Assembly: GCF_007858475.1 (NCBI RefSeq)
Contig: NZ_VIGX01000009.1
Span: forward strand, 62,001 to 126,000
Direction: 5' to 3'
Length of the DNA: 64,000 nt
Origin: Tsukamurella conjunctivitidis
GTDB lineage: Bacteria > Actinomycetota > Actinomycetes > Mycobacteriales > Mycobacteriaceae
Shown: in pieces, positions 1 to 64,000 of the stretch
Layout of the letters: each line of letters starts with the position of its first letter
Numbering within the stretch: position 1 is the first letter of the stretch
Made by a program: the position numbers and the translations under genes
Notes under the pieces: generated by a model
The model's input: the letters and a program-made list of their open reading frames with translations, nothing else
Database searches by the model: none
What the model was told of the DNA's origin: nothing

Positions 1-179
1 AGCAGCAGGCTCTGGAGGGCGGCCTGCTGCGCTGGGGTGAGGTCGGGCCCCGGGGTGTTGCGCCGCACCAGGAAGTGCAGCTGCAGGAGCGGGGAGCGCA
101 GGCGCGCCGCGAGATCGTCGATCGCGGCGTCGGCCACCGGGGCCGACGGTGCGCCGGGTACTTCGGACGCGGAGGTCAT
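1..179 (-). CDS. MarR-family transcriptional regulator (N-terminal part, cut by window edge)
   Basis: The reverse strand opens with ATG at 179 and reads 59 residues without a stop to the window edge. The visible part begins with a short Ala/Pro-rich lead, then a helix ending in LTPAQQAALQSLL, which resembles the start of the MarR winged-helix domain. MarR proteins are cytoplasmic dimers that usually repress neighbouring genes and release DNA on binding small phenolic or lipid ligands. Only the dimerisation helix and the first helix of the DNA-binding domain are visible, so the family call is moderately safe and the target is unknown. A terminator separates it from the gene upstream, so it probably has its own promoter; TACTAT lies about ten bases before the ATG on the coding strand. 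Confidence 0.55.
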   Translation of the reverse strand, partial: MTSASEVPGAPSAPVADAAIDDLAARLRSPLLQLHFLVRRNTPGPDLTPAQQAALQSLL

Positions 180-209
180 GATCTCGATAGTAAAGGTTCC
201 GACAACAAT

Positions 210-236
210 GCCGGGCGCACCCGCAGGCGCGCCCGG
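210..236 (-). terminator. hairpin terminator downstream of the PhoX gene
   Basis: A perfect 9-bp stem (GCCGGGCGC at 210-218 pairing with GCGCCCGGC at 228-236) lies 23 bases past the stop codon of the phosphatase gene and before the MarR gene. There is no long T tract. One copy of the frequent word GCACCGTC sits beside it at 236-243. Confidence 0.55.
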
Positions 237-259
237 CACCGTCGACCGGAGGGCGGTGG

Positions 260-2323
260 CTACGTCCCGATGTTCCCCGACTTCTTCCACACCGCGACCA
301 CCGACGGGCGGGGCTGCGAGGAGCCGCCGTCGGGCCAGTGCGAGGTGGGCTTGTCGGCGGTGGCGTCGTCGGTCTCGCCCGGGTGCTGTACGGCGACGAG
401 CACGCGGTTGTCACGCACGACGGGGCCGCAGGTCTCGGCGCCGAAGGGCACGGTGAGGAACTGCTTGGTGAGGCCGCGGTCCTTGCCCTCGAGGACGACG
501 CCGAAGAGGCCGTCGTTGCTGTCGAAGGTGGCGTTGGTGCCGTCCGTCGAGATCCACAGGTTGCCGTGCGAGTCGAAGGTGACGTTGTCGGGGCAGCTGA
601 TCCGCGAGACCTTGGTCTTGTCGAAGCCGCCGTAGTAGGTGTCGGCGGCGGCGGGGTCGCCGCACACCAGCAGCAGGTCCCAGGAGAAGTCGGTGCCCGT
701 GTGGTTGTCGGTGATCTCCAGCAGCTGGCCGCTCTTGTTCTTCACGCGCGGGTTCGGCGTGTCGATGCCCGCCTTGCCCTCGGTGCCGCGGTCGCTGTTG
801 TTGGTCAGCGCGCAATAGATCTTGCCGGTCTTGGGATTCGGCTCGATGTCCTCGGGGCGGTCCATCTTGGTGGCGCCCACCTTGTCGCCCGCGACGCGGG
901 TCCACAGCGCCACGTTCTCCGCCGGCATGCCCTCGACGTGCGACTCGGCGCTGCCGTCGGCCTTGGTGGTGAGCAGCGGGATCCACGTGCTGGTGCCCTT
1001 GTAGCCGCCCTCGGGGACCTTGCCGTTCTCCACCTTCTGGCCCTCGAACTTCGCCACGTACAGCGTGCCCTCGTCGAGGATGCGCATGTTCGCCTCCATC
1101 GCGGCGGCGCCCTTGCCGGGCTGGATCTTCCGCGAGCTGACGAACTTGTAGATGTACTCGAACTTCGAGTCGTCGCCGCAGTAGGTGACCACGTCGCCCG
1201 TGGGGGTGACGTAGATGTTGCCCCCCTCGCGCTTCATGCGGCCCAGCGCGGAGTGCTTGATCGGGGTCGACTTCGGGTCGTGCGGGTTCACCTCGACGAG
1301 GTAACCGAAGCGGTTGATCTCGTTGGGCTCCTTGGACAGATCGAACCGGTCCTCGTACTTCATCCAGTGGTGGGCGTCCTCGTCCTTGCCCACGCCGTAG
1401 CGCTTCCAGCCCTCCTTGAGGCCGTCCAGCGGCGGCGTGTCGGTGCCGGAGAAGTAGTTGGTGTAGTTCTCCTCGCCGGAGATCATGGTGCCCCACGGCG
1501 TGATCCCGCCGGAGCAGTTGGCGATCGTGCCGAGCACGCGGGTGCCGCTCGGGTCGGCGGCGGTGCGGGTGAAGAAGCCCGCTGCGGGGCCGCGCAGCTC
1601 GAAGGGCGTCGACGCGGTGATGCGCCGGTTGTACTCGCCGAGAACGGGAGTCAGCTTGCCCGAGCCGGGCTCGCCCTTGACCTCCACGACCGTGATGCCG
1701 TGCGCGGCCATCTCCACGCGCACCTGGTTCTCGGTGGGGTCGCCCTCCTTGTAGCCCTTGAACATCGCGGTGCCGGTGGTGTACTCCTGGTTGCACACCA
1801 TGAGGAAGGTGTCCGGCTTGCCCTCCACCGCAATGAGATCGGTGAAGTCGTTGTTGAAGCCGAACTGCTGCGCCTGGGCCTCGGGCGTCTGGTTGTCGAA
1901 ATCGAACTGCGGCGCGCCGGGCACCACCGGATCGCCCCAGCGGATCACGACGGCCTGCTCGTAGCCCTCGGGCACGGTCACGGCGTCGGCCTTGTTCGGG
2001 GCGATCGCGGTGAAGTTCAGGCCGGGGGCGTTGACGTTGGCCGACGGTGCGCCGTTGCCCGCCGCCGCGCTCGACGAGGCACCGGCGCCGCTGGAACCGT
2101 TGTCGCCACAGGCCGCGAGGACGGTGACCGCGCCGGCGCCCAGCGCCGCAACGCCCGCGCCGCGGAGCACGGTGCGGCGGGTGATGTCGCCGAAGTACTC
2201 GTTGTCCGACTGGTTGTCGTGCTCGCGGAAGCACTGGTTGCCGCACTTGTACTTGCAGGTCGTGTGCGAGCGGGCCGACTTACCGTCGTGATCGGTGAGC
2301 AGGCGCAGGTTGGGCAGGCGCAT
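260..2323 (-). CDS. PhoX-like phosphatase (DUF839), Tat-exported
   Basis: The 687-residue product belongs to the PhoX/DUF839 family: calcium- and iron-dependent alkaline phosphatases with a six-bladed beta-propeller, exported folded by the Tat system. The sequence shows a 48-residue N-terminal extension, then twin arginines at 49-50 (RRTVLRG), a hydrophobic helix, and LAAC ending at Cys72. It is therefore likely to be a Tat-dependent lipoprotein or secreted protein. A Ser/Ala/Gly linker follows and the propeller fills the rest, with typical stretches such as FGYLVEVNPHDP and RPEDIEPNP. The length fits the larger actinobacterial members. The likely role is phosphate release from organic esters at the cell surface. 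No Pho box was identified. The start at 2323 gives the long extension; a later start would still keep the Tat motif. Confidence 0.85.
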   Translation of the reverse strand: MRLPNLRLLTDHDGKSARSHTTCKYKCGNQCFREHDNQSDNEYFGDITRRTVLRGAGVAALGAGAVTVLAACGDNGSSGAGASSSAAAGNGAPSANVNAPGLNFTAIAPNKADAVTVPEGYEQAVVIRWGDPVVPGAPQFDFDNQTPEAQAQQFGFNNDFTDLIAVEGKPDTFLMVCNQEYTTGTAMFKGYKEGDPTENQVRVEMAAHGITVVEVKGEPGSGKLTPVLGEYNRRITASTPFELRGPAAGFFTRTAADPSGTRVLGTIANCSGGITPWGTMISGEENYTNYFSGTDTPPLDGLKEGWKRYGVGKDEDAHHWMKYEDRFDLSKEPNEINRFGYLVEVNPHDPKSTPIKHSALGRMKREGGNIYVTPTGDVVTYCGDDSKFEYIYKFVSSRKIQPGKGAAAMEANMRILDEGTLYVAKFEGQKVENGKVPEGGYKGTSTWIPLLTTKADGSAESHVEGMPAENVALWTRVAGDKVGATKMDRPEDIEPNPKTGKIYCALTNNSDRGTEGKAGIDTPNPRVKNKSGQLLEITDNHTGTDFSWDLLLVCGDPAAADTYYGGFDKTKVSRISCPDNVTFDSHGNLWISTDGTNATFDSNDGLFGVVLEGKDRGLTKQFLTVPFGAETCGPVVRDNRVLVAVQHPGETDDATADKPTSHWPDGGSSQPRPSVVAVWKKSGNIGT

Positions 2324-2498
2324 GGGGTCTCCCTGAGACTGAGGGCTGAGCGGGATCTGGCTGTGGCTGAATCCCGGTCAATGTGTCAGGGCGACGTGAG
2401 CGTCAGGGAAAGTCGCGGTAACGGAAGCCCAAAGCACATTTAGCTACGCACAGGAAACAACAGGGTCGAGCCGGGCCGCGCCGCGTTCGCGACCGGCG

Positions 2499-3380
2499 TC
2501 AGCCCGCGGTCAGGTGCCGGGCCGCGAACGCGTCGAGCGCGTCCTCGGTGCCGAGATAGGGCTCGTCCGGACGGGGCCAGTGCAGGATCACGTCGGTGAA
2601 GCCCAGCTCCGCGGCGCGGCCCACCGCGTCGTCGGCGGCGTCCGGCGAGCTGAGGGAGTAGGTGCCGCCCGAGTCGATGGACAGGTAGCGGTCGATGGCG
2701 CCGCGCTCGCGCCCGGCCGCGTCCAGGGCGTCGTCGAGGCGCGTGGAGAGCTCGGCGACGCGGGACCACCAGGCGTCGCCGCCGTCACCGTCGGGCCCGG
2801 TGGTGACCCAGCCCTGCCCCAGCTCCGCCACGAGGCGGAGTCCCTTCGGCCCGTTCGCCGCGAGCACGAAGGGCATCCGCGGCGACTGCGCGGGCGCGCC
2901 CACCATGCGCGCGTCGACGGCGCGGTACAGCGGACCGTCGAAGGAGATGGGGCCGCCCTGCTCGAAGCGCAGGAGCACGTCGAGGTCGCGGGTGAACTCC
3001 ACGAAGCGGTCGTGGCGCTGCCGTGGGGTGAGCTCGGGCTGCCCGAGTACGAAGGCGTCGAAACCCGTTCCGCCGGATCCGATTCCCAGGAGGAGGCGGC
3101 CGCCGGAGATCTCGTCCACGCCCGCCAGGTCTTTGGCGAACGGGACCGGATGGCGGAAGTTCGGCGACGTGACGAACGTGCCCAGCCGGATCCGCTCCGT
3201 CGCCGTGGCCGCGGCGGTGAGCAGCGGCACCGTCGCACCCCAAGGCTGATCGGCGAGCGTGCGCCACGACAGGTGGTCGTAGGTCCAGGCGTGATCGAAG
3301 CCCAGTTCCTCCGCCTTGCGCCAGCGCCGGCGCGCCTCGGGCCACGGGTACTGGGGCAGGATGCACACGCCGAATCGCAC
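2499..3380 (-). CDS. LLM-class (luciferase-like) F420- or FMN-dependent oxidoreductase
   Basis: The 293-residue product has the luciferase-like monooxygenase TIM barrel. It starts MRFGVCILPQYPW, contains ATERIRLGTFV near residue 60 and the SGGRLLLGIGSGG segment near residue 95, both typical of the family. In actinobacteria most members use cofactor F420 to move hydride to or from small organic substrates; the substrate here cannot be told. The start is GTG at 3380, because the barrel begins right there and no upstream in-frame alternative has a better ribosome site. It is transcribed away from the OPT transporter with 127 bases between them, so the two may share a control region. Functional assignment beyond the family is not supported. 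Confidence 0.85.
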   Translation of the reverse strand: MRFGVCILPQYPWPEARRRWRKAEELGFDHAWTYDHLSWRTLADQPWGATVPLLTAAATATERIRLGTFVTSPNFRHPVPFAKDLAGVDEISGGRLLLGIGSGGTGFDAFVLGQPELTPRQRHDRFVEFTRDLDVLLRFEQGGPISFDGPLYRAVDARMVGAPAQSPRMPFVLAANGPKGLRLVAELGQGWVTTGPDGDGGDAWWSRVAELSTRLDDALDAAGRERGAIDRYLSIDSGGTYSLSSPDAADDAVGRAAELGFTDVILHWPRPDEPYLGTEDALDAFAARHLTAG

Positions 3381-3507
3381 GCATCGAGCTTACGACTCGT
3401 GACCTCGTCGCACGACCTGGCGCGTTCGCGTCGTACGATCGCCTGCTTGGACCTAGGGTTTTCACGTTCGGCCGAACCGGCCACATCCTTGAGAAGGGGA
3501 TACACCA

Positions 3508-5517
3508 ATGTCCACACCGGTACCCGCCGCGCCGAAATCCGGCGTCCGCGAGTTCACGACCCGTGCCGTCGTCCTGGGCGGCATCATCACACTCGTCTTC
3601 ACCGCGGCCAACGCCTATCTGGGCCTCAAGGTCGGCCTGACCTTCGCGACCTCGATCCCCGCGGCCGTGATCTCGATGGCGCTGCTGCGCTACTTCGCGA
3701 ACCACTCCATCATTGAGAACAACATCGTCCAGACGATCGCGTCGGCGGCGGGCACCCTCTCGGCCATCGTCTTCATCCTCCCCGGACTCGTCATGGTCGG
3801 CTGGTGGGCGGACTTCCCCTACTGGACCACCATGCTGGTGTGCCTCGTGGGCGGCGTGCTCGGCGTCATGTACTCCATCCCGCTGCGACGGGCGCTGGTC
3901 ACCGGATCCGACCTCCCGTTCCCCGAGGGCGTCGCCGCCGCCGAGGTGCTCAAGGTCGGCGACACCGTCGAAGGCGCGCAGGAGAACAAGCGCGGCCTGC
4001 GTCTCATCGTCCTGGGCTCGCTCGCGTCCGCCGGCTACGCCCTGCTGGCCAAGATGAAGATCGTCGCCGAGGGCCTGTCCACCACGCTGCGGATCGGCAA
4101 CGGCGGCACGCTGTTCGTACCGGGCCTGTCCTTCGCGCTCATCGGCGTCGGCCACCTCGTGGGCGTCACCGTGGGCTTCGCGATGATCGTGGGCCTCGTC
4201 ATCTCCTACTTCGTGCTGCTGCCGATGTGGACCTCCGGCGATCTGCCCGCGACCGGCAGCATCACCAAGGTCATCTCGACCGCGTTCAGCACTGAGGTCC
4301 GCCTGATCGGCGCCGGCGCGATCGCCATCGCCGCCGTCTGGACGCTCATCAAGATCCTCGGCCCGGTGCTGCGCGGCATCGCCGACTCGATCGCCTCGTC
4401 GCGCAAGCGCCGCGGCGGAGAGCTCGTGGACATCACCGAGCGCGACATGCCCTTCCCGTACGTGGCCACCATCGTGATCGCCTCGCTGGTGCCGATCGGC
4501 GTGCTGCTGTGGATGTTCACGAGCGGTACCGCGCTCGACGGCCAGGCCGGCGGCATCATCACCCTCAGCATCGTCTACATCCTGGTGCTCGGCCTCGTCG
4601 TGGCCTCGGTCTGCGGCTACATGGCGGGCCTGATCGGTGCGTCCAACAGCCCCGTCTCCGGTGTCGGCATCCTCGTCGTGCTGTCCGCCGCGCTGCTCAT
4701 CCGCGCGGTCTGGGGTCCCTCGGAGGGCGATATCGCCACCGCGCTGGTGGCGTACACGCTGTTCACCGCGGCGATCATCTTCTCCATCGCGACCATCTCC
4801 AACGACAACCTGCAGGACCTCAAGACCGGTCAGTTGGTCGGCGCGACGCCGTGGAAGCAGCAGGTGGCGCTCGTGATCGGCGTGGCCTTCGGGTCCGCGA
4901 TCATCCCGCCCGTCCTCGACCTGCTGCAGAGCGGCTTCGGTTTCGTCGGCGCGCCGGGCGCGGGCGACAACGCGCTCGCGGCGCCGCAGGCCTCGCTGCT
5001 GTCGAGCCTGTCGAAGGGCGTCTTCGGCGGCGACCTCGACTGGGGCCTCATCGGGCTCGGCGCGCTCATCGGCGCGGTCGTCATCGCGATCGACGAGGTG
5101 CTCTCGCGGACCTCGAAGTTCCGGCTTCCGCCGCTGGCTGTCGGCATGGGCATGTACCTGCCGATGAGCGTGACGCTGATGATCCCCGTCGGCGCGGTAC
5201 TGGGCCTCGTCTACAACAAGTGGGCCGACCGTTCCGCCTCGGGAGAGGTCGCGGAGGGCCGTAAGCGGCTCGGAACGCTGCTCGCGACCGGTCTCATCGT
5301 GGGTGAGTCGCTGTTCGGCGTGATCTACGCGGGCATCGTGGTGCTCGCCGACCGCGCGCCCGGCCTGCCGGGCATCGGCGGCAAGGAGGAGCCGCTGGCC
5401 CTGCCCTTCATCGGTGAGGGCTGGCTGCACTGGGGCGAGGCACTGGGCGTGGTCGTCTTCGCCGCGACCTGCGCGGCGCTGTACCTGCGCACCAAGAAGA
5501 TCGCCGCGGCCGCCTGA
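3508..5517 (+). CDS. OPT-family oligopeptide/metal-chelate transporter
   Basis: A 669-residue membrane protein with about 15 hydrophobic segments. The N-terminal half holds the OPT hallmark NNIVQTIASAAGTLSA at roughly residues 70-85, followed by LPGLVMVGWW; the later GLIGASNSPVSGVGI segment is also family-typical. OPT proteins are proton-coupled importers of small peptides or metal-chelate complexes in the cytoplasmic membrane. Bacterial members of this length are common in actinobacteria, but substrates are rarely known. The start ATG is preceded by GAGAAGGGG at a good distance. It is a single-gene unit bounded by a strong terminator downstream. Confidence 0.85.
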   Translation: MSTPVPAAPKSGVREFTTRAVVLGGIITLVFTAANAYLGLKVGLTFATSIPAAVISMALLRYFANHSIIENNIVQTIASAAGTLSAIVFILPGLVMVGWWADFPYWTTMLVCLVGGVLGVMYSIPLRRALVTGSDLPFPEGVAAAEVLKVGDTVEGAQENKRGLRLIVLGSLASAGYALLAKMKIVAEGLSTTLRIGNGGTLFVPGLSFALIGVGHLVGVTVGFAMIVGLVISYFVLLPMWTSGDLPATGSITKVISTAFSTEVRLIGAGAIAIAAVWTLIKILGPVLRGIADSIASSRKRRGGELVDITERDMPFPYVATIVIASLVPIGVLLWMFTSGTALDGQAGGIITLSIVYILVLGLVVASVCGYMAGLIGASNSPVSGVGILVVLSAALLIRAVWGPSEGDIATALVAYTLFTAAIIFSIATISNDNLQDLKTGQLVGATPWKQQVALVIGVAFGSAIIPPVLDLLQSGFGFVGAPGAGDNALAAPQASLLSSLSKGVFGGDLDWGLIGLGALIGAVVIAIDEVLSRTSKFRLPPLAVGMGMYLPMSVTLMIPVGAVLGLVYNKWADRSASGEVAEGRKRLGTLLATGLIVGESLFGVIYAGIVVLADRAPGLPGIGGKEEPLALPFIGEGWLHWGEALGVVVFAATCAALYLRTKKIAAAA

Positions 5518-5533
5518 TCGCGGGGTGACGCGG

Positions 5534-5570
5534 TGGTGGACGGTGCCCGCTCACCGGGCACCGTCCACCA
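5534..5570 (+). terminator. strong hairpin terminator after the OPT gene
   Basis: A perfect 16-bp stem (5534-5549 with 5555-5570) and a 5-base loop CTCAC lie 16 bases after the OPT stop codon. Each arm contains the word GACGGTGC (5539-5546; complement 5558-5565). It can serve both the OPT gene and the convergent DUF475 gene. Confidence 0.8.
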
Positions 5571-5619
5571 GCCGTCCGGCGCGGTCCGGGGGACGAGGGC
5601 GCCGTGCGGCGCGGCCCCG

Positions 5620-6753
5620 TCAGCCGTGGGTCGTCGCCCGGGCCGGCGGCTGCTCGCCCGATCCGGCCGACGGGCCCGCCGCACGCCGGTTCCGGATGAT
5701 GCTGGACGCCAGCGCCGCGAGGATCAACACGACGCCGATCAAGCCCGTGACCAGCTCGGGCACCGGCGTGTAGATGGAGAACAGCAGGATGCCCGCGAGC
5801 GCGCCGATCGCCCAGTGGGCGCCGTGTTCGAGGTACACGAACTCGGACAGCGTGCCCTTCTCGACCAGGTACACCGTCAGCGAGCGAACGAACATCGCGC
5901 CGATGAAGCCGAGACCCAGCGCGATGATCACGGGATCCGCGGTGATCGCGAAGGCGCCGATCACGCCGTCGAAGGAGAACGAGGCGTCGAGCACCTCAAG
6001 GTAGACGAAGAGGAAGAATCCGGCCTTCCCCGTCGCCTTCGCCAACTCCGACGGGCCCGAGCGCGAGAGTTCCGCCTCCTCCTCGAGCTCCTCGACGTGG
6101 AAGAACTCTCCGAGGCCGTTGACCACCATGTAGGTGACGGTGCCGAGCAGGCCCGCGATGAACACCGTCCTCGACTCGTCGACGGTGTGCGCGGCCCAGA
6201 CGCCCGTGGCGAGCAGGGCGGCCAGCGCGACGATGATCGGGAAGCGGTCGAGCTGGCCGATGCGCTGCAGCGGCTTCTCGATCCAGCTGAGCCACGTGAC
6301 CTCGCGCTCCGGGTCGAGGACGAAGTCGAGGAAGAGCATGAGCAGGAACATGCCGCCGAACGCGGCGATCTGCGGGTGCGCCGCGGTGATCAGCGTCTCG
6401 TAGCTGGGGCTGCCGTCCGGGAAGTAGGCGGCCCCGTCGGCCGGTGGGTTGAGGGCGAGGTCCATCGCCTGCACCGGATTCAGGCCTGCGGTGATCCACA
6501 CGATCGCGAGCGGGAAGACGAGCCGCATCCCCACGACCGCGATCAGGATCCCCACCGTGAGGAACATGCGCACCCAGAACTGGCTCATGCGCTGTAGCAC
6601 GGTCGCGTTGATGACGGCGTTGTCGAACGACAGGCTGATCTCGAGGACGCCGAGGATCAGCGTCAGGAGCAGCGCCTCCGGACCGCCGTAGAGGAACGCC
6701 GCCACGAGAGCGGCGACCGTGATCGCGAAGGACAGCCCGAAGATGCGGAACAC
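5620..6753 (-). CDS. DUF475 / TerC-superfamily integral membrane protein
   Basis: A 377-residue membrane protein with about nine hydrophobic segments. It carries the signature LEISLSFDNAVINA at about residue 37 and a second acidic copy, DASFSFDGVIGAF, in the C-terminal half, which marks the TerC/DUF475 superfamily. The paired acidic motifs inside helices suggest metal-ion handling; TerC relatives are linked to tellurite resistance and to manganese export during protein secretion. DUF475 itself has no firm biochemical function. It stands alone, convergent with the OPT gene, and its start overlaps no other gene. The C-terminal tail is short and basic. Confidence 0.85.
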   Translation of the reverse strand: MFRIFGLSFAITVAALVAAFLYGGPEALLLTLILGVLEISLSFDNAVINATVLQRMSQFWVRMFLTVGILIAVVGMRLVFPLAIVWITAGLNPVQAMDLALNPPADGAAYFPDGSPSYETLITAAHPQIAAFGGMFLLMLFLDFVLDPEREVTWLSWIEKPLQRIGQLDRFPIIVALAALLATGVWAAHTVDESRTVFIAGLLGTVTYMVVNGLGEFFHVEELEEEAELSRSGPSELAKATGKAGFFLFVYLEVLDASFSFDGVIGAFAITADPVIIALGLGFIGAMFVRSLTVYLVEKGTLSEFVYLEHGAHWAIGALAGILLFSIYTPVPELVTGLIGVVLILAALASSIIRNRRAAGPSAGSGEQPPARATTHG

Positions 6754-6792
6754 GTGGGCCGACTATACCGGCGAGTCCGCCCGGGCCCGGTG

Positions 6793-7539
6793 TTAGAAGT
6801 CGAAGCCGCCGAAGTCCCCGCCGCCGAAGTCACCGAAGCCGCCGCCGTCGGAGCCGCCCGCGTCGGAGCCCGAGCCCCAGTCCCCGCCGGTGTCGACGGC
6901 ACCGTCGACCCCCGGATCCGCGAGGACCGCCGGGCCGACCCCGGCCATCCCGGCGAACATGGTGCTGAACAGCAGGTAGCTGCCCACGCCCCAGGCGCCG
7001 GCGACGAGCGCCGGCTTCCACCAGGGCTCGCTGTACCAACCCGCGGGCACCGGGCGGCCCGCCACGACGCCGCCGGGGTAGTAGTTCGGGGTGCGGTCCG
7101 ACGGTGCCGGCGAGGCCGTGAGCGCGCGGCCGTCGACGTCGACGGTGCGGTCCTCGGTGACCGAGCCCGCAGTGCGCTGGCCGTCGAGCTCCGGGATGGG
7201 CGGGCCGGGATCGAGATCCATCGCAACCCGGGCGGCGCGCGCGTAGTAGAGCCCCTCGAGCGCGGTCTGCTTGGCGAGCCGGGCCTGCGCGGGCGTGTTC
7301 GCCCCGCCGACCTGCGCGCCCGCGGCGGTGTACCGCTCGCCCGCGTCGGCGAGGGCCTGCCGGGCGGCGTCGTTCGAGCCGACGAGGTTGTTCACCTGGC
7401 CGGCGAGACGGTCGATGGCGGCGCGCGCATCCGCCTGCGCGTCGGCCAGTGCGGTCGACCGGTTCCGGTTGCCCCGGACCACGAGCAGCACGACGAGCGC
7501 GATGACGACGACGGCGACGAGGAGCAGCACGGGGTCCAT
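6793..7539 (-). CDS. membrane-anchored protein of unknown function with Gly/Asp-rich tail
   Basis: The 248-residue product (start ATG at 7539, MDPVLLLVAVVV) has an N-terminal transmembrane helix, a basic RGNRNR stop-transfer, and a helical region of about residues 30-110 rich in Ala, Asp and Gln. A middle section follows with YYPGG and PAGWYSEPWWKPALVAGAWGVG, then a second hydrophobic stretch. The last 45 residues are almost only Gly, Asp, Ser and Phe in GGGFGDFGGGDFGG-type runs. I do not recognise a named domain. Its place next to ino1-padR suggests a counterpart of the membrane protein near Rv0047c, but that is only positional. The longer reading frame upstream (to 7644) has no ribosome site and was not used. 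Confidence 0.65.
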   Translation of the reverse strand: MDPVLLLVAVVVIALVVLLVVRGNRNRSTALADAQADARAAIDRLAGQVNNLVGSNDAARQALADAGERYTAAGAQVGGANTPAQARLAKQTALEGLYYARAARVAMDLDPGPPIPELDGQRTAGSVTEDRTVDVDGRALTASPAPSDRTPNYYPGGVVAGRPVPAGWYSEPWWKPALVAGAWGVGSYLLFSTMFAGMAGVGPAVLADPGVDGAVDTGGDWGSGSDAGGSDGGGFGDFGGGDFGGFDF

Positions 7540-7632
7540 GACCCGACGGTACCCACGGAGCGCCGCGCGCGGCTGACGAGAACCTGAGTGATCCGGACTT
7601 TTCGCCCAGGGCGAAGCGGTCCGGGAACGCCG

Positions 7633-7662
7633 AGGGCCCGCCACCCCACGGTGACGGGCCCT
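7633..7662 (-). terminator. hairpin terminator after ino1
   Basis: An 8-bp outer stem (AGGGCCCG at 7633-7640, CGGGCCCT at 7655-7662) encloses a second small stem CACC/GGTG. It lies 57 bases past the ino1 stop codon, on the side expected for the padR-ino1 transcript. Confidence 0.7.
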
Positions 7663-7718
7663 ACGACGTGCCGGCGAGCCGGCTCTGCGATGCGGCCGGA
7701 TGTCCGGCCGGGCGGGGA

Positions 7719-8816
7719 CTAGTCCGCGCCGATGATGAACTCCTCGAGCTGAGCGCGCGCGACGTCGTCGGCGATCTGCTCGGGCGGGGACTTCATCAGG
7801 TACGCCGAGGCGGGGATCACGGGGCCGCCGATGCCGCGGTCCTTGGCGATCTTCGCGGCGCGCACGGCGTCGATGATGATGCCGGCCGAGTTGGGGGAGT
7901 CCCAGACCTCGAGCTTGTACTCCAGGTTCAGCGGCACGTCACCGAAGGCCCGGCCCTCGAGGCGGACGTACGCCCACTTGCGGTCGTCGAGCCACTCGAC
8001 GTAGTCCGACGGGCCGATGTGCACGTTCTTGTCGTGCACCTTGCCCGACAGCGGGCCGTTGAGGTTCGACGTGACGGCCTGCGTCTTGGAGACCTTCTTC
8101 GACTCGAGGCGGTCGCGCTCGAGCATGTTCTTGAAGTCCATGTTGCCGCCGACGTTGAGCTGGTAGGTGCGGTCCAGCGTGACGCCGCGGTCCTCGAACA
8201 GCTTCGCCATCACGCGGTGGGTGATGGTCGCGCCGACCTGGCTCTTGATGTCGTCGCCGACGATCGGGACGCCCGCGTCGCGGAACTTCGCGGCCCACTC
8301 GGGATCGGAGGCGATGAAGACGGGCAGCGCGTTGACGAAGGCCACGCCCGCGTCGATGGCGCACTGCGCGTAGAACTTGTCGGCCTCCTCGGAGCCCACG
8401 GGCAGGTAGGACACGAGGACGTCGACCTCGTTGTCCTTGAGCGCCTGCACGACGTCGACACCCTCGCCCGGCGCCTCCTCGATGGTCAGGCGGTAGTACT
8501 TGCCCAGGCCGTCGAGGGTGTGGCCGCGCTGCACGGTGACGCCGGTGGGCGGCACGTCGGCGATCTTGATGGTGTTGTTCTCGGAGGCGTTGATCGCGTC
8601 GGAGAGGTCGAAGCCGACCTTCTTGCCGTCCACGTCGAACGCGGCGACGAACTCGACGTCGCGCACGTGGTACGGGCCGAACTTCACGTGCATGAGGCCC
8701 GGCACGGTGGCGTCGTCGGCCACGTCCTTGTAGTAGTGCACGCCCTGCACGAGCGACGAGGCGCAGTTGCCCACGCCGACGATCGCGACGCGCACCTTGG
8801 TGGAGTTGTCAGTCAC
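7719..8816 (-). CDS. ino1: inositol-3-phosphate synthase
   Basis: The 365-residue enzyme converts glucose 6-phosphate to 1L-myo-inositol 3-phosphate with NAD as an internal redox cofactor. This is the first step to mycothiol, phosphatidylinositol and the mannosylated lipids of the envelope. The sequence shows the Rossmann start [18 protein letters not shown] at residues 8-25, and typical later segments [27 protein letters not shown] and NVGGNMDF, as in M. tuberculosis Ino1 (Rv0046c), with almost the same length. The GTG at 8816 is chosen because AAGGGA precedes it and homologues begin there. It follows padR with an 11-base gap, so the two form one operon, and the upstream regulator probably controls it. 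Confidence 0.95.
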
Positions 8817-8827
8817 CGTTGTTCCCT

Positions 8828-9376
8828 TCAGTCGGTGTCGGTCTTCGCGTCGGAGCGGGACTCGGCGGCGATCAGCTCGTTGAGCCACCGCACCTCGCGC
8901 TCCGTCGTTTCCAGTCCCAGCTCGTGCAACTGCCGCGTGTACGTCTCGCTGGTCCCGCCGGCCGCGAGGGCCCTGCGGAGTTCCTCGCGCCGCTCCTCGA
9001 CCTGCCGGCGGCGACCCTCGAGGATGCGCAGCCGGGCCTGGGCGGGAGTGGCGGTGAAGAAGGCGAGATGCACGCCGAACCCGTCGTCCGTGTAGTTCTG
9101 CGGTCCGGTGTCGGCGACCAGGGCGGAGAACCGCTCCTTGCCGGCCGGGGTCAGACCGTAGACACGGCGCGCGCGGCGCTTCCGATTGGTTGCACTGGGA
9201 CCGGGCGCCTCTTCTTCGGCGATGTAACCGGCGTCCTGCGCGCGGCGCAGGGCGGGGTACAGCGATCCGTAGGAGAACGCGCGGAACGGGCCCAGCAGTT
9301 CCGTCAGCCGCTTGCGGATCTCGTAGCCGTGCATGGGGGAGTCGTGCAGGAGTCCCAGAACCGCGAGTTCGAGCAC
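8828..9376 (-). CDS. PadR-family transcriptional regulator upstream of ino1
   Basis: A 182-residue PadR protein with N-terminal winged helix ([24 protein letters not shown], then [22 protein letters not shown]) and a C-terminal coiled dimerisation part rich in Arg and Glu. It corresponds to Rv0047c by sequence style, length and position. The GTG start at 9376 is preceded by a strong GGGAGG, and homologues begin at VLELA; the longer reading frame to 9604 has no support. Since it is cotranscribed with ino1, it is probably an autoregulator that also sets inositol synthesis. The ligand is unknown. An AT-rich region with inverted repeats lies just upstream (9420-9480) and is the likely operator. 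Confidence 0.88.
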
Positions 9377-9424
9377 TGCCGCCTCCCTTCGTGACACGGC
9401 GCCGAGCCGGGCGGCCGACGCGAG

Positions 9425-9480
9425 TGGATCTATCTCATAAATCGATCGGCAGTTGTATCGAGCCGATATATACGACGATA
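9425..9480 (-). promoter_or_regulatory. candidate padR-ino1 promoter and PadR operator
   Basis: This is one of the most AT-rich patches of the left half. It holds an inverted repeat ATCGGC-N11-GCCGAT and an overlapping pair TATCG-N15-CGATA. PadR proteins often bind such spaced inverted repeats next to their own gene. The promoter hexamers cannot be fixed with confidence. Confidence 0.4.
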
Positions 9481-9599
9481 CCCCAGGGGTGAACCCGCGA
9501 TGAACGACAGGCGCCGCCCGCCGGCCTCCGGGCCGCGCGACCGGGGAGGATCGTCCCGGGCGGTATGCCCTTGTCGCGGCGTTGCCGGGCCCGGCCACG

Positions 9600-9605
9600 T
9601 ACATT
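9600..9605 (+). promoter_or_regulatory. -10 hexamer for a possible leaderless transcript
   Basis: TACATT lies seven bases before the GTG at 9612 and no ribosome site precedes that GTG. This is the arrangement seen for leaderless mRNAs, common in mycobacteria. No clear -35 element was found. Confidence 0.35.
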
Positions 9606-9611
9606 GGATCC

Positions 9612-10010
9612 GTGCGGACGCAGAGGCAAACGGTGGATTACGCGCTGCAGCGGCGATCGCTGCTCGCGTCGGTCAACGCCGGGCGCACCGCCGTGAAGGC
9701 GGTGTGCGACGCCGACCCGTATCTACTGCGTGCGGCCAAGTTCCACGGCCGGCCGTCCGAGGTGCTCTGCCCGATCTGCCGGAAGGAGCAGTTGACCCTG
9801 GTGTCCTGGGTCTTCGGCGACTCCCTCGGTCCGGCGTCGGGCTCGGCCCGCACGGACGCCGAGCTCAGCGACCTGGAATCCACACGGGTGGAGTTCTCCG
9901 TGCATGTCGTGGAAGTCTGCAGGTCGTGCAACTGGAATCATCTGGTGCAGTCCTACGTCGCGGGGCTGCCCCCGCGACCACGGCGCAAGCGCCGCGCGGC
10001 CCCGGGCTGA
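9612..10010 (+). CDS. DUF5318 family protein with two CxxC pairs
   Basis: The product is 132 residues from GTG at 9612. It starts VRTQRQTVDYALQRRSLL, then VCDADPYLLRAAKFHGRPSEVLCPICRKEQLTLV, and later VVEVCRSCNWNHLVQSYV. The CPIC and CRSC pairs look like a zinc-ribbon. It matches the actinobacterial DUF5318 family and the position of Rv0049 next to ponA1. Function is unknown; constant linkage to PonA1 suggests an envelope or division role, which is inference only. The reading frame is open to 9582, but the family normally starts at VR(L/T)QRQ. Confidence 0.8.
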   Translation: MRTQRQTVDYALQRRSLLASVNAGRTAVKAVCDADPYLLRAAKFHGRPSEVLCPICRKEQLTLVSWVFGDSLGPASGSARTDAELSDLESTRVEFSVHVVEVCRSCNWNHLVQSYVAGLPPRPRRKRRAAPG

Positions 10011-10083
10011 GCGGCGCGGCCGGCGGGAGCCGGGACCGGCACGGAACGTACGAGACGACGAAGAGACGAGCGGAGAACCAGCG

Positions 10084-12819
10084 GTGACGAACCCGGGTGG
10101 CAAGGACGAGCGGAACGGGGCGGCCGGAGGGCCGCCGCGGCCTTCAGGCCCCACACCGCCGGTTCCGCCGCGACCGGCGACGCCGCAGGCCGCCCCCACG
10201 ACGCAGTTCCCGGTGGTCCCGCCGAGCGGCACGGAGCCCTCGGCGCCCGCGCCGGGTACGCCGCCCGCGGCTCCGGCCGCTCCCGGCGCGGGCCGCGCAC
10301 CGTCGGACTCCGGCGAACCGCGCACCGCCTACCAGCCGCTCTCGGGCCGTCCCGTCGACGATTCCGAGCTGGCGGCCGAGGCCGATCGCGGCGCCCCGTC
10401 GCGCCCGCAGGCGCCCGAGCAGCCGGTCGTGATCCGCAAGACCGCGCCCGCGGCCCCCGCCGCCGCTCCCGGTGGTGGCGGCGACGGACCCGGCGGCAAG
10501 GGACCCGGTGGCGACGGCCCCGGCGGCGACGGACCGGGCGGCGACGGGCCCGGCGGCGGCGACGGTGACGGCCCCGACGAGCCGGACGACGGCGACCATG
10601 ACGACTCCGACCAGAAGGGCCTGCGAGCGCTCGTGAGCGGTTCACTGTTTCGACGTGTCGTGACCGGCGGCGTGGCCGCGGTCGCGCTGATCATGGTGAT
10701 CGCCCTGCTCGCCTTCCTCGTGGGCTATTGGCGCACCGATGTGCCGCAGCCCGGCGAGATCCAGACGAACCAGGTCGCGACCATCGTCATGAAGGACGGC
10801 ACCACGCCCATCGCGCGCGTCGTGCCGCCCGAGGGCAACCGCGAGATCCTGCCCGCGCAGGACATCCCCGACGTCATGAAGAACGCGATCATGGCCGCGG
10901 AGGACCGGGAGTTCGCCACCAACCCCGGCTTCTCGGTCAAGGGCTTCGCGCGCGCCGTGTGGAAGCGCATCCCGGGCATCGCCGGCGACGGCGAGGACGC
11001 GGGCGGCGGCTCGACCATCACGCAGCAGTACGTGAAGAACGCGCTGGTCGGCGACGAGTCCTCGCTGACGCGTAAGTGGAAAGAGCTCATCATCTCCACC
11101 AAGATGTCCAACTCCTGGTCCAAGGACGACATCATGGCGGCGTACCTGAACACCATCTACTTCGGCCGCGGGGCGTACGGCATCCAGGCGGCGGCGAAGG
11201 CCTACTTCAACGTCAACGCCAAGGACCTCAAGGTCGAGCAGGCCGCGCTCCTCGCGGGCCTCGTCCGCGGCCCGTCGCTGTACGAGCCGACGACCCACCT
11301 GCCCGACGCCACCGGCCGGTGGAACTACGTGCTCGACGGCATGGTCGACATGAAGACCCTCGACCCCGCGCAGCGTGCCAAGCTCCAGTTCCCGCGGACC
11401 ATCGCACCGGGCCGCACGGGCGGCGACGACCTGTCGGCCGGGCCCAACGGCCTGATCAAGACGCAGGTGCTGCGCGAGCTCAAGGACGCCGGCATCGACG
11501 AGTCCACGCTGAGCACGCAGGGCCTGAAGATCACCACGACGATCGACCAGCAGGCGCAGTCCGCGGCGGTGAAGGCCGCCAAGAACATGGCCGAGAACCA
11601 GCCGAAGGACCTGCGCACGGCCATCGTCTCCGTCGATCCCAAGACGGGCGGCGTGCTCGCGTACTACGGCGGCGACGACGGCAACGGCTACGACCGCGTG
11701 CAGGCCGGCCTTCAGACCGGCTCGTCGTTCAAGGTCTTCGCGCTGGTCGCGGGCCTCGAGCAGGGCATCGGACTCTCCCGCGTCTACTCCTCCTCGCCGT
11801 TCAAGGCGCAGGGCGTGACCGTGAACAACTCCGACGGGGAGTCCTGCGGCAGCTGCAACCTGGCGACCGCCATGAAGATGTCCCTGAACACGGTCTACTA
11901 CCGGCTCATGATGGACCTCAACGGGCAGGCCCAGGCGGTCGCGGACGCCGCGCACAAGGCGGGCGTCGCCGAGAGCTTCGGCGGCATCAAGAAGACCCTG
12001 GAGCAGGCCGACGGCAGCGGCGTCGAGGGCGGCGTCGTCCTCGGCCAGTACCAGAGCCGCCCGATCGACATGGCCTCTGCGTACGCCACCTTCGCCGCCG
12101 AGGGCATCTACCGCGCGCCGCACCTGATCAGCAAGGTCACCACGGCCGACGGCCGCACGCTGCTGGACCGGCAGAACGATCCGGGCGAGCGTCGTTTCAG
12201 CAAGGACGTCGCCAACAACGTCTCCGCGGCGCTGCAGCCCATCGCCTCGTACTCCAACGGCAACGGGCTGGCGGGCGGGCGCGCCTCGGCCGCCAAGACC
12301 GGCACCGCGCAGTACCAGGACACCGGCCAGAACAAGGACGCCTGGATGGTGGGCTACACCCCGTCGATCTCCACCGCGGTGTGGGTCGGCAACGACAAGG
12401 GCGGCCCGATCACCAACGGCTGGGGCGGCCCCATCTACGGCTCCGGCGTCCCGTCGACCATCTGGAAGCAGACGATGGACGGAGCCCTCGCGGACAGCGA
12501 CTACGAGTCCTTCCCGACCCCCGGCATGATCGGCGGCCAGGCGGGCGTCCCGGTGGAGACCCGGACCCGGCCCTCGTCGACGGGTTCGGCGTCCGCATCG
12601 GCGTCGGCGGGCGAGAGCGGTTCGGCCACCCGCACGGTGCCGGGACTGCCCGGCGTGCCGATGCCGACCTTCCCGTGGGACCCGACCACCACGCAGCCCG
12701 GTGGCAATCCGACCAACCCGGGCGGCCCGACCGCGCGGCCCCGGCCGGGCGGCAACGGGACGGTCCCCGGTAACGGCGGCCGCACGACACCGCCGCGGGC
12801 GACGAACCCGGTGCCGTGA
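10084..12819 (+). CDS. ponA1: bifunctional penicillin-binding protein 1A (transglycosylase/transpeptidase)
   Basis: A 911-residue class A PBP that polymerises lipid II and cross-links peptidoglycan at the outer face of the membrane. Order of parts: a disordered cytoplasmic tail of about 185 residues made of Pro/Gly/Ala and repeated GPGGDGP units; one transmembrane helix (VVTGGVAAVALIMVIALLAFLVG); a GT51 transglycosylase domain with catalytic Glu near residue 273 (AAEDREF) and GGGSTITQQ; a transpeptidase domain with SSFK at 547-550, a later SLNT motif and KTGTAQ from 738; and a Pro/Thr-rich tail. It matches M. tuberculosis PonA1 (Rv0050) in order and context. The GTG at 10084 follows GGAGAA. 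It overlaps the next gene by four bases, so both are cotranscribed. Confidence 0.95.
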   Translation: MTNPGGKDERNGAAGGPPRPSGPTPPVPPRPATPQAAPTTQFPVVPPSGTEPSAPAPGTPPAAPAAPGAGRAPSDSGEPRTAYQPLSGRPVDDSELAAEADRGAPSRPQAPEQPVVIRKTAPAAPAAAPGGGGDGPGGKGPGGDGPGGDGPGGDGPGGGDGDGPDEPDDGDHDDSDQKGLRALVSGSLFRRVVTGGVAAVALIMVIALLAFLVGYWRTDVPQPGEIQTNQVATIVMKDGTTPIARVVPPEGNREILPAQDIPDVMKNAIMAAEDREFATNPGFSVKGFARAVWKRIPGIAGDGEDAGGGSTITQQYVKNALVGDESSLTRKWKELIISTKMSNSWSKDDIMAAYLNTIYFGRGAYGIQAAAKAYFNVNAKDLKVEQAALLAGLVRGPSLYEPTTHLPDATGRWNYVLDGMVDMKTLDPAQRAKLQFPRTIAPGRTGGDDLSAGPNGLIKTQVLRELKDAGIDESTLSTQGLKITTTIDQQAQSAAVKAAKNMAENQPKDLRTAIVSVDPKTGGVLAYYGGDDGNGYDRVQAGLQTGSSFKVFALVAGLEQGIGLSRVYSSSPFKAQGVTVNNSDGESCGSCNLATAMKMSLNTVYYRLMMDLNGQAQAVADAAHKAGVAESFGGIKKTLEQADGSGVEGGVVLGQYQSRPIDMASAYATFAAEGIYRAPHLISKVTTADGRTLLDRQNDPGERRFSKDVANNVSAALQPIASYSNGNGLAGGRASAAKTGTAQYQDTGQNKDAWMVGYTPSISTAVWVGNDKGGPITNGWGGPIYGSGVPSTIWKQTMDGALADSDYESFPTPGMIGGQAGVPVETRTRPSSTGSASASASAGESGSATRTVPGLPGVPMPTFPWDPTTTQPGGNPTNPGGPTARPRPGGNGTVPGNGGRTTPPRATNPVP

Positions 12820-14522
12820 CGGGTCCCCGCGCCGCCGCTGCGGAGGCGGAGGGCGACGGGGACGACGACCGTCTCCACGTCAGCCCCGGCCGATTCGATC
12901 CGGCGACGGTCATCGAGCCGGACCGGGACGTGCCGAGTCACACCGACGCGGTGGCGCGGGACTTCTCGACGGTGCTCGGCGGCCCCGTGGGCGCGCACGC
13001 GCTGGTGGGCTTCCAGCGCTTCTTCACCCCGGTGCGCCTGATCCTGCTCGTCGCGGTGCTCTTCCTCGCGCTGGGCTGGACCACGAAGGCCGGCTGCCTG
13101 CAGCAGAAGTCCGACGGCGGGCAGCTGGTGCTCGACTGGTCGGGCAACCGGCCGTACGCCGCGCTGTGCTACTCGGACACGGTGCCGCTGTACGGCGCCG
13201 AGCGGCTCAACGAGGGCCTGATGCCCTACGTAACGCAGTTCTTCGACACCGACCCCACGGGCGCCCGGCAGGAGCGCTACATGGAGTACCCGGTGCTCAC
13301 CGGGATGTACCAGTACGCCGCCATGAAGGTGGCCAAGGTCTGGACCGCGCTGCACGAGAAGTGGGGCGTGCCCGCGGCGATCGAGGTGGTGCTGTTCTTC
13401 ACCGTCGCGGCCGTCGGGCTGGCGCTGTTCTGGCTGCTCGCCGTGTGGGCCACCACGCGATTGGCGGGCGGCGCCGCCTCCTCGACCCGACCCGCCGCGC
13501 GGCGGCCCTGGGACGCGATGCTCATGGCCGCCTCACCGCTGGTCCTCGTGCACGCCTTCACCAACTTCGACGCGATCGCCGTGGCGGCGATGGCCGTGGG
13601 GATGCTGCTCTGGTCGCGCGAGAAGCACGCGTGGGCCGGCGTCGCTCTGGGGCTGGGCACCGCGGCCAAGCTCTACCCGGCGTTCCTGCTGATCGTGTTG
13701 TTCTTCCTCTGCCTGCGCTCGGGCCGCCTGCGCCCCTGGTTCCTCGCATCCGCCGTGGCTCTCGCGACCTGGATCGCGGTGAACCTGCCGATCCTCGTCG
13801 CCGCGCCGCGCGGCTGGTGGGAGTTCTTCCACCGCAACTCGATCCGCGCCGTCGACATGGATTCGATCTACGCGGTGATCAGCTCCTTCACCGGGGGCTG
13901 GGTGTTCGGCGGCGAGGGTCCGCGCGGCGGCGCCTCGTCGTTGGCGAACGCCATCACGCTGGTGCTCTTCCTCGCCGTGATCGCCGGGGTCGGCTACCTC
14001 GCGCTCAAGGCCCCCCGGCGGCCGCGGGTCGCGCAGCTCGCCTTCCTCCTGGTGGCGGGCTTCCTGCTGGTGAACAAGGTGTGGAGCCCGCAGTACTCGC
14101 TGTGGCTGGTGCCGCTGGCGGTGCTCGCGATCCCGCACACCCGGATCCTGCTGGCGTGGATGACGATCGACGCGCTGGTCTGGGTGCCGCGGATGATGTA
14201 CTTCCTCGGCATGCAGAACAAGGGGCTGCCGGAGCAGGCCTTCACGGCCACCGTCCTCCTGCGCGACCTGGCCGTGATCGGCCTGTGCGCGCTGGTGATC
14301 CGGCAGATCTACCGGCCCGACGAGGACCTGGTGCGGTCGACCTTCCCGGGGCCGTACTCGCCGCCGCTCGACGATCCCGCGGGCGGTGTGCTCGACGGTG
14401 CGCCGGACTCCCCGTCGCTGCCCTCCGCGCTGCGCAGCCGCAGCGCGCAGCGGGGCAGGTACCAGATGAAGACCACCAGCAGCGCGGCCCGGCCCCAGAC
14501 GCCGATCCAGACGCCCCACTGA
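12816..14522 (+). CDS. GT87 (DUF2029) polyprenyl-phosphate-sugar transferase, copy 1
   Basis: A 568-residue multi-pass membrane glycosyltransferase of the GT-C type, the counterpart of Rv0051. GT87 members such as PimE move mannose or arabinose from polyprenyl phosphate carriers to envelope glycolipids on the outer side of the membrane. The protein has a cytosolic acidic lead, a first helix near residue 75, an extracellular segment CYSDTVPLYGAERLNEGLMPY with the EYPVL motif, LGTAAKLYPAFLL in the middle, and VWSPQYSLWLVPLAVL near the C-terminus. GTG 12816 overlaps the ponA1 stop codon. Its last 71 codons lie opposite the end of the convergent GT87 gene, an unusual 214-bp tail overlap. Donor and acceptor are unknown. 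Confidence 0.85.
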   Translation: MTGPRAAAAEAEGDGDDDRLHVSPGRFDPATVIEPDRDVPSHTDAVARDFSTVLGGPVGAHALVGFQRFFTPVRLILLVAVLFLALGWTTKAGCLQQKSDGGQLVLDWSGNRPYAALCYSDTVPLYGAERLNEGLMPYVTQFFDTDPTGARQERYMEYPVLTGMYQYAAMKVAKVWTALHEKWGVPAAIEVVLFFTVAAVGLALFWLLAVWATTRLAGGAASSTRPAARRPWDAMLMAASPLVLVHAFTNFDAIAVAAMAVGMLLWSREKHAWAGVALGLGTAAKLYPAFLLIVLFFLCLRSGRLRPWFLASAVALATWIAVNLPILVAAPRGWWEFFHRNSIRAVDMDSIYAVISSFTGGWVFGGEGPRGGASSLANAITLVLFLAVIAGVGYLALKAPRRPRVAQLAFLLVAGFLLVNKVWSPQYSLWLVPLAVLAIPHTRILLAWMTIDALVWVPRMMYFLGMQNKGLPEQAFTATVLLRDLAVIGLCALVIRQIYRPDEDLVRSTFPGPYSPPLDDPAGGVLDGAPDSPSLPSALRSRSAQRGRYQMKTTSSAARPQTPIQTPH

Positions 14523-15757
14523 ACCCACCACGTGATCGGCAGGTTCGCCGCGTGCTCGGAGAAGTAGTTCCACACCGTGAGCTCGAGGCTCAGGTCGAAC
14601 ACCAGGTACGCCGCGACGAGCCGCCAGTCGACCTTGAGCAGCACGAAGAAGGGCAGTAGCCACAGGACGTACTGGGGCGAGTGCACCTTGTGGAAGAGCA
14701 TGAAGGCCGCGAGGATCGCGCCGCTCACGCCGAGCCACGGGTAGACGCCCGTGCGGCGGTAGCGCAGCCAGCCGTACACCAGCAGCGCCGCGATCGAGAC
14801 CACGATGAGCAGGGGTGACACCGAGGCGACGAAGGCGTCGTAGTCCTTCGGATCGTCGAAGGCCTTGAGGACGCCCCAGTACCAGATCGAGTTGGTCGAC
14901 AGGTCTGCCGTGCGCAGCTCCTGGAACTTCAGCGAGGCACGCCAACCCTCGAAACCGAAGATCATGAAGGGCACGTTGATCGCGACGGCCACCACCACGG
15001 CCGTCGCCGCCGTGGCCGCGGCGCCCGTCCAGTCGAGCAGGCGCCAGTCGACGCGGGCGCGCCGCCCGGGACCGTCGGGCAGGGCGACGGTCCCGGACCT
15101 GCCGTGGGTGAGCACGTAGAGCACCAGCGGCGCGACGAACAGGCCCGGATAGATCTTCAGGTCGAAGCCGACGGCGAACACCGCCGCCGTCGCGATCGCC
15201 GGTATCCGGATGGAGCCGCCCGTCCGGTCGGCCCAGGCCATGATGCCGAAGCCCACGGTCGCGGCGGCCACGACCGGGAGCTCCATGTTGTGGAAGGCGT
15301 ACAGCGCGAGCGGCGGAGCGACGGCCCACAGCGCGGCGGTGCGGCCCGAGATCTTCGCGAGCACCCAGCCGGTGAGCATCCCGAAGGGGGCGAGCAGCAG
15401 AGCCATGTGCAGCAGGAACTCGGCGTCGTTGTGGGCGCCGATGGCGCCGACCCAGAACAACAGGCCACTGAGCACGGGGTACTCGATGGCGCCGCCCTGC
15501 AGCTTCCCGTCGCCGTCGATCCAGCCGGTCAGGTAGGGGAAGACGTGGTTGTTGACCTCGCGGCCGGTCCACAGGAACTGGATGTCGGAGTAGCAGATCC
15601 GCCCGGGCGTCGACGCGAAGCCCTCGGAGCGGCCGAACTCGTCGAAGGGCGCGCCGGTGCACTGCGCCTTGATCTGGTAGCCGATGACGAGCGCGAGAAC
15701 GGTGAGACCGAGCACGGTCCACGCCACCCGATCTGGGCGGAAGCTGGGCCGGGACAT
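14309..15757 (-). CDS. GT87 (DUF2029) polyprenyl-phosphate-sugar transferase, copy 2
   Basis: A 482-residue membrane protein paralogous to the convergent gene. Both share the CYSD motif after the first helix, an Arg-Glu/Asn stretch ending in PY, EYPVLSGLL, L(K)IYPGLF, and SPQYVLWLLPFFVLL. It therefore probably performs a related GT-C transfer with a different acceptor. The ATG at 15757 follows AGGGTGGGG; the longer frame to 16624 runs across the CPBP gene and is a shadow. The C-terminal 45 residues are a Ser/Gly-rich tail encoded opposite the other paralogue's acidic tail, so neither overlap region is likely to fold. Confidence 0.85.
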   Translation of the reverse strand: MSRPSFRPDRVAWTVLGLTVLALVIGYQIKAQCTGAPFDEFGRSEGFASTPGRICYSDIQFLWTGREVNNHVFPYLTGWIDGDGKLQGGAIEYPVLSGLLFWVGAIGAHNDAEFLLHMALLLAPFGMLTGWVLAKISGRTAALWAVAPPLALYAFHNMELPVVAAATVGFGIMAWADRTGGSIRIPAIATAAVFAVGFDLKIYPGLFVAPLVLYVLTHGRSGTVALPDGPGRRARVDWRLLDWTGAAATAATAVVVAVAINVPFMIFGFEGWRASLKFQELRTADLSTNSIWYWGVLKAFDDPKDYDAFVASVSPLLIVVSIAALLVYGWLRYRRTGVYPWLGVSGAILAAFMLFHKVHSPQYVLWLLPFFVLLKVDWRLVAAYLVFDLSLELTVWNYFSEHAANLPITWWVQWGVWIGVWGRAALLVVFIWYLPRCALRLRSAEGSDGESGAPSSTPPAGSSSGGEYGPGKVDRTRSSSGR

Positions 15758-15804
15758 GCGCCCCACCCTATCGGCCCCGGTCGGGCGGGCCGGTCGACGG
15801 TGCG

Positions 15805-16632
15805 TCACGATGCGGCGGCGAGCAGCTGCAGCGGGTTGGCGTTCCACACGCCGTGGATCACCAGCAGCGGCCACATCACGCGGTAGCGCAGCCACAGGAA
15901 GCCGAGGAACAGCCCGCTCACGCCCTGGTTGGCGAGTACGTTCATCGCGTCCAGCGGCAGGTCGCCGGTGCCCTGGATCGCGACGTGCCACGACGCCCAC
16001 ACCACCGCCGAGAGCGCGACGGCGGCCCACGGCCCGAGCACCGCGTGCCAGCGGGTGAGCAGCCAGCGCCGGTAGAAGACCTCCTCGAGCAGCGCGTTCA
16101 TGGCGAAGCCGACGAGCAGCAACAGGACCGCGTCGAGCAGTGGCACCCCGGCGAGGAAGTTCTCGCCCCGGTCGCCCAGGGCCAGGTACACGGCCAGGTA
16201 GGCGATGACGGCGGGCGCCGGCGCCCAGCCCGCGCGCGCCGTCGGGTCGGGCCAGCGCCGGCCCCAGCGCCGGTCGAGCGCGAAGACGGCCGCGGGCACC
16301 GCGAGCAGCAGCCCCAGCTTGAGCACGGTGTACTTCGGCTCCACGGGGCCGAGGAGGATGAGCGCGGCCGCGAACGCGACGCCGCACGCCAGGAGCGCCC
16401 ACGCCTGCGGCCTCGGGTTCGACGGTGCGCCGGGCTCCGCCCGGTGGGAGGGGGTGGCGAGCGCGACGAGCAGCCCCGCGGCCACCGGCGCCCACGGCTG
16501 CCACCACGGCACCGTGTCCATCGAGTCCGCGGTGTAGCGCAGGCCGCGGCCGGAGACGGCCGCGACGAGCGAGGACGCGCCGATCGCACCGATGCCGAGC
16601 ACCGCCACCGTCGGACCCGCCCACGCCTTCAC
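15805..16632 (-). CDS. CPBP-family intramembrane glutamic endopeptidase
   Basis: A 275-residue membrane protein with about seven helices and all three CPBP (CAAX protease, Abi) motifs in order: EEVFYRR, then ASWHVA, then HGVWNAN close to the C-terminus. In this family the paired glutamates activate water for cleavage inside the membrane; bacterial members process peptides or act in envelope maintenance, and substrates are mostly unknown. GTG 16632 is preceded by a G-rich site; an alternative start at 16668 would add 12 residues. It lies 47 bases from the GT87 gene on the same strand and may be its upstream operon partner. Confidence 0.82.
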   Translation of the reverse strand: MKAWAGPTVAVLGIGAIGASSLVAAVSGRGLRYTADSMDTVPWWQPWAPVAAGLLVALATPSHRAEPGAPSNPRPQAWALLACGVAFAAALILLGPVEPKYTVLKLGLLLAVPAAVFALDRRWGRRWPDPTARAGWAPAPAVIAYLAVYLALGDRGENFLAGVPLLDAVLLLLVGFAMNALLEEVFYRRWLLTRWHAVLGPWAAVALSAVVWASWHVAIQGTGDLPLDAMNVLANQGVSGLFLGFLWLRYRVMWPLLVIHGVWNANPLQLLAAAS

Positions 16633-16745
16633 GCCCCCACTGTGCGGGCGCCGGCCCGAAATGTCCACACCTTTGTTAACGATCTCGGACCGCCGGTCGA
16701 TCAGGGTGTAGCCGGACCACGGGGGACGGCGGGGGAGGATCCGTC

Positions 16746-17312
16746 ATGAATCGATCGATCGGTGTCGTGGGCACCGTGCTCTGCGCCGCGGCGCTGCTCG
16801 CCGGGTGCGGGGACCGGACGTCGTCGGTCGCCCCGACGGTGACCGTCACCGCGGGGGCGAGCGCGACCGTGGGCGCGCAGGCGGCGGGCACGCAGCCGCC
16901 CGGCGCGCGGGAGCCGGGAACGGGCGCACCGTCGGGCGGGACGACGGTGACCGCGACGGCCGCCGCGCCGACGCCCCTGCCCGTCGCGGGCGCCGGCGTG
17001 ACGCGGGTGATCACCGAGTCCGGAAAGACCACCTGCAACGTCTACGCGGAGTACCTCGACTGCCAGTCGCCCGATTTCGGCCGCACGTACAGGACCCCGG
17101 ACGGGCAGCCCGCCACCGGGTTCCGGTACTCCGTCAGCGGACTGGAGTGGCACTACGGCAACATGTCGGTCGCCACCCCGGCGACGACGCTGCGGTACGG
17201 GCACACCTACACCGCGTCGGGGTGGACGATCGCGGCGTCGGAGGGGAAGACCGTCTTCACCCGCGGCACCCGCGGCGTGAGCGTGGACGTCGCGAACACC
17301 ACGACCTTCTAG
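16746..17312 (+). CDS. secreted lipoprotein of unknown function
   Basis: The 188-residue product begins with a short signal peptide ending in LLAGC, a lipobox with the modified cysteine at residue 21. A Thr/Ala/Pro-rich linker of about 65 residues follows, then a compact domain starting ITESGKTTCNVYAEYLDCQSPDFG with two cysteines that could form a disulfide. The end is a beta-rich part (ASGWTIAASEGKTVFTRG). GGGGAGGAT precedes the ATG. It looks like a small surface lipoprotein of mycolate bacteria; I do not recognise the domain. It is convergent with the aldehyde dehydrogenase gene at nine bases. Confidence 0.7.
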   Translation: MNRSIGVVGTVLCAAALLAGCGDRTSSVAPTVTVTAGASATVGAQAAGTQPPGAREPGTGAPSGGTTVTATAAAPTPLPVAGAGVTRVITESGKTTCNVYAEYLDCQSPDFGRTYRTPDGQPATGFRYSVSGLEWHYGNMSVATPATTLRYGHTYTASGWTIAASEGKTVFTRGTRGVSVDVANTTTF

Positions 17313-17321
17313 CGGAGGCGG

Positions 17322-18811
17322 TCACCGCCCGTAGACGTGCTTGAGCATCATCCGCACGGTCTTCATGTCGCGCGCCTTGCGGTCGAAGGACAGCAGGTTC
17401 ATCGGGGCGGCGAACTTCTGCGCAGCGACGGCCTGCGGCCGGCTGAACTCGCGGAGCCCGTCCTCGCCGTGGATCCGCCCGAAGCCCGAGTCGCCGAGCC
17501 CGCCGAAGGGCAGCGCGGGCACGGAGGCGAAGGAGAGGAAGGAGTTCACGGCCACCGAGCCGGTGCGCAGGCGCCGGGCGAGTTCGCGGCCGCGGGAGAC
17601 GTTGCGGGTCATGATGGCCGCGGACAGCCCGTACGTGGTGTTGTTCGCGCGATCGATGGCCTCCTGGACGTCCGCCACCCGGTTCACCACGACCGTGGGG
17701 CCGAAGGTCTCGTCGGTGACGGCGGTGGAGTCCTCGGGACGTCGACGAGCACGACGGGCTGCACGGTGGTCGCGCCGACCGATTCCCGGCCGCCGACCAC
17801 GGCGCGGCCGCCGCGGCCCAGCGCGTCGTCGATGTGGCTCGCGATGATCGGCAGCTGCTTGGCCATGGTCGCGGGGCCGTAATCGGCGCCGTCGTCGTCG
17901 CCGCCGCGGATCGCGCGGGACGCGGTGGCGAGCTTGTCGACGAACTCGTCGAACCGCTCGTCGACCACGTACACCCGCTCGACGCCCGCGCAGGTCTGGC
18001 CCGCGTTGCCGAAGGCCCCGAAGGCGGCCGCGTCCACGGCGGCGTCGATGTCGGCGTCGCGGTCCACGATGAAGGCGTCCTTGCCGCCGCCCTCGATGGT
18101 GACCGGCGTGAGGTTCTCGGCGCACGTGGCCATGACGGTGCGGGCGGTCCGCGCGGAGCCGGTGAAGGCCAGCTTGTCGACGCCGGAGCGGCACAGGGCG
18201 GCGCCGGTCTCCCCGGCGCCGTGCACCACCTGGAGCACGGGCTGTCCCGGGCAGGCGGCGTTCCAGGTATCGGCGAGGAACTGCCCGACGGCCGGTGTGA
18301 GCTCGCTGGGCTTGAAGACCACGGCGTTGCCCGCGGCCAGTGCGTAGGTGACCGAACCCATCGGCGTGTAGACGGGGTAGTTCCACGGGCCGATGACGCC
18401 GACCACGCCGAAGGGCCGGTACTCGACGGTGGCCGCGAGGTTGGCGCCGAGCAGGCCGGACGGGACCTTGCGCCGGCCGAGGACCTTCTCCGCGTGCTTC
18501 GCGGCCCAGTCGACGTGCACCACGGCCAGCATGACCTCCAGCACGGCGTCGTCGAGCGGCTTGCCGGTCTCGGCGGAGACCACGGCGGCCAGGTCCTCGG
18601 CGCGGCGGGAGAGCTCGGCGCGGAAGCGCAGGAGCCAGCTGCGGCGCGTCTTCGGCGCCAGCTCTCCCCACCAGCGGGCGGCCTCGCGGGCGGTGTCGAC
18701 GGCCTCGATGACGGCGACTGCGTCGGCGACGGGGAAGCGGGCGACCTCCGCGCCGGTGCGCGGATCGGTCGAGATCAGGTCACCGGTCGCGGTGTTCGAC
18801 GGTGCGGTCAT
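17322..18811 (-). pseudogene. NAD(P)-dependent aldehyde dehydrogenase, interrupted by a one-base frameshift
   Basis: Two overlapping frames together make one aldehyde dehydrogenase of about 496 residues. The first frame runs from ATG 18811 (GGAGG upstream) and includes the cofactor fold GPWNYPVYTPMGS, the general base Glu240 in TIEGGGKD and the nucleophile Cys274 in GQTCAG. Their 34-residue spacing is normal for the family. After VVLVDVP the match shifts to the other frame, which continues with EDSTAVTDETFGPTVVV and ends at 17322. The break is at the GGG run 17736-17738, where one extra G would restore the gene. It is either a sequencing slip or a real loss of the C-terminal third, which holds the oligomerisation part. 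The family oxidises aldehydes to acids; the exact substrate is unknown. Confidence 0.85.
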
Positions 18812-18813
18812 GA

Positions 18814-20663
<1,850 letters not shown>

Positions 20664-20700
20664 GGCGCGGGGCGGCGCGGGCGCAGTCCGAAGGCCGGGC

Positions 20701-20764
20701 ACATCTTTCGAAGCTTTCTGCCACGAATACAGGGCGATCCGTCGCAGAACGCTTCGAAAGATGT
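20701..20764. repeat. long inverted repeat (hairpin element) between echA-like gene and DUF805 gene
   Basis: Two perfect 14-base arms (20701-20714 and 20751-20764, ACATCTTTCGAAGC and its complement) enclose inner pairing TTCTGC/GCAGAA and ACG/CGT. Together this makes an imperfect stem of about 25 pairs with a 14-base loop. It is AT-richer than its surroundings. It may be a terminator, an RNA processing hairpin or a small palindromic repeat element. Confidence 0.75.
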
Positions 20765-20909
20765 TCGGCCGCAGCCACCACGGTGAGCGCAGCCACCCGG
20801 TGCCGGCCGACTCCGTGACGGACAGCACGTTGGCAGTTGGACATATTGAATCATAGAATTCCCTCCGTTAATGGCCGCGCCGGCGGCCGATGGATGCATG
20901 GGGGACTTC

Positions 20910-21386
20910 ATGACGTACGACTACGCCGCACCGCCGACAGTGGACCGGGACCCACAGGAGCTGACCGTCCCGCTGCGCGGTGCGACCTTCGGCGAAGCGG
21001 TGAAGCGCTTCTTCCAGAACTACTTCGTCGCCGCAGGTCGCGCGTCGCAGAGCGAGTACTGGTGGGCGTTGCTCCTGGTCATGCTGGTCGCGCTCGCCGC
21101 GGGTGCGCTCGCGGGGATGAGCTCGGCATTCGGTGACGGCGCCGGAGCGGGGGTGTTCCTGGTGCTGGCGGTCATCCTCATGCTCGGCCTGCTCGCCGTC
21201 GCTTTCGGGACGATCGGTTTGACGATTCGGCGCCTGCACGATGCCAACCAGTCAGGGTGGTGGTACCTCGCACTGTTCATCGTGAATCTGATCCCCGTGC
21301 TCGGCCTCCTCAGCATCGTCGGCGCCATCGTGATCGGCGTGCTGAAGAGTGATCCCGCGGGCGCCCGCTTCGACGCGCAGCCGTAG
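20910..21386 (+). CDS. DUF805 small membrane protein
   Basis: A 158-residue protein with a soluble lead of about 45 residues and three to four transmembrane helices. It contains the DUF805 hallmarks NYFVAAGRASQSEYWWALL, where the aromatic residues precede the first helix, and GLTIRRLHDANQSGWWYLALFIVNLIPVLG. The family is widespread and of unknown function; it is sometimes fused to zinc-ribbon domains. GGGGGA lies just upstream of ATG 20910; earlier in-frame starts at 20871 and 20898 are less well placed. It is followed by a very stable bidirectional terminator. Confidence 0.8.
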   Translation: MTYDYAAPPTVDRDPQELTVPLRGATFGEAVKRFFQNYFVAAGRASQSEYWWALLLVMLVALAAGALAGMSSAFGDGAGAGVFLVLAVILMLGLLAVAFGTIGLTIRRLHDANQSGWWYLALFIVNLIPVLGLLSIVGAIVIGVLKSDPAGARFDAQP

Positions 21387-21416
21387 CCGACGGCTGGCGG
21401 CACTACCGCTCCCACG

Positions 21417-21459
21417 CGAAGGGCCCGGCACCGTCGAGATGACGGTGCCGGGCCCTTCG
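21417..21459. terminator. bidirectional terminator between DUF805 gene and fadB
   Basis: A perfect 19-bp stem (21417-21435 with 21441-21459) and a 5-base loop GAGAT. Each arm carries GACGGTGC or its complement. It stands between convergent genes, 30 bases after one stop codon and 25 after the other. Confidence 0.85.
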
Positions 21460-21484
21460 GCGTACTACGGGCTAGCGGCGGGTC

Positions 21485-23656
21485 CTACTCGTAGGTCTCG
21501 CCGGCCTCGGCCTTGGCGACCAGCGAGGCGGGCGGGGTGAACTGCTCGCCGTACTTGGTCAGCTCCTGCGCGCGGGCGACGAAGGCCTTGGGGCCGACGG
21601 TGCCGTCGGGCGCGGTGTAGCCGTTGATGAACTGCAGCACGCCGCCGGTCCAGGCGGGGAAGCCGATGCCGAAGATCGAGCCGATGTTGGCGTCGGCGAC
21701 GGAGTCCATGACGCCCTCGTCGAAGCAGCGGATCGTCTCCAGCGACTCGGCGAACAGCATCCGGTCGATCATGTCCTGCAGCGGGATGTCGTTGCCGCCG
21801 GGGAACAGATCCGTCAGGCCCGGCCACAGACCGGTGCGCTTGCCGTCCACGTAGTCGTAGAAGCCGGCGCCGTCCTTGCGGCCGGTGCGGCCGGCGTCGA
21901 CCATCGCGTCGACCACGGCGTCACTGCCGTGCGCGGGCAGCGGGTTGCCGGCGGCCTCGGCGGCGGCGCGGGTCTCCTTGCGGATCTTCTGCGGCAGCGT
22001 CAGGGTCAGCTCGTCCATCAGCTGCAGCGGCGCGGCCGGGTAGCCGGCCTGCTGGCCCGCCTGCTCGATGAGCACCGGGTTGACACCCTCGCCGACGGCC
22101 GCGATGGCCTCGTTGACGAAGGTGCCGATCACGCGGGAGGTGAAGAAGCCGCGCGAGTCGTTGACCACGATCGGGGTCTTCTTGATCTGCAGCGTGTAGT
22201 CGATGACCTTGGCCAGCACCGCATCCGAGGTCTTCGCGCCGCGGATGATCTCCACCAGCGGCATCTTGTCCACGGGCGAGAAGAAGTGGATGCCGATGAA
22301 GTCCTCGGAGCGCTTGACGCCCTCGGCGAGGATGGTGATGGGCAGCGTGGAGGTGTTGGAGCCGAGGATGGCGTCGGGCTCGACGATGTCCTCGATCTCC
22401 TGGAAGACCTTGTGCTTGACCTCGACCGACTCGAAGGCGGCCTCGATCACCAGGTCCACGCCGGCGAAATCGGCGGCGTCGACGGTGGGCGTGATACGCG
22501 CGAGCAGTTCCGCCGACTTCTCGGCGGTGGTGCGGCCCTTGGCGAGCGCCTTCTCCTCCAGCTTCTCGGAGTAGGCCTTGCCGCGCTTGGCGGCGTCGAT
22601 GTCGATGTCCTTGAGGACGACCTCGATGCCGGCCTTCGCGGAGACGTACGCGATGGCCGCGCCCATCATGCCTGCGCCGATGACGCCGACCTTCTTGGCG
22701 GTGTACTTGTCGTAGCCGTCGGGTCGGCTGCCGCCGCCGTTGATCGTCTGCAGGTCGAAGAAGAACGCCTTGATCATGTTCTTCGACACCTGGCCGGTGG
22801 CCAGCGAGACGAAGTAGCGGCCCTCGATCACGCTGGCGGTGTCGAAGTCCACCATCGCGCCCTCGACCGCGGCGGCCATGATGGCGCGCGGCGCGGGCAT
22901 CGGGGCGCCCTTGAGCTGCTTGCGCAGGTTCGCGGGGAACGCCGGCAGGTTCGCGGCGATCGCCGGCGAGCTCGGCGAGCCGCCGGGGATCTTGTACCCC
23001 TTGACGTCCCACGGCTGCACGCCGCCCTCGGGGTTCTCCTTGATCCACGCCTTCGCGGCGGGCACGAGCTCCTCGACGGTGCCCACGACCTCGTGGATCA
23101 GGCCCACGTCCTTGGCCTTGGCGGGCTTCATGCGCGGGCCCTGCAGCAGGACGCCCATGAGTGCGCCCTGCAGGCCCAGCAGGCGCACGGTGCGGGTCAC
23201 GCCGCCGCCGCCGGGGAGCAGGCCCAGGGTGACCTCGGGGAGACCGATCTGCGAGCCGCGCGCGTCCGCCGCGATGCGGTGGTGCGTGGCGAGGGCGATC
23301 TCGAGGCCGCCGCCCAGGGCGGCGCCGTTGATCGCGGCGACCACGGGCTTGCCGAGGGTCTCGAGGCGACGCAGTTGCGCCTTCATCGACTCGACGTTGT
23401 CGAAGACCTGCTGCGCGTCCGCCTTGGTGGCCTGGCGGATCAGGGTCAGGTTGCCGCCGGCGAAGAAGGTCTTCTTCGCCGAGGTGAGCACGACGCCCGT
23501 GATGGAGTCCTTCTCGGCCTCCAGGCGGTCGATGGTCGCGGCCATCGACTCGCGGTACAGGTCGTTCATGGTGTTCGCGGAGCTGGTGGGGTCGTCCATC
23601 GTCAGGGTGACGATGCCGTCGGCGTCCTGCTCCCAGCGGATCATGTTCTCAGCCAT
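21485..23656 (-). CDS. fadB: fatty acid beta-oxidation multifunctional protein (enoyl-CoA hydratase / 3-hydroxyacyl-CoA dehydrogenase)
   Basis: A 723-residue trifunctional-type alpha subunit. Residues 1-200 form the crotonase domain (IVTLTMDDPTSSANTMND, TFFAGGNLTLI, AAINGAALGGGLEIALATHHRI). Near residue 325 the Rossmann fold KKVGVIGAGMMGAAIAYVSAKAG begins the NAD-dependent 3-hydroxyacyl-CoA dehydrogenase domain, with SNTSTLPI and GIHFFSPVDKMPLVEII; the C-terminal dehydrogenase domain completes it. It should hydrate enoyl-CoA and oxidise the 3-hydroxyacyl-CoA, then hand the product to FadA. It follows fadA by 33 bases, so fadA-fadB is one operon, as for Rv0859-Rv0860. Confidence 0.93.
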   Translation of the reverse strand: MAENMIRWEQDADGIVTLTMDDPTSSANTMNDLYRESMAATIDRLEAEKDSITGVVLTSAKKTFFAGGNLTLIRQATKADAQQVFDNVESMKAQLRRLETLGKPVVAAINGAALGGGLEIALATHHRIAADARGSQIGLPEVTLGLLPGGGGVTRTVRLLGLQGALMGVLLQGPRMKPAKAKDVGLIHEVVGTVEELVPAAKAWIKENPEGGVQPWDVKGYKIPGGSPSSPAIAANLPAFPANLRKQLKGAPMPAPRAIMAAAVEGAMVDFDTASVIEGRYFVSLATGQVSKNMIKAFFFDLQTINGGGSRPDGYDKYTAKKVGVIGAGMMGAAIAYVSAKAGIEVVLKDIDIDAAKRGKAYSEKLEEKALAKGRTTAEKSAELLARITPTVDAADFAGVDLVIEAAFESVEVKHKVFQEIEDIVEPDAILGSNTSTLPITILAEGVKRSEDFIGIHFFSPVDKMPLVEIIRGAKTSDAVLAKVIDYTLQIKKTPIVVNDSRGFFTSRVIGTFVNEAIAAVGEGVNPVLIEQAGQQAGYPAAPLQLMDELTLTLPQKIRKETRAAAEAAGNPLPAHGSDAVVDAMVDAGRTGRKDGAGFYDYVDGKRTGLWPGLTDLFPGGNDIPLQDMIDRMLFAESLETIRCFDEGVMDSVADANIGSIFGIGFPAWTGGVLQFINGYTAPDGTVGPKAFVARAQELTKYGEQFTPPASLVAKAEAGETYE

Positions 23657-23689
23657 GTCAGTTGTTGTCTCCGTAGTCTTTCCGGCCGG

Positions 23690-24901
23690 TCAGAGGCGCT
23701 CGATGATGGTGGCGATGCCCATGCCGCCGCCGACGCACAGGGTCATCAGGCCGTAGCGGCCGCCGGTGCGCTCGAGGTTGTCGAGCACCGTCGAGACCAG
23801 CATCGCGCCGGTCGCGCCGAGTGGGTGGCCGAGCGCGATGGCGCCGCCCAGGGGGTTGACCTGCTCGCGCTCGAGCTTCATGTCCTTCATCCAGCGGAGC
23901 ACGACGGACGCGAAGGCCTCGTTGAGCTCCCAGTGGTCGATCTGCTCCTTGCTCAGCCCGGCGGCGGCGAGGACCTTCTCGGTGGCCGGCGTGGGGCCGG
24001 TGAGCATGATGGTGGGCTCCGAGCCCGTGACCGCGGTGGCGACGATGCGGCCGCGCGGGGTCAGGCCGGCCTTCTGGCCGCCCTTCTCGTTGCCGATCAG
24101 CAGCAGGGCGGCACCGTCGACGATGCCCGAACTGTTGCCGCCCGTGTGGACGTGGTTGATCTTCGGGACGGTGTAGTACTTCTGCAGCGCGACGGCGTCG
24201 AAGCCGCCCATCTCGCCGATGCCGTCGAAGGCCGGACGGAGCTTGCCCAGGCCCTCGAGCGTGGTGCCGGGGCGGCGGTGCTCGTCGTTGTCGAGCACGG
24301 TCAGGCCGTTGATGTCCTTGACGGGCACGACGGACTTGGCGAACCAGCCGTTCTCCCACGCGGCCGCGGCGTTGGCCTGCGACTGCACGGCGTACTGGTC
24401 GACGTCCTCGCGGGTGTAGCCGTCGATCGACGCGATGAGGTCGGCGCCGATGCCCTGCGGCACGAAGTAGGTGTCGTAATTGGTGGTGACGTCCTGGTGC
24501 ATGGCACCGCCGTCGGAGCCGAGCGGCACGCGCGACATCGACTCGACGCCGCCCGCGAGGACGAGGTCGTCGCCGAGACCGGCGGCGACCTTCTGGGCGG
24601 CCATGTTGGTGGCCTCCAGACCGGACGCGCAGAACCGGTTGATCTGCACGCCGGCGACGGTCTCGGGCAGGCCCGCGACGGTGGCGGCGGTCCGGGCGAT
24701 GTCGCCGCCCTGCTCGCCGACCGGCGAGACGACGCCGAGCACGATGTCGTCGATCGCGGCCGGGTCCATGGTGGGGTAGCGGTTCTTGAGCTCGTCGATC
24801 AGGCCGACCACCAGGTCCAGGGGCTTGGTGGCGTGCAGGGCGCCACCGCGCTGCTTGCCGCGCGGCGTGCGGATCGCCTCGTAGATGAATGCTTCGGGCA
24901 C
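23690..24901 (-). CDS. fadA: acetyl-CoA C-acyltransferase (thiolase)
   Basis: A 403-residue thiolase that cleaves 3-ketoacyl-CoA with CoA at the end of the beta-oxidation cycle and partners FadB. The catalytic cysteine is in [14 protein letters not shown] near residue 93. The later motifs [25 protein letters not shown] and CVGGGMGIA hold the catalytic histidine and the second cysteine. The sequence is complete and matches the usual length. The ATG at 24901 is preceded by GGAAGGA. The intergenic region to fadD5 carries overlapping palindromes that can control both directions. Confidence 0.93.
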
Positions 24902-24981
24902 GGTGTTCCTTCCATGGGTGCTGTCTCGGGGAATGTCACAAGTGAATCACTATTCTTTAACTTTGCGCGATTCGGCTCCCG

Positions 24982-25000
24982 TCGAACATGTTCTAGAACA
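24982..25000. promoter_or_regulatory. overlapping palindromic operators between fadA and fadD5
   Basis: GAACATGTTC (24984-24993) overlaps the perfect palindrome TGTTCTAGAACA (24989-25000). The 14 bases from 24982 fit TNNAACNNGTTNNA, the published consensus for KstR, the TetR-type sterol-catabolism repressor of mycobacteria and rhodococci. KstR itself is not in the window, so the regulator is an inference. Confidence 0.6.
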
Positions 25001-25011
25001 CAATCGCATAC

Positions 25012-26595
25012 ATGACGTCACTTGAGAACATCGCCTGGTTCCCCCGCGGCGAGGAACCCCGCAGCTCGCAGCGCAACACCTGGAACAACAGCGTCCGCAA
25101 TCACGCCGTCATGCGCGGAGACCAGGTGGCCCTGCGGTACCTCGACAAGGAGGTCACGTGGGCGGGGCTGGCCGAGCGCGTCGGGGCCTTCGCCGGCGCC
25201 CTCGCGGAGCGCGGCATCGGAGCCGGCGACCGGGTGCTCATCCTGGGGCTCAATCGCATCGAGTACGTCGAGGCCGCGCTCGGCGTCACCGCGCTCGGCG
25301 CGATCGCGGTCCCGGTCAACTTCCGCATGGCACCGCCCGAGGTCGCCTACCTGGTGCAGGACACCCTGTGCAGCGCCGTGATCTACGAGGCGCCCTTCGA
25401 CCCGCTGGTCGCGGGCGTCGCCGCGACGGGCGCCGATTTCGGCCTGCGCATCCGGTTCGACGGTGCCGACGAGTCCGCCGGGGCCCTCGGCTTCGAGGAC
25501 CTGGTCGCGGAGGGCCGGCCCGACCCGCACGCCGACGTGCCGGAGGACTTCCCGGCGCTGATCATGTACACCTCGGGCACCACGGGCCGCCCCAAGGGCG
25601 CGGTGCTCACCCACGTCAACATGGCGGCGCAGGGCTGGAACAACCTGGTCGCGCCCGGCGTCGTCGATCCCGACGCCGTGGGCGCCGTCGCCGTCCCGCT
25701 GTTCCACATCGCGGGCTTCGGGGTGCTCGCCACCGCCTTCCTGCAGGGCCTGACCTCCGTGATCTTCCCGCTCGGCGCCTTCGATCCGGCGCAGACGCTC
25801 GACGCCCTGGAGCGCGAGGGCATCACCAGCATGTTCATGGTGCCCATGCAGTGGCAGCTCGCGGTGAACGAGCAGAAGGCGCGCCCGCGCAACCTCAAGC
25901 TCAAGTTCGTGTGGTGGGGAGCCGCACCGGCGAGCGAGACGCTCCTGCGCGAGCTCGCCGCGACCTTCCCCGACGCCGAGATCTGCGCGGTCTTCGGCCA
26001 GACCGAGATGTCGCCGGTCACCTGCGCGCTCTCCGGCGCCGACACGCTCCGCAAGTTCGGCTCCGTCGGCAAGGTCGTCCGCACCGTCGCCGCGCGGGTC
26101 ATCGACTCCGAGGGCAACGACGTGCCGCGCGGTGAGGTGGGCGAGATCGTCTACCGCGGCCCCAACATGATGTCGGGCTACTGGAACAACCTCGAGGCCA
26201 CCGAGGAGGCCTTCCACGGCGGCTGGTTCCACTCCGGAGACCTCGTGCGCATGGACGAGGAGGGCTTCGTCTACGTCATCGACCGCGCGAAGGACATGGT
26301 GATCTCCGGCGGCGAGAACATCTACTCGGTGGAGGTCGAGAACGCTGTCGCGGCGCATCCCGACGTCACCGAGGTCGCGGTGATCGGCAAGCCCGATGAG
26401 CGGTTCGGCGAGGCCGTGGTGGCGGTGGTGCAATTGCGTGAGGGCGCCGAGCTCACCGTCGAATCGCTGTCGGAGTTCCTCAACGACCACATCGCGCGCT
26501 ACAAGCATCCGCGCCACCTGTTCGTGATCGACGCGCTGCCGCGCAACCCCACCGGCAAGGTCACCAAGCCCGTCCTGCGCCAGCAGTTCGGGTGA
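25012..26595 (+). CDS. fadD5: FadD5-like fatty-acyl-CoA synthetase
   Basis: A 527-residue ANL-superfamily enzyme that activates carboxylic acids through an acyl-AMP to acyl-CoA. The P-loop MYTSGTTGRPKGA is near residue 185, followed by VPLFHIAGFGV, the FGQTEMSPVT motif, GWFHSGDLVRMDEEGFVYVIDRAKDMVISGGENIY, and the C-terminal lysine region PRNPTGKVTK. Wording of the motifs (PLGAFDP, FGQTEMSPVTC, RGEVGEIVYRGP) is closest to FadD5, which heads the mce1 operon in M. tuberculosis and supports use of recycled mycolic acids. Here it is separate from the mce genes by five kilobases. The ATG at 25012 lies 12 bases after the operator, so the message may be leaderless or very short-leadered. Confidence 0.88.
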   Translation: MTSLENIAWFPRGEEPRSSQRNTWNNSVRNHAVMRGDQVALRYLDKEVTWAGLAERVGAFAGALAERGIGAGDRVLILGLNRIEYVEAALGVTALGAIAVPVNFRMAPPEVAYLVQDTLCSAVIYEAPFDPLVAGVAATGADFGLRIRFDGADESAGALGFEDLVAEGRPDPHADVPEDFPALIMYTSGTTGRPKGAVLTHVNMAAQGWNNLVAPGVVDPDAVGAVAVPLFHIAGFGVLATAFLQGLTSVIFPLGAFDPAQTLDALEREGITSMFMVPMQWQLAVNEQKARPRNLKLKFVWWGAAPASETLLRELAATFPDAEICAVFGQTEMSPVTCALSGADTLRKFGSVGKVVRTVAARVIDSEGNDVPRGEVGEIVYRGPNMMSGYWNNLEATEEAFHGGWFHSGDLVRMDEEGFVYVIDRAKDMVISGGENIYSVEVENAVAAHPDVTEVAVIGKPDERFGEAVVAVVQLREGAELTVESLSEFLNDHIARYKHPRHLFVIDALPRNPTGKVTKPVLRQQFG

Positions 26596-26614
26596 TTCCG
26601 GGCGGCCTGCGCCC

Positions 26615-26655
26615 TGCGGTGGATCGCTCCCGCTCAGTGGGCACGGTCCACCGCA
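26615..26655 (+). terminator. hairpin after fadD5
   Basis: TGCGGTGGA at 26615-26623 pairs with 26647-26655, with weaker pairing inside the 23-base loop. It lies 20 bases after the fadD5 stop codon. Confidence 0.5.
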
Positions 26656-26755
26656 CGCCGGTCACGGCGGGCGGCACCCGTGCAGCACGCCGGGAGCGCG
26701 CCGCTGCGGGCGCCCTCCCCGCGGGCCCCCGCGTGTCGACCGGCGATGAAGCCCG

Positions 26756-27700
26756 TCAGACGAGCGGGCGGCCGAGCCTCGTGCGCAGGCGCAGGTCGGC
26801 GAGCAGCAGCCGGTAGGGCAGGCGGCGCAGCGCGAGCGGCACGAATCCGTTCGCGAACGCGACGGCGCGCCAGAACCGGTCGAACCGGCGCTGGTCGCGG
26901 TCGGTCCACTCGATCTCCATCGCCTCCCGGAAGCGCGGGGCGAGGAAGCCGGCGGTCAGGAACCGGTTGAACGCCTTCAGCGGCATCGGCAGGTTGCCGA
27001 CGAAAGTGAAGTCGACCAGCTGTCGCAGGTACGCCCGGGTGGTCTCGTCGGGCGTGATCTTCTGCTCGCACAGCTCGACCCAGGTCGCGTCGAACTCGTC
27101 GGGTGTGGCCGGCCACAGCGCCGCGGGCACCTGCAGCGTCGTGCCGAGCGGCGCGGAATCGCGATAGAACAGGGCACGCTGCGCGCGGTCCATCCGCCCG
27201 CGCAGCAGCTGGTGCGTGTCCTCGAAGCCCACGTACAGGCACATCGCGACCCACAACTGCAGGCCCCGGTCCATCGCGTTGTACTTCACCGGACTCGCCG
27301 CGGTGCTGCGGACCTGGCGGTGCGCGGTGTTCACCGCCTCGCGGTACCGCTCCTTGTCGGTGGGCGTGCCGAGGATCGCGACCGCGAGGTAGGAGATCGT
27401 GGTGCGGGTGCGCTTGACCGGATGCTTGTACAGCGCGCCGGATTCGACGGGCGACTCCATCACGCCGTACGCCACGGGCCGGTTCAGGAGTTGCATGACC
27501 ACGTTGGCGGCGCCCTCCGCGAGGGAGGCGATGTCCATGGACTCCGCCATCGTGGTGAGGAGGTGCGCGGGGCGTTGCGGTGCGGTGATCGCGATCCGGT
27601 AGCCGCCGGCCACCGGGTCCACGACGTGCTCCGGCGGCGACGACGGTGCGGTGCCGACCGCCGCGGGGCTCGTGGCTTTCGGCTCGGCGCTCGTGGTCAT
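26756..27700 (-). CDS. DUF2236 (MpaB-like, latex-clearing-protein fold) oxygenase, copy 1
   Basis: A 314-residue protein of the DUF2236 family, which includes fungal MpaB and the haem-dependent rubber oxygenase Lcp. Visible family features are the helical core ANVVMQLLNRPVAYGV, VNTAHRQVR, and VAMCLYVGFEDTHQLL, where the histidine and arginine positions fit haem-binding helices. The expected reaction is oxygen-dependent cleavage or hydroxylation of a lipid-like substrate, but this member's activity is unknown. ATG 27700 follows GAGAGGAA. It is divergent from the tandem TetR gene; a palindrome GTGAACGTTCAC lies 36 bases upstream, so repression by that regulator is likely. A paralogue sits on the other side of the regulator. 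Confidence 0.8.
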   Translation of the reverse strand: MTTSAEPKATSPAAVGTAPSSPPEHVVDPVAGGYRIAITAPQRPAHLLTTMAESMDIASLAEGAANVVMQLLNRPVAYGVMESPVESGALYKHPVKRTRTTISYLAVAILGTPTDKERYREAVNTAHRQVRSTAASPVKYNAMDRGLQLWVAMCLYVGFEDTHQLLRGRMDRAQRALFYRDSAPLGTTLQVPAALWPATPDEFDATWVELCEQKITPDETTRAYLRQLVDFTFVGNLPMPLKAFNRFLTAGFLAPRFREAMEIEWTDRDQRRFDRFWRAVAFANGFVPLALRRLPYRLLLADLRLRTRLGRPLV

Positions 27701-27735
27701 GCGGGTTCCTCTCGGTCGTTCCACCGATCCGGTGT

Positions 27736-27747
27736 GTGAACGTTCAC
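27736..27747. promoter_or_regulatory. TetR-type operator, perfect palindrome
   Basis: GTGAACGTTCAC is a perfect 12-base palindrome between the divergent DUF2236 and TetR genes. On the reverse strand TATAAG, a good -10 hexamer, sits immediately before it, so a bound protein would block transcription of the DUF2236 gene. Confidence 0.6.
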
Positions 27748-27831
27748 TTACTTATAGAGTTGACGGTACACCGCGGACGGGCTCCCGACAGTGAGTACTC
27801 TCGATGCGGACTTGTGTGAAGAGGAGTAGAC

Positions 27832-29016
27832 GTGACCCAGGCGCGGCGGAAGCGGCCCAAGGACCGGCGCGAGCAGATCGCGCGGGTCGCCGCTGAGGAC
27901 TTCTCCCGGCGCGGCTATCACGGCGTCGGGATCGAGGAGATCGCGGCGTCGCTCGACATCAGCGGTCCCGCCGTCTACCGGCACTTCCCGAACAAGTACG
28001 CGCTGCTGGAGCACGCCATCACCTCCGCCTCCGACGCGCTGTGCAACGCGGTCGACGCCGCCGCCGAGGCGACCGCGGGGCGGGCGCCGGGCGCGCGGAT
28101 CGACGCGATCATCGAGGCGGCCCTGGGGGTCTCGTTCGAGCGCCGCAACACGGGCGGCCTGTTCCGCTGGGAGCAGCGACTCCTCGAGGGCGCCGACCGG
28201 GCGCGGATCCGCGAGCAGCTCACCGCGATGATCGGCACCGTCGCCGATGCCGCCGCGCCGGCGCTGCCGGGCGTGGACCGGGCCGAGATCGAGCTGCGCA
28301 GCGTGGCGCTGATCAGCGTGACGGGCAGCGTCACCGCGCACCGCACCGTCCTGGCCCAGAAGCGCGCGGAGGCCGTGCTCGGCGCGGCGGCGCGGCAGGA
28401 ACTGGCGCTGCCCGCTCCGCCGGTGCCGTACACCGTCGCGCCCCCGCCGGAGCCCACCCCCGACGCGGGACGCCAGGAGCAGGTACTGGTCGAGGCGATC
28501 GAGCAGATCTTCCGGCACGGCTTCCACAACGTGAGCATGGGCCAGATCGGACGCGCGGCCGGGATCGTCCCGTCGGGCATGTACCGCTATTTCCCCAGCA
28601 AGGCGGGCATCCTGGTCAGCGCCCTGGACCAGGCGGCCAAGGGGGTGGCCGACGCGATCGACGAGGTCCATTCGACGGTGCCGGACCCCGCGGCCCGGCT
28701 CGCGGCGCTCGCGCAGGCCTACGTGCAGTTGTCCTTCCTCCGGGCCAAGCTGATGACGGTGTACTTCCGGGAGATCGGCAACGTCCCGGACGCGGACCGC
28801 AGCCGCCTCGCCGGGATCCAGCGCGCCAACATCGCCGCGTTCGCCGATGCCGTGGTCGCGGTGCGACCGGAGCTCAGCGCCGCCGAGGCCGTCTTCCTCG
28901 TGCACGCCGCGTTCGCGGTCGTCTTCGACGTGGGCCGCACGCGCCGGTTCGACCCGGACCCGTCGTTCCAGGCCGAGGTCTACGCCCTCGTCTGTGCGGT
29001 GCTGTTCCCGGCCTGA
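27832..29016 (+). CDS. tandem TetR regulator with two DNA-binding domains
   Basis: A 394-residue protein made of two complete TetR units. The first helix-turn-helix is GYHGVGIEEIAASLDISGPAVYRHFPNKYALLEHAI at about residues 28-63; the second is GFHNVSMGQIGRAAGIVPSGMYRYFPSKAGILVSAL at about 227-262. Each is followed by its own helical ligand-binding part. A single chain could therefore act as a covalent dimer. Most TetR proteins have one such unit, about 200 residues. AGGAG precedes GTG 27832. It lies between two DUF2236 genes and beside the mce operon, so it probably controls lipid-related genes in response to an acyl ligand; this is inferred from context. Confidence 0.88.
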   Translation: MTQARRKRPKDRREQIARVAAEDFSRRGYHGVGIEEIAASLDISGPAVYRHFPNKYALLEHAITSASDALCNAVDAAAEATAGRAPGARIDAIIEAALGVSFERRNTGGLFRWEQRLLEGADRARIREQLTAMIGTVADAAAPALPGVDRAEIELRSVALISVTGSVTAHRTVLAQKRAEAVLGAAARQELALPAPPVPYTVAPPPEPTPDAGRQEQVLVEAIEQIFRHGFHNVSMGQIGRAAGIVPSGMYRYFPSKAGILVSALDQAAKGVADAIDEVHSTVPDPAARLAALAQAYVQLSFLRAKLMTVYFREIGNVPDADRSRLAGIQRANIAAFADAVVAVRPELSAAEAVFLVHAAFAVVFDVGRTRRFDPDPSFQAEVYALVCAVLFPA

Positions 29017-29033
29017 CCCGGCGATCCCGCCGC

Positions 29034-29951
29034 TCAGACGAGGGGCTTGCCCGCCCCGATCCGCAGCCGCAGGTCGACCATCAGCGACCGGGTCGGCCCG
29101 AACCGCAGGAACCGCGGGATGAAGCGGTTGACGAAGCCCACGAAGACGAAGAGGTTGTCGAACCGTCGCTGATCCGCGGCGCTCCAGCGCACGCCCATCT
29201 GTTCGCGGAAGTACGGCGCGAGGGAGCCGGCGGTGAGGAACTTCAGGAGTCCACCGAAGGCGAAGCGCAGGGGCCAGTTGATCATCCGCAGGTTCAGCAG
29301 GTCGTCGAGATACGCCGCGACGGGCTCGTCGAGCGCGATCTCACCGCAGGCGCGGACCCAGTAGTCGTCGAAATCGGCGCGCGTCGCCGGCCACATGTCG
29401 CGCGGCACCTGCAGGGTCGTGCCGAGCGTCGCACAGGACTGGTAGAAGCTCTCCGCCTGGTTCGCCGGTAGCTTCCCGTTGAGCAGCTGATAGGCGTCCT
29501 CGAAGCCGACGAAGAGGCACGCGGCGACCCAGAGCTGCAGGTCCCGGTCGAAGGCGTTGTACTTCACCGCGGCTCCCGGCTTCGACTTCACCTGCCGGTG
29601 CGCCACGTTGACCGCGTCGCGGTAGGCCTCCTTCTCCTTCTCGGTGCCGAGAATCGCGACCGCGAGGTACTGCGTGGTGGTGCGGGCGCGCTTCCACGGC
29701 CGCTTCATCAGCGCTCCGCTCTCCACGGTCGACTCGACGACGCCGTGTCCCACACCGGGATTCATCATCTGCATCGCGACGTTGGCGGCGGCGCCGGCGA
29801 AGCCCCAGAAGTCGAGCGCGTCGGTGACGGCGAGGTCGCGCGAGGTGTAGCGGCGATGGACCCCCGGGATCGGGATGCGCGTGCGCTCGAGGGTGAGCGG
29901 CGCACCGTCGGACGGGCCGACGCTCCCGGACGGATGCTGCGAGGACGACAT
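29034..29951 (-). CDS. DUF2236 (MpaB-like) oxygenase, copy 2, end of the mce operon
   Basis: A 305-residue paralogue of the gene at 26756-27700, sharing AANVAMQMMNPGVGHGVVES, VNVAHRQVKSKPGAAVKYNAFDRDLQLWVAACLFVGFEDAYQLL and the C-terminal PLV end. It is the last gene of the leftward yrbE-mce run and starts eight bases after the small membrane protein gene, with TAGGAG before ATG 29951. Its place in the transporter operon suggests that it acts on the imported lipid, probably by haem-dependent oxidation; the reaction is not known. It is convergent with the TetR gene, the stop codons being 17 bases apart. Confidence 0.8.
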   Translation of the reverse strand: MSSSQHPSGSVGPSDGAPLTLERTRIPIPGVHRRYTSRDLAVTDALDFWGFAGAAANVAMQMMNPGVGHGVVESTVESGALMKRPWKRARTTTQYLAVAILGTEKEKEAYRDAVNVAHRQVKSKPGAAVKYNAFDRDLQLWVAACLFVGFEDAYQLLNGKLPANQAESFYQSCATLGTTLQVPRDMWPATRADFDDYWVRACGEIALDEPVAAYLDDLLNLRMINWPLRFAFGGLLKFLTAGSLAPYFREQMGVRWSAADQRRFDNLFVFVGFVNRFIPRFLRFGPTRSLMVDLRLRIGAGKPLV

Positions 29952-29959
29952 GGGTGCTC

Positions 29960-30157
29960 CTAGCGGGTCGGTGGGAGGGAGGCGAGGTAGTCGTTGAGGC
30001 GGACGAGCCCGAAGGCGACGAGGGCGGCACCCGCGACGACGGCCGCGAGCAGCAGGAGCCAGGCCGCGAGCCGCACCACCACCGGCACTCGCTGGCGGCC
30101 GCCGAGGATCTTCACGTACTGGACCACCACGTCGATGATCCACACCAGGGCCATCAC
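29960..30157 (-). CDS. small membrane protein of the mce operon (65 aa)
   Basis: A 65-residue peptide with two hydrophobic segments (ALVWIIDVVVQYVKIL and LAAWLLLLAAVVAGAALVAFG) separated by a basic loop. It starts with GTG 30157, overlapping the preceding stop codon by four bases, or ATG 30154. The overlap and tight spacing to the next gene show it belongs to the operon. No named family is recognised. It may be an accessory subunit of the lipid importer. Confidence 0.65.
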   Translation of the reverse strand: MMALVWIIDVVVQYVKILGGRQRVPVVVRLAAWLLLLAAVVAGAALVAFGLVRLNDYLASLPPTR

Positions 30158-30369
30158 TGCATCGTCACGTTCGCGAAGAGCAGCACCGGCCAGCAGACGA
30201 TGGCGCCGAGGAAGGAGACGATCCGGTCGATCCCGCTGAGGTCCCCGAGGTGGTCCATGTGGGTCAACGACCAGACGAGGCCGATGACCCCGTACGGGAT
30301 GCCGATCAGGATGAGGAATCCGATGAACTCCGAGACCTTCATCTCGTAGTCGAGGAAGCGCTGCAGCAT
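30154..30369 (-). CDS. small membrane protein of the mce operon (71 aa)
   Basis: A 71-residue protein with two transmembrane segments (SEFIGFLILIGIPYGVIGLVWSL and GAIVCWPVLLFANV). ATG 30369 follows AAGGACG. It lies 22 bases after the Mce-associated protein gene and overlaps the next small gene. The helix-loop-helix with HMDHLGDLSGIDR between the segments recalls small proteins that accompany mce genes in other actinobacteria. The function is unknown. Confidence 0.65.
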   Translation of the reverse strand: MLQRFLDYEMKVSEFIGFLILIGIPYGVIGLVWSLTHMDHLGDLSGIDRIVSFLGAIVCWPVLLFANVTMQ

Positions 30370-30391
30370 CGTTCGTCCTTCTGCGGTGCGG

Positions 30392-31153
30392 TCAGTTGGG
30401 GGTGCCGGACGGTACGGGGATCTCCGGCATGGTCGGGGTCGTGCCCTGCTGCGGGTTCGCCGGGGCGGAGGGGGTCGCCGACGGCGTGGTTCCCGCGCCA
30501 CCGATTCCGCTGAGCACCGCGTTCGGATTCGCGGGGTCGCCGGCCTCGGTGATGACCCAGGAGCGGTTCTTGTCGAGGCTCACCGAGTAGGTGCTCGTGC
30601 TGACGGTGCCCTGCGGAGCCTGGACGTTCTGCGTCGAGACGTCGACGGCCACCTTCACCTGGTAGATGCCGTTCACCTCGGAGGTGGTCTTGGCGAAGGA
30701 GGCCCGGCCCGTGGAGGTCAGCCGCAGCGGCGTGACCACCTCGCGCATGAGGTCGAGGATGGAGTCGTACTTCTTCGCCAGTTCGGGGGTGGTCCCGGCT
30801 TTCACCCCGTTGATCCACGGCGTGAGATCGCGGTAGTCCATGGTGGCGGCCTTGACCGCGTAGTCGGAGGCGATCTGCTCGGCGCGGGCGCGGTCGGCGG
30901 CTTCCTGCCGCTCGGTGTCGAGCGTGCGGGTCTGCAGGTACAGCAGCACCGACACGGCGACCAGCGCGACCACCACCACCGTCGCGAGGACCGTGCGCAT
31001 CGTGCCCGACGGTGTCCGCCGCGCCGGCTCCGCCTCGGGGGCCGGCGTGCGGGGCTTCCGACGGGCGGCCGGGGTGGGCGGGTCGGCCGTCTCCTCCGTG
31101 GGATCGGGTTGCTCGGCGGCGACTTCGTCGGGGTCGTCGTGCTCCTGCGCCAT
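30392..31153 (-). CDS. Mce-associated membrane protein
   Basis: A 253-residue protein with a 50-residue acidic, Pro-rich cytoplasmic lead, one transmembrane helix (TVLATVVVVALVAVSVLLYL), and an outer domain beginning TERQEAADRARAEQIASDYAVKAATMDYRDL. The pattern of a single anchor, then a helical stretch, then an NTF2-like domain ending in NRSWVITEAGDP matches the Mam proteins encoded after mceF in mycobacteria (Rv0175-Rv0178 type). Mam proteins stabilise the Mce complex. The tail is Pro/Thr-rich. ATG 31153 lies 17 bases after mceF and is preceded by AGAGGAA. Confidence 0.85.
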   Translation of the reverse strand: MAQEHDDPDEVAAEQPDPTEETADPPTPAARRKPRTPAPEAEPARRTPSGTMRTVLATVVVVALVAVSVLLYLQTRTLDTERQEAADRARAEQIASDYAVKAATMDYRDLTPWINGVKAGTTPELAKKYDSILDLMREVVTPLRLTSTGRASFAKTTSEVNGIYQVKVAVDVSTQNVQAPQGTVSTSTYSVSLDKNRSWVITEAGDPANPNAVLSGIGGAGTTPSATPSAPANPQQGTTPTMPEIPVPSGTPN

Positions 31154-31170
31154 GGGTTCCTCTCTGTGGG

Positions 31171-32130
31171 TCAGGGGCGGGGAAGGGTCAGGGTGACGCG
31201 GGCGGCACCGTCGGTCCCGGCGACCTGCAGCGCGTTCGACAACAGGGTGCTGAGGTCGATCTGCGGCACGGTGCGGTTGAGCGCCGAGAAGATGGAGATG
31301 AACGGGCCGCCGGTGGTGGCGAGCGCGGGGAGCAACTCGTCGAGGTAGGGCTTGAGTCGCTTGAGGAACGGGTTGATGGTGTCGACGAACGGGTCCGGCG
31401 CGTTGAGGGTGAGCACCATTCGCTGCACGACTTTCACCGCGCTGAGGACCACCGTGGCGGTGTTCTCGAACTCGGCGCCGAGGCGGCGGACGGCGTCCGC
31501 GGTCCACCCGAGATCCGCGGAGTAGATCTGGGTGTTGGCGAACATGGAGCGGATCGCGGGCATCCGGCTGAGCACCGTCGCGCTCAGCAGCTGGCCGGCG
31601 CGGCTGAGGGTGGCCAGGTCGTCGTCGCGCCCGGAGGTGGCCTGCCACGCGGTCTTGACGATGCCGCCGAGGGCGCCGGTGTCGGCGGTGCGGTTGAGCG
31701 CCGAGAGCGCCTGGAAGACATCAGTGACGGAACGGGACTGCGTGACCGCGGTCGCGGGGATCACGGCGCCGGAGGCGAACACGGCGCCGCCGGAGGAGCG
31801 GGGGGCGAACTCGACGTAGGGCTCGCTGAGGGCGCTGAGCTGTTCGACCGACAGATCCGAGTCGACGGGGATCCGGTACTCGGACGGGTAGCGCAGGGCG
31901 ATCCGCACGCCCTCCGTCGACGGTTCGACACCCGTGACGTCGCCGATGCGGACTCCGCGCAGGAGGATCGGGGAGCCGGGGGACAGCTGGCCGGTGTGCG
32001 CGAGCTTGAGGGAGAGCGTCGTGTACTGGACTCCGGGCCGCATCCCCATGTAGCCGTACAAGAGGATGAACAGGCCGACGACGAGGACCACGGTGAACGT
32101 GATCGCGTTCGCGATGAACTCCTTCTTCAT
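31171..32130 (-). CDS. mceF: MCE-family protein, sixth of six (MceF position)
   Basis: A 319-residue component of the Mce lipid importer. One N-terminal helix (AITFTVVLVVGLFILLYGYMG) anchors it; the MlaD-like domain follows (GVQYTTLSLKLAHTGQLSPGSPILLRGVRIGDVTGVE), and a long helical part (residues 140-300) builds the needle-like tunnel seen in Mce1 structures. The subunits form a hexamer that conducts lipids through the periplasm to YrbE and the MceG ATPase. ATG 32130 overlaps the mceE stop codon. Confidence 0.9.
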   Translation of the reverse strand: MKKEFIANAITFTVVLVVGLFILLYGYMGMRPGVQYTTLSLKLAHTGQLSPGSPILLRGVRIGDVTGVEPSTEGVRIALRYPSEYRIPVDSDLSVEQLSALSEPYVEFAPRSSGGAVFASGAVIPATAVTQSRSVTDVFQALSALNRTADTGALGGIVKTAWQATSGRDDDLATLSRAGQLLSATVLSRMPAIRSMFANTQIYSADLGWTADAVRRLGAEFENTATVVLSAVKVVQRMVLTLNAPDPFVDTINPFLKRLKPYLDELLPALATTGGPFISIFSALNRTVPQIDLSTLLSNALQVAGTDGAARVTLTLPRP

Positions 32131-33170
32131 CGGACCGCCCCGATCATGCGCAGCGCGCGCAGCGCCTGCTCCGCCTTCTCCGCGGTCGGCACGGCGGGGC
32201 CGTCCGAGACCTTCACCACGTTCACCTTCGGGCCGTGCTCCACCCACGGGATGATCGTGTCCCGGAACAGGTTCCGCAGGTTGATGAGATTGTCCGGGCG
32301 GATCGCGCCCACCGGCCGGTCCAGGAGCAGGATCGGGCTGACCACCTGGGTGAACAGTGCGGCGAGATCACGGACGCCGGGGGTGAGGGGAGCGAGATTC
32401 GCCAATCCCGGTGCGAGCGAGGCGAAGACCTCCGTCACGCGGGCGGTCTCGGCGATGACGCCCCAGCGCCGCAGCCCGTCGGGAGTGAGGTACTCACTGA
32501 GCATGCGGTGCTCGCCGGCGATCGCACCGGTGACCCCGACGACGGAGCGGAGCGCGTCGTCGAGGGACTTGGTGTCGTTGGCCCATGCCATCACCGTCGA
32601 GGCGAGGTTGTCGGTGATCGTGCGGGTCCGCGCGGGGTCGTCGGGGAAGGCCCCGTCGATCCGCTGGACCGTGTTCCCGAGCTGGGCCACGCCGCCGCTG
32701 CCGAGGAAGCCGGACAGGCTGGTCATCAAGTCCTCGACGTGGTCCGGTGGTCGGCTCTGCGCCAAGGGGATGACCCCGCCTGCGCGGATCGGCTGCGCGG
32801 TGGACGTCGGCGCCGAGACCAGGGCGATGTAGACGTCGCCGAGAATGGTGTCCTGGCGCAGCTCCGCGGTGGTGTCGGAGGGGATGCTCGCGGGCTCGGT
32901 GATGGTCAGGGTGGCGACGGCGCGATCGCCGTCGAGCCGCACGGAGTCCATCGTGCCGACGGCGCGGCCGTTGAACCGGACCTGGGCCTGGTCGGGCAGG
33001 TTCAGGGCGTTCGAGAACTCCACCCGCAAGGGCCATCCCGACGAGGCCCAGCCGGTCGGGTTCGGCAGCGTCGACGGGCCCGCCCGGAGCACCCCGACGA
33101 CACCGAGAGCGAGCACGACGAGCAGCAGGAAGCCGCGGATGATCCTGCTGCGCAGCGGAGTACGTCTCAT
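32127..33170 (-). CDS. mceE: MCE-family protein, fifth of six (MceE position), without lipobox
   Basis: A 347-residue Mce subunit with an N-terminal helix (GFLLLVVLALGVVGVLRAG), MlaD-like domain (RVEFSNALNLPDQAQVRFNGRAVGTMDSVRLDG) and a helical extension with repeated Leu/Ala heptads. In most mce operons the fifth gene is a lipoprotein (LprK-type) with a cysteine right after the signal helix. This one has no cysteine there, so it should stay membrane-anchored by its helix. It overlaps both neighbours by four bases, which fixes the starts. Confidence 0.88.
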   Translation of the reverse strand: MRRTPLRSRIIRGFLLLVVLALGVVGVLRAGPSTLPNPTGWASSGWPLRVEFSNALNLPDQAQVRFNGRAVGTMDSVRLDGDRAVATLTITEPASIPSDTTAELRQDTILGDVYIALVSAPTSTAQPIRAGGVIPLAQSRPPDHVEDLMTSLSGFLGSGGVAQLGNTVQRIDGAFPDDPARTRTITDNLASTVMAWANDTKSLDDALRSVVGVTGAIAGEHRMLSEYLTPDGLRRWGVIAETARVTEVFASLAPGLANLAPLTPGVRDLAALFTQVVSPILLLDRPVGAIRPDNLINLRNLFRDTIIPWVEHGPKVNVVKVSDGPAVPTAEKAEQALRALRMIGAVR

Positions 33171-34285
33171 CGGGCGGCTCCCGTCCCACGGAGGATGGCG
33201 GAGATCAGGTCGACGTCGATGTGGCCGGGGTCGACGACCTTGCACTGGCCCGGCGCGATCCGGTTGACGTTCGCGCACGTCAGTTCCGGGTTGCGGGCCA
33301 CCATCTTCGTCGGCGGCGGCGTGAAGACGATCTTCAGACCGAGGGTGCGCTGGTCGAAGGAGACGTTGAAGGCGTCGATCAGCGGGGGGAGGAAGCCCAG
33401 CAGGTCGCCCCAGTTGCGGACACCGGCGCTGACCAGGCGCGACGCCGGGATCACGGTGTCGAGGATCGGCCACAGGTTGTGTCCGTAGTGGGAGATGAGG
33501 TCGCGCAGCAGCTTGCCGAGCGGGATCAGGGCCTCGCCGAGGGTCTCGGTGGTCCTGGCGGTCGGCACGATGATGTCCGCGAGGCCGTCGGGCGCGGTCA
33601 CCAGGAGCTGCTTGAGCGGCGCCCAGTTCGAGGTCATGCCGCCGGTCAGGGAGGAGAACGAGTCGAGGGTGCGGCCCACGTCGCCGATGCCGGGGCCGGG
33701 ATCGTCGAGCAGCGCGGCGAGGCTCCCGATGACGCCGTTGACGTCCGGTCCGGTGCCGTCCACCGCCGCGGCGAGCGAGGTGATCGAATCCTGCACCTGC
33801 TTGGCCTGTTCGGGGCCGCCACCCGTGGTGAGCTTGGCGGCCGCATCACCGATGGAGCTGAGGCTGCGGCTCAGGGACTGCGGGGTCTTGGTGCTCGTCA
33901 GGCACGACCCGGCGCGCAGTGCGGGGCCGCCCTTGCGGGCGTCGTCGACGAGCGCGAGCTGCCGCGAGGCGATGAGCGAGGCCGCGACCGTGACGGCGCC
34001 GGTCCCCGCGGTCACCGGTTGGTCGGCGTCGACGGAGAACTCGACCCGGGCGGCCGTGTTCTCGGGCCGGATCTCCGTGACCTTCCCGATCGGCACCCCG
34101 AGCCGTGTGACCGGGTTCCCCACGTACAGCCCGATCGCGTCGGGCATGAGGGCGCAGAAGCGGGCCTGCGCCTTGTCGGGCGTGCGCGAGATGTACAGCG
34201 CCGCGGCGATGATGGATCCGACCACCGTGACCGCGACGGCGGTGACGAGCCATTTCGAGCTGAGGGCCTTGGACAACATCAGCAC
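33167..34285 (-). CDS. mceD: MCE-family protein, fourth of six (MceD position)
   Basis: A 372-residue Mce subunit. The anchor helix WLVTAVAVTVVGSIIAAALYI is followed by the MlaD-like core (CALMPDAIGLYVGNPVTRLGVPIGKVTEIRPEN) and a helical shaft; the C-terminal 40 residues carry two cysteines (ELTCANVNRIAPGQCKVV), possibly a disulfide at the tip. The start may be GTG 34285, close to GGAAGGGG, or ATG 34279, which overlaps the mceC stop by one base. Position in the operon gives the name; paralogues are too alike to rely on sequence alone. Confidence 0.88.
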   Translation of the reverse strand: MLMLSKALSSKWLVTAVAVTVVGSIIAAALYISRTPDKAQARFCALMPDAIGLYVGNPVTRLGVPIGKVTEIRPENTAARVEFSVDADQPVTAGTGAVTVAASLIASRQLALVDDARKGGPALRAGSCLTSTKTPQSLSRSLSSIGDAAAKLTTGGGPEQAKQVQDSITSLAAAVDGTGPDVNGVIGSLAALLDDPGPGIGDVGRTLDSFSSLTGGMTSNWAPLKQLLVTAPDGLADIIVPTARTTETLGEALIPLGKLLRDLISHYGHNLWPILDTVIPASRLVSAGVRNWGDLLGFLPPLIDAFNVSFDQRTLGLKIVFTPPPTKMVARNPELTCANVNRIAPGQCKVVDPGHIDVDLISAILRGTGAAR

Positions 34286-35343
34286 GGAGCCCCTTCCAGC
34301 GGAATGCAGTACTGGGACGAGAGGGTCGGCACCGAGCCGTCGAAGACGACGGTGCCGTCGGGCTTCACCGAGGACTGGATCCGCCGGAGCAGGGCCATCG
34401 CGTCGTCGATCATCTTCTGGTACTTGGTGAGCAGCGTGCCGATCTGGCCGGACATGAGGTTGAACTGCGCCTCCATCGAGGCGAGGTTCTCCTGGTAGAA
34501 GTTCGCCGCCGGGATGATCCGCTTGAGGACCATGTCGAAGGCGCTCATGAATCGCTTGTACCCCGCCACGTTGAGTCGCGCGGTGGAGAAGTAGATGTTC
34601 ATGTCGCGCATCACCTGGGTGAGCACGTCGCCGTTGCGGTCGATGGCGGCCGAGTAGTCCGACAGTGTCTGGACGAAGCCGCCGACCTCGTCCTTCTGCG
34701 TCGAGATGCTCTGCACCACGCCCTGCAACGTGGACAGCAGTTCCTTCATCTGCCCGGGCTTGCCGCTCGTGGCCCGCTGGATCTGGGCGAGCGACTCGCG
34801 CAGGGGCGTCGGGTCGATCGCGCGGATCTTCGGATCGGCCTGCTGGAACGTCTCGACCAGGCTGTACGGGATCCGCACGCGCGACGGCGGGATCGCGGTC
34901 GCGCCGAGCGGGGCGGTGCCGAGGGAGTCGATGTCCACGAAGTAGCCGCCGACCGCGGTGAGCATCTTGACCGCGACGCGCGACTGATCGCCGATGTGCA
35001 CCTTCTTCTTGATGCGCAGCCCCACGTTCACGTGGTCGCCCTCGAGCGCGACGCGCTGCACGGAGCCGACGGACACCCCCGCGACGCGCACGTCGTCCCC
35101 GGCGCGGACCATCCCGGCCTCGGGGAAGTGCACGGTGTAGGTGGTGGTGCCGAGGGGGCGGACGGCGAGCACGGAGCTCGCGATCATCACGATCACTGCG
35201 ACGGCCACGCCGAGGACGCCGAAGATCAGCTGCCGTTGTTTCGAACTCGGACGGGCCCAGGCCTCCTCGGCGCCGGAGGCGAGCTTCAGCGCGAGCCGGT
35301 AGCCGTCGCGGAGCAGAGTCGTAGGGAGGGTCAGCGCTTGCAC
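34279..35343 (-). CDS. mceC: MCE-family protein, third of six (MceC position)
   Basis: A 354-residue Mce subunit with a 45-residue cytoplasmic lead, anchor helix LIFGVLGVAVAVIVMIASSVLAV, MlaD-like domain (YTVHFPEAGMVRAGDDVRVAGVSVGSVQRVALEGDHVNVGLRI) and the long helical shaft ending in SSQYCIPLEGAPC with two cysteines. GTG 35343 lies inside the end of mceB, a 13-base overlap, with GAAGGTGA before it. The longer frame upstream is a shadow of mceB. Confidence 0.88.
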   Translation of the reverse strand: MQALTLPTTLLRDGYRLALKLASGAEEAWARPSSKQRQLIFGVLGVAVAVIVMIASSVLAVRPLGTTTYTVHFPEAGMVRAGDDVRVAGVSVGSVQRVALEGDHVNVGLRIKKKVHIGDQSRVAVKMLTAVGGYFVDIDSLGTAPLGATAIPPSRVRIPYSLVETFQQADPKIRAIDPTPLRESLAQIQRATSGKPGQMKELLSTLQGVVQSISTQKDEVGGFVQTLSDYSAAIDRNGDVLTQVMRDMNIYFSTARLNVAGYKRFMSAFDMVLKRIIPAANFYQENLASMEAQFNLMSGQIGTLLTKYQKMIDDAMALLRRIQSSVKPDGTVVFDGSVPTLSSQYCIPLEGAPC

Positions 35344-36350
35344 AGCGTCACCTTCGATCCTCGGAGGAAGACCAGCAGGCCGGCGGGCAGCTGCGCCTCG
35401 CCGCGGCTGCACCCCGTCTCGCCACCGGCGGAGGGGACGGGCTGCTGGGTCAGGTTCGCGAACAGGCCGGGCAGGAGCGCGGCCAGGTCGACGAGGCTCT
35501 GCAGGCGGGGCAGCTCGGGGCGGGCCAGCTCGAGCAGGGAGGAGCCGGCGGGCTGGAGGCCCGCACCGCGCAGGAGGGCGTCGGCCGCGGTCATCAGCTC
35601 GGCGCCCTGGTCCGACAGGACCTTCGTCGACGGTGCCGCGTTCCGCATGACCTCCCCGATGCCCTGGAGGTAGCCGATGACGGTGGGCAGGGCCGTGGAC
35701 TTGCCGCCGAGGCTCTCGTTGATCGTCTTGAGGTTGCGCACCAGGGTCTGCAGCAGCGCCGACCGGTCGTTGGTGAAGCGGCTCAGCGTCTGCAGCGCGT
35801 CGAGCAGAGGGCCGAGTCCGGAACCGTCGCCCTCGACGACGGCGGCGATCGACTGGGCGAGGTGGTTGATCTGCTCCGGCTGCATCGCCGCGAGCACGGG
35901 CTGGAGGCCGTTGAAGATCGTCGTGACGTCGAAGGACGGCACCGTCCGGTCCGTGCCGATGGTGGACTTCGGTGCGATCTCGGACGCCTGCGCCTCGCTC
36001 GGCGAGAGGTCCAGGTAGCGGAGGCCCGTGAGGTTCTGGAACCGGATGGACAAGGTGGTCGCCGAGGTGAGGCGCTGGGCGCGATCGACCGTGAAGTCGA
36101 CCCGGGCGAGTGAGCCGCGCGCGGCGTCGCCCTGGTCGAGCGTGACGTCGCGGACCTTGCCCACCTGCACCCCGAGGAGCCGCACGTCGTCGCCCGACCG
36201 GAGCCCGGAGGCGTTGGTGAACATCGCGCTGTACGACGACTGCGCCGCCTGTGCGGGCCGGGTGAGGGCGCGCACGGTGAACGCGGCCCCCACCGCGATG
36301 AGGACGACGAAGATCAGGAGCAGTGTTCCGGGATTGCGGGCGGTGCGCAC
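35331..36350 (-). CDS. mceB: MCE-family protein, second of six (MceB position)
   Basis: A 339-residue Mce subunit. The anchor helix LLLIFVVLIAVGAAFTVRAL precedes the MlaD-like domain (YSAMFTNASGLRSGDDVRLLGVQVGKVRDVTLDQG, then LSIRFQNLTGLRYLDLSP), typical for MceB. A helical shaft follows, ending near a Cys-containing tail (GGETGCSRGEAQLPAGLLVFLRG). GTG 36350 starts one base after the mceA stop codon. Confidence 0.88.
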   Translation of the reverse strand: MRTARNPGTLLLIFVVLIAVGAAFTVRALTRPAQAAQSSYSAMFTNASGLRSGDDVRLLGVQVGKVRDVTLDQGDAARGSLARVDFTVDRAQRLTSATTLSIRFQNLTGLRYLDLSPSEAQASEIAPKSTIGTDRTVPSFDVTTIFNGLQPVLAAMQPEQINHLAQSIAAVVEGDGSGLGPLLDALQTLSRFTNDRSALLQTLVRNLKTINESLGGKSTALPTVIGYLQGIGEVMRNAAPSTKVLSDQGAELMTAADALLRGAGLQPAGSSLLELARPELPRLQSLVDLAALLPGLFANLTQQPVPSAGGETGCSRGEAQLPAGLLVFLRGSKVTLCKR

Positions 36351-36351
36351 G

Positions 36352-37518
36352 TCAGCGGCCCCTCGTCGTGGTCGGCGCGGCGGTGGTCGGTGTGGCGGAG
36401 GTGCCTGCGGACGGTGCGGCCGCGGCGCCGGAGGGCTTCGTCGCGGGCTTCGGCGGGGCCGGCTTGCCGGGCGGTGTCACCGAGAACTCGGGGACGGGCG
36501 GCAGCAGTGACGCGATGGCGGGGAACTGCTGGAACGTGACGTCGAGGTTGAGCACCGGCCCGGAACCGTTGTCCGGCATGGACCGACGGATCCGTTCGAT
36601 GAGCTCCTCGAGTTGGCGGCCGTTGCGGGCGGCGTCGGGGAAGCTGGCGACCGAGCGGGTCGACAGCTCGCGGACGGGCACCAGCACCTCGGCGAGAGCG
36701 GCGACGTTGGGCTTGCTGAACAGCGCGGCGAGCGTCGGGGAGAAGTCGTGGGCGAGCATGTCGATCGTGGCCTTCTGCCGCGCCGGGTAGCCCGGTGTGT
36801 CCGGTCCGCTCCAGGACCACAGCTCCCGGAGGCCGGGCAGCATCCGCCGGGTCGAGGCGTCGAGCGCCTTGAGCGTCGAGGCGATCGTCGGCAGCGTCTG
36901 CGCGGTGGGGATCCGCTGCGTGTCGGCGTTCGCCTCGGCGATGGCCCCGATGGCGCCGAGGAACGGGAGGAACTGCCGGGTGGTGGTGTCCATCTGCCCG
37001 ATCAGCTGCGCCATGTGCGGGCGGAAGCTCTCCCGCTCCATCGTGCTGAGCGACCGCAGGAGGGAGGCCATTGTGCTGTCGTCGGGTGCGGAGAGCGGCT
37101 CCCAGGACGCGCCCGCGGCGAGGGCCCGTCCGCCGCGGCCCGGAGTCAGCGCGACGACGGTGATGCCGAAGGTGTTGCCGGCGGCGTAGGAGACCTTCAC
37201 CGCGTCGGTCACGAGATCGTCGGCGGCGCCGTTCAGGCGCATCGCCACGCCGAGCTTTCCCGCGCCCCGGTCGACGACGTCGGTGACCTCGCCGATGCGC
37301 AGGCCGTCCATCTCCACGGCGGTGCCCGGCGCGACGCCGGGCGCGACGTCGCGCACGACGAGGGTGAGCGCCTTCGGCGGCGTCGTGACGATCGCGCGGA
37401 CGGCCCAGAACGCGAGGGCCGTGAGCACCGCCGCGAGGATCACGGCGACACCGCGGCGCAGCAGGACGGGGCCGGGCGTCATCATGCCCGTGACGGGGGA
37501 GGGCCATGTCGTCGTCAT
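36352..37518 (-). CDS. mceA: MCE-family protein, first of six (MceA position)
   Basis: A 388-residue Mce subunit. After a short lead the anchor helix VAVILAAVLTALAFWAVRAI is followed by the MlaD-like domain (KALTLVVRDVAPGVAPGTAVEMDGLRIGEVTDVVDRGAGKLGVAMRL) and the helical shaft; the end is a Pro/Ala/Thr-rich tail of about 55 residues, probably at the outer tip. ATG 37518 lies four bases after the yrbEB stop codon. It heads the six tandem mce genes and fits the MceA position. Confidence 0.9.
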   Translation of the reverse strand: MTTTWPSPVTGMMTPGPVLLRRGVAVILAAVLTALAFWAVRAIVTTPPKALTLVVRDVAPGVAPGTAVEMDGLRIGEVTDVVDRGAGKLGVAMRLNGAADDLVTDAVKVSYAAGNTFGITVVALTPGRGGRALAAGASWEPLSAPDDSTMASLLRSLSTMERESFRPHMAQLIGQMDTTTRQFLPFLGAIGAIAEANADTQRIPTAQTLPTIASTLKALDASTRRMLPGLRELWSWSGPDTPGYPARQKATIDMLAHDFSPTLAALFSKPNVAALAEVLVPVRELSTRSVASFPDAARNGRQLEELIERIRRSMPDNGSGPVLNLDVTFQQFPAIASLLPPVPEFSVTPPGKPAPPKPATKPSGAAAAPSAGTSATPTTAAPTTTRGR

Positions 37519-37522
37519 GCGC

Positions 37523-38380
37523 TCACCCCCGGAAGACCAGTTCGCTGTTGGTGCCCCAGATGCCGATCGTCATCAGCATGTCGAGCACCACGATCGCCAC
37601 CATCGAGGCGCGGACCGCACGGCCCGACGCCACGCCCACGCCCTCGGGGCCGCCTGCGGCGAAGAAGCCCTGGTAGCAGTGGATGAGGATGACGGCGCAG
37701 ATGAAGACGACCACCTTGGCGATGGAGGCGACGAGGTCGGCGGGGGAGAGGAACTGCTCGAAGTAGTGCTCGTAGGTGCCCGCCGCGTCACCCTGCGCCA
37801 GCGTCACGATGGTGCTGGAGGCGAAGAAGCTGACGATGATCGCGATGAGGAAGATCGGGACGATCGCGACGACGCCGGCGATCATGCGGGTGCTCACCAC
37901 GAAGGAGATGGACCGCAGGCCGAGGGCCTCGAGTGCGTCGATCTCCTCGGTGATGCGCATGGCGCCGATCTCGGCCGTCATGCGGCATCCGGCCTGCACC
38001 GCGAAGCCCGCGGCGGCGAGGATCGGCGCGAATTCGCGGGTGTTGGCGAGCGCGGCGATGACGCCCGTGAGCGGGCCCATACCGAGCAGGTCGAGGGAGG
38101 CGAAGGCCTGGATGGCGACGGTGCCGCCCACCGCGAGCCCGAGCACGACCATCATCAGCGAGGTGCCGCCGCCGACGATCACCGCGCCCCGCCCCCAGGT
38201 GAGGTCGGTGATGGTGCGGATCGTCTGCTTCGGGTAGTTGCGCAGGGCGTGCGGGATGAGGGCGACCGAGGCGACGACGAAGGACACCATCTGGCCGAGC
38301 CGGGCGAGCGTACTGCGGACGCCGTCCGACAGGCGGCCGAGGAAGCGGAACCCTCTCGGGCGGTACGGGGCGATGGTCAT
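37523..38380 (-). CDS. yrbEB: YrbEB / MlaE-type permease of the Mce importer
   Basis: A 285-residue permease with about six transmembrane helices and the MlaE signature VQAGCRMTAEIGAMRITEEIDALEALGL, where the EExDAL motif contacts the ATPase MceG. It pairs with YrbEA to form the membrane part of the Mce lipid ABC importer. MceG is not in the window, as is usual. The start ATG 38380 lies five bases after the yrbEA stop. Confidence 0.92.
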   Translation of the reverse strand: MTIAPYRPRGFRFLGRLSDGVRSTLARLGQMVSFVVASVALIPHALRNYPKQTIRTITDLTWGRGAVIVGGGTSLMMVVLGLAVGGTVAIQAFASLDLLGMGPLTGVIAALANTREFAPILAAAGFAVQAGCRMTAEIGAMRITEEIDALEALGLRSISFVVSTRMIAGVVAIVPIFLIAIIVSFFASSTIVTLAQGDAAGTYEHYFEQFLSPADLVASIAKVVVFICAVILIHCYQGFFAAGGPEGVGVASGRAVRASMVAIVVLDMLMTIGIWGTNSELVFRG

Positions 38381-38385
38381 GCGGA

Positions 38386-39240
38386 TCAGCCCACCCTCAT
38401 CGGGAAATAGGTCGTGTAGATCTGGGTGAGTGCGAAGTTGAGCACGATGATGCCCACGGTGGAGACCACCACGGTGGTGTTCACCGCGTCGGCGACGCCG
38501 CGCGCGCCGCCCTTCGCCTCGAGGCCGTGCTGGCAGCCGAGGACGGCGATCATGATGCCGAAGATCGCGGCCTTGATCAGGGAGAAGCCGAAGTCCCGCG
38601 TGGTGGCGTAGGCGCCGAAGCTGAGCCAGTAGGAGCCCGGTGTCACGCTCTGCCCGGCGACGGCCAGGTAGTAGGCGGCGCCGATGCCGACGACGGTGAT
38701 GAAGATGCAGAGCAGCGGCGCGACGAAGGCGGCCGCGAGGATCCGCGGGACGACGAGCCGGCGCACGGGGTCGATGCCCATGACCCGCATGGCGTCGACC
38801 TCCTCGCGGATGGTGCGCGAGCCGAGGTCGGCGGCGATGGCGGAGGCGCCGGCGCCTCCGAGGAGCAGGCCTGCGGCCATCGGCGCGGCCTGCTGGATGA
38901 CGGTCAGGCCGCTCGCGGCGCCCATGAGGGAGCCGGCGCCGATCTGGTTGACGATGCTGCCGATCTGGATCGTCACGATCACGCCGAAGGGGATGGCCAT
39001 GAGGAAGGCGGGGACCGCGGTGACGCTGACCAGGAACCAGGCCTGGACGACGATCTCGCGGAACTGGATCCGACCGCGCAGGAGGTCCGTCACCATCGAT
39101 ACCGACGAGTGGAGCACCAGCTCGACCGTGCGCCCGAGGGTGCGGACGGGACCGAGTGCGTTCTCGTCGAGGTTCCTGCGGAGCGCGTCGACGGGCCCGG
39201 GCCGGGCGGCGGGGGCTTCCTGAGACGATTGCGATGGCAT
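38386..39240 (-). CDS. yrbEA: YrbEA / MlaE-type permease, first gene of the mce operon
   Basis: A 284-residue MlaE-family permease with the GGAGASAIAADLGSRTIREEVDAMRVMGIDPVRRLVVPR signature and about six helices. It is the first gene of the leftward 12-gene operon. A perfect AAGGAGGT precedes ATG 39240, and the shared operator lies about 20 bases further upstream, so this is the control point of the operon. Together with YrbEB, the six Mce proteins and an unlinked ATPase it should import lipids such as fatty or mycolic acids. Confidence 0.92.
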   Translation of the reverse strand: MPSQSSQEAPAARPGPVDALRRNLDENALGPVRTLGRTVELVLHSSVSMVTDLLRGRIQFREIVVQAWFLVSVTAVPAFLMAIPFGVIVTIQIGSIVNQIGAGSLMGAASGLTVIQQAAPMAAGLLLGGAGASAIAADLGSRTIREEVDAMRVMGIDPVRRLVVPRILAAAFVAPLLCIFITVVGIGAAYYLAVAGQSVTPGSYWLSFGAYATTRDFGFSLIKAAIFGIMIAVLGCQHGLEAKGGARGVADAVNTTVVVSTVGIIVLNFALTQIYTTYFPMRVG

Positions 39241-39258
39241 AGCTCACCTCCTTCCTGC

Positions 39259-39280
39259 CACATGTTAGGGAATGTTCTCT
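39259..39280 (-). promoter_or_regulatory. mce operon promoter/operator, matches 18845-18866
   Basis: TTAGGGAATGTTCTCT at 39265-39280 repeats the operator at 18851-18866 with two changes. On the coding strand it reads AGAGAACATTCCCTAACAT, so TAACAT is a plausible -10 hexamer and the inverted repeat covers the spacer. Confidence 0.55.
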
Positions 39281-39369
39281 ATCTCGGCGGGGTTTTCCGG
39301 CGAATTTCCGGGCCCGGGCGTCAGTCGGCTGATTTCGCTGGTGGCGAGGGGTTGGGGTACCCTGGTCCG

Positions 39370-39411
39370 GTTGCCTTTCGGGCAACGCTCCTGCCGTGGA
39401 GAGTCCACGGC
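39370..39411 (+). promoter_or_regulatory. structured rpsF leader (candidate S6:S18 autoregulatory RNA)
   Basis: Two hairpins lie in the rpsF leader: GTTGCC-TTTCG-GGCAAC (39370-39386), preceded by CCG, and GCCGTGGA-GAG-TCCACGGC (39393-39411). Many bacteria carry an S6:S18-binding RNA with an exposed CCG before rpsF. The match here is by position and shape only. Confidence 0.35.
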
Positions 39412-39442
39412 CGCATAGTCCATAGGAGGAGGCGAAAAGCCC

Positions 39443-39727
39443 ATGCGTAATTACGAACTGATGGTGATCCTGGATCCGAGCCTGGATGAGCGCACCGTCG
39501 CGCCCTCGCTGGAGACCTTCCTGAACGTGGTCCGCAAGGACGGCGGATCGGTCGGGAACGTCGACATCTGGGGCAAGCGCCGTCTTGCTTACGAGATCTC
39601 CAAGAACGCCGAGGGCATCTACGCGGTGATCGATCTGACCGCCGAGCCGGCCACGGTCAACGAGCTGGATCGTCAGCTCAAGCTGAACGAGTCGGTGCTG
39701 CGCACTAAGGTGCTGCGGCAGAACTAG
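39443..39727 (+). CDS. rpsF: 30S ribosomal protein S6
   Basis: The 94-residue protein has the full S6 ferredoxin-like fold: [15 protein letters not shown] at the start, then [26 protein letters not shown] and the C-terminal [12 protein letters not shown]. It binds S18 and the central domain of 16S rRNA. It opens the rpsF-ssb-rpsR-rplI operon. AGGAGGAGG precedes the ATG at slightly long spacing. Confidence 0.97.
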
Positions 39728-39755
39728 TCGCGCACTAACGACAGGGAGAGACACC

Positions 39756-40286
39756 ATGGCAGGCGACACGATCATCACGGTCATCGGCAATCTGACGGCG
39801 GATCCGGAGCTGCGCTTCACCCCGTCGGGTGCGGCGGTGGCCAACTTCACCGTCGCCTCCACGCCCCGGACCTTCGACCGGAACACCAACGAGTGGAAGG
39901 ACGGCGAGGCGCTGTTCCTGCGCTGCAACATCTGGCGTGAGGCGGCGGAGAACGTCGCCGAATCGCTCACGAAGGGCACGCGCGTCATCGTCTCCGGCCG
40001 GCTCAAGCAGCGGTCGTACGACGATCGCGAGGGCCAGCGGCGCACAGTGGTGGAACTCGAGGTCGACGAGATCGGCCCCTCCCTTCGATACGCGACGGCG
40101 AAGCCGACGCGCACGCAGCGCGGCGGTGGCGGCGGCGGTTTCGGTGGCGGCCAGGGCGGCGGTGGCGGTTACAGCCAGCCCGCCCAGCAGGCTCCGCGCC
40201 AGAACCAGCCCGCAGACGATCCGTGGGGCAGCGCCCCCGCGGCCGGGAGCAGCTTCGGCGGAAGCAACGACGATCCGCCGTTCTGA
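39756..40286 (+). CDS. ssb: single-stranded DNA-binding protein
   Basis: A 176-residue SSB with N-terminal OB fold ([57 protein letters not shown]), a Gly/Gln-rich linker with [16 protein letters not shown], and the acidic tip DDPPF that recruits replication and repair proteins. It protects single-stranded DNA at forks, fitting the nearby dnaB helicase gene. Length and layout match mycobacterial SSB. Confidence 0.97.
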
Positions 40287-40364
40287 TCCCCGGGATCGAA
40301 CACTGTGAAGGGCCCGTCCGGTTCGCCGGAGGCCCAGTAGACCTCATCAAGGAGTACCAACACC

Positions 40365-40622
40365 ATGGCCGGTAAGGGCAATGGCCGGAAGGTGCGCGTC
40401 GAGAAGGCCGTCAAGGCCAAGGCGTGCACGTTCTGCAAGGAGAAGAACACCAAGATCGACTACAAGGACACCACGCTGCTGCGTCGGTTCCTGTCGGAGC
40501 GGGGCAAGATCCGCAGCCGTCGTGTGACGGGCAACTGCGTCCAGCACCAGCGCGACATCGCGATCGCCGTCAAGAACGCGCGTGAGGTGGCCCTGCTGCC
40601 GTTCACGTCGACGACCCGCTAA
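40365..40622 (+). CDS. rpsR: 30S ribosomal protein S18, cysteine-bearing form
   Basis: An 85-residue S18 with CTFC near residue 22 and a third cysteine in GNCVQHQRD, so it is the zinc-binding (C+) type. Mycolate bacteria often have a second, cysteine-free S18 elsewhere that replaces it when zinc is scarce. The core [20 protein letters not shown] is standard. It forms a heterodimer with S6 in the small subunit platform. Confidence 0.96.
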
Positions 40623-40636
40623 GGAGGGGTGAAGAA

Positions 40637-41089
40637 ATGAAGCTCATCCTCACCGCCGACGTCGACAACCTGGGCGCCCCCGGCGACACCGTCGAGGTCA
40701 AGGACGGCTACGGCCGCAACTACCTGCTGCCCCGCGGCCTGGCCATCGTCGCCACTCGTGGTGCCGAGAAGCAGGTCGAGGGCATCCGCCGCAGCCAGGA
40801 GGCCAAGCGCGTGCGCGGCCTCGATCACGCCAACGAGCTGAAGCAGGCCATCGAGGGCCTCGAGTCCGTCTCGCTGACCGTGAAGACCGCCGAGTCGGGC
40901 AAGCTCTTCGGCTCGGTCACCGCTGCCGATGTCGCCGCCGCGCTCAAGACCGCCGGCGGCCCCGCCGTCGACAAGCGCAGCATCGAGCTGCCGCAGGGGC
41001 ACATCAAGTCCACGGGCTCGTTCCCCGTGGTCGTGGTGCTGCACCCCGACGTGCGCGCGAAGTTCGCGCTCACCGTCGCCGCGCAGTAA
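40637..41089 (+). CDS. rplI: 50S ribosomal protein L9
   Basis: The 150-residue L9 has the N-terminal rRNA-binding domain ([35 protein letters not shown]), a long connecting helix, and the C-terminal domain. Last gene of the ribosomal operon; AAGGAGGGGTG directly precedes the ATG and a strong terminator follows 15 bases after the stop. Confidence 0.97.
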
Positions 41090-41104
41090 CAGGCACGGAC
41101 GCAA

Positions 41105-41136
41105 GAACCCCCATCGCCCTCGGGCGGTGGGGGTTC
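41105..41136 (+). terminator. terminator of the rpsF operon
   Basis: GAACCCCCA pairs with TGGGGGTTC and, after one mismatch, CGCCC with GGGCG around a 2-base turn, giving about 14 pairs between 41105 and 41136. It is also placed to stop the convergent gene at 41156. Confidence 0.8.
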
Positions 41137-41155
41137 CGTCGTCTCCGGGGAACGA

Positions 41156-41650
41156 TCAGACGGTGATCGTGCCCACGCAGGGGGTGCTGGTCTGGGTGCC
41201 GATCCACTCGCTGCCCGCGCCCGCCTTGATGACCAGGTTGAAGGTCACGGCGCCCTTGCCGGTGGTGACGGGCGTCTTGTTGAGGACGGGCAGGGGGCCG
41301 ACGCCGCTCAGTTTCGCGCTGCCGAACTTGCCGGTGGTCGTGTTGTTCCACGACAGGGTCGCGGTCGAGGCGAACTGGCTCAGCACGAGGTCGCGGGCGC
41401 CGGCGTTGCCGGTCGCGCCGACGAGGATCTGGCCGTTGCCGCCGACGGTGGCGGTCACCTTCCACGTCAGCATCTGGCCGCCGACCACGAACATCGGGTT
41501 GGCGCTCGTGCAGGTGGCGGACACCGGAGCCGGCTTCGGCTTCGGTGCGGGGGTCGGGGCCGCACCCGCGGGCCCGATGGCGCACGTGGCGACGGCCGCG
41601 AGCGAGACCGCGACTCCGGCTGTGCGCGCCGCGATCGTGGAGGTGTTCAT
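41156..41650 (-). CDS. secreted protein of unknown function
   Basis: The 164-residue product has a Sec signal peptide (TAGVAVSLAAVATCAIGPAGAA), a Pro/Lys/Ala linker, and a beta-sandwich-like domain starting SATCTSANPMFVVGGQMLTWKVTATVGG and ending STPCVGTITV. Two cysteines frame the domain and probably form a disulfide. GGAAGGA precedes ATG 41650. It resembles small exported proteins of Tsukamurella-like bacteria but no named domain is recognised. Confidence 0.65.
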   Translation of the reverse strand: MNTSTIAARTAGVAVSLAAVATCAIGPAGAAPTPAPKPKPAPVSATCTSANPMFVVGGQMLTWKVTATVGGNGQILVGATGNAGARDLVLSQFASTATLSWNNTTTGKFGSAKLSGVGPLPVLNKTPVTTGKGAVTFNLVIKAGAGSEWIGTQTSTPCVGTITV

Positions 41651-42192
41651 CGGGTGGGTCCTTCCGCAGTGGGTGATGCACCGATCAGAATACGCGGCGA
41701 CAGGGGCCGGAAGAAGCTGCACCGTCGTCCGGTGACGCGTTCGCGCTGGTAGGAGCCCCAGCAGGTGACCGACGGGTAACAACTGGGGGTGGTTTTCTCT
41801 GCGCGACGGTGGCGGATTCACTCACGACACGCCCGAATGTCAGGTCGGTGCGACACGCGGGGGAATCTCGATCCACAACGATACACAGGCGAAGTACCCG
41901 GTAGGACCTGCAGCGATGCGGGGAAGCCCGGTGCGTATCCACAAGTTTTCCCCATCGGTCCACACAGTCCTCCCCACCCTGACCGCGGGCCCTCCACAAT
42001 CCGCTCACAGATCCATCCACAGCTCCGCTTTGCGGTCCCGACCCGAGCGCCTAGCGTTCACGTGCGTCCAGCGCGCGCCCGGGAGCGAGCTTCGTGAGCA
42101 ACGAACTTGTCAGGGTGTCGCGGTAGACCGAGAGAAGAACTGGTGAGCCTCGCCGCCGCACGGCGGCCCGGGGCGTGAGAGGTGGGTGCGCG
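41651..42192. other. gene-free region upstream of dnaB with five TCCACA words
   Basis: No convincing gene is seen in these 542 bases. Five copies of TCCACA, the core of DnaA boxes, start at 41872, 41938, 41959, 41993 and 42016, all on the same strand. The best is GTATCCACA, one change from the consensus TTATCCACA. The base content is visibly lower in GC than in the genes around it. It must also contain the dnaB promoter, which I could not place. Confidence 0.5.
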
Positions 42193-43599
42193 GTGTCGGT
42201 CACGGACGAGCAGGAGTTCACTCCGGGCCCTGTCGGACGTCCGGAGCCCGCCCCCGGTGCCCCGCCCGCCGAGGACTTCGGCCGCCAGCCCCCACAGGAC
42301 ATCGCGGCCGAGCAGTCCGTGCTGGGCGCCATGATGCTCTCCAAGGACGCCATCGCGGACGTCCTCGAGGTGATCACCCCCGGCGACTTCTACCGGCCCG
42401 CGCACCAGTCCGTGTACGACGCGATCCTCGACCTCTACGGCGCCGGCGAGCCCGCGGACGCCGTGACGGTGTCGGCGACGCTCGACCGCAAGGGCGAGCT
42501 GAAGCGCGTCGGCGGCGCGCCGTACCTCCACACCCTGATCTCCACCGTGCCCACCGCGGCCAACGCCGGCTACTACGCGGAGATCGTCGCGGAGAAGGCG
42601 ATCCTGCGGCGGCTCGTCGAGGCGGGGACGCGGATCGTCCAGTACGGCTACTCGGGCTCCGACGGTGCCGATGTCGCCGAGGTCGTGGACCGCGCGCAGG
42701 CCGCGGTCTACGACGTGACCGAGCGCAAGGCCTCCGAGGACTACGTGATCCTCGAGGAGCTGCTGCAGCCCACGATGGACGAGATCGACGCGATCGCCTC
42801 GCGCGGTGGCGTCAGTATGGGTGTCCCCACCGGCTTCACGGACTTCGACGCCCTCACCAACGGCCTGCACGCCGGCCAGATGATCATCGTCGCCGGCCGT
42901 CCCGGCGCCGGTAAGTCGACGATGGCGCTCGACGTGCTGCGATCCTGTGCCATCGAGCACCAGATGCCGGGGGTCCTGTTCAGCCTCGAGATGAGCAAGA
43001 CCGAGGTCGTGATGCGCCTGCTCTCCGCGGAGGCGCGGATCAAGCTGGCCGATATGCGTTCGGGCAAGATGTCCGACGACGACTGGACCCGCCTGGCCCG
43101 CCGCATGTCGGAGATCTCCGAGGCGCCGCTGTTCGTCGACGATTCGCCGAACCTCACGATGATGGAGATCCGTGCGAAGGCCCGCCGCCTCAAGCAGCGG
43201 CACGACCTCAAGCTCATCGTCATCGACTACCTGCAGCTGATGACCTCCGGCAAGAAGGTCGAATCGCGCCAGCAGGAGGTCTCGGAGTTCTCGCGGCAGC
43301 TCAAGCTGCTCGCGAAGGAGCTCGAGGTCCCGCTCATCGCCGTCGCACAGCTCAACCGTGGTCCCGAGCAGCGGACCGATAAGAAGCCCCAGGTCGCCGA
43401 TCTCCGCGAGTCCGGCTCGCTCGAGCAGGACGCCGACATGGTCGTGCTGGTGCACCGTCCCGACGCCTACGAGCGCGACGATCCGCGCGCCGGCGAGGCC
43501 GACTTCATCCTCGGCAAGCACCGCGCCGGCCCCACCGCCACCGTCACAGTCGCCCACCAGCTGCACTACTCCCGCTTCGTGGACATGGCCAAGGGCTGA
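42193..43599 (+). CDS. dnaB: replicative DNA helicase DnaB
   Basis: A 468-residue hexameric helicase that unwinds DNA ahead of the replisome. It has the N-terminal DnaG-interacting domain (PPQDIAAEQSVLGAMMLSKDAI), a linker, and the RecA-like motor with Walker A GRPGAGKST and Walker B LIVIDYLQLM; the FSLEMSK and QLNRGPEQR motifs are intact. No intein interrupts it, unlike in some mycobacteria. GTG 42193 follows GAGAGGTGGG. The gene is complete up to the usual end (SRFVDMAKG), and the transposon starts nine bases after its stop codon. Confidence 0.97.
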   Translation: MSVTDEQEFTPGPVGRPEPAPGAPPAEDFGRQPPQDIAAEQSVLGAMMLSKDAIADVLEVITPGDFYRPAHQSVYDAILDLYGAGEPADAVTVSATLDRKGELKRVGGAPYLHTLISTVPTAANAGYYAEIVAEKAILRRLVEAGTRIVQYGYSGSDGADVAEVVDRAQAAVYDVTERKASEDYVILEELLQPTMDEIDAIASRGGVSMGVPTGFTDFDALTNGLHAGQMIIVAGRPGAGKSTMALDVLRSCAIEHQMPGVLFSLEMSKTEVVMRLLSAEARIKLADMRSGKMSDDDWTRLARRMSEISEAPLFVDDSPNLTMMEIRAKARRLKQRHDLKLIVIDYLQLMTSGKKVESRQQEVSEFSRQLKLLAKELEVPLIAVAQLNRGPEQRTDKKPQVADLRESGSLEQDADMVVLVHRPDAYERDDPRAGEADFILGKHRAGPTATVTVAHQLHYSRFVDMAKG

Positions 43600-43607
43600 A
43601 CCCCGCT

Positions 43608-43676
43608 TGTAGGGTCCCAGATTCCGTGGCGGAATCCCAAGCTACGTGGCGGACAGTTGGCGGATCCGCCAACTGT
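43608..43676. repeat. Tn7-like left end with TnsB-type sites and a 24-base palindrome
   Basis: The end begins TGTAGGGTCCCAG. CGTGGCGGA occurs as direct repeats at 43625-43633 and 43645-43653, 20 bases apart. The second runs into a perfect 24-base palindrome at 43653-43676 centred on GGATCC, with half ACAGTTGGCGGA. ATTCCG-TGG-CGGAAT is a further inverted repeat. These are likely TnsB binding sites and may also hold the tns promoter. Confidence 0.65.
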
Positions 43677-43734
43677 TTGGGACACGCCGGGGCACGTCCC
43701 CGCATCTGAGGGCGGAAGTGGCACCGTCAAGACC

Positions 43735-44469
43735 ATGTCGCCCGGCAGCTCCGCGGGGACCGCGGTGGAAGTATCGTTCCGCCGCGGTGAGGACCTCTGT
43801 GAGCGGACCGTGGAGTGGAAGTCGGCCGCAATGGAGGACCTTCGCGAGGCAGCGCCGTGGCGCACATTTCGCTGGTATCGAGGGCAGAAACACTACTCGG
43901 GGTGGTACTGGTCGAGCACTACCCGCGATCTGGTGATCTATGAGTCCCGCCTGGAGCTCGCTAACCTGATGCTCGCAGACTTCGACGATCGGGTTCGGGG
44001 CATCGTGGCCCAGCCTTTCCTTCTCGCGACTGAGGTCGATGGTGTCCTGCGGAGGCACGTTCCGGACTTCCTACTCGATACTGATTCCGGCCCGGTCGTC
44101 GTTGACGTAAAGCCTGCTCGAAGGCTTGATAATGATGATGTTGCAAGGGTTTTGAACTTGACTCGGGATGTCGTCGAGGCCAAGGGGTGGCGATACGAGG
44201 TCGCCACCGAGCCGCCGCCGCGGAGGGCCGCGAATGTCAGATTCCTCGCTGGCTATCGGCGCGAGAGTGCAATCGTGCCTGACCATTGCGAGGCGGTTCA
44301 GGCGGTCGCTCAGGTGGGATTGACGATTGGTGCTCTCATCGATCGGATGCCAGATCGTCCTGACGCGAGCGTGCGAGCGGCGGTGCTGCACTTGATATGG
44401 CGGCGTCGGCTGCACGTCGACATTGACGCCGCAATCACTAGTCGCACTCAGATTTCGAGGGTCTTGTGA
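43735..44469 (+). CDS. tnsA: TnsA-type transposon endonuclease
   Basis: A 244-residue restriction-like nuclease that cuts the 5' strands of the transposon and so allows cut-and-paste movement. Catalytic positions of the PD-(D/E)xK fold are visible: Glu70 in YESRLEL, Asp111 in HVPDFLL, and Asp124-x-Lys126 in VVVDVKP. The C-terminal part (from about residue 165) is helical and should bind TnsC, as in Tn7. ATG 43735 is chosen because the earlier in-frame start lies inside the transposon-end palindrome; the ribosome site is weak. It overlaps tnsB by four bases. Confidence 0.85.
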   Translation: MSPGSSAGTAVEVSFRRGEDLCERTVEWKSAAMEDLREAAPWRTFRWYRGQKHYSGWYWSSTTRDLVIYESRLELANLMLADFDDRVRGIVAQPFLLATEVDGVLRRHVPDFLLDTDSGPVVVDVKPARRLDNDDVARVLNLTRDVVEAKGWRYEVATEPPPRRAANVRFLAGYRRESAIVPDHCEAVQAVAQVGLTIGALIDRMPDRPDASVRAAVLHLIWRRRLHVDIDAAITSRTQISRVL

Positions 44470-46613
44470 GTGGCGTTGAGCGGGTTGAGGTTGGCGGACG
44501 GTACATGTACGACGGCGAGGCGTTCGAGATCGTGGAGCTCGCCACGGCTAAGGGCGTCGTCGATGTGCTGGGGAAAAGCGCTGCAGGGCAGTACATGCGA
44601 GTTGGCCTCGCGGAGTTGCTGTCTTCGGTCCGGGGTCGGGTCCTCCCGACCGGCCCTGGCGTTTCGAGCACTGATGCAACCGAGCCTGCAGGCGTCATCT
44701 TCGGTGAGTTGTCCGCGGCAGAGCTTCAGAAGGTGACGGAACGCGCGGGGCACGTACGCGAGATTCTTACCGGGTACAGATCTGGCAGCGCGGAGACTGC
44801 GAGCAAGGGGGAGCCCAGGCCGGAGTTTTCCGGCGACCGCCCGCTCACTGACCGCTACGCAGCGAAGGCGCGCGAACTGGGCGTCGGCTTGCGATCTGTG
44901 GAGCGGTGGGTGTCCAAGTTCCGCACTGAAGGGCCCGCAGGCCTGGTAGACGCGCGACGTACGAGAGAGGCGGAGCCCTTCCCGTCTGTCGATCGGCGGT
45001 GGTTAGACACAGCTGTCGAAGTCATGGTTGAGCACGCCACCGAGTCGAAACCGTCCCGCACGATGGTGATGGCACGCGCGGAGGCACGGGTCTTGGCGCG
45101 ATTCGGAGAAGGGGTCGTCGCCATCCCGTCTCGGACAAATGCTTTCCGCGTTCTCGAGTATCTGGAACAGCGCTATCCCACATTTCGACTGTCTGCCAAG
45201 CGAAATCGCGACATCGCTGAGCGGCCAGAAGGCGTGTACGGCAAGCTCCGTCCAACTCGGCCTGGCGAGTACATGCTGATGGACACAACCAGGCTCGATG
45301 TCTTCGGGCTCGATCCTCTGACGCTGCGATGGGTGCAGGTCGAACTGACCGTCGCGATGGACTGGTACACCCGCTGCATCACCGGGTTGCGATTGACCCC
45401 GGTTTCCACGAAATCGGTTGATGTAGCGACCGTGATGTACGAGGTTTTCAGCCCACGTCCGGCCGGCGCGGACTGGCCGGAATACGCGGTGTGGCCAGCT
45501 CACGGAGTACCGCGGTCGGTACTTGTAGATGTCACCGCGGAGCGGCCAGCGGATGCGGCCGCTGGACCAGCTATTGTCCCTGAGACACTGGTCGTGGACC
45601 ATGGCAAGGTCTACCTCTCGAACCACGTGATGAGTGTGTGCCAGCGCTTCGGGATTTCGGTGCAGCCAGCTCGGCTCCGAACCGGCCGCGACAAAGGGCC
45701 AGTTGAGCGGTTCTTTCGTACTATTCGTGAAGATCTCCTCCAGGCCTTGCCGGGGTACAAGGGACCTGATGTCCACTCGCGCGGCGAGGATCCTGAGGGC
45801 GGAGCGTTCTTCTACATCGACGAGCTCGAAAGCATCATCCGCGAGTGGGTTGCGCAGGTCTACCACCACCGCCAGCATTCGAGCCTGCTCGACCCGCGAG
45901 TTCCGGGCTTACGTATGTCGCCCGCCGCGATGTTCGAGCACGGTGTTTCTCGCGCCGGATACATTGAGGCGCCTCGCGATCCGGACCTGGCATTCGAGTT
46001 CCTCAAGCCGGTATGGCGGAAAATTCTTCACTACGGTGTCGAGATCGGAGGCCGCCGCTACAACGGAGACGGGCTCAACGGCTACCGTAACCTCGCGAGC
46101 CGGTTCACCGGCGAGGCCAAGGGACGATGGCCGATCCACTGCGATCCCGACGACATCACCAAGGTGTACTTCCGGCGCCCAGATGAGCGGACCTGGCACA
46201 CATTGGTGTGGGAGCACGCACCGTCGATCGATATGCCGTTCAGCGAGGATGCACTGCTCTACGCAAGGAAGCTAGCAGCATCGAAGTACCGATTCCCCAA
46301 CGACCGCCTTGCGGTAGCTGACTTGTTGGAGCGGTGGAACATCGGCCTGGGCTCGACCCGAGTGGAACGGCGCATTGCATTGAGAATGTCACGCGAGACC
46401 GAACTGTCGCAGCGACCGCAGGGCGAAGCGCGTGTGGATCGACTGCCGTCGGTCGCCCGCGTGCTCGCTCCCGACCAGGACGAAAGCGATGTGCAAGCAG
46501 AGGACACCGCGATTGATCGCGGTCTCGACTACGCCGGCGAGGAAGGTGACGACGATCGATTCGACCAGGAAAACATCGATGACTTCTACTCCGACGCGCT
46601 GGAGGACGTATGA
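44466..46613 (+). CDS. tnsB: TnsB-type DDE transposase
   Basis: A 715-residue Mu/TnsB-family integrase that binds the transposon ends and joins the 3' strands to target DNA. The N-terminal 250 residues hold helix-turn-helix units (YAAKARELGVGLRSVERWVSKFRTEGPAGLVD). The RNase H fold shows Asp273 in MLMDTTRLDVF, Asp378 in LVVDHGKVYLS and Glu414 in KGPVERFFRTIRE, the normal D-D(35)E spacing. A Mu-type C-terminal beta-barrel follows, and the last 60 residues are acidic (ending DDRFDQENIDDFYSDALEDV), a tail that may contact TnsC. GTG 44466 overlaps the tnsA stop codon. GC content is lower than in the flanking chromosome. Confidence 0.92.
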   Translation: MSGVERVEVGGRYMYDGEAFEIVELATAKGVVDVLGKSAAGQYMRVGLAELLSSVRGRVLPTGPGVSSTDATEPAGVIFGELSAAELQKVTERAGHVREILTGYRSGSAETASKGEPRPEFSGDRPLTDRYAAKARELGVGLRSVERWVSKFRTEGPAGLVDARRTREAEPFPSVDRRWLDTAVEVMVEHATESKPSRTMVMARAEARVLARFGEGVVAIPSRTNAFRVLEYLEQRYPTFRLSAKRNRDIAERPEGVYGKLRPTRPGEYMLMDTTRLDVFGLDPLTLRWVQVELTVAMDWYTRCITGLRLTPVSTKSVDVATVMYEVFSPRPAGADWPEYAVWPAHGVPRSVLVDVTAERPADAAAGPAIVPETLVVDHGKVYLSNHVMSVCQRFGISVQPARLRTGRDKGPVERFFRTIREDLLQALPGYKGPDVHSRGEDPEGGAFFYIDELESIIREWVAQVYHHRQHSSLLDPRVPGLRMSPAAMFEHGVSRAGYIEAPRDPDLAFEFLKPVWRKILHYGVEIGGRRYNGDGLNGYRNLASRFTGEAKGRWPIHCDPDDITKVYFRRPDERTWHTLVWEHAPSIDMPFSEDALLYARKLAASKYRFPNDRLAVADLLERWNIGLGSTRVERRIALRMSRETELSQRPQGEARVDRLPSVARVLAPDQDESDVQAEDTAIDRGLDYAGEEGDDDRFDQENIDDFYSDALEDV

Positions 46614-47713
46614 CCGAAACCGCCGCGACACTCGACAATCTGACCCTCGCCCGAAAGGAAGGGTGGCAGAAGTTCGTCAACACCCCCGCACGTGTTCCAC
46701 CGGAGGCGTTGAACCGCGATGAACTCGACAGACTGACCGACAAGGAGCGCACCGACTACGACCGTGAGCGCCGCGAGTGGCACGCGAACCTCGGGCCCCT
46801 CAAGACCAGACAGCTGGTCGAGGTGCACGAAAACCTCTGGGATGTCATCGACTCCAACGCCCAGGACGGAGACAAACCGAAAGGCGCCGTTGCGATCGAC
46901 GCAGTACCCGGACTAGGGAAGACCACCGCGGTATTGAGCTTCGCCCGCGCGTTCCACCGCCGCGAAGTAGCCGAGAACGGCACTACGACCGAGGAAGGTC
47001 ATGAACGGTGGCCGGTGTGCCGGGTGGGACTGACCGGCAACACTGGCCTACGCGAGTTCAACCGGGCGATGCTCGCGTTCTACGCCCACCCAGGCGGCCG
47101 CCGCGGCAACGCCGCCGACTTCGCCCACCGAGCCCTGGACTGCGTGCTGGCATGCGAAACGAAGATCCTCATCGTCGATGATCTGCACTTCCTGCGGCTG
47201 CAGTCCACCTCCGGTGTCGAGGTCAGCAACCACTTCAAGTACATCGCCAACGAGTTCCCGTTGACGGTGATCTTCGCTGGCGTCGGTTTGGAGGCGCGGG
47301 GACTGTTCTCCGAGGGCAGTAGTGACCGAGATGCTCTTCTCGCGCAGACCGGCCGGCGTACAACGCGGCTGACAATGGATCCTTTCGGTGTCACCAATGA
47401 TGCTGGGCGCCGGGCATGGCGTCAGACGCTCAAGGCGATCGAGCAGCGGGTGGTTCTGGCCGAAAAGTATCCGGGCATGATCGCCGACGATCTCTCTGAC
47501 TACCTGTATGCCCGGTGTACCGGCCAGATCGGCTCACTGATGACCCTGATCAACCGGGGATGTCAGCGCGCGGTCCGGACTGGGTATGAGCGCCTCGACG
47601 AGGAACTGCTCGATCGGGTCAAGATCGACGAGGCATCGGAGAAGGCTCGCGAAGAACTGCGCCTGGCATTCGACAACGGCTGCCTGAGAACTCGCATCGG
47701 CAGGGCCGGATGA
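46610..47713 (+). CDS. tnsC: TnsC/TniB-type AAA+ ATPase
   Basis: A 367-residue AAA+ regulator that polymerises on target DNA and links the target selector to the transposase. Walker A is VPGLGKTT at about 99-106 and Walker B is LIVDDLHFL with acidic residues at 190-191. A sensor segment (FPLTVIFAGVGLE) and a C-terminal helical lid follow. The N-terminal 85 residues are charged and may bind TnsA and TnsB. It overlaps tnsB and tniQ by four bases each, so subunit amounts are coupled. Confidence 0.9.
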   Translation: MTETAATLDNLTLARKEGWQKFVNTPARVPPEALNRDELDRLTDKERTDYDRERREWHANLGPLKTRQLVEVHENLWDVIDSNAQDGDKPKGAVAIDAVPGLGKTTAVLSFARAFHRREVAENGTTTEEGHERWPVCRVGLTGNTGLREFNRAMLAFYAHPGGRRGNAADFAHRALDCVLACETKILIVDDLHFLRLQSTSGVEVSNHFKYIANEFPLTVIFAGVGLEARGLFSEGSSDRDALLAQTGRRTTRLTMDPFGVTNDAGRRAWRQTLKAIEQRVVLAEKYPGMIADDLSDYLYARCTGQIGSLMTLINRGCQRAVRTGYERLDEELLDRVKIDEASEKAREELRLAFDNGCLRTRIGRAG

Positions 47714-50304
47714 CAGTGCCACGTTCGCTTCCCTTCAGGGTGGACCCGGTGCCGGGCGAAGCGATCGATTCCTGGCTCGAAGCGATCGCCTTCCGCGCCG
47801 ACTCAGCGTGGGGAGACCTTCTCGACGCAGTCGACATACCTGCGCCTGCAGGTCTTGGGTACCCGCCCTGGACGATCGCACTCAGCGAGGCCGAAGTAGC
47901 CAGCCTGTGTGCCGCCACGGGCAGCGACGTCGAATTTTCGATGATGACCCTCACCCGGTTCGACGGGACCGCGGTGCGCATCGACTCGCAGTCGCGGAGT
48001 TTGCGCCGCGAAGTGGCATGGACCCGCCGCACCGGATCCCGCTTCTGCCCGCACTGCCTCCGAAGCAACGGCGGCCGATGGAAGCTCGAATGGCGACTCG
48101 GCTGGGCGTTTGCCTGCACCGACCATCGTTGTTTGCTGTCCGACGAATGCCCTCGCTGCCATAGAATTCCACGCCGCCGCCCGCTCCCGGGCCACTGCAC
48201 CCCGATCCCCGGCCGATGTGCATCGCCGGCGCAGGAAGGAGGCATTGGACGGGAGGCCCGACGGTGCGGCGCCGATCTCACGGCTGCCGAGGTCCTCGAC
48301 CTTCCTGGTGCGCACCCCGCTCTTCGGGCACAGGCCCTCATCGATCGAATCATCGACGACGGAGTCGTGCGGTTCGGGGTCTACGCGCGCCTTCCACAGC
48401 CTGCGGCTTCTGTGCTTGCCGACATTCGCGCCATCGGCGGCCGAGTACTGTCCTACGCCACCGACGAAGAGCTCTTAGCGCGAGTGGGACCCGAACTGGC
48501 GGTTGAGTACCGGGCAGTCGATGAACAAGGTGGTGCACGATCCGGACAAGTCCGACAGAGCCGCACGAAGCCGGCCCTCGAAGCGCCAGCGAGAGCCGTC
48601 ACAGCTGCGATTGGCGTCAGTGCCGCGATCGACGTTCTGCACTGCTCGGACCTCGCAGCCGCAGCTGATCGCCTGCGATGGTTAGTGACCTCGGCCCGGG
48701 AGACAGGCCTCAGTGTTCAACCGACGAACATCGGCTGGGGGACGCGAATCTCACCAATCCTGACCGGTGTCCAGCTCGCCGCGCTATCCCCGATGCTCGA
48801 CCCGTCCGACCAACTTCGCTACCGCACTCACTCCGACCTTCCCACCTTGGTGACCAGTGGGCGCGCAGAGCTACTAGCGCGTCACACGCCGACGCAATTT
48901 TGGGCCGGAATCAGTTTGCCCTTCACGGTCCCGGCGGCGAGGCGCACAATGATGCGCCTGGCATTGTCTGCGGCCTTACAGTTGGTGGGCACTCGGTTGA
49001 ATCTGACGGCCGCTGGTCAGCAGGTCGGAGGTCACCTGGCTGGCCATGCCCTATCCCGATTCCTACAGATTCTGGAGTCCGATCAACACTGGAGCGATGT
49101 GTGCGCGGGTCTGACACGCGTTGCCGATTACGTTGTCGAGCGCGGCGTACCGATCGACTATCAGCGCCGACGGGCACTCGATTGCACCGGTTTGCTTCCG
49201 GACGATGAGTGGAGGCAGATCTGCCACCGCACCGGAACGCCGTCACAGGGCGGCTCCGCCCGGGCGGCTGTTGTTCGGGCGTTTCTTCGCGAGGAGCTCA
49301 CAGGCGTCCCCACGGTTGACGGGTCCGCAGACTTGCTCGCTAAGATCGCCGCGTTTCCCCGCGATCTGACACCCGGCCTTCGGGACGAGCTGATCAACCA
49401 CGCACGGGTGTTCTTGGACGCCGCGGGCATCGATGAGGAACCAATTGCCTGGGAGCCGCCAATTGAGCTCCTCGCTGGTCTCGACCTCCCTGGCCCGCGA
49501 CCAGGACTGATCGACCGTGATCGCCTTCGAAAGCTCATCCGAGAACGCGACCTTCCCATCGGCGCCGCCGCCCGCGACCTCGGCACCACTGGCGAGGCGG
49601 TTCGCCTTGAGCTGATCGTCAATCCCCTCCCAGTCGATACCGGCCGCCGGAAGTACGCCAGCGCTCGAACGCAGCTCCCCCCGGAGGCTTTGACCCAGCT
49701 CTATCATCACGATCGCCTCACCTTGCGACAGATCGCTAACCGTATTGGAGTCAGTCGTCAGGTGATCCGTCGACTCCTCACCGAATACGAGATCCCGACG
49801 ATCCCCGCTACCGAGCGCGCGAAGATCATCATCGACCGCGACTGGCTCTACCAGCAATATGTCACCAACAGCAGGGCCCTCCCTGACATAGCCCGAGAAC
49901 TGGGCATGAGCACGGCGAACCTGGCTCGGTGGGCGAACAAACACGAGATTCCGATGAGACCCCGCGGCGGACCCAGTCACACCGCGGCCCTCGACGCCGC
50001 GGCCGCCGCGAAAACGGTGCCGCCGATCTTGCGCACAGCTGTTGCGGCCCAGGGCGGGCGCGACCGACTGGAACGGGCGAAAGCAGCATCGCGATTCCCC
50101 ACGCTGACCGAGGCTGCACACGCGTTAGGAACCAGCCAGGCAACCCTCACGAACCAGTTTCTCCGGCTCGAACGCGAGACCGGCGGAGCTCTGTTCGACC
50201 GTGCCGAGCGCAATCGCCCTATGACCCTGACCGCCCACGGACGGAGGGTGATCGACGCCATTCGAAAGCTGGACGGAACTGCTAGCGAGTCTCCCGGTGG
50301 GTAA
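47710..50304 (+). CDS. tniQ: TniQ/TnsD-type target selector with multiple C-terminal HTH motifs
   Basis: An 864-residue TniQ-family protein. The N-terminal TniQ domain carries zinc ligands Cys113 and Cys116 (FCPHC), Cys136, His139, Cys141, Cys147 and Cys150. The C-terminal 280 residues contain four HTH-like segments near residues 614 (IGAAARDLGTTGEAVRLE), 670 (LRQIANRIGVSRQVIRRLL), 722 (LPDIARELGMSTANLARWA) and 798 (LTEAAHALGTSQATLTNQF). The last looks like the start of a LysR regulator. This is the layout expected of a TnsD that reads a long fixed site, here presumably the end of dnaB. Many TniQ proteins lack these domains. It is the last gene of the tns operon. Confidence 0.85.
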   Translation: MTVPRSLPFRVDPVPGEAIDSWLEAIAFRADSAWGDLLDAVDIPAPAGLGYPPWTIALSEAEVASLCAATGSDVEFSMMTLTRFDGTAVRIDSQSRSLRREVAWTRRTGSRFCPHCLRSNGGRWKLEWRLGWAFACTDHRCLLSDECPRCHRIPRRRPLPGHCTPIPGRCASPAQEGGIGREARRCGADLTAAEVLDLPGAHPALRAQALIDRIIDDGVVRFGVYARLPQPAASVLADIRAIGGRVLSYATDEELLARVGPELAVEYRAVDEQGGARSGQVRQSRTKPALEAPARAVTAAIGVSAAIDVLHCSDLAAAADRLRWLVTSARETGLSVQPTNIGWGTRISPILTGVQLAALSPMLDPSDQLRYRTHSDLPTLVTSGRAELLARHTPTQFWAGISLPFTVPAARRTMMRLALSAALQLVGTRLNLTAAGQQVGGHLAGHALSRFLQILESDQHWSDVCAGLTRVADYVVERGVPIDYQRRRALDCTGLLPDDEWRQICHRTGTPSQGGSARAAVVRAFLREELTGVPTVDGSADLLAKIAAFPRDLTPGLRDELINHARVFLDAAGIDEEPIAWEPPIELLAGLDLPGPRPGLIDRDRLRKLIRERDLPIGAAARDLGTTGEAVRLELIVNPLPVDTGRRKYASARTQLPPEALTQLYHHDRLTLRQIANRIGVSRQVIRRLLTEYEIPTIPATERAKIIIDRDWLYQQYVTNSRALPDIARELGMSTANLARWANKHEIPMRPRGGPSHTAALDAAAAAKTVPPILRTAVAAQGGRDRLERAKAASRFPTLTEAAHALGTSQATLTNQFLRLERETGGALFDRAERNRPMTLTAHGRRVIDAIRKLDGTASESPGG

Positions 50305-50683
50305 AACGGTGCACCAAGTTCCTGAACCTGGCCTCTCAGGTGGTGAAGACGTGGTTCGGAATGCCCTAGCCTCCACGCACGTCGTCGCGTCGGTAGGGTC
50401 AGGAGCGAACCGCGATTCCACGTCCCGGAACCTGTCATGGTGAGGCTCTAGAATAGAGACAGCTAAGCCCGGCTCGTTTGCCGACGAACCGGGCTCAGCT
50501 GAACAACCGAATCACCACTCCGAGGGTTCGCCCCTCGATACCGTGACCGTTGCGAATGTCTTTGGATGACGCCTCCGATGGTAGACGGTGTGCGCGGGTT
50601 CGCCAAACACCGGAACGCTGGTGTGGGCGAGCGATGCGGACCTTGGCGTGGTGGCTCATCCACACTGCCTTGAGGAGGCACCG
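50305..50683 (+). other. gene-free region after tniQ with terminator and candidate promoter
   Basis: The 379 bases hold the hairpin at 50461-50500 and no convincing gene. TAGAAT at about 50451 could be a -10 hexamer for the next gene, but no matching -35 was found. Confidence 0.4.
50461..50500 (+). terminator. terminator-like hairpin after the tns operon
   Basis: AGCCCGGCTCG (50466-50476) pairs with 50485-50495 with one mismatch, extended by AGCT/AGCT at the base. It lies about 160 bases after tniQ. Confidence 0.55.
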
Positions 50684-51841
50684 TTGACCAACGACAGTCG
50701 CGACTCTGATCGCACAACCGATACCACCAGCACTGAACGGGCTGGAGGTGCCCGGCCCATCCAGGTCGGGCAGCACCGGCTCGAGGGCATGTCGACGGAC
50801 CTGTTCGTTCAGGTCCCGACGACCTTGATCGACCCGACTCGCGCGCTGATCGCGTCGGAAGGTGTCGGCGCGGTCTACTCCGTGCCGTGGCAGTCCCGGA
50901 CCCACCGCTCCGCGGTGGCGAGGACCGCGGCGGATCAGACCCGCAAGAAGTGCCCCGAAGCAGCGTTGCTGCTCGACGCGAACCTCTACAGCGGCCGGCA
51001 GCGGAAGGTGGCGACGGCGGAGCCGACCCGCGACTGGATCACCGTGCAACGTAGCGCGGGCCTGACGTGGGCATTGACCGATTCCGGCTATGTGGCCAAG
51101 GGCGACACCGCTGGGCTGCGGACCACCCTGAAGACGGCGGCCCGCTTCGGTGGACAGGTGATTGCGGCGCTGCCGATCGCGAGCTGGTGGCTTTCGCACG
51201 CCGCCGATTCGCTCCGGTCTGAGATCAACGCGCACGGCATCCCCGTGGCGTTGATGGTCGAAGACACCGACGACCCGTTCGACCGGACCAACGTCGTGAC
51301 CGGGCTGGTGCACGTCCTCACCGCAGATGTCCCGGTGCTGCTCCTGCGCAGTGACACGGCGGGGTTGGGGGCGCTGGCGTACGGCGCCGCAGGCGCGGCG
51401 ATGGGGTCATCGACCACCTACCGGCACATCTACCCCGACATCGGCGGGGGCGGCACCAGCGGGTCGGTGTCGTTCATCCTCCCGGAGCTTCTCGCGTACA
51501 CGTCGCTGACCGCGTTCGAGCGGCATTACCTCAAGGACAAGTCCCACGCCGCGTGGTGCTGCGACTGCGCACTCTGCGGTGGACGGGACCTGACCTGGAT
51601 CCGCACGGCTGACATCCCGAAGGCAGCAGCGTTCTCGCATTCGGTCTCCGCGGTCGCGATGCTCGGTCGCGGTTTGGCCACCGCTATCGCCGCCCACAAC
51701 GGCCCGCAGGCGTGGACGGCGATGTGCGAGGCCGCCCACGAGAGCAACATCGAGATCGAGAAGCTCACCGGCGGGGACTGGAAGCGCAAACGCGCCCTGT
51801 CCGCCTGGATCGGCGCTACGCCGGAGCCGGCTGCGGCGTGA
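50684..51841 (+). CDS. TIM-barrel protein resembling tRNA-guanine transglycosylases (TGT/DpdA-like)
   Basis: A 385-residue protein whose strand pattern (ALLLDANLY, WALTDSGYV, VIAALPIASWW, VALMVEDTDD, VPVLLLRSD, GAAMGSS) suggests a TIM barrel. Near residue 300 it has WCCDCALCGGRDL followed by a histidine about 20 residues later, the CxCxxC...H zinc site of queuine/archaeosine tRNA-guanine transglycosylases. Relatives include DpdA, which places 7-deazaguanine into DNA. No deazaguanine synthesis or Dpd genes are seen in the window, so the substrate is open. The start is TTG 50684 because AGGAGG stands five bases before it; the first 45 residues are Ser/Thr/Asp-rich. Its end overlaps the convergent unknown gene by 26 bases. 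The fold call is from pattern only. Confidence 0.5.
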   Translation: MTNDSRDSDRTTDTTSTERAGGARPIQVGQHRLEGMSTDLFVQVPTTLIDPTRALIASEGVGAVYSVPWQSRTHRSAVARTAADQTRKKCPEAALLLDANLYSGRQRKVATAEPTRDWITVQRSAGLTWALTDSGYVAKGDTAGLRTTLKTAARFGGQVIAALPIASWWLSHAADSLRSEINAHGIPVALMVEDTDDPFDRTNVVTGLVHVLTADVPVLLLRSDTAGLGALAYGAAGAAMGSSTTYRHIYPDIGGGGTSGSVSFILPELLAYTSLTAFERHYLKDKSHAAWCCDCALCGGRDLTWIRTADIPKAAAFSHSVSAVAMLGRGLATAIAAHNGPQAWTAMCEAAHESNIEIEKLTGGDWKRKRALSAWIGATPEPAAA

Positions 51842-52439
51842 TCGGCACCCCTGTCGCGAGGGCGTGAGCGAATAGCCGCTCCTCCCAGTACCGCACCGCG
51901 ACGATCCGCGGAGGATCGGCAACCTTCGATCCCCGCACCAGTAGTTCCTCGCCGGCGTGAGAGGTATGCACCACGCTCACGTCGGCGAGGTCCGCCGCCG
52001 TCAAGCTCAGCGCCGTGGGCCGCCGCTCGGTCAGCACCACGGTCTCGCCGAACCCGCGAAGCTCACTGGCGACATACAGGGCCCTCTTCCACTGCCCGGT
52101 GGCGACGAACCCGACGATGCTCAACGGCGCCGCCGGCGGCGCCCCCGCGCCCTCCGCCGGGCACATCTCCCACAGCTCGAGGACCTGCGCGTCGAGCATC
52201 GGTCCCGCCCCGGACGACATCCGTTCGGCGACGGTCGACGACCATCGGACCACCGGATACCCGCGAAGCCCCGACAGTTCGGTCCGCGGCAACACCGACA
52301 CCGAGCTATCGAGGACGAGCTCCGCAGCCGCGACCACGGCCGCGTCGACCAGATCCGCCGGCGCGACGGCAGGGACGTCGAACAGGGGGAGCTGACCCGC
52401 CTCTGCGTGGATTGACCGGGTACGTCGCCGCGCCGTCAC
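51816..52439 (-). CDS. protein of unknown function paired with AbrB-like regulator
   Basis: A 207-residue protein I do not recognise. It has a basic lead, QLPLFDVPAVAPADLVDAAVV, then YPVVRWSSTVAERM and a mixed alpha/beta part with LSIVGFVATGQWKRALYVASELRGFGETVVLTERR, and ends near AVRYWEERLFAHALA. The nearly bare QLPLFD motif recalls short peptide motifs that bind the sliding clamp, which is speculation. GTG 52439 overlaps the stop codon of the AbrB-like gene by four bases, so the two are translated together. It converges on and overlaps the TGT-like gene, suggesting one module. Confidence 0.6.
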   Translation of the reverse strand: MTARRRTRSIHAEAGQLPLFDVPAVAPADLVDAAVVAAAELVLDSSVSVLPRTELSGLRGYPVVRWSSTVAERMSSGAGPMLDAQVLELWEMCPAEGAGAPPAAPLSIVGFVATGQWKRALYVASELRGFGETVVLTERRPTALSLTAADLADVSVVHTSHAGEELLVRGSKVADPPRIVAVRYWEERLFAHALATGVPITPQPAPA

Positions 52440-52807
52440 TGGTCTTCCTCTCCCACGGGCGCGGGCTCCGGCGCGATGACCCGCGACGCGGCGAACAGAT
52501 GAATGCGGTCCTCCAGGGCCAGGAACGCCACGACGCTCCCAATGTCCAGACCGACCGAGTCGAGGACCGCCGCCGGCAGCGCGATCTGTCGCGACGTCCG
52601 CAGCCGCCGCGGACGATCCGGGTTACCTCGTACGGACGGCTTCGTCCCGCGCGGGCCGCGAGTGGGAATGATCTCGACGATCCTCTGGTCGGCGACGACA
52701 CCGATCCGGACCCACGAAGGCTGCCGCACTCCGGATGCCTTCGCCACCTTCGCTGGGATGGTGATCCGGCGGAAGCTGTCGATCGTCCGGGGACCCGTGG
52801 GAAGCAT
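52436..52807 (-). CDS. double SpoVT/AbrB-type DNA-binding protein
   Basis: A 123-residue protein with two swapped-hairpin motifs: DSFRRITIPAKVAKASGV at about residues 10-27 and RTSRQIALPAAVLDSVGLDIGSVVAFLALEDRIHLF in the second half. Both follow the AbrB pattern in which a strand, R-x-(I/T)-P, and a short helix form the DNA-binding dimer. Such proteins act as antitoxins or transition-state regulators. ATG 52807 stands seven bases after TAAAAT, a good -10 hexamer, so the message is probably leaderless. An inverted repeat overlaps this promoter, consistent with autoregulation. Confidence 0.7.
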   Translation of the reverse strand: MLPTGPRTIDSFRRITIPAKVAKASGVRQPSWVRIGVVADQRIVEIIPTRGPRGTKPSVRGNPDRPRRLRTSRQIALPAAVLDSVGLDIGSVVAFLALEDRIHLFAASRVIAPEPAPVGEEDQ

Positions 52808-52825
52808 ACTGCTGATTTTAGCAGT
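52808..52825 (-). promoter_or_regulatory. promoter and inverted-repeat operator of the AbrB-like gene
   Basis: ACTGCT-GATTTT-AGCAGT directly abuts the start codon. Its centre holds TAAAAT on the coding strand (52820-52815), a -10 hexamer seven bases from the ATG. Confidence 0.55.
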
Positions 52826-52891
52826 CAAGGACCGAACAGTCACTGGTACTGCGGATTACAGCGCATGTTCCTCGTGCCGACCGCTGTCCCG

Positions 52892-53011
52892 CTAAGGCAC
52901 GGAAGCGCCGTCGTCGAGGGCTTCGAGGACGGCGCGGAGGAACTCAGCCGCAGTGAGGGGGATGCCGCGTTCGCGGAGCTGTTGCTCTAGCTGCTGCTCG
53001 ATGTGGTCCAC
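52892..53011 (-). CDS. possible small protein (39 aa)
   Basis: GTG 53011 opens a 39-residue frame starting VDHIEQQLEQQLRERG and ending ALDDGASVP. It is Glu/Gln/Leu-rich and likely helical, with sensible codon use, but has no ribosome site that I can see and no known relatives. It lies in an otherwise empty 300-base stretch between the AbrB-like gene and arsR. Confidence 0.3.
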   Translation of the reverse strand: MDHIEQQLEQQLRERGIPLTAAEFLRAVLEALDDGASVP

Positions 53012-53111
53012 GCGTGTCGATCCTGCCGCAGGCGATCGTGCTGGTGCTGTGCCGGGGAGCCTCGCGACGGTGTCGTGCAGCCACTACCTGCGCGCGAGAG
53101 GCGCGTTCGCG

Positions 53112-53465
53112 CTAGCAGCACGTGGCCAGGACGGCCCGGAGCGCTTCAAGGGAGTCAGGTTCGGCCCGGTAGAAGACGTTGATCCCGCGCCGCTCGGAGC
53201 TGACGAGGCCGGCCTTCTTGAGCTGGCTCAGGTGGTGACTGACGGTCGCCGACGACAGGCCCACCGTGTCGGCGAGGTCGCCGGTGCTGATTTCGCCTGG
53301 ACGTGCGGCCATGAGGATCGAGATCAGCTGGATCCGGGCCGGGTCGGCGAGGGCCTTGAGGCGCAGGGCGAGCTCGAGTGCCGCGGCCTCGTCCATCACG
53401 CCGGCGGCCAGCGGAGCACAGCAGATCGGGGCGCTGATGTCGACGACGGGGAGCGTCTTGGGCAT
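53112..53465 (-). CDS. arsR: ArsR-family metalloregulator, divergent from arsI/cadI
   Basis: A 117-residue ArsR/SmtB repressor. The winged helix is GDLADTVGLSSATVSHHLSQLKKAGLVSSERRG. It has a cysteine pair at the N-terminus (APICCAP) and another at the C-terminus (LATCC) but lacks the classic CVC in the recognition helix, so the metal or metalloid site must be built from the ends, as in CmtR-like variants. It should release DNA on binding As(III), Cd(II) or a similar thiophilic ion. It is transcribed away from the ArsI/CadI gene across a shared 14-base palindrome. ATG 53465 is chosen over an upstream TTG. Confidence 0.85.
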   Translation of the reverse strand: MPKTLPVVDISAPICCAPLAAGVMDEAAALELALRLKALADPARIQLISILMAARPGEISTGDLADTVGLSSATVSHHLSQLKKAGLVSSERRGINVFYRAEPDSLEALRAVLATCC

Positions 53466-53486
53466 ACGCTTCAATCTACCTACTCG

Positions 53487-53515
53487 TTGACATATGTCAA
53501 AGCGTGGTCTAGAAC
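53487..53515. promoter_or_regulatory. divergent promoters sharing one ArsR operator
   Basis: TTGACATATGTCAA (53487-53500) is a perfect palindrome whose two ends are the -35 hexamers of opposite promoters. Forward: TTGACA, 17 bases, TAGAAC (53510-53515). Reverse: TTGACA, 16 bases, TAGATT. One bound repressor would close both. Confidence 0.75.
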
Positions 53516-53560
53516 TGAACGAGCAACAGTTAGATGTATGTCGAAGCCTCGGAGGTTCTC

Positions 53561-54022
53561 ATGTCCCGCGTCCAGCTCGCCCTCAATGTCGATGACCTCG
53601 ATCAGTCGATCGCGTTCTACACCAAGCTGTTCGGCACGGGCCCGGCGAAGGTCAAGCCCGGTTACGCCAACTTCGCCGTCGCCGACCCGGCGCTCAAGCT
53701 GGTCCTGCTGGAGAACCCCGGCCAGGGCGGCAGCATCAACCATCTCGGCGTCGAGGTGGACTCCAGCGACAAGGTGCACGCTGAGATCGCCCGCCTCACC
53801 GAGGAGCAGCTGTTCACCGAGGAGGAGATCGGCGCCACCTGTTGCTTCGCCACCCAGGACAAGGTCTGGGTCACCGCCCCCGACGCCGAGCGTTGGGAGG
53901 TCTACACCGTCCTCGCTGACGCCGAGACCTTCGACGGCGGACACACTCCGGCGACGACAGCCGAGGACTCCGAAGCGACGCCGGCCGCGTGCTGCACCCC
54001 TGCGGCGGCGAACTGCTGCTAG
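53561..54022 (+). CDS. arsI: ArsI/CadI-type vicinal-oxygen-chelate dioxygenase
   Basis: A 153-residue VOC-fold protein. ArsI enzymes cleave the carbon-arsenic bond of trivalent organoarsenicals with Fe(II) and oxygen; the mycobacterial relative is called CadI for its induction by cadmium. Visible are the N-terminal MSRVQLALNVDDLDQSIAFY, metal ligands around His61 (INHLGVEV) and Glu113 (RWEVYTV), and the vicinal pair Cys94-Cys95 (GATCCFATQD) that binds As(III). The tail is rich in Ala and cysteine (AACCTPAAANCC), which may add metal-binding capacity. GGAGG precedes ATG 53561. Confidence 0.88.
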   Translation: MSRVQLALNVDDLDQSIAFYTKLFGTGPAKVKPGYANFAVADPALKLVLLENPGQGGSINHLGVEVDSSDKVHAEIARLTEEQLFTEEEIGATCCFATQDKVWVTAPDAERWEVYTVLADAETFDGGHTPATTAEDSEATPAACCTPAAANCC

Positions 54023-54190
54023 TCCGCCCTCGATCGATGGCCGTCACCGCTTCGGGTGGCGGCCATCGACGCGGTTACCAGAGAGCGCTGGCGCGAAACG
54101 CAGTAGCGGGCCGCACTGCGCTGTACCGGCTGGTTCTCGCGGTCGGCGTCCCCCTGGGCGGAGGCTGCGCTGGAGGAGAGGCATCTGCGG

Positions 54191-54646
54191 TTAGGCGCAG
54201 TCGCGTGGGTGGAATCCCTCGATGCGGTCGATCGGGGTAAAGACAGGGCAACCGACTTGGTCGTTTCGGTTGAGGATCACGTTCGATGCCGCCATCACTT
54301 CGCAGGCTGCGAGCCCGCGGCTAGCGGCGAGCAGCATGGAAAGCCCGTAGAACGTTGCTGCCGCCGGCGGGGTGAGCGCGAAGAACGCGAAGAAGACCAG
54401 CGTGTTAGTGGCCATGGCCCACGCGCCTGTGACCCGCAGTGGTGCCGAATCACGACCCCGAAGTACAACCGCGAGGGTGATCGCGGCAGGGACCAGTGCG
54501 ACCGCGATGATGAGGTCGATTGTGGAAGGTCCGATGATGATCCCGGCTCCCACGAAAGCGGCACCGATCACTGTCCGGGCGGCGGTGCCCCATCGGCCGA
54601 TCTCTCTTGTCCTGCGTGCGAGGGGCGATTTCACTGTGTTGGTCAT
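54191..54646 (-). CDS. membrane protein of the mercury cluster, unknown type
   Basis: A 151-residue protein with three to four transmembrane segments (VIGAAFVGAGIIIG, LIIAVALVPAAITLAVVL, TLVFFAFFALTPPAAATFYGLSMLLA). Cysteines occur in LAACEV, VGCPVFTP and at the end (RDCA). It is the third gene after merA and merB and overlaps the merB stop codon by four bases. Mercury operons usually encode a small transporter (MerT, MerC, MerE, MerF) to bring Hg(II) in; this one has no CC pair in the first helix, so it is not a standard MerT. A transport role is inferred from position only. Confidence 0.65.
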   Translation of the reverse strand: MTNTVKSPLARRTREIGRWGTAARTVIGAAFVGAGIIIGPSTIDLIIAVALVPAAITLAVVLRGRDSAPLRVTGAWAMATNTLVFFAFFALTPPAAATFYGLSMLLAASRGLAACEVMAASNVILNRNDQVGCPVFTPIDRIEGFHPRDCA

Positions 54647-55305
54647 TGGGCGGTTCCTTCGTGCTGATCCGGCGAGCAGCATCCGGCCTGTCGGGCTGTG
54701 TCCGGGCTGATGAGCGCTTGTTCAGCGAGAGCTTTCCCGAGGGCGTGCGCGTGGGTGATGTCGAGGAGTTGGTTGCCGGGATTTTCGCGCGTCCACGTTT
54801 GGGCATCGTGTGGGGAGGCGAAGAAGTGCACTTGGTTGCAGAACGACGTTCGAAGCGAGCTGAGGTCATCGGGGTCGACGAGCGATAGCACTGCGGTGTC
54901 GGGTTCGATGCTGGTCACGGTGTCTGCCGTGACAGAGATTCTGATCGTTTGACCGCTCGCGGGTGAGGTCGACTCGATGGTGGCTGACTGGTTTAGGAGT
55001 GTGGGGAAGATCAGGGTGTCGAGTGCGCACCACGTGAACAGTTCGTGACCTGCGACGGTGAACCGATGCGGGGTCGGACGGAGGGTCAGTCCTTGCCCGA
55101 CTATTTGGTCGCGATCGTCGTATTCGGTGTCGGAAACGGATTGGAGTCGTTCCCGTACATCGGGTTCCGACAGTCCGGCCGCAGCTGCTAAGTCCTCTAC
55201 GCTGACGGGGTTTCCCTTGGAGAGGAGCCTGAGTAGGGGAACCAGGACTGCCGGATCGAGGCCGGACCCCTCGGGGGTGATGAGTCGATCGAGTGGATTG
55301 GTCAT
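54643..55305 (-). CDS. merB: organomercurial (alkylmercury) lyase
   Basis: A 220-residue MerB. It breaks the carbon-mercury bond by protonolysis and hands Hg(II) to MerA. The catalytic set Cys93, Asp96 (TWCALDTL) and Cys156 (SFCNQVHFF) has the same spacing as the Cys96/Asp99/Cys159 triad of the R831b enzyme. An N-terminal winged-helix-like part precedes it. The C-terminus has an extra CC pair. It follows merA by 38 bases; the ribosome site is weak. Confidence 0.93.
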   Translation of the reverse strand: MTNPLDRLITPEGSGLDPAVLVPLLRLLSKGNPVSVEDLAAAAGLSEPDVRERLQSVSDTEYDDRDQIVGQGLTLRPTPHRFTVAGHELFTWCALDTLIFPTLLNQSATIESTSPASGQTIRISVTADTVTSIEPDTAVLSLVDPDDLSSLRTSFCNQVHFFASPHDAQTWTRENPGNQLLDITHAHALGKALAEQALISPDTARQAGCCSPDQHEGTAQ

Positions 55306-55343
55306 TGTCTGGGACTTCGCTTGCGGATCGGTGGAATCAGGAA

Positions 55344-56768
55344 TTAGGAAGCGCAGCAGGAGAGCTGGGCGATGTCGGTGCTGAAGGATTGTGCGGCGAT
55401 TTTGATGCCCTCGGCCATGGTCAGGTAGGGCGCCCATGTCCGGGCGACCTGCTCGACGGTCATCCTTGCTTCGAGGATGTAGACCCCAGCGGCGGCGATC
55501 TCGCCGGCACTATTCGCGACCGCCGAAATTCCGAGGACTCGATGACTATCGGAGTCTGCGATGAGCTTGATGAAGCCTCGGGTATCTCGGTCAACTTGGG
55601 CCCGGGGTACGTGAGTGAGCGGAAGAAGCGAGCTCGTGTACCGGATTCCGCTTGCGAGGGCCTGCGTCTCGGTCATACCGACGCTCCCGATTGCCGGACT
55701 GGTGAACATCACGCGCGGCAGGTGCGTGTAGTCCAACGACCGCGGGGTCTGTCCGAACATGTTGTCGGCGACCGTTGTGCCTTGCGCGGCTGCGACATAG
55801 ACGAACTCGGGATGGCCGGTCACATCGCCCGCTGCCCACACACGCGGGTTTGATGTTCTGAGCTGATTCGACACGAGGATCGCGCCGCTGGTGCTCGTGT
55901 CGACTCCAACCGTCTCCAGATTCAAACCTCTAGTATTCGGGGTTCTGCCCGTCGCGACGAGCAGCTTCGCCGCACGGAAGTCGCCTTGTCCACCAGGGCT
56001 GGAGGCGGTCACGACGACCTCACCCGCCTCGGTGTCGACCGAGGTCGCGGTCGCGAGCTGCACTACCTCGATGTGCTCGTCAGCGAGCGCTTCCAGGAGA
56101 GCATCTGCGACGTCAGCATCTTCGGCCGAAGCGATCCTGGACCGCACCAAAACGGTTACCTTCGCCCCCAGTCGCGCGAAGAGTTGCGCCTGCTCGAGCG
56201 CGATGAACCCGCCGCCGATCACTAGGAGTGATTCCGGGACTGCGGTCAACTCCATCGCGGTCGTCGACGTCAGGTAGTCGACCAGATTGAGTCCGGGAAT
56301 CGACGGAATCGACGGTTGGGCCCCTGTTGCCACCAAGTACCGTCGAGCAATTATCGTCTCGGTAGTCCCATCGGGAGCTGTGACCACCAGCGATGGCGCT
56401 GCCCGCGTTCCCGCGAACGCGGCCGCACCCTGGACGCGGCGCCAGCCGTACGAGTCCGCAACGGCAACGTACTTCTCTGACCGCATCGACTCTGCCAAGC
56501 GCCGTGTCCCCGCCGCCAGGGCGGCCATATCTACCGGCACGGCGGTCGCACCGACCCCCGGGAACCGGCCAGCATCAGAGACCGTGTGCTGTGCCTGCGC
56601 CGCGGCGATCAACGCCTTCGACGGCACGCAACCGGTATTCACACAGGTGCCGCCGAAAGTGCCTCGCTCGATCATCACCACGGACTTGCCCATGGCTGTT
56701 GCGCGGATCGCCGCCGCCATCGCTGCAGCACCCGAACCAACGATCGCAAGATCAAACTCTTCACTCAT
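55344..56768 (-). CDS. merA: mercuric reductase
   Basis: A 474-residue flavoprotein disulfide reductase that reduces Hg(II) to volatile Hg(0) with NADPH. FAD binding is at EEFDLAIVGSGAAAMAAAIRA; the redox pair is Cys42 and Cys47 in GGTCVNTGCVPS; the C-terminal CC pair (QLSCCAS) passes mercury to the active site of the partner subunit. It lacks the N-terminal MerP-like domain found in many MerA proteins. It is divergent from merR across a typical mer operator and heads the merA-merB-membrane protein operon. Confidence 0.95.
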   Translation of the reverse strand: MSEEFDLAIVGSGAAAMAAAIRATAMGKSVVMIERGTFGGTCVNTGCVPSKALIAAAQAQHTVSDAGRFPGVGATAVPVDMAALAAGTRRLAESMRSEKYVAVADSYGWRRVQGAAAFAGTRAAPSLVVTAPDGTTETIIARRYLVATGAQPSIPSIPGLNLVDYLTSTTAMELTAVPESLLVIGGGFIALEQAQLFARLGAKVTVLVRSRIASAEDADVADALLEALADEHIEVVQLATATSVDTEAGEVVVTASSPGGQGDFRAAKLLVATGRTPNTRGLNLETVGVDTSTSGAILVSNQLRTSNPRVWAAGDVTGHPEFVYVAAAQGTTVADNMFGQTPRSLDYTHLPRVMFTSPAIGSVGMTETQALASGIRYTSSLLPLTHVPRAQVDRDTRGFIKLIADSDSHRVLGISAVANSAGEIAAAGVYILEARMTVEQVARTWAPYLTMAEGIKIAAQSFSTDIAQLSCCAS

Positions 56769-56791
56769 GTCACCATCATCAACCCTCCAGT

Positions 56792-56806
56792 ACCCTTGAA
56801 GGTCAA
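56792..56806 (-). promoter_or_regulatory. mer operator/promoter between merA and merR
   Basis: ACCCTTGAAGGT (56792-56803) is the imperfect dyad, and TTGACC (56806-56801, reverse strand) is the -35 element. The next -10-like bases (GTTGAT) lie about 18 bases on, the overlong spacer typical of MerR-activated promoters. Confidence 0.65.
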
Positions 56807-56833
56807 GCCCAGAATCCGGACAGGGAGGACCCG

Positions 56834-57223
56834 ATGCGGATCGGAGAACTCGCCCGCAAATCTGGCGCCACGCCATCGACGCTGCGGTACTACGAGGAAG
56901 CGGGGCTCCTCCCTGAACCGGGACGTACCGCCGGTGGATACCGCAACTACACCCCCGACGCCATCGGCATCGTGCAATTCATCAAGAGGGGGCAGGCGGC
57001 GGCACTCACTCTCGCGCAAGTCAAAAGAATCATCGACATACGCGGCACCGGCCAAGCCCCATGTGATCACGTACGCGACCAGCTAGACAGGTCGATCCAC
57101 CACCTCGATCAACAGATCGCGGAACTGATCGCACTGCGCGACAACATCACCCACCTACGCCAAGCTGCCGAACACACCGATCCGAAGTCGTGCGCTAGCG
57201 AAGATATCTGTCGCTACCTATAA
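56834..57223 (+). CDS. merR: mercury-responsive MerR regulator
   Basis: A 129-residue MerR. The winged helix is MRIGELARKSGATPSTLRYYEEAGLLPEPGRTAGGYRNYTPD, followed by the dimerisation coil. Three cysteines, one in QAPCDHV and two in SCASEDIC, match the Hg(II)-binding set of MerR. It should repress and, with Hg(II), activate merA by twisting the long-spaced promoter. AGGGAGGACC precedes ATG 56834. Confidence 0.92.
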   Translation: MRIGELARKSGATPSTLRYYEEAGLLPEPGRTAGGYRNYTPDAIGIVQFIKRGQAAALTLAQVKRIIDIRGTGQAPCDHVRDQLDRSIHHLDQQIAELIALRDNITHLRQAAEHTDPKSCASEDICRYL

Positions 57224-57234
57224 CCCAGACACGC

Positions 57235-57269
57235 TTGTGTCCAACATCGATATCTGTCAATATTGATGT
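57235..57269 (+). promoter_or_regulatory. promoter and operator of the arsR-acr3 operon
   Basis: TTGTGT (57235-57240), 17 bases, then CAATAT (57258-57263) form a promoter. The near-palindrome ACATCGATAT-N6-ATATTGATGT (57244-57269) covers spacer, -10 and start site, and ends where the GTG of arsR begins, so the mRNA is probably leaderless and self-repressed. Confidence 0.7.
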
Positions 57270-57644
57270 GTGTCGAATTCGATTCCGTTGACCGATGTGA
57301 CCGTGCGGTGCTCACCGCTGGTCCGTGAGCCTCTGTCGGAGGGGCAGTCCGTCGACCTCGCGGCGGTGTTCAAGGCCCTGGCCGACCCGGTCCGGCTGCG
57401 CCTGTTCAGCCTGATCGCCAGCCACGAGGGAGGCGAGGCTTGCGTGTGTGACATCTCGCCGGCGGTGGACGTCTCGCAACCGACGATCTCGCACCACCTC
57501 AAGGTCCTCAAGACCGCAGGCCTGCTCGAGTCCGAGCGCCGCGCCTCGTGGGTGTACTACCGCGTCATCCCCGAAGTCCTGTCCTCGCTCGCCGGGATCC
57601 TGCAGTCCGGTGACCCCGCCATCTCGTTGGAGGTTCTTTCGTGA
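57270..57644 (+). CDS. arsR: ArsR repressor of the arsenic operon
   Basis: A 124-residue ArsR with the canonical metalloid site EACVCDISPAVDVSQPTISHHLKVLKTAGLL: the CVC pair precedes the recognition helix and binds As(III), which bends the helix off the DNA. Compare the other ArsR in this island, which lacks CVC. GTG 57270 lies about seven bases after the -10 element, so there is no ribosome site. It overlaps acr3 by four bases. Confidence 0.92.
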   Translation: MSNSIPLTDVTVRCSPLVREPLSEGQSVDLAAVFKALADPVRLRLFSLIASHEGGEACVCDISPAVDVSQPTISHHLKVLKTAGLLESERRASWVYYRVIPEVLSSLAGILQSGDPAISLEVLS

Positions 57645-58756
57645 CCAGCCCCGCCCCGACGACTGAGCATCAGCCGGTCGTCGGCAAGCTCTCCACCCTC
57701 GACCGGTTCCTGCCGGTGTGGATCGGTGTCGCCATGGTCGCCGGCCTGCTGCTCGGCCGGATGATCCCCGGGCTGAACACCGCGCTGGAGAAGATCCAGG
57801 TCGACGGTGTCTCGCTGCCGATCGCCCTGGGCCTGTTGATCATGATGTACCCGGTGCTGGCGAAGGTCCGCTACGACCGCCTCGACACCGTCACCGGCGA
57901 CCGCAAGCTCCTGCTCGGCTCCCTCTTCCTGAACTGGATCCTGGGCCCGGCGCTGATGTTCGCACTCGCCTGGATCTTCCTGCCCGACCTGCCCGAGTAC
58001 CGCACCGGCCTAATCATCGTCGGCCTCGCCCGGTGCATCGCCATGGTGATCATCTGGAACGACCTCGCCTGCGGCGACCGCGAAGCCGCAGCCGTCCTCG
58101 TGGCGCTGAACTCGGTGTTCCAGGTGATCATGTTCGCCGTCCTCGGCTGGTTCTACCTCTCGATCCTGCCCGGCTGGCTCGGCCTCGAACAGACCACCAT
58201 CAGCACCTCGCCCTGGCAGATCGCCAAATCCGTGCTGATCTTCCTCGGCATCCCGCTCCTCGCCGGCTACCTCTCCCGCCGAATCGGAGAGAAGACCAAG
58301 GGCCGCGACTGGTACGAAACGAAGTTCCTCCCCCGGATCGGACCATGTGCCCTCTACGGGCTGCTGTTCACCATCGTCATCCTGTTCGCCCTGCAGGGCG
58401 AGCAGATCACCTCCCGCCCGTGGGACGTCGCCCGTATCGCCCTGCCGCTGCTGGTGTACTTCGCCGTGATGTGGGGCGGCGGGTACCTGCTCGGCGCCGT
58501 CATGGGACTCGGCTACGAGCGCACCACCACGCTCGCGTTTACCGCCGCCGGCAACAACTTCGAGCTCGCCATCGCCGTCGCGATCGCCACCTACGGCGCC
58601 ACCTCCGGCCAAGCCCTCGCGGGCGTCGTCGGGCCGCTCATCGAGGTCCCCGTCCTGGTCGGCCTGGTCTATGTCTCGCTGGCCCTGCGCAAGCGCTTCC
58701 CGCTGACCCCGTCCTCCACCGCCGCGACCGCGGATCCGTCCAGGAGTGTGAACTGA
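57641..58756 (+). CDS. acr3: Acr3-type arsenite efflux permease
   Basis: A 371-residue, ten-helix arsenite exporter of the bile/arsenite/riboflavin transporter superfamily. It shows [16 protein letters not shown] and the conserved cysteine in [19 protein letters not shown], which is essential for As(III) transport in characterised Acr3 proteins, plus [23 protein letters not shown]. It exports arsenite made by the arsenate reductases encoded downstream. GTG 57641 overlaps arsR. Confidence 0.95.
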
Positions 58757-59199
58757 TGTCCGACAATACGATCACCGCCGACACCGAATCGGCCACGCCG
58801 AGCGTGTTGTTCGTGTGCGTGAAGAACGGCGGCAAGTCCCAGATGGCCGCCGGCCTGATGCGCAAGACCGTCGGCGATGCCGTCGAGGTGCACTCGGCCG
58901 GCACCAAGCCCGGCTCCGTGGTCAACGGCCTGTCCGCCGAGTCGCTGGCTGAGGTCGGTGTCGACATCACCGGCGAGACCCCGAAACCGATCGACCCGGC
59001 GCTGCTCGCCCGGGTGGACCTGGTGGTCACTCTCGGCCGGGAAGCCGTCGTCGACACCCCGGACGGTGTCGCGTTGGTCAACTGGGATACCGACGAGCCG
59101 TCGGAGCGGGGCATCGACGGGATCGAGCGGATGCGCCTCGTGCGCGACGACATCGCCGCCCGCGTCACCGCGCTGGCAGCCGAACTCACCACCCGGTAG
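58756..59199 (+). CDS. arsC: arsenate-mycothiol transferase / arsenate reductase (ArsC1 type)
   Basis: A 147-residue protein of the low-molecular-weight phosphatase fold. The catalytic loop is [11 protein letters not shown] with Cys21; the usual Arg at the end of the loop is Lys27. This Lys variant also occurs in the Corynebacterium glutamicum ArsC1/ArsC2 enzymes, which couple arsenate to mycothiol for reduction by mycoredoxin. That fits a mycothiol-producing host. HSAGTKPG and [11 protein letters not shown] are family-typical. It overlaps acr3 by one base, with AGGAGTG upstream. Confidence 0.88.
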
Positions 59200-59242
59200 C
59201 GACCGAGCAGGCCGGGAAGCCCGAGAAGCGGGAGAAAGTCGG

Positions 59243-59908
59243 ATGAACGCCAACGCCACGACCGAGTCGGCCGGAACACCGGAACTGCTGATGCCCCAGG
59301 CCCTGCTGGCGCGGACCGCGGAGCGGCTCGCCGCCCAGTACCGCGGGATCGTCTCCGAGCAGACCGTCGAACGGGTCGTCTTCGAGTCCTACACCGCGCT
59401 GCGGCGCACCGCCCGCATCCACACTCACCTGGTGACTCTCGCCGGCCGGTTCGCCGCCGAGCGTCTCGCCGCCCTGGCGCAGTCGACCGGTGCGAGCACC
59501 AAGACCGTGCCCGAGGTGCTGTTCATCTGCGTCCACAACGCGGGCCGCTCGCAGATGGCTGCCGCGCTCCTGACACACCACGCGGCCGGGGCGGTGCACG
59601 TACGCTCCGCCGGGTCGCTGCCTGCTGCGGTGATCAACCCGATCGTCGAGCAGGCCATGACCGAGGTCGGGCTCGACCTGGCCGCTGAGTTTCCCAAGCC
59701 TCTCACCGACGACGTGGTCGCGGCCGCGGACGTGGTGATCTCCATGGGCTGCGGCGACGCCTGCCCGGTCTACCCGGGCAAGCGGTACCTGGACTGGCAG
59801 GTCGCCGACCCCGACAACCACCCCATCGAGACCGTCCGCCTGATCCGTGACGACCTCGACCGCCGCGTCAAAGACCTCCTCGCCGAGCTCCATCCCACGA
59901 TCACCTGA
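59243..59908 (+). CDS. arsenate reductase with N-terminal helical domain (second ArsC)
   Basis: A 221-residue protein made of an 85-residue helical domain and a C-terminal LMW-phosphatase domain with the standard loop FICVHNAGRSQ (Cys96 to Arg102), RSAGSLP, SMGCGDACPVYPGKRYLDW and a late acidic segment. The helical domain (VFESYTALRRTARIHTHLVTLAGRFAAERL) is found fused or split in several actinobacterial arsenate reductases. Two distinct ArsC types side by side suggest that different thiol systems are used. GGGAGA precedes ATG 59243. Confidence 0.88.
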   Translation: MNANATTESAGTPELLMPQALLARTAERLAAQYRGIVSEQTVERVVFESYTALRRTARIHTHLVTLAGRFAAERLAALAQSTGASTKTVPEVLFICVHNAGRSQMAAALLTHHAAGAVHVRSAGSLPAAVINPIVEQAMTEVGLDLAAEFPKPLTDDVVAAADVVISMGCGDACPVYPGKRYLDWQVADPDNHPIETVRLIRDDLDRRVKDLLAELHPTIT

Positions 59909-60013
59909 CCCACCCCTTTGATCGACGTGCTCGACGGCCCCGCTCACCGCCGTCAGTGCCGCTGTGCCTGCTCACACCTCATTTGCCTGTTCTTGGAAGG
60001 GAACCGACACCCC

Positions 60014-61435
60014 ATGTCTGCACGCAAGATCATCGCCATCGGCGGATCGGACGCCGGGATCTCCGCCGCCCTGCGGGCCCGCGAACTCGACCCCACCAGC
60101 GAGGTCACCGTGGTCGTCGCCGACGCCTACCCGAACTTCTCCATCTGCGGCATCCCGTACTACGTCTCCGGCGAGGTCACCCACTGGAGCAACCTCGCCC
60201 ACCGCACCGCCGCCGACCTCGCCGCCACCGGCATGACCGTGCACACCGACACCAGAGCTACCGCGATCGATCCGGCCGGACACCGCCTGACCGTCACCGG
60301 CCCGGACGGCGCCGCCCGGGACCTCGACTACGACGTCCTCGTCATCGGCACCGGCGCTGTGTCCGTGCGGCCGCCGATCACCGGCCTCGACCACCTCGGC
60401 CCCGCTGACGGCGTGCACCTGCTGCACTCGATGGGCGACACCTTCGCCGTGATGAACACCCTCACCACGAAGGACCCGAAGACCGCGATCATCATCGGCG
60501 CCGGCTACATCGGCCTGGAAATGGCCGAAGGTCTCACTGCCCGCGGCATCACCGTCACCCAGATCGAAGCCCTCCCTGAGGTGCTCCCCACTGTCGAACC
60601 CGAACTCGGCGCCCTCGTCCACGATGAACTGGTCCGCAACCGGGTCGACGTCCGCACCCACACCCTGGTCACCGCGGTCGACCGCACCGACACCGGCGCC
60701 CTGACCGTCACCACCAGCAGTGACGGCCAGAGCGATCACCTCACCGCCGATCTCGTGCTCGTTGTCGTGGGCGTGCGCCCCGACACCGACCTCGCTGCCG
60801 CAGCGGGCGCGCAGCTCGGCATCAAGAACACGATCGCCGTCGACGAGCAGATGCGCACCAATCTGTCCGACGTCTTCGCCGCCGGCGACGCCGTGCACAC
60901 CCACCACCGCCAGCTCGGCATCACCTGGCTCCCGCTCGGCACCACCGCGCACAAGCAGGGCCGCGTCGCCGGCGAGAACGCCCTCGGCGGCACCGCCCGC
61001 TACACCGGCTCCCTCGGCACCCAGGTCGTGAAGATCTTCGACCTCGTCGCCGCCCGCACCGGCCTCAAAGAGACCGAAGCCCTTGCCGCCGACCGCGGCT
61101 GGGTGCCGGTGTCGACGACCTCCACACCGGACGATCACAAGGCCTACTACCCGGGTGCCACCCCCATCAGCATCCGGATCACCGGCGACCAGAACACCGG
61201 CGCACTACTCGGTGCCCAGCTCATCGGGCACCGCACGGCCGAGATCTCCAAGCGCGTCGACACCTACGCCACCGCCCTGCACCACGGCATGAGCGTCGAC
61301 GCCCTCTCCGAGCTCGACCTGTCCTACACCCCGCCCCTCGGGTCCCCGTGGGACGCCGTGCAGGTCGCCGCCCAGAGCTGGGTCCGCGAGCACCAGCTGC
61401 ACCATCAGCGCAGCGTCCTTAGCCTGAACAGGTGA
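60014..61435 (+). CDS. FAD/NAD(P)-dependent disulfide reductase, CoA-disulfide-reductase type
   Basis: A 473-residue flavoprotein with FAD site KIIAIGGSDAGISAALRA, a single active cysteine Cys45 in NFSICGIPYYVSG as in CoA-disulfide reductase and NADH oxidase, the NAD(P) site TAIIIGAGYIGLEMAE, and FAAGDAVHT. The C-terminal dimerisation domain is complete. In an arsenic operon it probably regenerates a thiol or oxidises an arsenical; the true partner is unknown. GGAAGGGAA lies about 15 bases before ATG 60014. Confidence 0.85.
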   Translation: MSARKIIAIGGSDAGISAALRARELDPTSEVTVVVADAYPNFSICGIPYYVSGEVTHWSNLAHRTAADLAATGMTVHTDTRATAIDPAGHRLTVTGPDGAARDLDYDVLVIGTGAVSVRPPITGLDHLGPADGVHLLHSMGDTFAVMNTLTTKDPKTAIIIGAGYIGLEMAEGLTARGITVTQIEALPEVLPTVEPELGALVHDELVRNRVDVRTHTLVTAVDRTDTGALTVTTSSDGQSDHLTADLVLVVVGVRPDTDLAAAAGAQLGIKNTIAVDEQMRTNLSDVFAAGDAVHTHHRQLGITWLPLGTTAHKQGRVAGENALGGTARYTGSLGTQVVKIFDLVAARTGLKETEALAADRGWVPVSTTSTPDDHKAYYPGATPISIRITGDQNTGALLGAQLIGHRTAEISKRVDTYATALHHGMSVDALSELDLSYTPPLGSPWDAVQVAAQSWVREHQLHHQRSVLSLNR

Positions 61436-61959
61436 CCACCAGCCCCCACGACTCAACCGGGTCCGCCGCACGAGCGGCGGACCCGGCGATCGTTGCGATG
61501 CGGCCCGAGCATGGGCCACAGGTCCTCGCGATTTACCAAGCCGGCATGGACACCGGCAACGCCACCTTCGAAACCGCCGCACCCGGCTGGACGGACTTCG
61601 ACCAACGACACCTACCTGAGCACCGCGTCGTCGCCCTCGCCCCAGGTGGGCAGGTCGCCGGGTGGGTTGCAGCGGCGCCCGTCTCGGGGCGCTGCGTCTA
61701 CGCCGGCGTCATCGAGCACAGCGTCTACGTCGACTCCGGCCACGCCGGGCAGGGCATCGGAGCCGCGCTGTTGCAGGCCCTCATCCAGTCCGCCGACGCT
61801 GCCGGGGTGTGGACCATCCAGACCGGGATCTTCCCCGAGAACCACGCCAGCCTCGCCCTGCACCGGCGCGCCGGATTCCGCACCGTCGGCACCCGCGAAC
61901 GCATCGGCCAACGCGACGGCCGCTGGCGCGACGTCGTCCTCATCGAACGACGCAGCTGA
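61432..61959 (+). CDS. arsN1: GNAT acetyltransferase, ArsN1-like
   Basis: A 175-residue GNAT enzyme with acetyl-CoA loop SGHAGQGIGAALLQALI, and the bar/pat-type segments YQAGMDTGNATFETAAP, EHSVYVDS and FPENHASLALHRRAGFRTVG. ArsN proteins of ars operons acetylate the antibiotic arsinothricin; the close relatives Pat/Bar acetylate phosphinothricin. The position at the end of the ars operon supports the first role. GTG 61432 overlaps the preceding stop codon by four bases. Confidence 0.82.
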   Translation: MTTSPHDSTGSAARAADPAIVAMRPEHGPQVLAIYQAGMDTGNATFETAAPGWTDFDQRHLPEHRVVALAPGGQVAGWVAAAPVSGRCVYAGVIEHSVYVDSGHAGQGIGAALLQALIQSADAAGVWTIQTGIFPENHASLALHRRAGFRTVGTRERIGQRDGRWRDVVLIERRS

Positions 61960-61981
61960 CTGCCGCCTACACCTACCGGAC

Positions 61982-62374
61982 TCAGCCGGCGTCACCGACT
62001 TCAGAACCGTCTGGTTCTTCATCCGCCAGCTCTGGGGCGCGGGTGATCGACACGATCGCCGACGAGCGGCGGAACTGCTCGGTGTCGAAGGGGCTCGCGG
62101 GATCGTCGAACCAGACCAGTGACTGGTCACCGACACGCGGCCAGCGGGTGACCCTTGTGATCCGGTGCGCGATGCCGTCGTAGTCGAACGCCCCAGACGG
62201 GCTGGCGGGGCCGGGACGACGCGTGTACGTCAACGCATCCAGGTCCCACAGGTGCGTTGATCCCTGCGAGGCCACCACCCACCGGCCGCGCATACCGTCC
62301 GTGAGCTCATCCACCGTCTCCGACGGTGGATCGTTGCCGTCGGGCGGCTGCTGGACATCCGGTTCATCCGTCAT
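61982..62374 (-). CDS. hypothetical cargo protein
   Basis: A 130-residue acidic protein with a disordered lead (DEPDVQQPPDGNDPPSET) and a beta-rich core containing RGRWVVASQGSTHLWDLDALTYTRRPG and ITRVTRWPRVGDQSLVWFDDP. CGAGGAG precedes ATG 62374, and TATACC/TATACG upstream may be -10 hexamers. Similar short proteins are common on actinobacterial plasmids and islands, function unknown. It is convergent with arsN. Confidence 0.6.
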   Translation of the reverse strand: MTDEPDVQQPPDGNDPPSETVDELTDGMRGRWVVASQGSTHLWDLDALTYTRRPGPASPSGAFDYDGIAHRITRVTRWPRVGDQSLVWFDDPASPFDTEQFRRSSAIVSITRAPELADEEPDGSEVGDAG

Positions 62375-62503
62375 GGGACTCCTCGTATAGGGGTATAGGG
62401 TCAGGCTCACTGTCCCGAACGCTAGGCGGAGTTGATTTGGGGTGCCGCTGCCGGGTGCGCCCATGATTTTGGGCCTGGGGTTCGCGTGCCGTCCTTGGCG
62501 GAT

Positions 62504-63280
62504 CTACTCGGCGGGCTCGAGGACGCGAGGATGGATCAGTTCGATCCGCGGGACGTGGATCTCGGCTCCACCGAGAACCCGCACACGGGGCCACTCGCCG
62601 TCGACCATCGTCAGGCCGGCCTGGGCGGGAGTGAGGCCGTCCTCGGTGGGGATCAAGCACGCCTCGCCAGGCCCGGCCTTGCACCCCGGACAACCGGTCT
62701 TGGTCTCGATGGCGATACGCGACTTCTCCAGCTCGAGCTTCTCGTCGTCGGTGGCATGGCGCCAGCAACCGAACCCGTCCTGGTGGCCCACTCCGGCCTG
62801 ATACAGCGGCCGCATCTGACACGGTTTCCCGTTCGTCTTCGGCCGCAGGCACTTCCTCTTGAGGCTGCGGTCGAGGTCGTCCTTCTTGGCCTTGATCCGC
62901 TCGACGTTGAGAGCCATCTGCGTCAGGTAGTCAGCGGTGTTGTCGCCGGCCGCCTCGTACAGCGCGAACACCTGCCGCGGAGACCGGGCGCCGGTCCAGC
63001 GCCGGCCGTCCGACCCATACACCGCCACGGGAAGCTTACGTGCGACGATGCCGATCGCGACCTCGATGTAGTGTGCCAGGCCAGTGGTCTCGGGAGTGTT
63101 GACGACCCGCTCGGGACAGATGGCGATGCCGTACTCGCTCTCGATCCGCGCGGCCTCGCGGTTGAACCCGGCGACGGCGATCTCCACCTGCCGCAATGCC
63201 GTCATCAGCGGTGTGTGATCCAGCGGTGCGGGCGCGGGCTTCGGGCGAGGGGTGCGGTTGCGATCTGATCTCCGGGACAT
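62504..63280 (-). CDS. hypothetical protein with two cysteine-rich zinc-like motifs
   Basis: A 258-residue protein. Residues 20-150 are helical with HYIEVAIGIVARKLPVAVYGSDGRRW. Then CLRPKTNGKPCQM with a later CWRH forms one possible zinc site; GCPGCKAGPGEACLIP near residue 210 has the CPxCxAxPGxxC pattern of small phage/plasmid zinc-binding domains. Its role is unknown; a nucleic-acid-binding function is plausible. ATG 63280 is chosen as the first Met before the conserved-looking part, though no ribosome site is seen. Confidence 0.6.
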   Translation of the reverse strand: MSRRSDRNRTPRPKPAPAPLDHTPLMTALRQVEIAVAGFNREAARIESEYGIAICPERVVNTPETTGLAHYIEVAIGIVARKLPVAVYGSDGRRWTGARSPRQVFALYEAAGDNTADYLTQMALNVERIKAKKDDLDRSLKRKCLRPKTNGKPCQMRPLYQAGVGHQDGFGCWRHATDDEKLELEKSRIAIETKTGCPGCKAGPGEACLIPTEDGLTPAQAGLTMVDGEWPRVRVLGGAEIHVPRIELIHPRVLEPAE

Positions 63281-63598
63281 TGGTACAAGCGTGCCAGTAA
63301 CCAATTCGGAGGTTGCTCGACGGTGGCCCGCCGCTTGGTAGGAGCGGTGTGCGAAATGCGCGCGCGAAATACCAGGGACATCCCTCGAACCCAAACGAAC
63401 GGACCGAGCCGCGCATGTTTCGGTGACGGCGAGCAGAGCACCGAGCACAAGCGACTGTCCTTCCTCGGTGTCCCCTGAAATCCCGAAGGACACCGAGCAG
63501 CTCACCCGCCCGGACCTGAGTCCGCGAACGCAAGCCGCACCGCCCGCAGACCGCACTGATCCCGCCCCAGTACCCGCGCGGAGGCCCGTGGCGTGGCG
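63281..63598. other. 318-base region without a recognisable gene
   Basis: I see no convincing gene, repeat or promoter here. Short frames are present on both strands but lack ribosome sites and family features. Confidence 0.4.
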
Positions 63599-64000
63599 CT
63601 ACACCGCTTGCTGAATCGTCGGCCGCCGGCTCGTTGCTGGGGGAGCCGGCGGGAGCGCGGTGACGCGGCCGGCGCGGACGCCGTTGGCGATGACGACGAT
63701 CTCGGCGAGTTCGTGGACGGCGACGACGGCGGCGAGGCCGAGGACGCCGAACAGTGCGAGCGGGATGAGGATCGCGATCAGCCCGAGGGACAGGGCCACG
63801 TTCTGCAGCATGATGTTCCGGGCCCGGCGGGCGTGATCGAGGGCCTGCGGCAGGGTCCGTAGGTCCTCACCCATGAGCGCGATGTCGGCAGTTTCGATCG
63901 CGACGTCCGAGCCCATGGCGCCCATGGCGATGCCGAGGTCCGCGGTGGCGAGGGCGGGGGCGTCGTTGACGCCGTCGCCGACCATCGCGGTGAACCGGTC
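63599..64000 (-). CDS. P1B-type heavy-metal ATPase (C-terminal part, cut by window edge)
   Basis: The reverse strand reads in from the edge for 133 residues to the stop codon. [27 protein letters not shown] is the hinge motif of P-type ATPases, followed by [29 protein letters not shown] and [21 protein letters not shown] in the last two transmembrane helices. The HELAE segment in the final helix is typical of heavy-metal exporters of the Zn/Cd/Co group. It fits the metal-resistance cargo; the metal cannot be named from this part. Confidence 0.88.

Follow-up and report, generated by a model that had tools for sequence, protein, structure and literature searches.

We identify the DNA directly behind dnaB in Tsukamurella conjunctivitidis as the start of a 50-kb Tn7-like transposon with its home at the 3′ end of dnaB, a reading to which we give a probability of about 90%. 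The element is 50,042 bp long and begins inside the window, the 64,000-nucleotide stretch whose numbering is used throughout. The replicative DNA helicase gene dnaB (42175..43599, + strand; 474 aa), assigned from Pfam DnaB_C and DnaB N-terminal domains and from orthologues in sister genomes, is the attachment-site gene: its TGA stop codon occupies 43597–43599 and 8 bases separate it from a TGT end that starts at 43608, leaving the gene whole with the insertion in the non-coding gap. An intact dnaB, a TGT end close behind it, and an overlapping tnsA–tnsB–tnsC–tniQ operon within 140 bases were all part of the original prediction and are confirmed here, with the operon starting 135 bases behind dnaB at the tnsA ATG (43735).

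Profile and structure searches recovered the Tn7-like gene set of TnsA, TnsB, TnsC and TniQ/TnsD together, all on the + strand and with neighbouring genes overlapping by 4 bases each. The endonuclease subunit gene tnsA (43735..44469; 244 aa) encodes a Pfam TnsA N-terminal domain (PF08722, 30.8 bits, cut-off 26.5) and scores well above the cut-off of the NCBIfam family NF033179 ‘TnsA_like_Actin’ (235 bits versus 110; E 4.6e-70); a TnsA profile found no match in the PDB. The DDE transposase gene tnsB (44466..46613; 715 aa) encodes a protein that aligns with structurally solved TnsB proteins (best E 3.8e-18), and alignment with TnsB of 8aa5 places all of the D, D and E residues that we take to be catalytic. 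The AAA ATPase regulator gene tnsC (46610..47713; 367 aa) has TniB and AAA_22 matches and aligns with VchTnsC 7rzy (E 6.7e-6). The last gene, tniQ (47710..50304; 864 aa), encodes a tniQ/tnsD-like target selector (PF06527 E 5e-19; PADLOC TniQ E 2.5e-21) with a TniQ domain at residues 8–143 and helix-turn-helix matches at about residues 660–855. An RNA-guided, CRISPR-associated Tn7-like element carrying a guide against dnaB is a highly improbable alternative: CRISPR-associated transposons are described in part of the literature as Tn7-like and as using TniQ, but no cas gene appears among the listed genes of a sister element, whose gene table is known to be incomplete, and the 864-aa TniQ here carries a helix-turn-helix region of its own. 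TniQ proteins of CRISPR-associated transposons are shorter than 864 aa.

The tnsA-proximal end of the Tn7-like transposon (43608..43680), which opens with TGTAGGGTCCCA, follows the dnaB-side copy of a target-site duplication CCGCT (43603..43607), and the same or a similar end stands behind dnaB in sister genomes. The second end falls beyond the window, at G000:C343:155649 (window-scale position 93649), where CGGGACCCTACA is followed by the second copy of CCGCT. Both ends begin TGTAGGGTCCC and have TGT/ACA termini (TGTAGGG/CCCTACA), the termini also found in Tn7. A terminal ACA end followed by CCGCT had been forecast and was found, beyond the window, whereas the forecast repeats were not: the repeats of the second end are not copies of CGTGGCGGA, and the two ends share TGGC cores only. 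These cores, candidate TnsB sites only, lie at positions 20, 40, 51 and 112 of the tnsA-proximal end, the first three after TGTAGGGTCCCA, and at 20, 71 and 96 of the other; both ends have their first core at position 20, a resemblance that carries little weight in GC-rich DNA. The CCGTGGCGGA motif with at most one mismatch is not enriched in the window (23 matches against a shuffle mean of 17.4, with 14 of 100 shuffles reaching 23), and 12-mer and repeat searches for a second end within the window gave chance-level matches only. What proves the ends is sequence comparison between genomes. Between tniQ and the window edge, the cargo (50305..64000, +; continuing to 93649) includes merB (54643–55437, −), a merA-like gene (55344–56876, −) and a merR-like gene (56393–57223, +), each from domain searches, and the sister element is annotated with heavy-metal genes, among them genes for mercury, arsenic and cadmium. 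A 417-aa open reading frame after tniQ had no match in Pfam, NCBIfam or PADLOC.

Comparison across 16 Tsukamurella genomes supports the predicted use of the dnaB 3′ end as a fixed Tn7-type site. In all nine genomes whose TniQ is at least 47% identical, a transposon end lies 7–14 bases behind dnaB, and every such TniQ is found at dnaB, either directly or stacked behind another copy. One further genome (G011) has a remnant behind dnaB, and the remaining six show none. The insertions have a single orientation, with the tnsA-proximal end toward dnaB. Perfect 5-bp duplications that differ from one another are present in six of the nine genomes, including this one (CCGCT, TGTTG, CCCTC, CCTGC, CCCGG and ACCGC); in the other three the duplications are imperfect, with none in G003 (CCCGT/CCTAC), 4 shared bases in G001 and a complex arrangement in G015 whose inner junction has 4 shared bases.

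That the insertions all lie on one side of one gene, with operons nearly identical between species, could also reflect a single ancestral event at dnaB, passed on by descent and through homologous recombination around dnaB, with no site-specific targeting. Against this, duplications and stop distances differ between genomes, and in three strains (L049, L046 and L259) the operons are 100, 99.93 and 100% identical in nucleotide sequence versus 92.1, 90.0 and 94.2% for dnaB, with 82–94% across dnaB and its upstream DNA. Operons 99.9–100% identical where dnaB is only 90–94% identical mark these as separate recent insertions. The original prediction had proposed comparing genomes with and without the element, and this comparison bears it out: the dnaB locus differs and right flanks differ, with four of ten tested aligning to the sequence behind dnaB in an element-free genome (those of G003, G013 and this genome's older element in G005, and that of G004 in G002); no empty counterpart was found for the other six. 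We reject single inheritance on the duplications and identities, and consider it very unlikely. The older element in this genome suggests that the dnaB site is reusable, with a newcomer inserting beside dnaB and pushing the older copy away, and stacked insertions at one site are a possible way for such islands to grow.

The position of the insertions relative to the dnaB reading frame indicates what the selector may recognize. Across 18 insertions the end lies 31–38 nt from a conserved Phe codon (sd 1.76) and 4–14 nt from the stop codon (sd 2.58), the smaller spread from the codon depending on three dnaB genes, two of which carry near-identical elements. These three genes, with other C-terminal lengths (G269, G187 and G465), place the end 34, 35 and 34 nt from the codon versus 13, 14 and 4 nt from the stop. 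Three plasmid remnants outside the 18-insertion count lie 31, 32 and 38 nt from the Phe codon, with starts estimated from profile positions in two of the three, and one outlier, a copy in a Mycobacterium metagenome-assembled genome (L050), lies 22 nt away with its end within the stop codon. Given the 31–38 nt distance in the 18 insertions, the selector probably reads dnaB coding sequence, as TnsD reads glmS, and the distances nominate the conserved 3′ coding motif SRFVDMAKG plus stop (43570..43599, +) as the proposed TniQ recognition site. Under this model the long TniQ would be a selector of the TnsD type: its C-terminal helix-turn-helix region would bind the final ~40 bp of the dnaB coding sequence, which encode SRFxxMA(K/R)G, and its N-terminal TniQ domain would recruit TnsC; TnsC would bring TnsA and TnsB, which would excise the transposon and insert it into the non-coding gap at a fixed distance downstream, hence leaving dnaB whole. 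We considered the C-terminal LysR-like helix-turn-helix of TniQ as the dnaB-reading part and rejected this as a rule: in the dnaB-adjacent L182 and L184 the main TniQ match ends at residue 760, and some elements at other sites match to 854–855.

Beyond Tsukamurella, use of dnaB is patchy. Counting homologues beside dnaB, as originally proposed, gave a mixed result: all Tsukamurella TniQ proteins at least 47% identical are there, and over the wider set TnsA or a remnant is at dnaB in a minority, 8 of 78 TnsA stretches, 7 of them outside the genus. Copies or remnants adjacent to dnaB extend to other genera, occurring in G269, G187, G033, G183, G259, G231, G465 (another class), a Mycobacterium metagenome-assembled genome and a Mycobacterium alvei plasmid. 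Relatives at other sites had been named as evidence against a dnaB home, and this objection holds in part, outside the dnaB-homing lineages, because members of the same TnsB clade sit elsewhere, interleaved in the tree; the dnaB label requires 6 changes, at least 4 of them forced by well-supported branches. The closest relative by identity outside Tsukamurella, a TnsA fragment 67% identical in G348, is not near dnaB.

Plasmids provide a second setting for the dnaB site. M. alvei pJCM12272 carries an intact element 7 bp behind a plasmid dnaB, and 12 other plasmid dnaB genes yielded two clear and one weak end remnant, including M. adipatum pMYC1 and M. intracellulare ZUERICH-2 at 31 and 38 nt from the Phe codon, the chromosomal distance. 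A T. tyrosinosolvens ‘plasmid’ match (NZ_LR134456) was dropped as plasmid evidence and taken as a chromosome piece because it contains rpsF–ssb–rpsR–dnaB. Alternatively, the DNA behind dnaB might be a hot spot for insertions of any kind, or replication structure might attract the element in a TnsE-like manner, without TniQ reading dnaB; the imperfect duplications in three of nine genomes and the relatives on plasmids at sites other than dnaB would allow this. We consider it very unlikely, given the single orientation, the narrow range of distances to a coding motif and the matching placement behind dnaB on plasmids, where the chromosomal surroundings are absent. Chromosomes always have dnaB and many actinobacterial plasmids carry their own. 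Tentatively, dnaB may be a two-way address, with one kind of TniQ targeting both a safe chromosomal site and a plasmid that carries the element onward, with no need for a guide RNA or TnsE. The presence of dnaB on plasmids thereby gives a testable account of how a one-selector element can both settle and travel.

Compared with Tn7 (TnsABC+D, attTn7 behind glmS), the element shares separate TnsA and TnsB, TnsC, a TniQ-domain selector, a 5-bp duplication and insertion behind an essential gene left whole. It differs in targeting dnaB, in the lack of a listed TnsE in the sister element (whose gene table is incomplete) and in inserting nearer the stop codon, 4–14 bp versus about 20 bp. In Tn7, TnsD recognises the final 36 bp of the glmS coding sequence, and insertion occurs ~25 bp downstream of that site (PMC2918618). 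At parE, tRNA genes and comM, other Tn7-like elements likewise rely on a selector, TniQ/TnsD or TnsF, that recognises a conserved gene (PMC11406308, PMC10293859). Tn7706 of Rhodococcus erythropolis NI86/21 is, in the accessible text, a 19-kb Tn7-like transposon with tnsA, tnsB, tniQ and tniB, found as nine copies at differing sites, six on plasmids, one named on a plasmid of strain YL-1 (PMC12915292). A YL-1 plasmid in our search carries a TniQ 39.4% identical (H17), which we infer to be Tn7706. The word ‘dnaB’ is absent from the main text of PMC12915292, PMC11406308, PMC10293859 and PMC8649781; our literature searches turned up no report of dnaB as a Tn7 site, and the one paper with ‘Tn7-like’, ‘TniQ’ and ‘dnaB’ together, PMC10991518, has DnaB as a negative control. 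Benler et al. 2021, in the portion available, describe a Tn7-like clade dominated by Actinobacteria, none experimentally characterised, the branch to which this element would belong (PMC8649781). As a likely safe place of insertion for such elements, dnaB enlarges the small set of Tn7 homing sites by an essential gene and suggests a natural, protein-guided address for integration in actinobacteria. TniQ had no match in a phage collection, and in viral contigs it matched 11 loci over 42–84 residues, in the helix-turn-helix region only. An IS21 element interrupts tnsB in one strain, NCTC13231.

In the 5.07-Mb, 343-contig assembly of T. conjunctivitidis (G000; window, G000:C343:62001-126000), the Tn7-like element opens with the terminal sequence TGTAGGGTCCCAGATTCCGTGGCGG 8 bases past the stop codon of dnaB (window 42175-43599), followed by tnsA (43735-44469), tnsB (44466-46613), tnsC (46610-47713) and tniQ (47710-50304) with a 4-base overlap at each gene boundary. 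TnsA passes the cut-off of the NCBIfam actinobacterial TnsA family, TnsB residues 133-676 align to TnsB of a solved transpososome and retain D, D and E, TnsC matches VchTnsC, and TniQ combines a TniQ domain at 8-143 with several HTH matches spread from about residue 660 to 855. A perfect 24-base palindrome, ACAGTTGGCGGATCCGCCAACTGT (43653-43676), sits in the gap separating tnsA from the transposon end and may be an operator or a pair of TnsB sites. A 417-aa ORF (50588-51841) follows tniQ, and searches of Pfam, NCBIfam and PADLOC gave no match for it; a gene of like place and size appears in the T. tyrosinosolvens gene list, and Tn7 has tnsE at this place behind its selector gene.

A search for the second end within the window gave nothing above background. 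Across both strands of the whole G000 genome, the reversed end TGGGACCCTACA has two exact matches, the dnaB-side end itself and one adjoining the other end, and four further matches with one mismatch. One of these four, C343:155638-155649, reads CGGGACCCTACA and is followed directly by CCGCT, the target duplication forecast for the second end in the original prediction. The element is 50,042 bp long. A 210-bp stretch ending one base before its far end recurs at 100% identity in 7 of the 16 Tsukamurella genomes, and G014 and G001 show partial similarity to it at 70-79%.

TniQ at 47% identity or more is encoded in 9 of the 16 Tsukamurella genomes (93-100% in seven, 75% in G001, and 49-52%, split over two frames, in G014); G015 has two copies, one at 100% and a fragmented one at 47-55%. 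All nine have a TGTAGG end behind dnaB, at 7, 8, 8, 8, 9, 9, 10, 10 and 14 bp from the stop; G011 retains an end remnant 7 bp past its dnaB stop, and no end was found behind dnaB in G002, G005, G006, G007, G009 and G012. Perfect 5-bp duplications flank the elements of G000 (CCGCT), G004 (TGTTG), G008 (CCCTC), G010 (CCTGC, ends on two contigs), G013 (CCCGG) and G014 (ACCGC), while the flanks of G001 have GCTG alone in common and those of G003 show no duplication. Four of ten right flanks compared with six element-free genomes align at 80-90% identity, those of G003, G013 and an older G000 element to G005 and that of G004 to G002. Operon nucleotide identity reaches 100% at locus L049, 99.93% at L046 and 100% in two blocks at L259, with dnaB at 92.1%, 90.0% and 94.2% in the same loci; the L047 operon is 99.94% identical (dnaB outside that locus), and at the more distant L048 the operon is 77.5% and dnaB 92.0% identical. 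The sequence comparison indicates that the Tsukamurella copies, L048 and the 47-55% copies excepted, go back to one element that inserted separately and recently. The genus has two other TnsA genes, in G013 and G001, which group with a distant TnsB branch and have no dnaB within the stretches fetched.

The older G000 element is suggested by the new element's far end, where CCGCT leads straight into GTAGGGTCCCA, as if the new element had inserted one base inside the older element's TGT; in that case the older duplication would be expected to be CCCGC. This pentamer follows a related right end on contig C32, and the flank beyond it aligns over 1.3 kb to G005 sequence behind dnaB. As C343 and C32 are unjoined in the assembly, we infer the stack in G000; a search of the genome gave no second TniQ, so only a remnant of the older element would be left. 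G015 has the order dnaB, 47-55% element, 100% element across a contig break, with TCGTT outside the pair and TCGT between the two.

Outside Tsukamurella, a TnsA profile built from five sequences had matches in 76 of the 401 genomes of a family sample (112 places among the matches listed) and in 11 of the 396 of a phylum sample, three of them common to both. We fetched 80 stretches (68 from the family sample, 10 from the phylum sample, one repeat and G006 for dnaB alone). In 8 of 78 (G269, G187, G033, G183, G259, G231, G011 and G465, the last of another class), dnaB is followed immediately by TnsA or a remnant, a count that covers about two thirds of the family-sample places and includes stretches ending at contig ends. 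Only TnsA or part of it is left in G033, G259, G231 and G011, and a 67% identical TnsA fragment in G348 is not near dnaB, which counts against homing to dnaB. In a Mycobacterium MAG (L050, TniQ 39%), the element end falls inside the dnaB stop (GGAT|TGTAG, L050:2517-2570) and thus supplies its TAG; this dnaB gains an extra Leu at its end owing to the junction.

TniQ relatives also occur on 59 plasmid records, including the mislabelled LR134456 of T. tyrosinosolvens NCTC13231, which is named plasmid 14 yet holds rpsF-ssb-rpsR-dnaB; an IS21-type istAB pair interrupts its tnsB (L259:7428-10009). Plasmid dnaB was found at E below 1e-100 in 129 records, 104 of them less than 60% identical. Mycolicibacterium alvei pJCM12272 has the order dnaB-tnsA-tnsB-tnsC-tniQ with an end 7 bp past its dnaB. 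Twelve further plasmid dnaB regions were screened with a profile of four mycobacterial ends. Remnants follow dnaB immediately in two of them, M. adipatum pMYC1 (E 9e-12) and M. intracellulare ZUERICH-2 (E 5e-11); MC045 gave a weak third (E 1.5e-4), and the other nine gave none. Ninety bases of the M. alvei end matched five records in the whole plasmid collection, three of them behind dnaB (M. alvei, pMYC1 and ZUERICH-2). The remaining matches, in M. abscessus subsp. bolletii plasmid 1 and M. chubuense pMYCCH.01, lie in a different neighbourhood common to both (ends at L264:5270 and L294:5001), which would reflect either a single insertion passed on by descent or a second site on plasmids.

Across 18 insertions, L050 left out, the distance from the dnaB stop to the element end is 4-14 nt (sd 2.58), and that from the Phe codon of the conserved SRF residues is 31-38 nt (sd 1.76; 31-35 in 17 of 18); including L050 raises the spreads to 4.06 and 3.04. 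Normal-length dnaB cannot separate the two anchors, whereas the shorter genes of G269 and G187 and the longer gene of G465 can, and these keep codon distances of 34, 35 and 34 nt, a distinction resting on about two independent cases since the G269 and G187 elements are near-identical. For three plasmid remnants outside this set, where dnaB ends SxFRDLAR, the distance to the last Phe codon is 31, 32 and 38 nt; the profile match served to estimate the starts behind the first two values. The spacing and orientation of the insertions and the domains of TniQ suggest that this protein most likely recognizes the coding end of dnaB and fixes the insertion point through TnsC, by analogy with TnsD on glmS, which uses a 36-bp site in the coding end and directs insertion about 25 bp past it (PMC2918618). 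No binding test of TniQ on dnaB was found in the literature. Full-text searches, whose scope excluded supplements, preprints and most subscription papers, did not turn up dnaB among the sites of Tn7-type elements, nor did searches by term within PMC10293859, PMC8649781, PMC11406308 and PMC12915292; a table may yet list the site.

A quick tree of 76 TnsB rows places eight of nine dnaB-labelled rows in one clade of 23 (SH-aLRT 100) and G183 outside it on a long branch. The clade mixes in 15 unlabelled rows, a share that is not a rate because eight were added from plasmid records and one, L188, offers hardly any sequence upstream by which to judge it. The dnaB label needs 6 changes, at least 4 of them forced, versus 8.5 on average when shuffled, and dnaB homing would be either old and changed several times or of more than one origin. 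RHA1-type elements (L183, L185) lie behind a gene read from its sequence, without a family search, as secreted cutinase-like, and elements of another group, whose TniQ is about 30% identical, lie behind a cell-wall hydrolase-like gene in five of six stretches with visible flanks (L189-L191, L193 and L194; not L195), both in the same orientation. The hydrolase-like gene is annotated as a peptidoglycan DD-metalloendopeptidase in L262. These two genes are possible further homing sites. Several of these loci lie on Rhodococcus plasmids, and copies on Rhodococcus opacus pROB01 and pDK4 have differing neighbourhoods. Inteins in dnaB are known, and dnaB frames are interrupted near residue 246-254 in intein fashion at L255, L256, L187, L207, L182, L196, L257 and L260, loci that include the M. 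alvei plasmid, two genomes of Tsukamurella and members of other genera.
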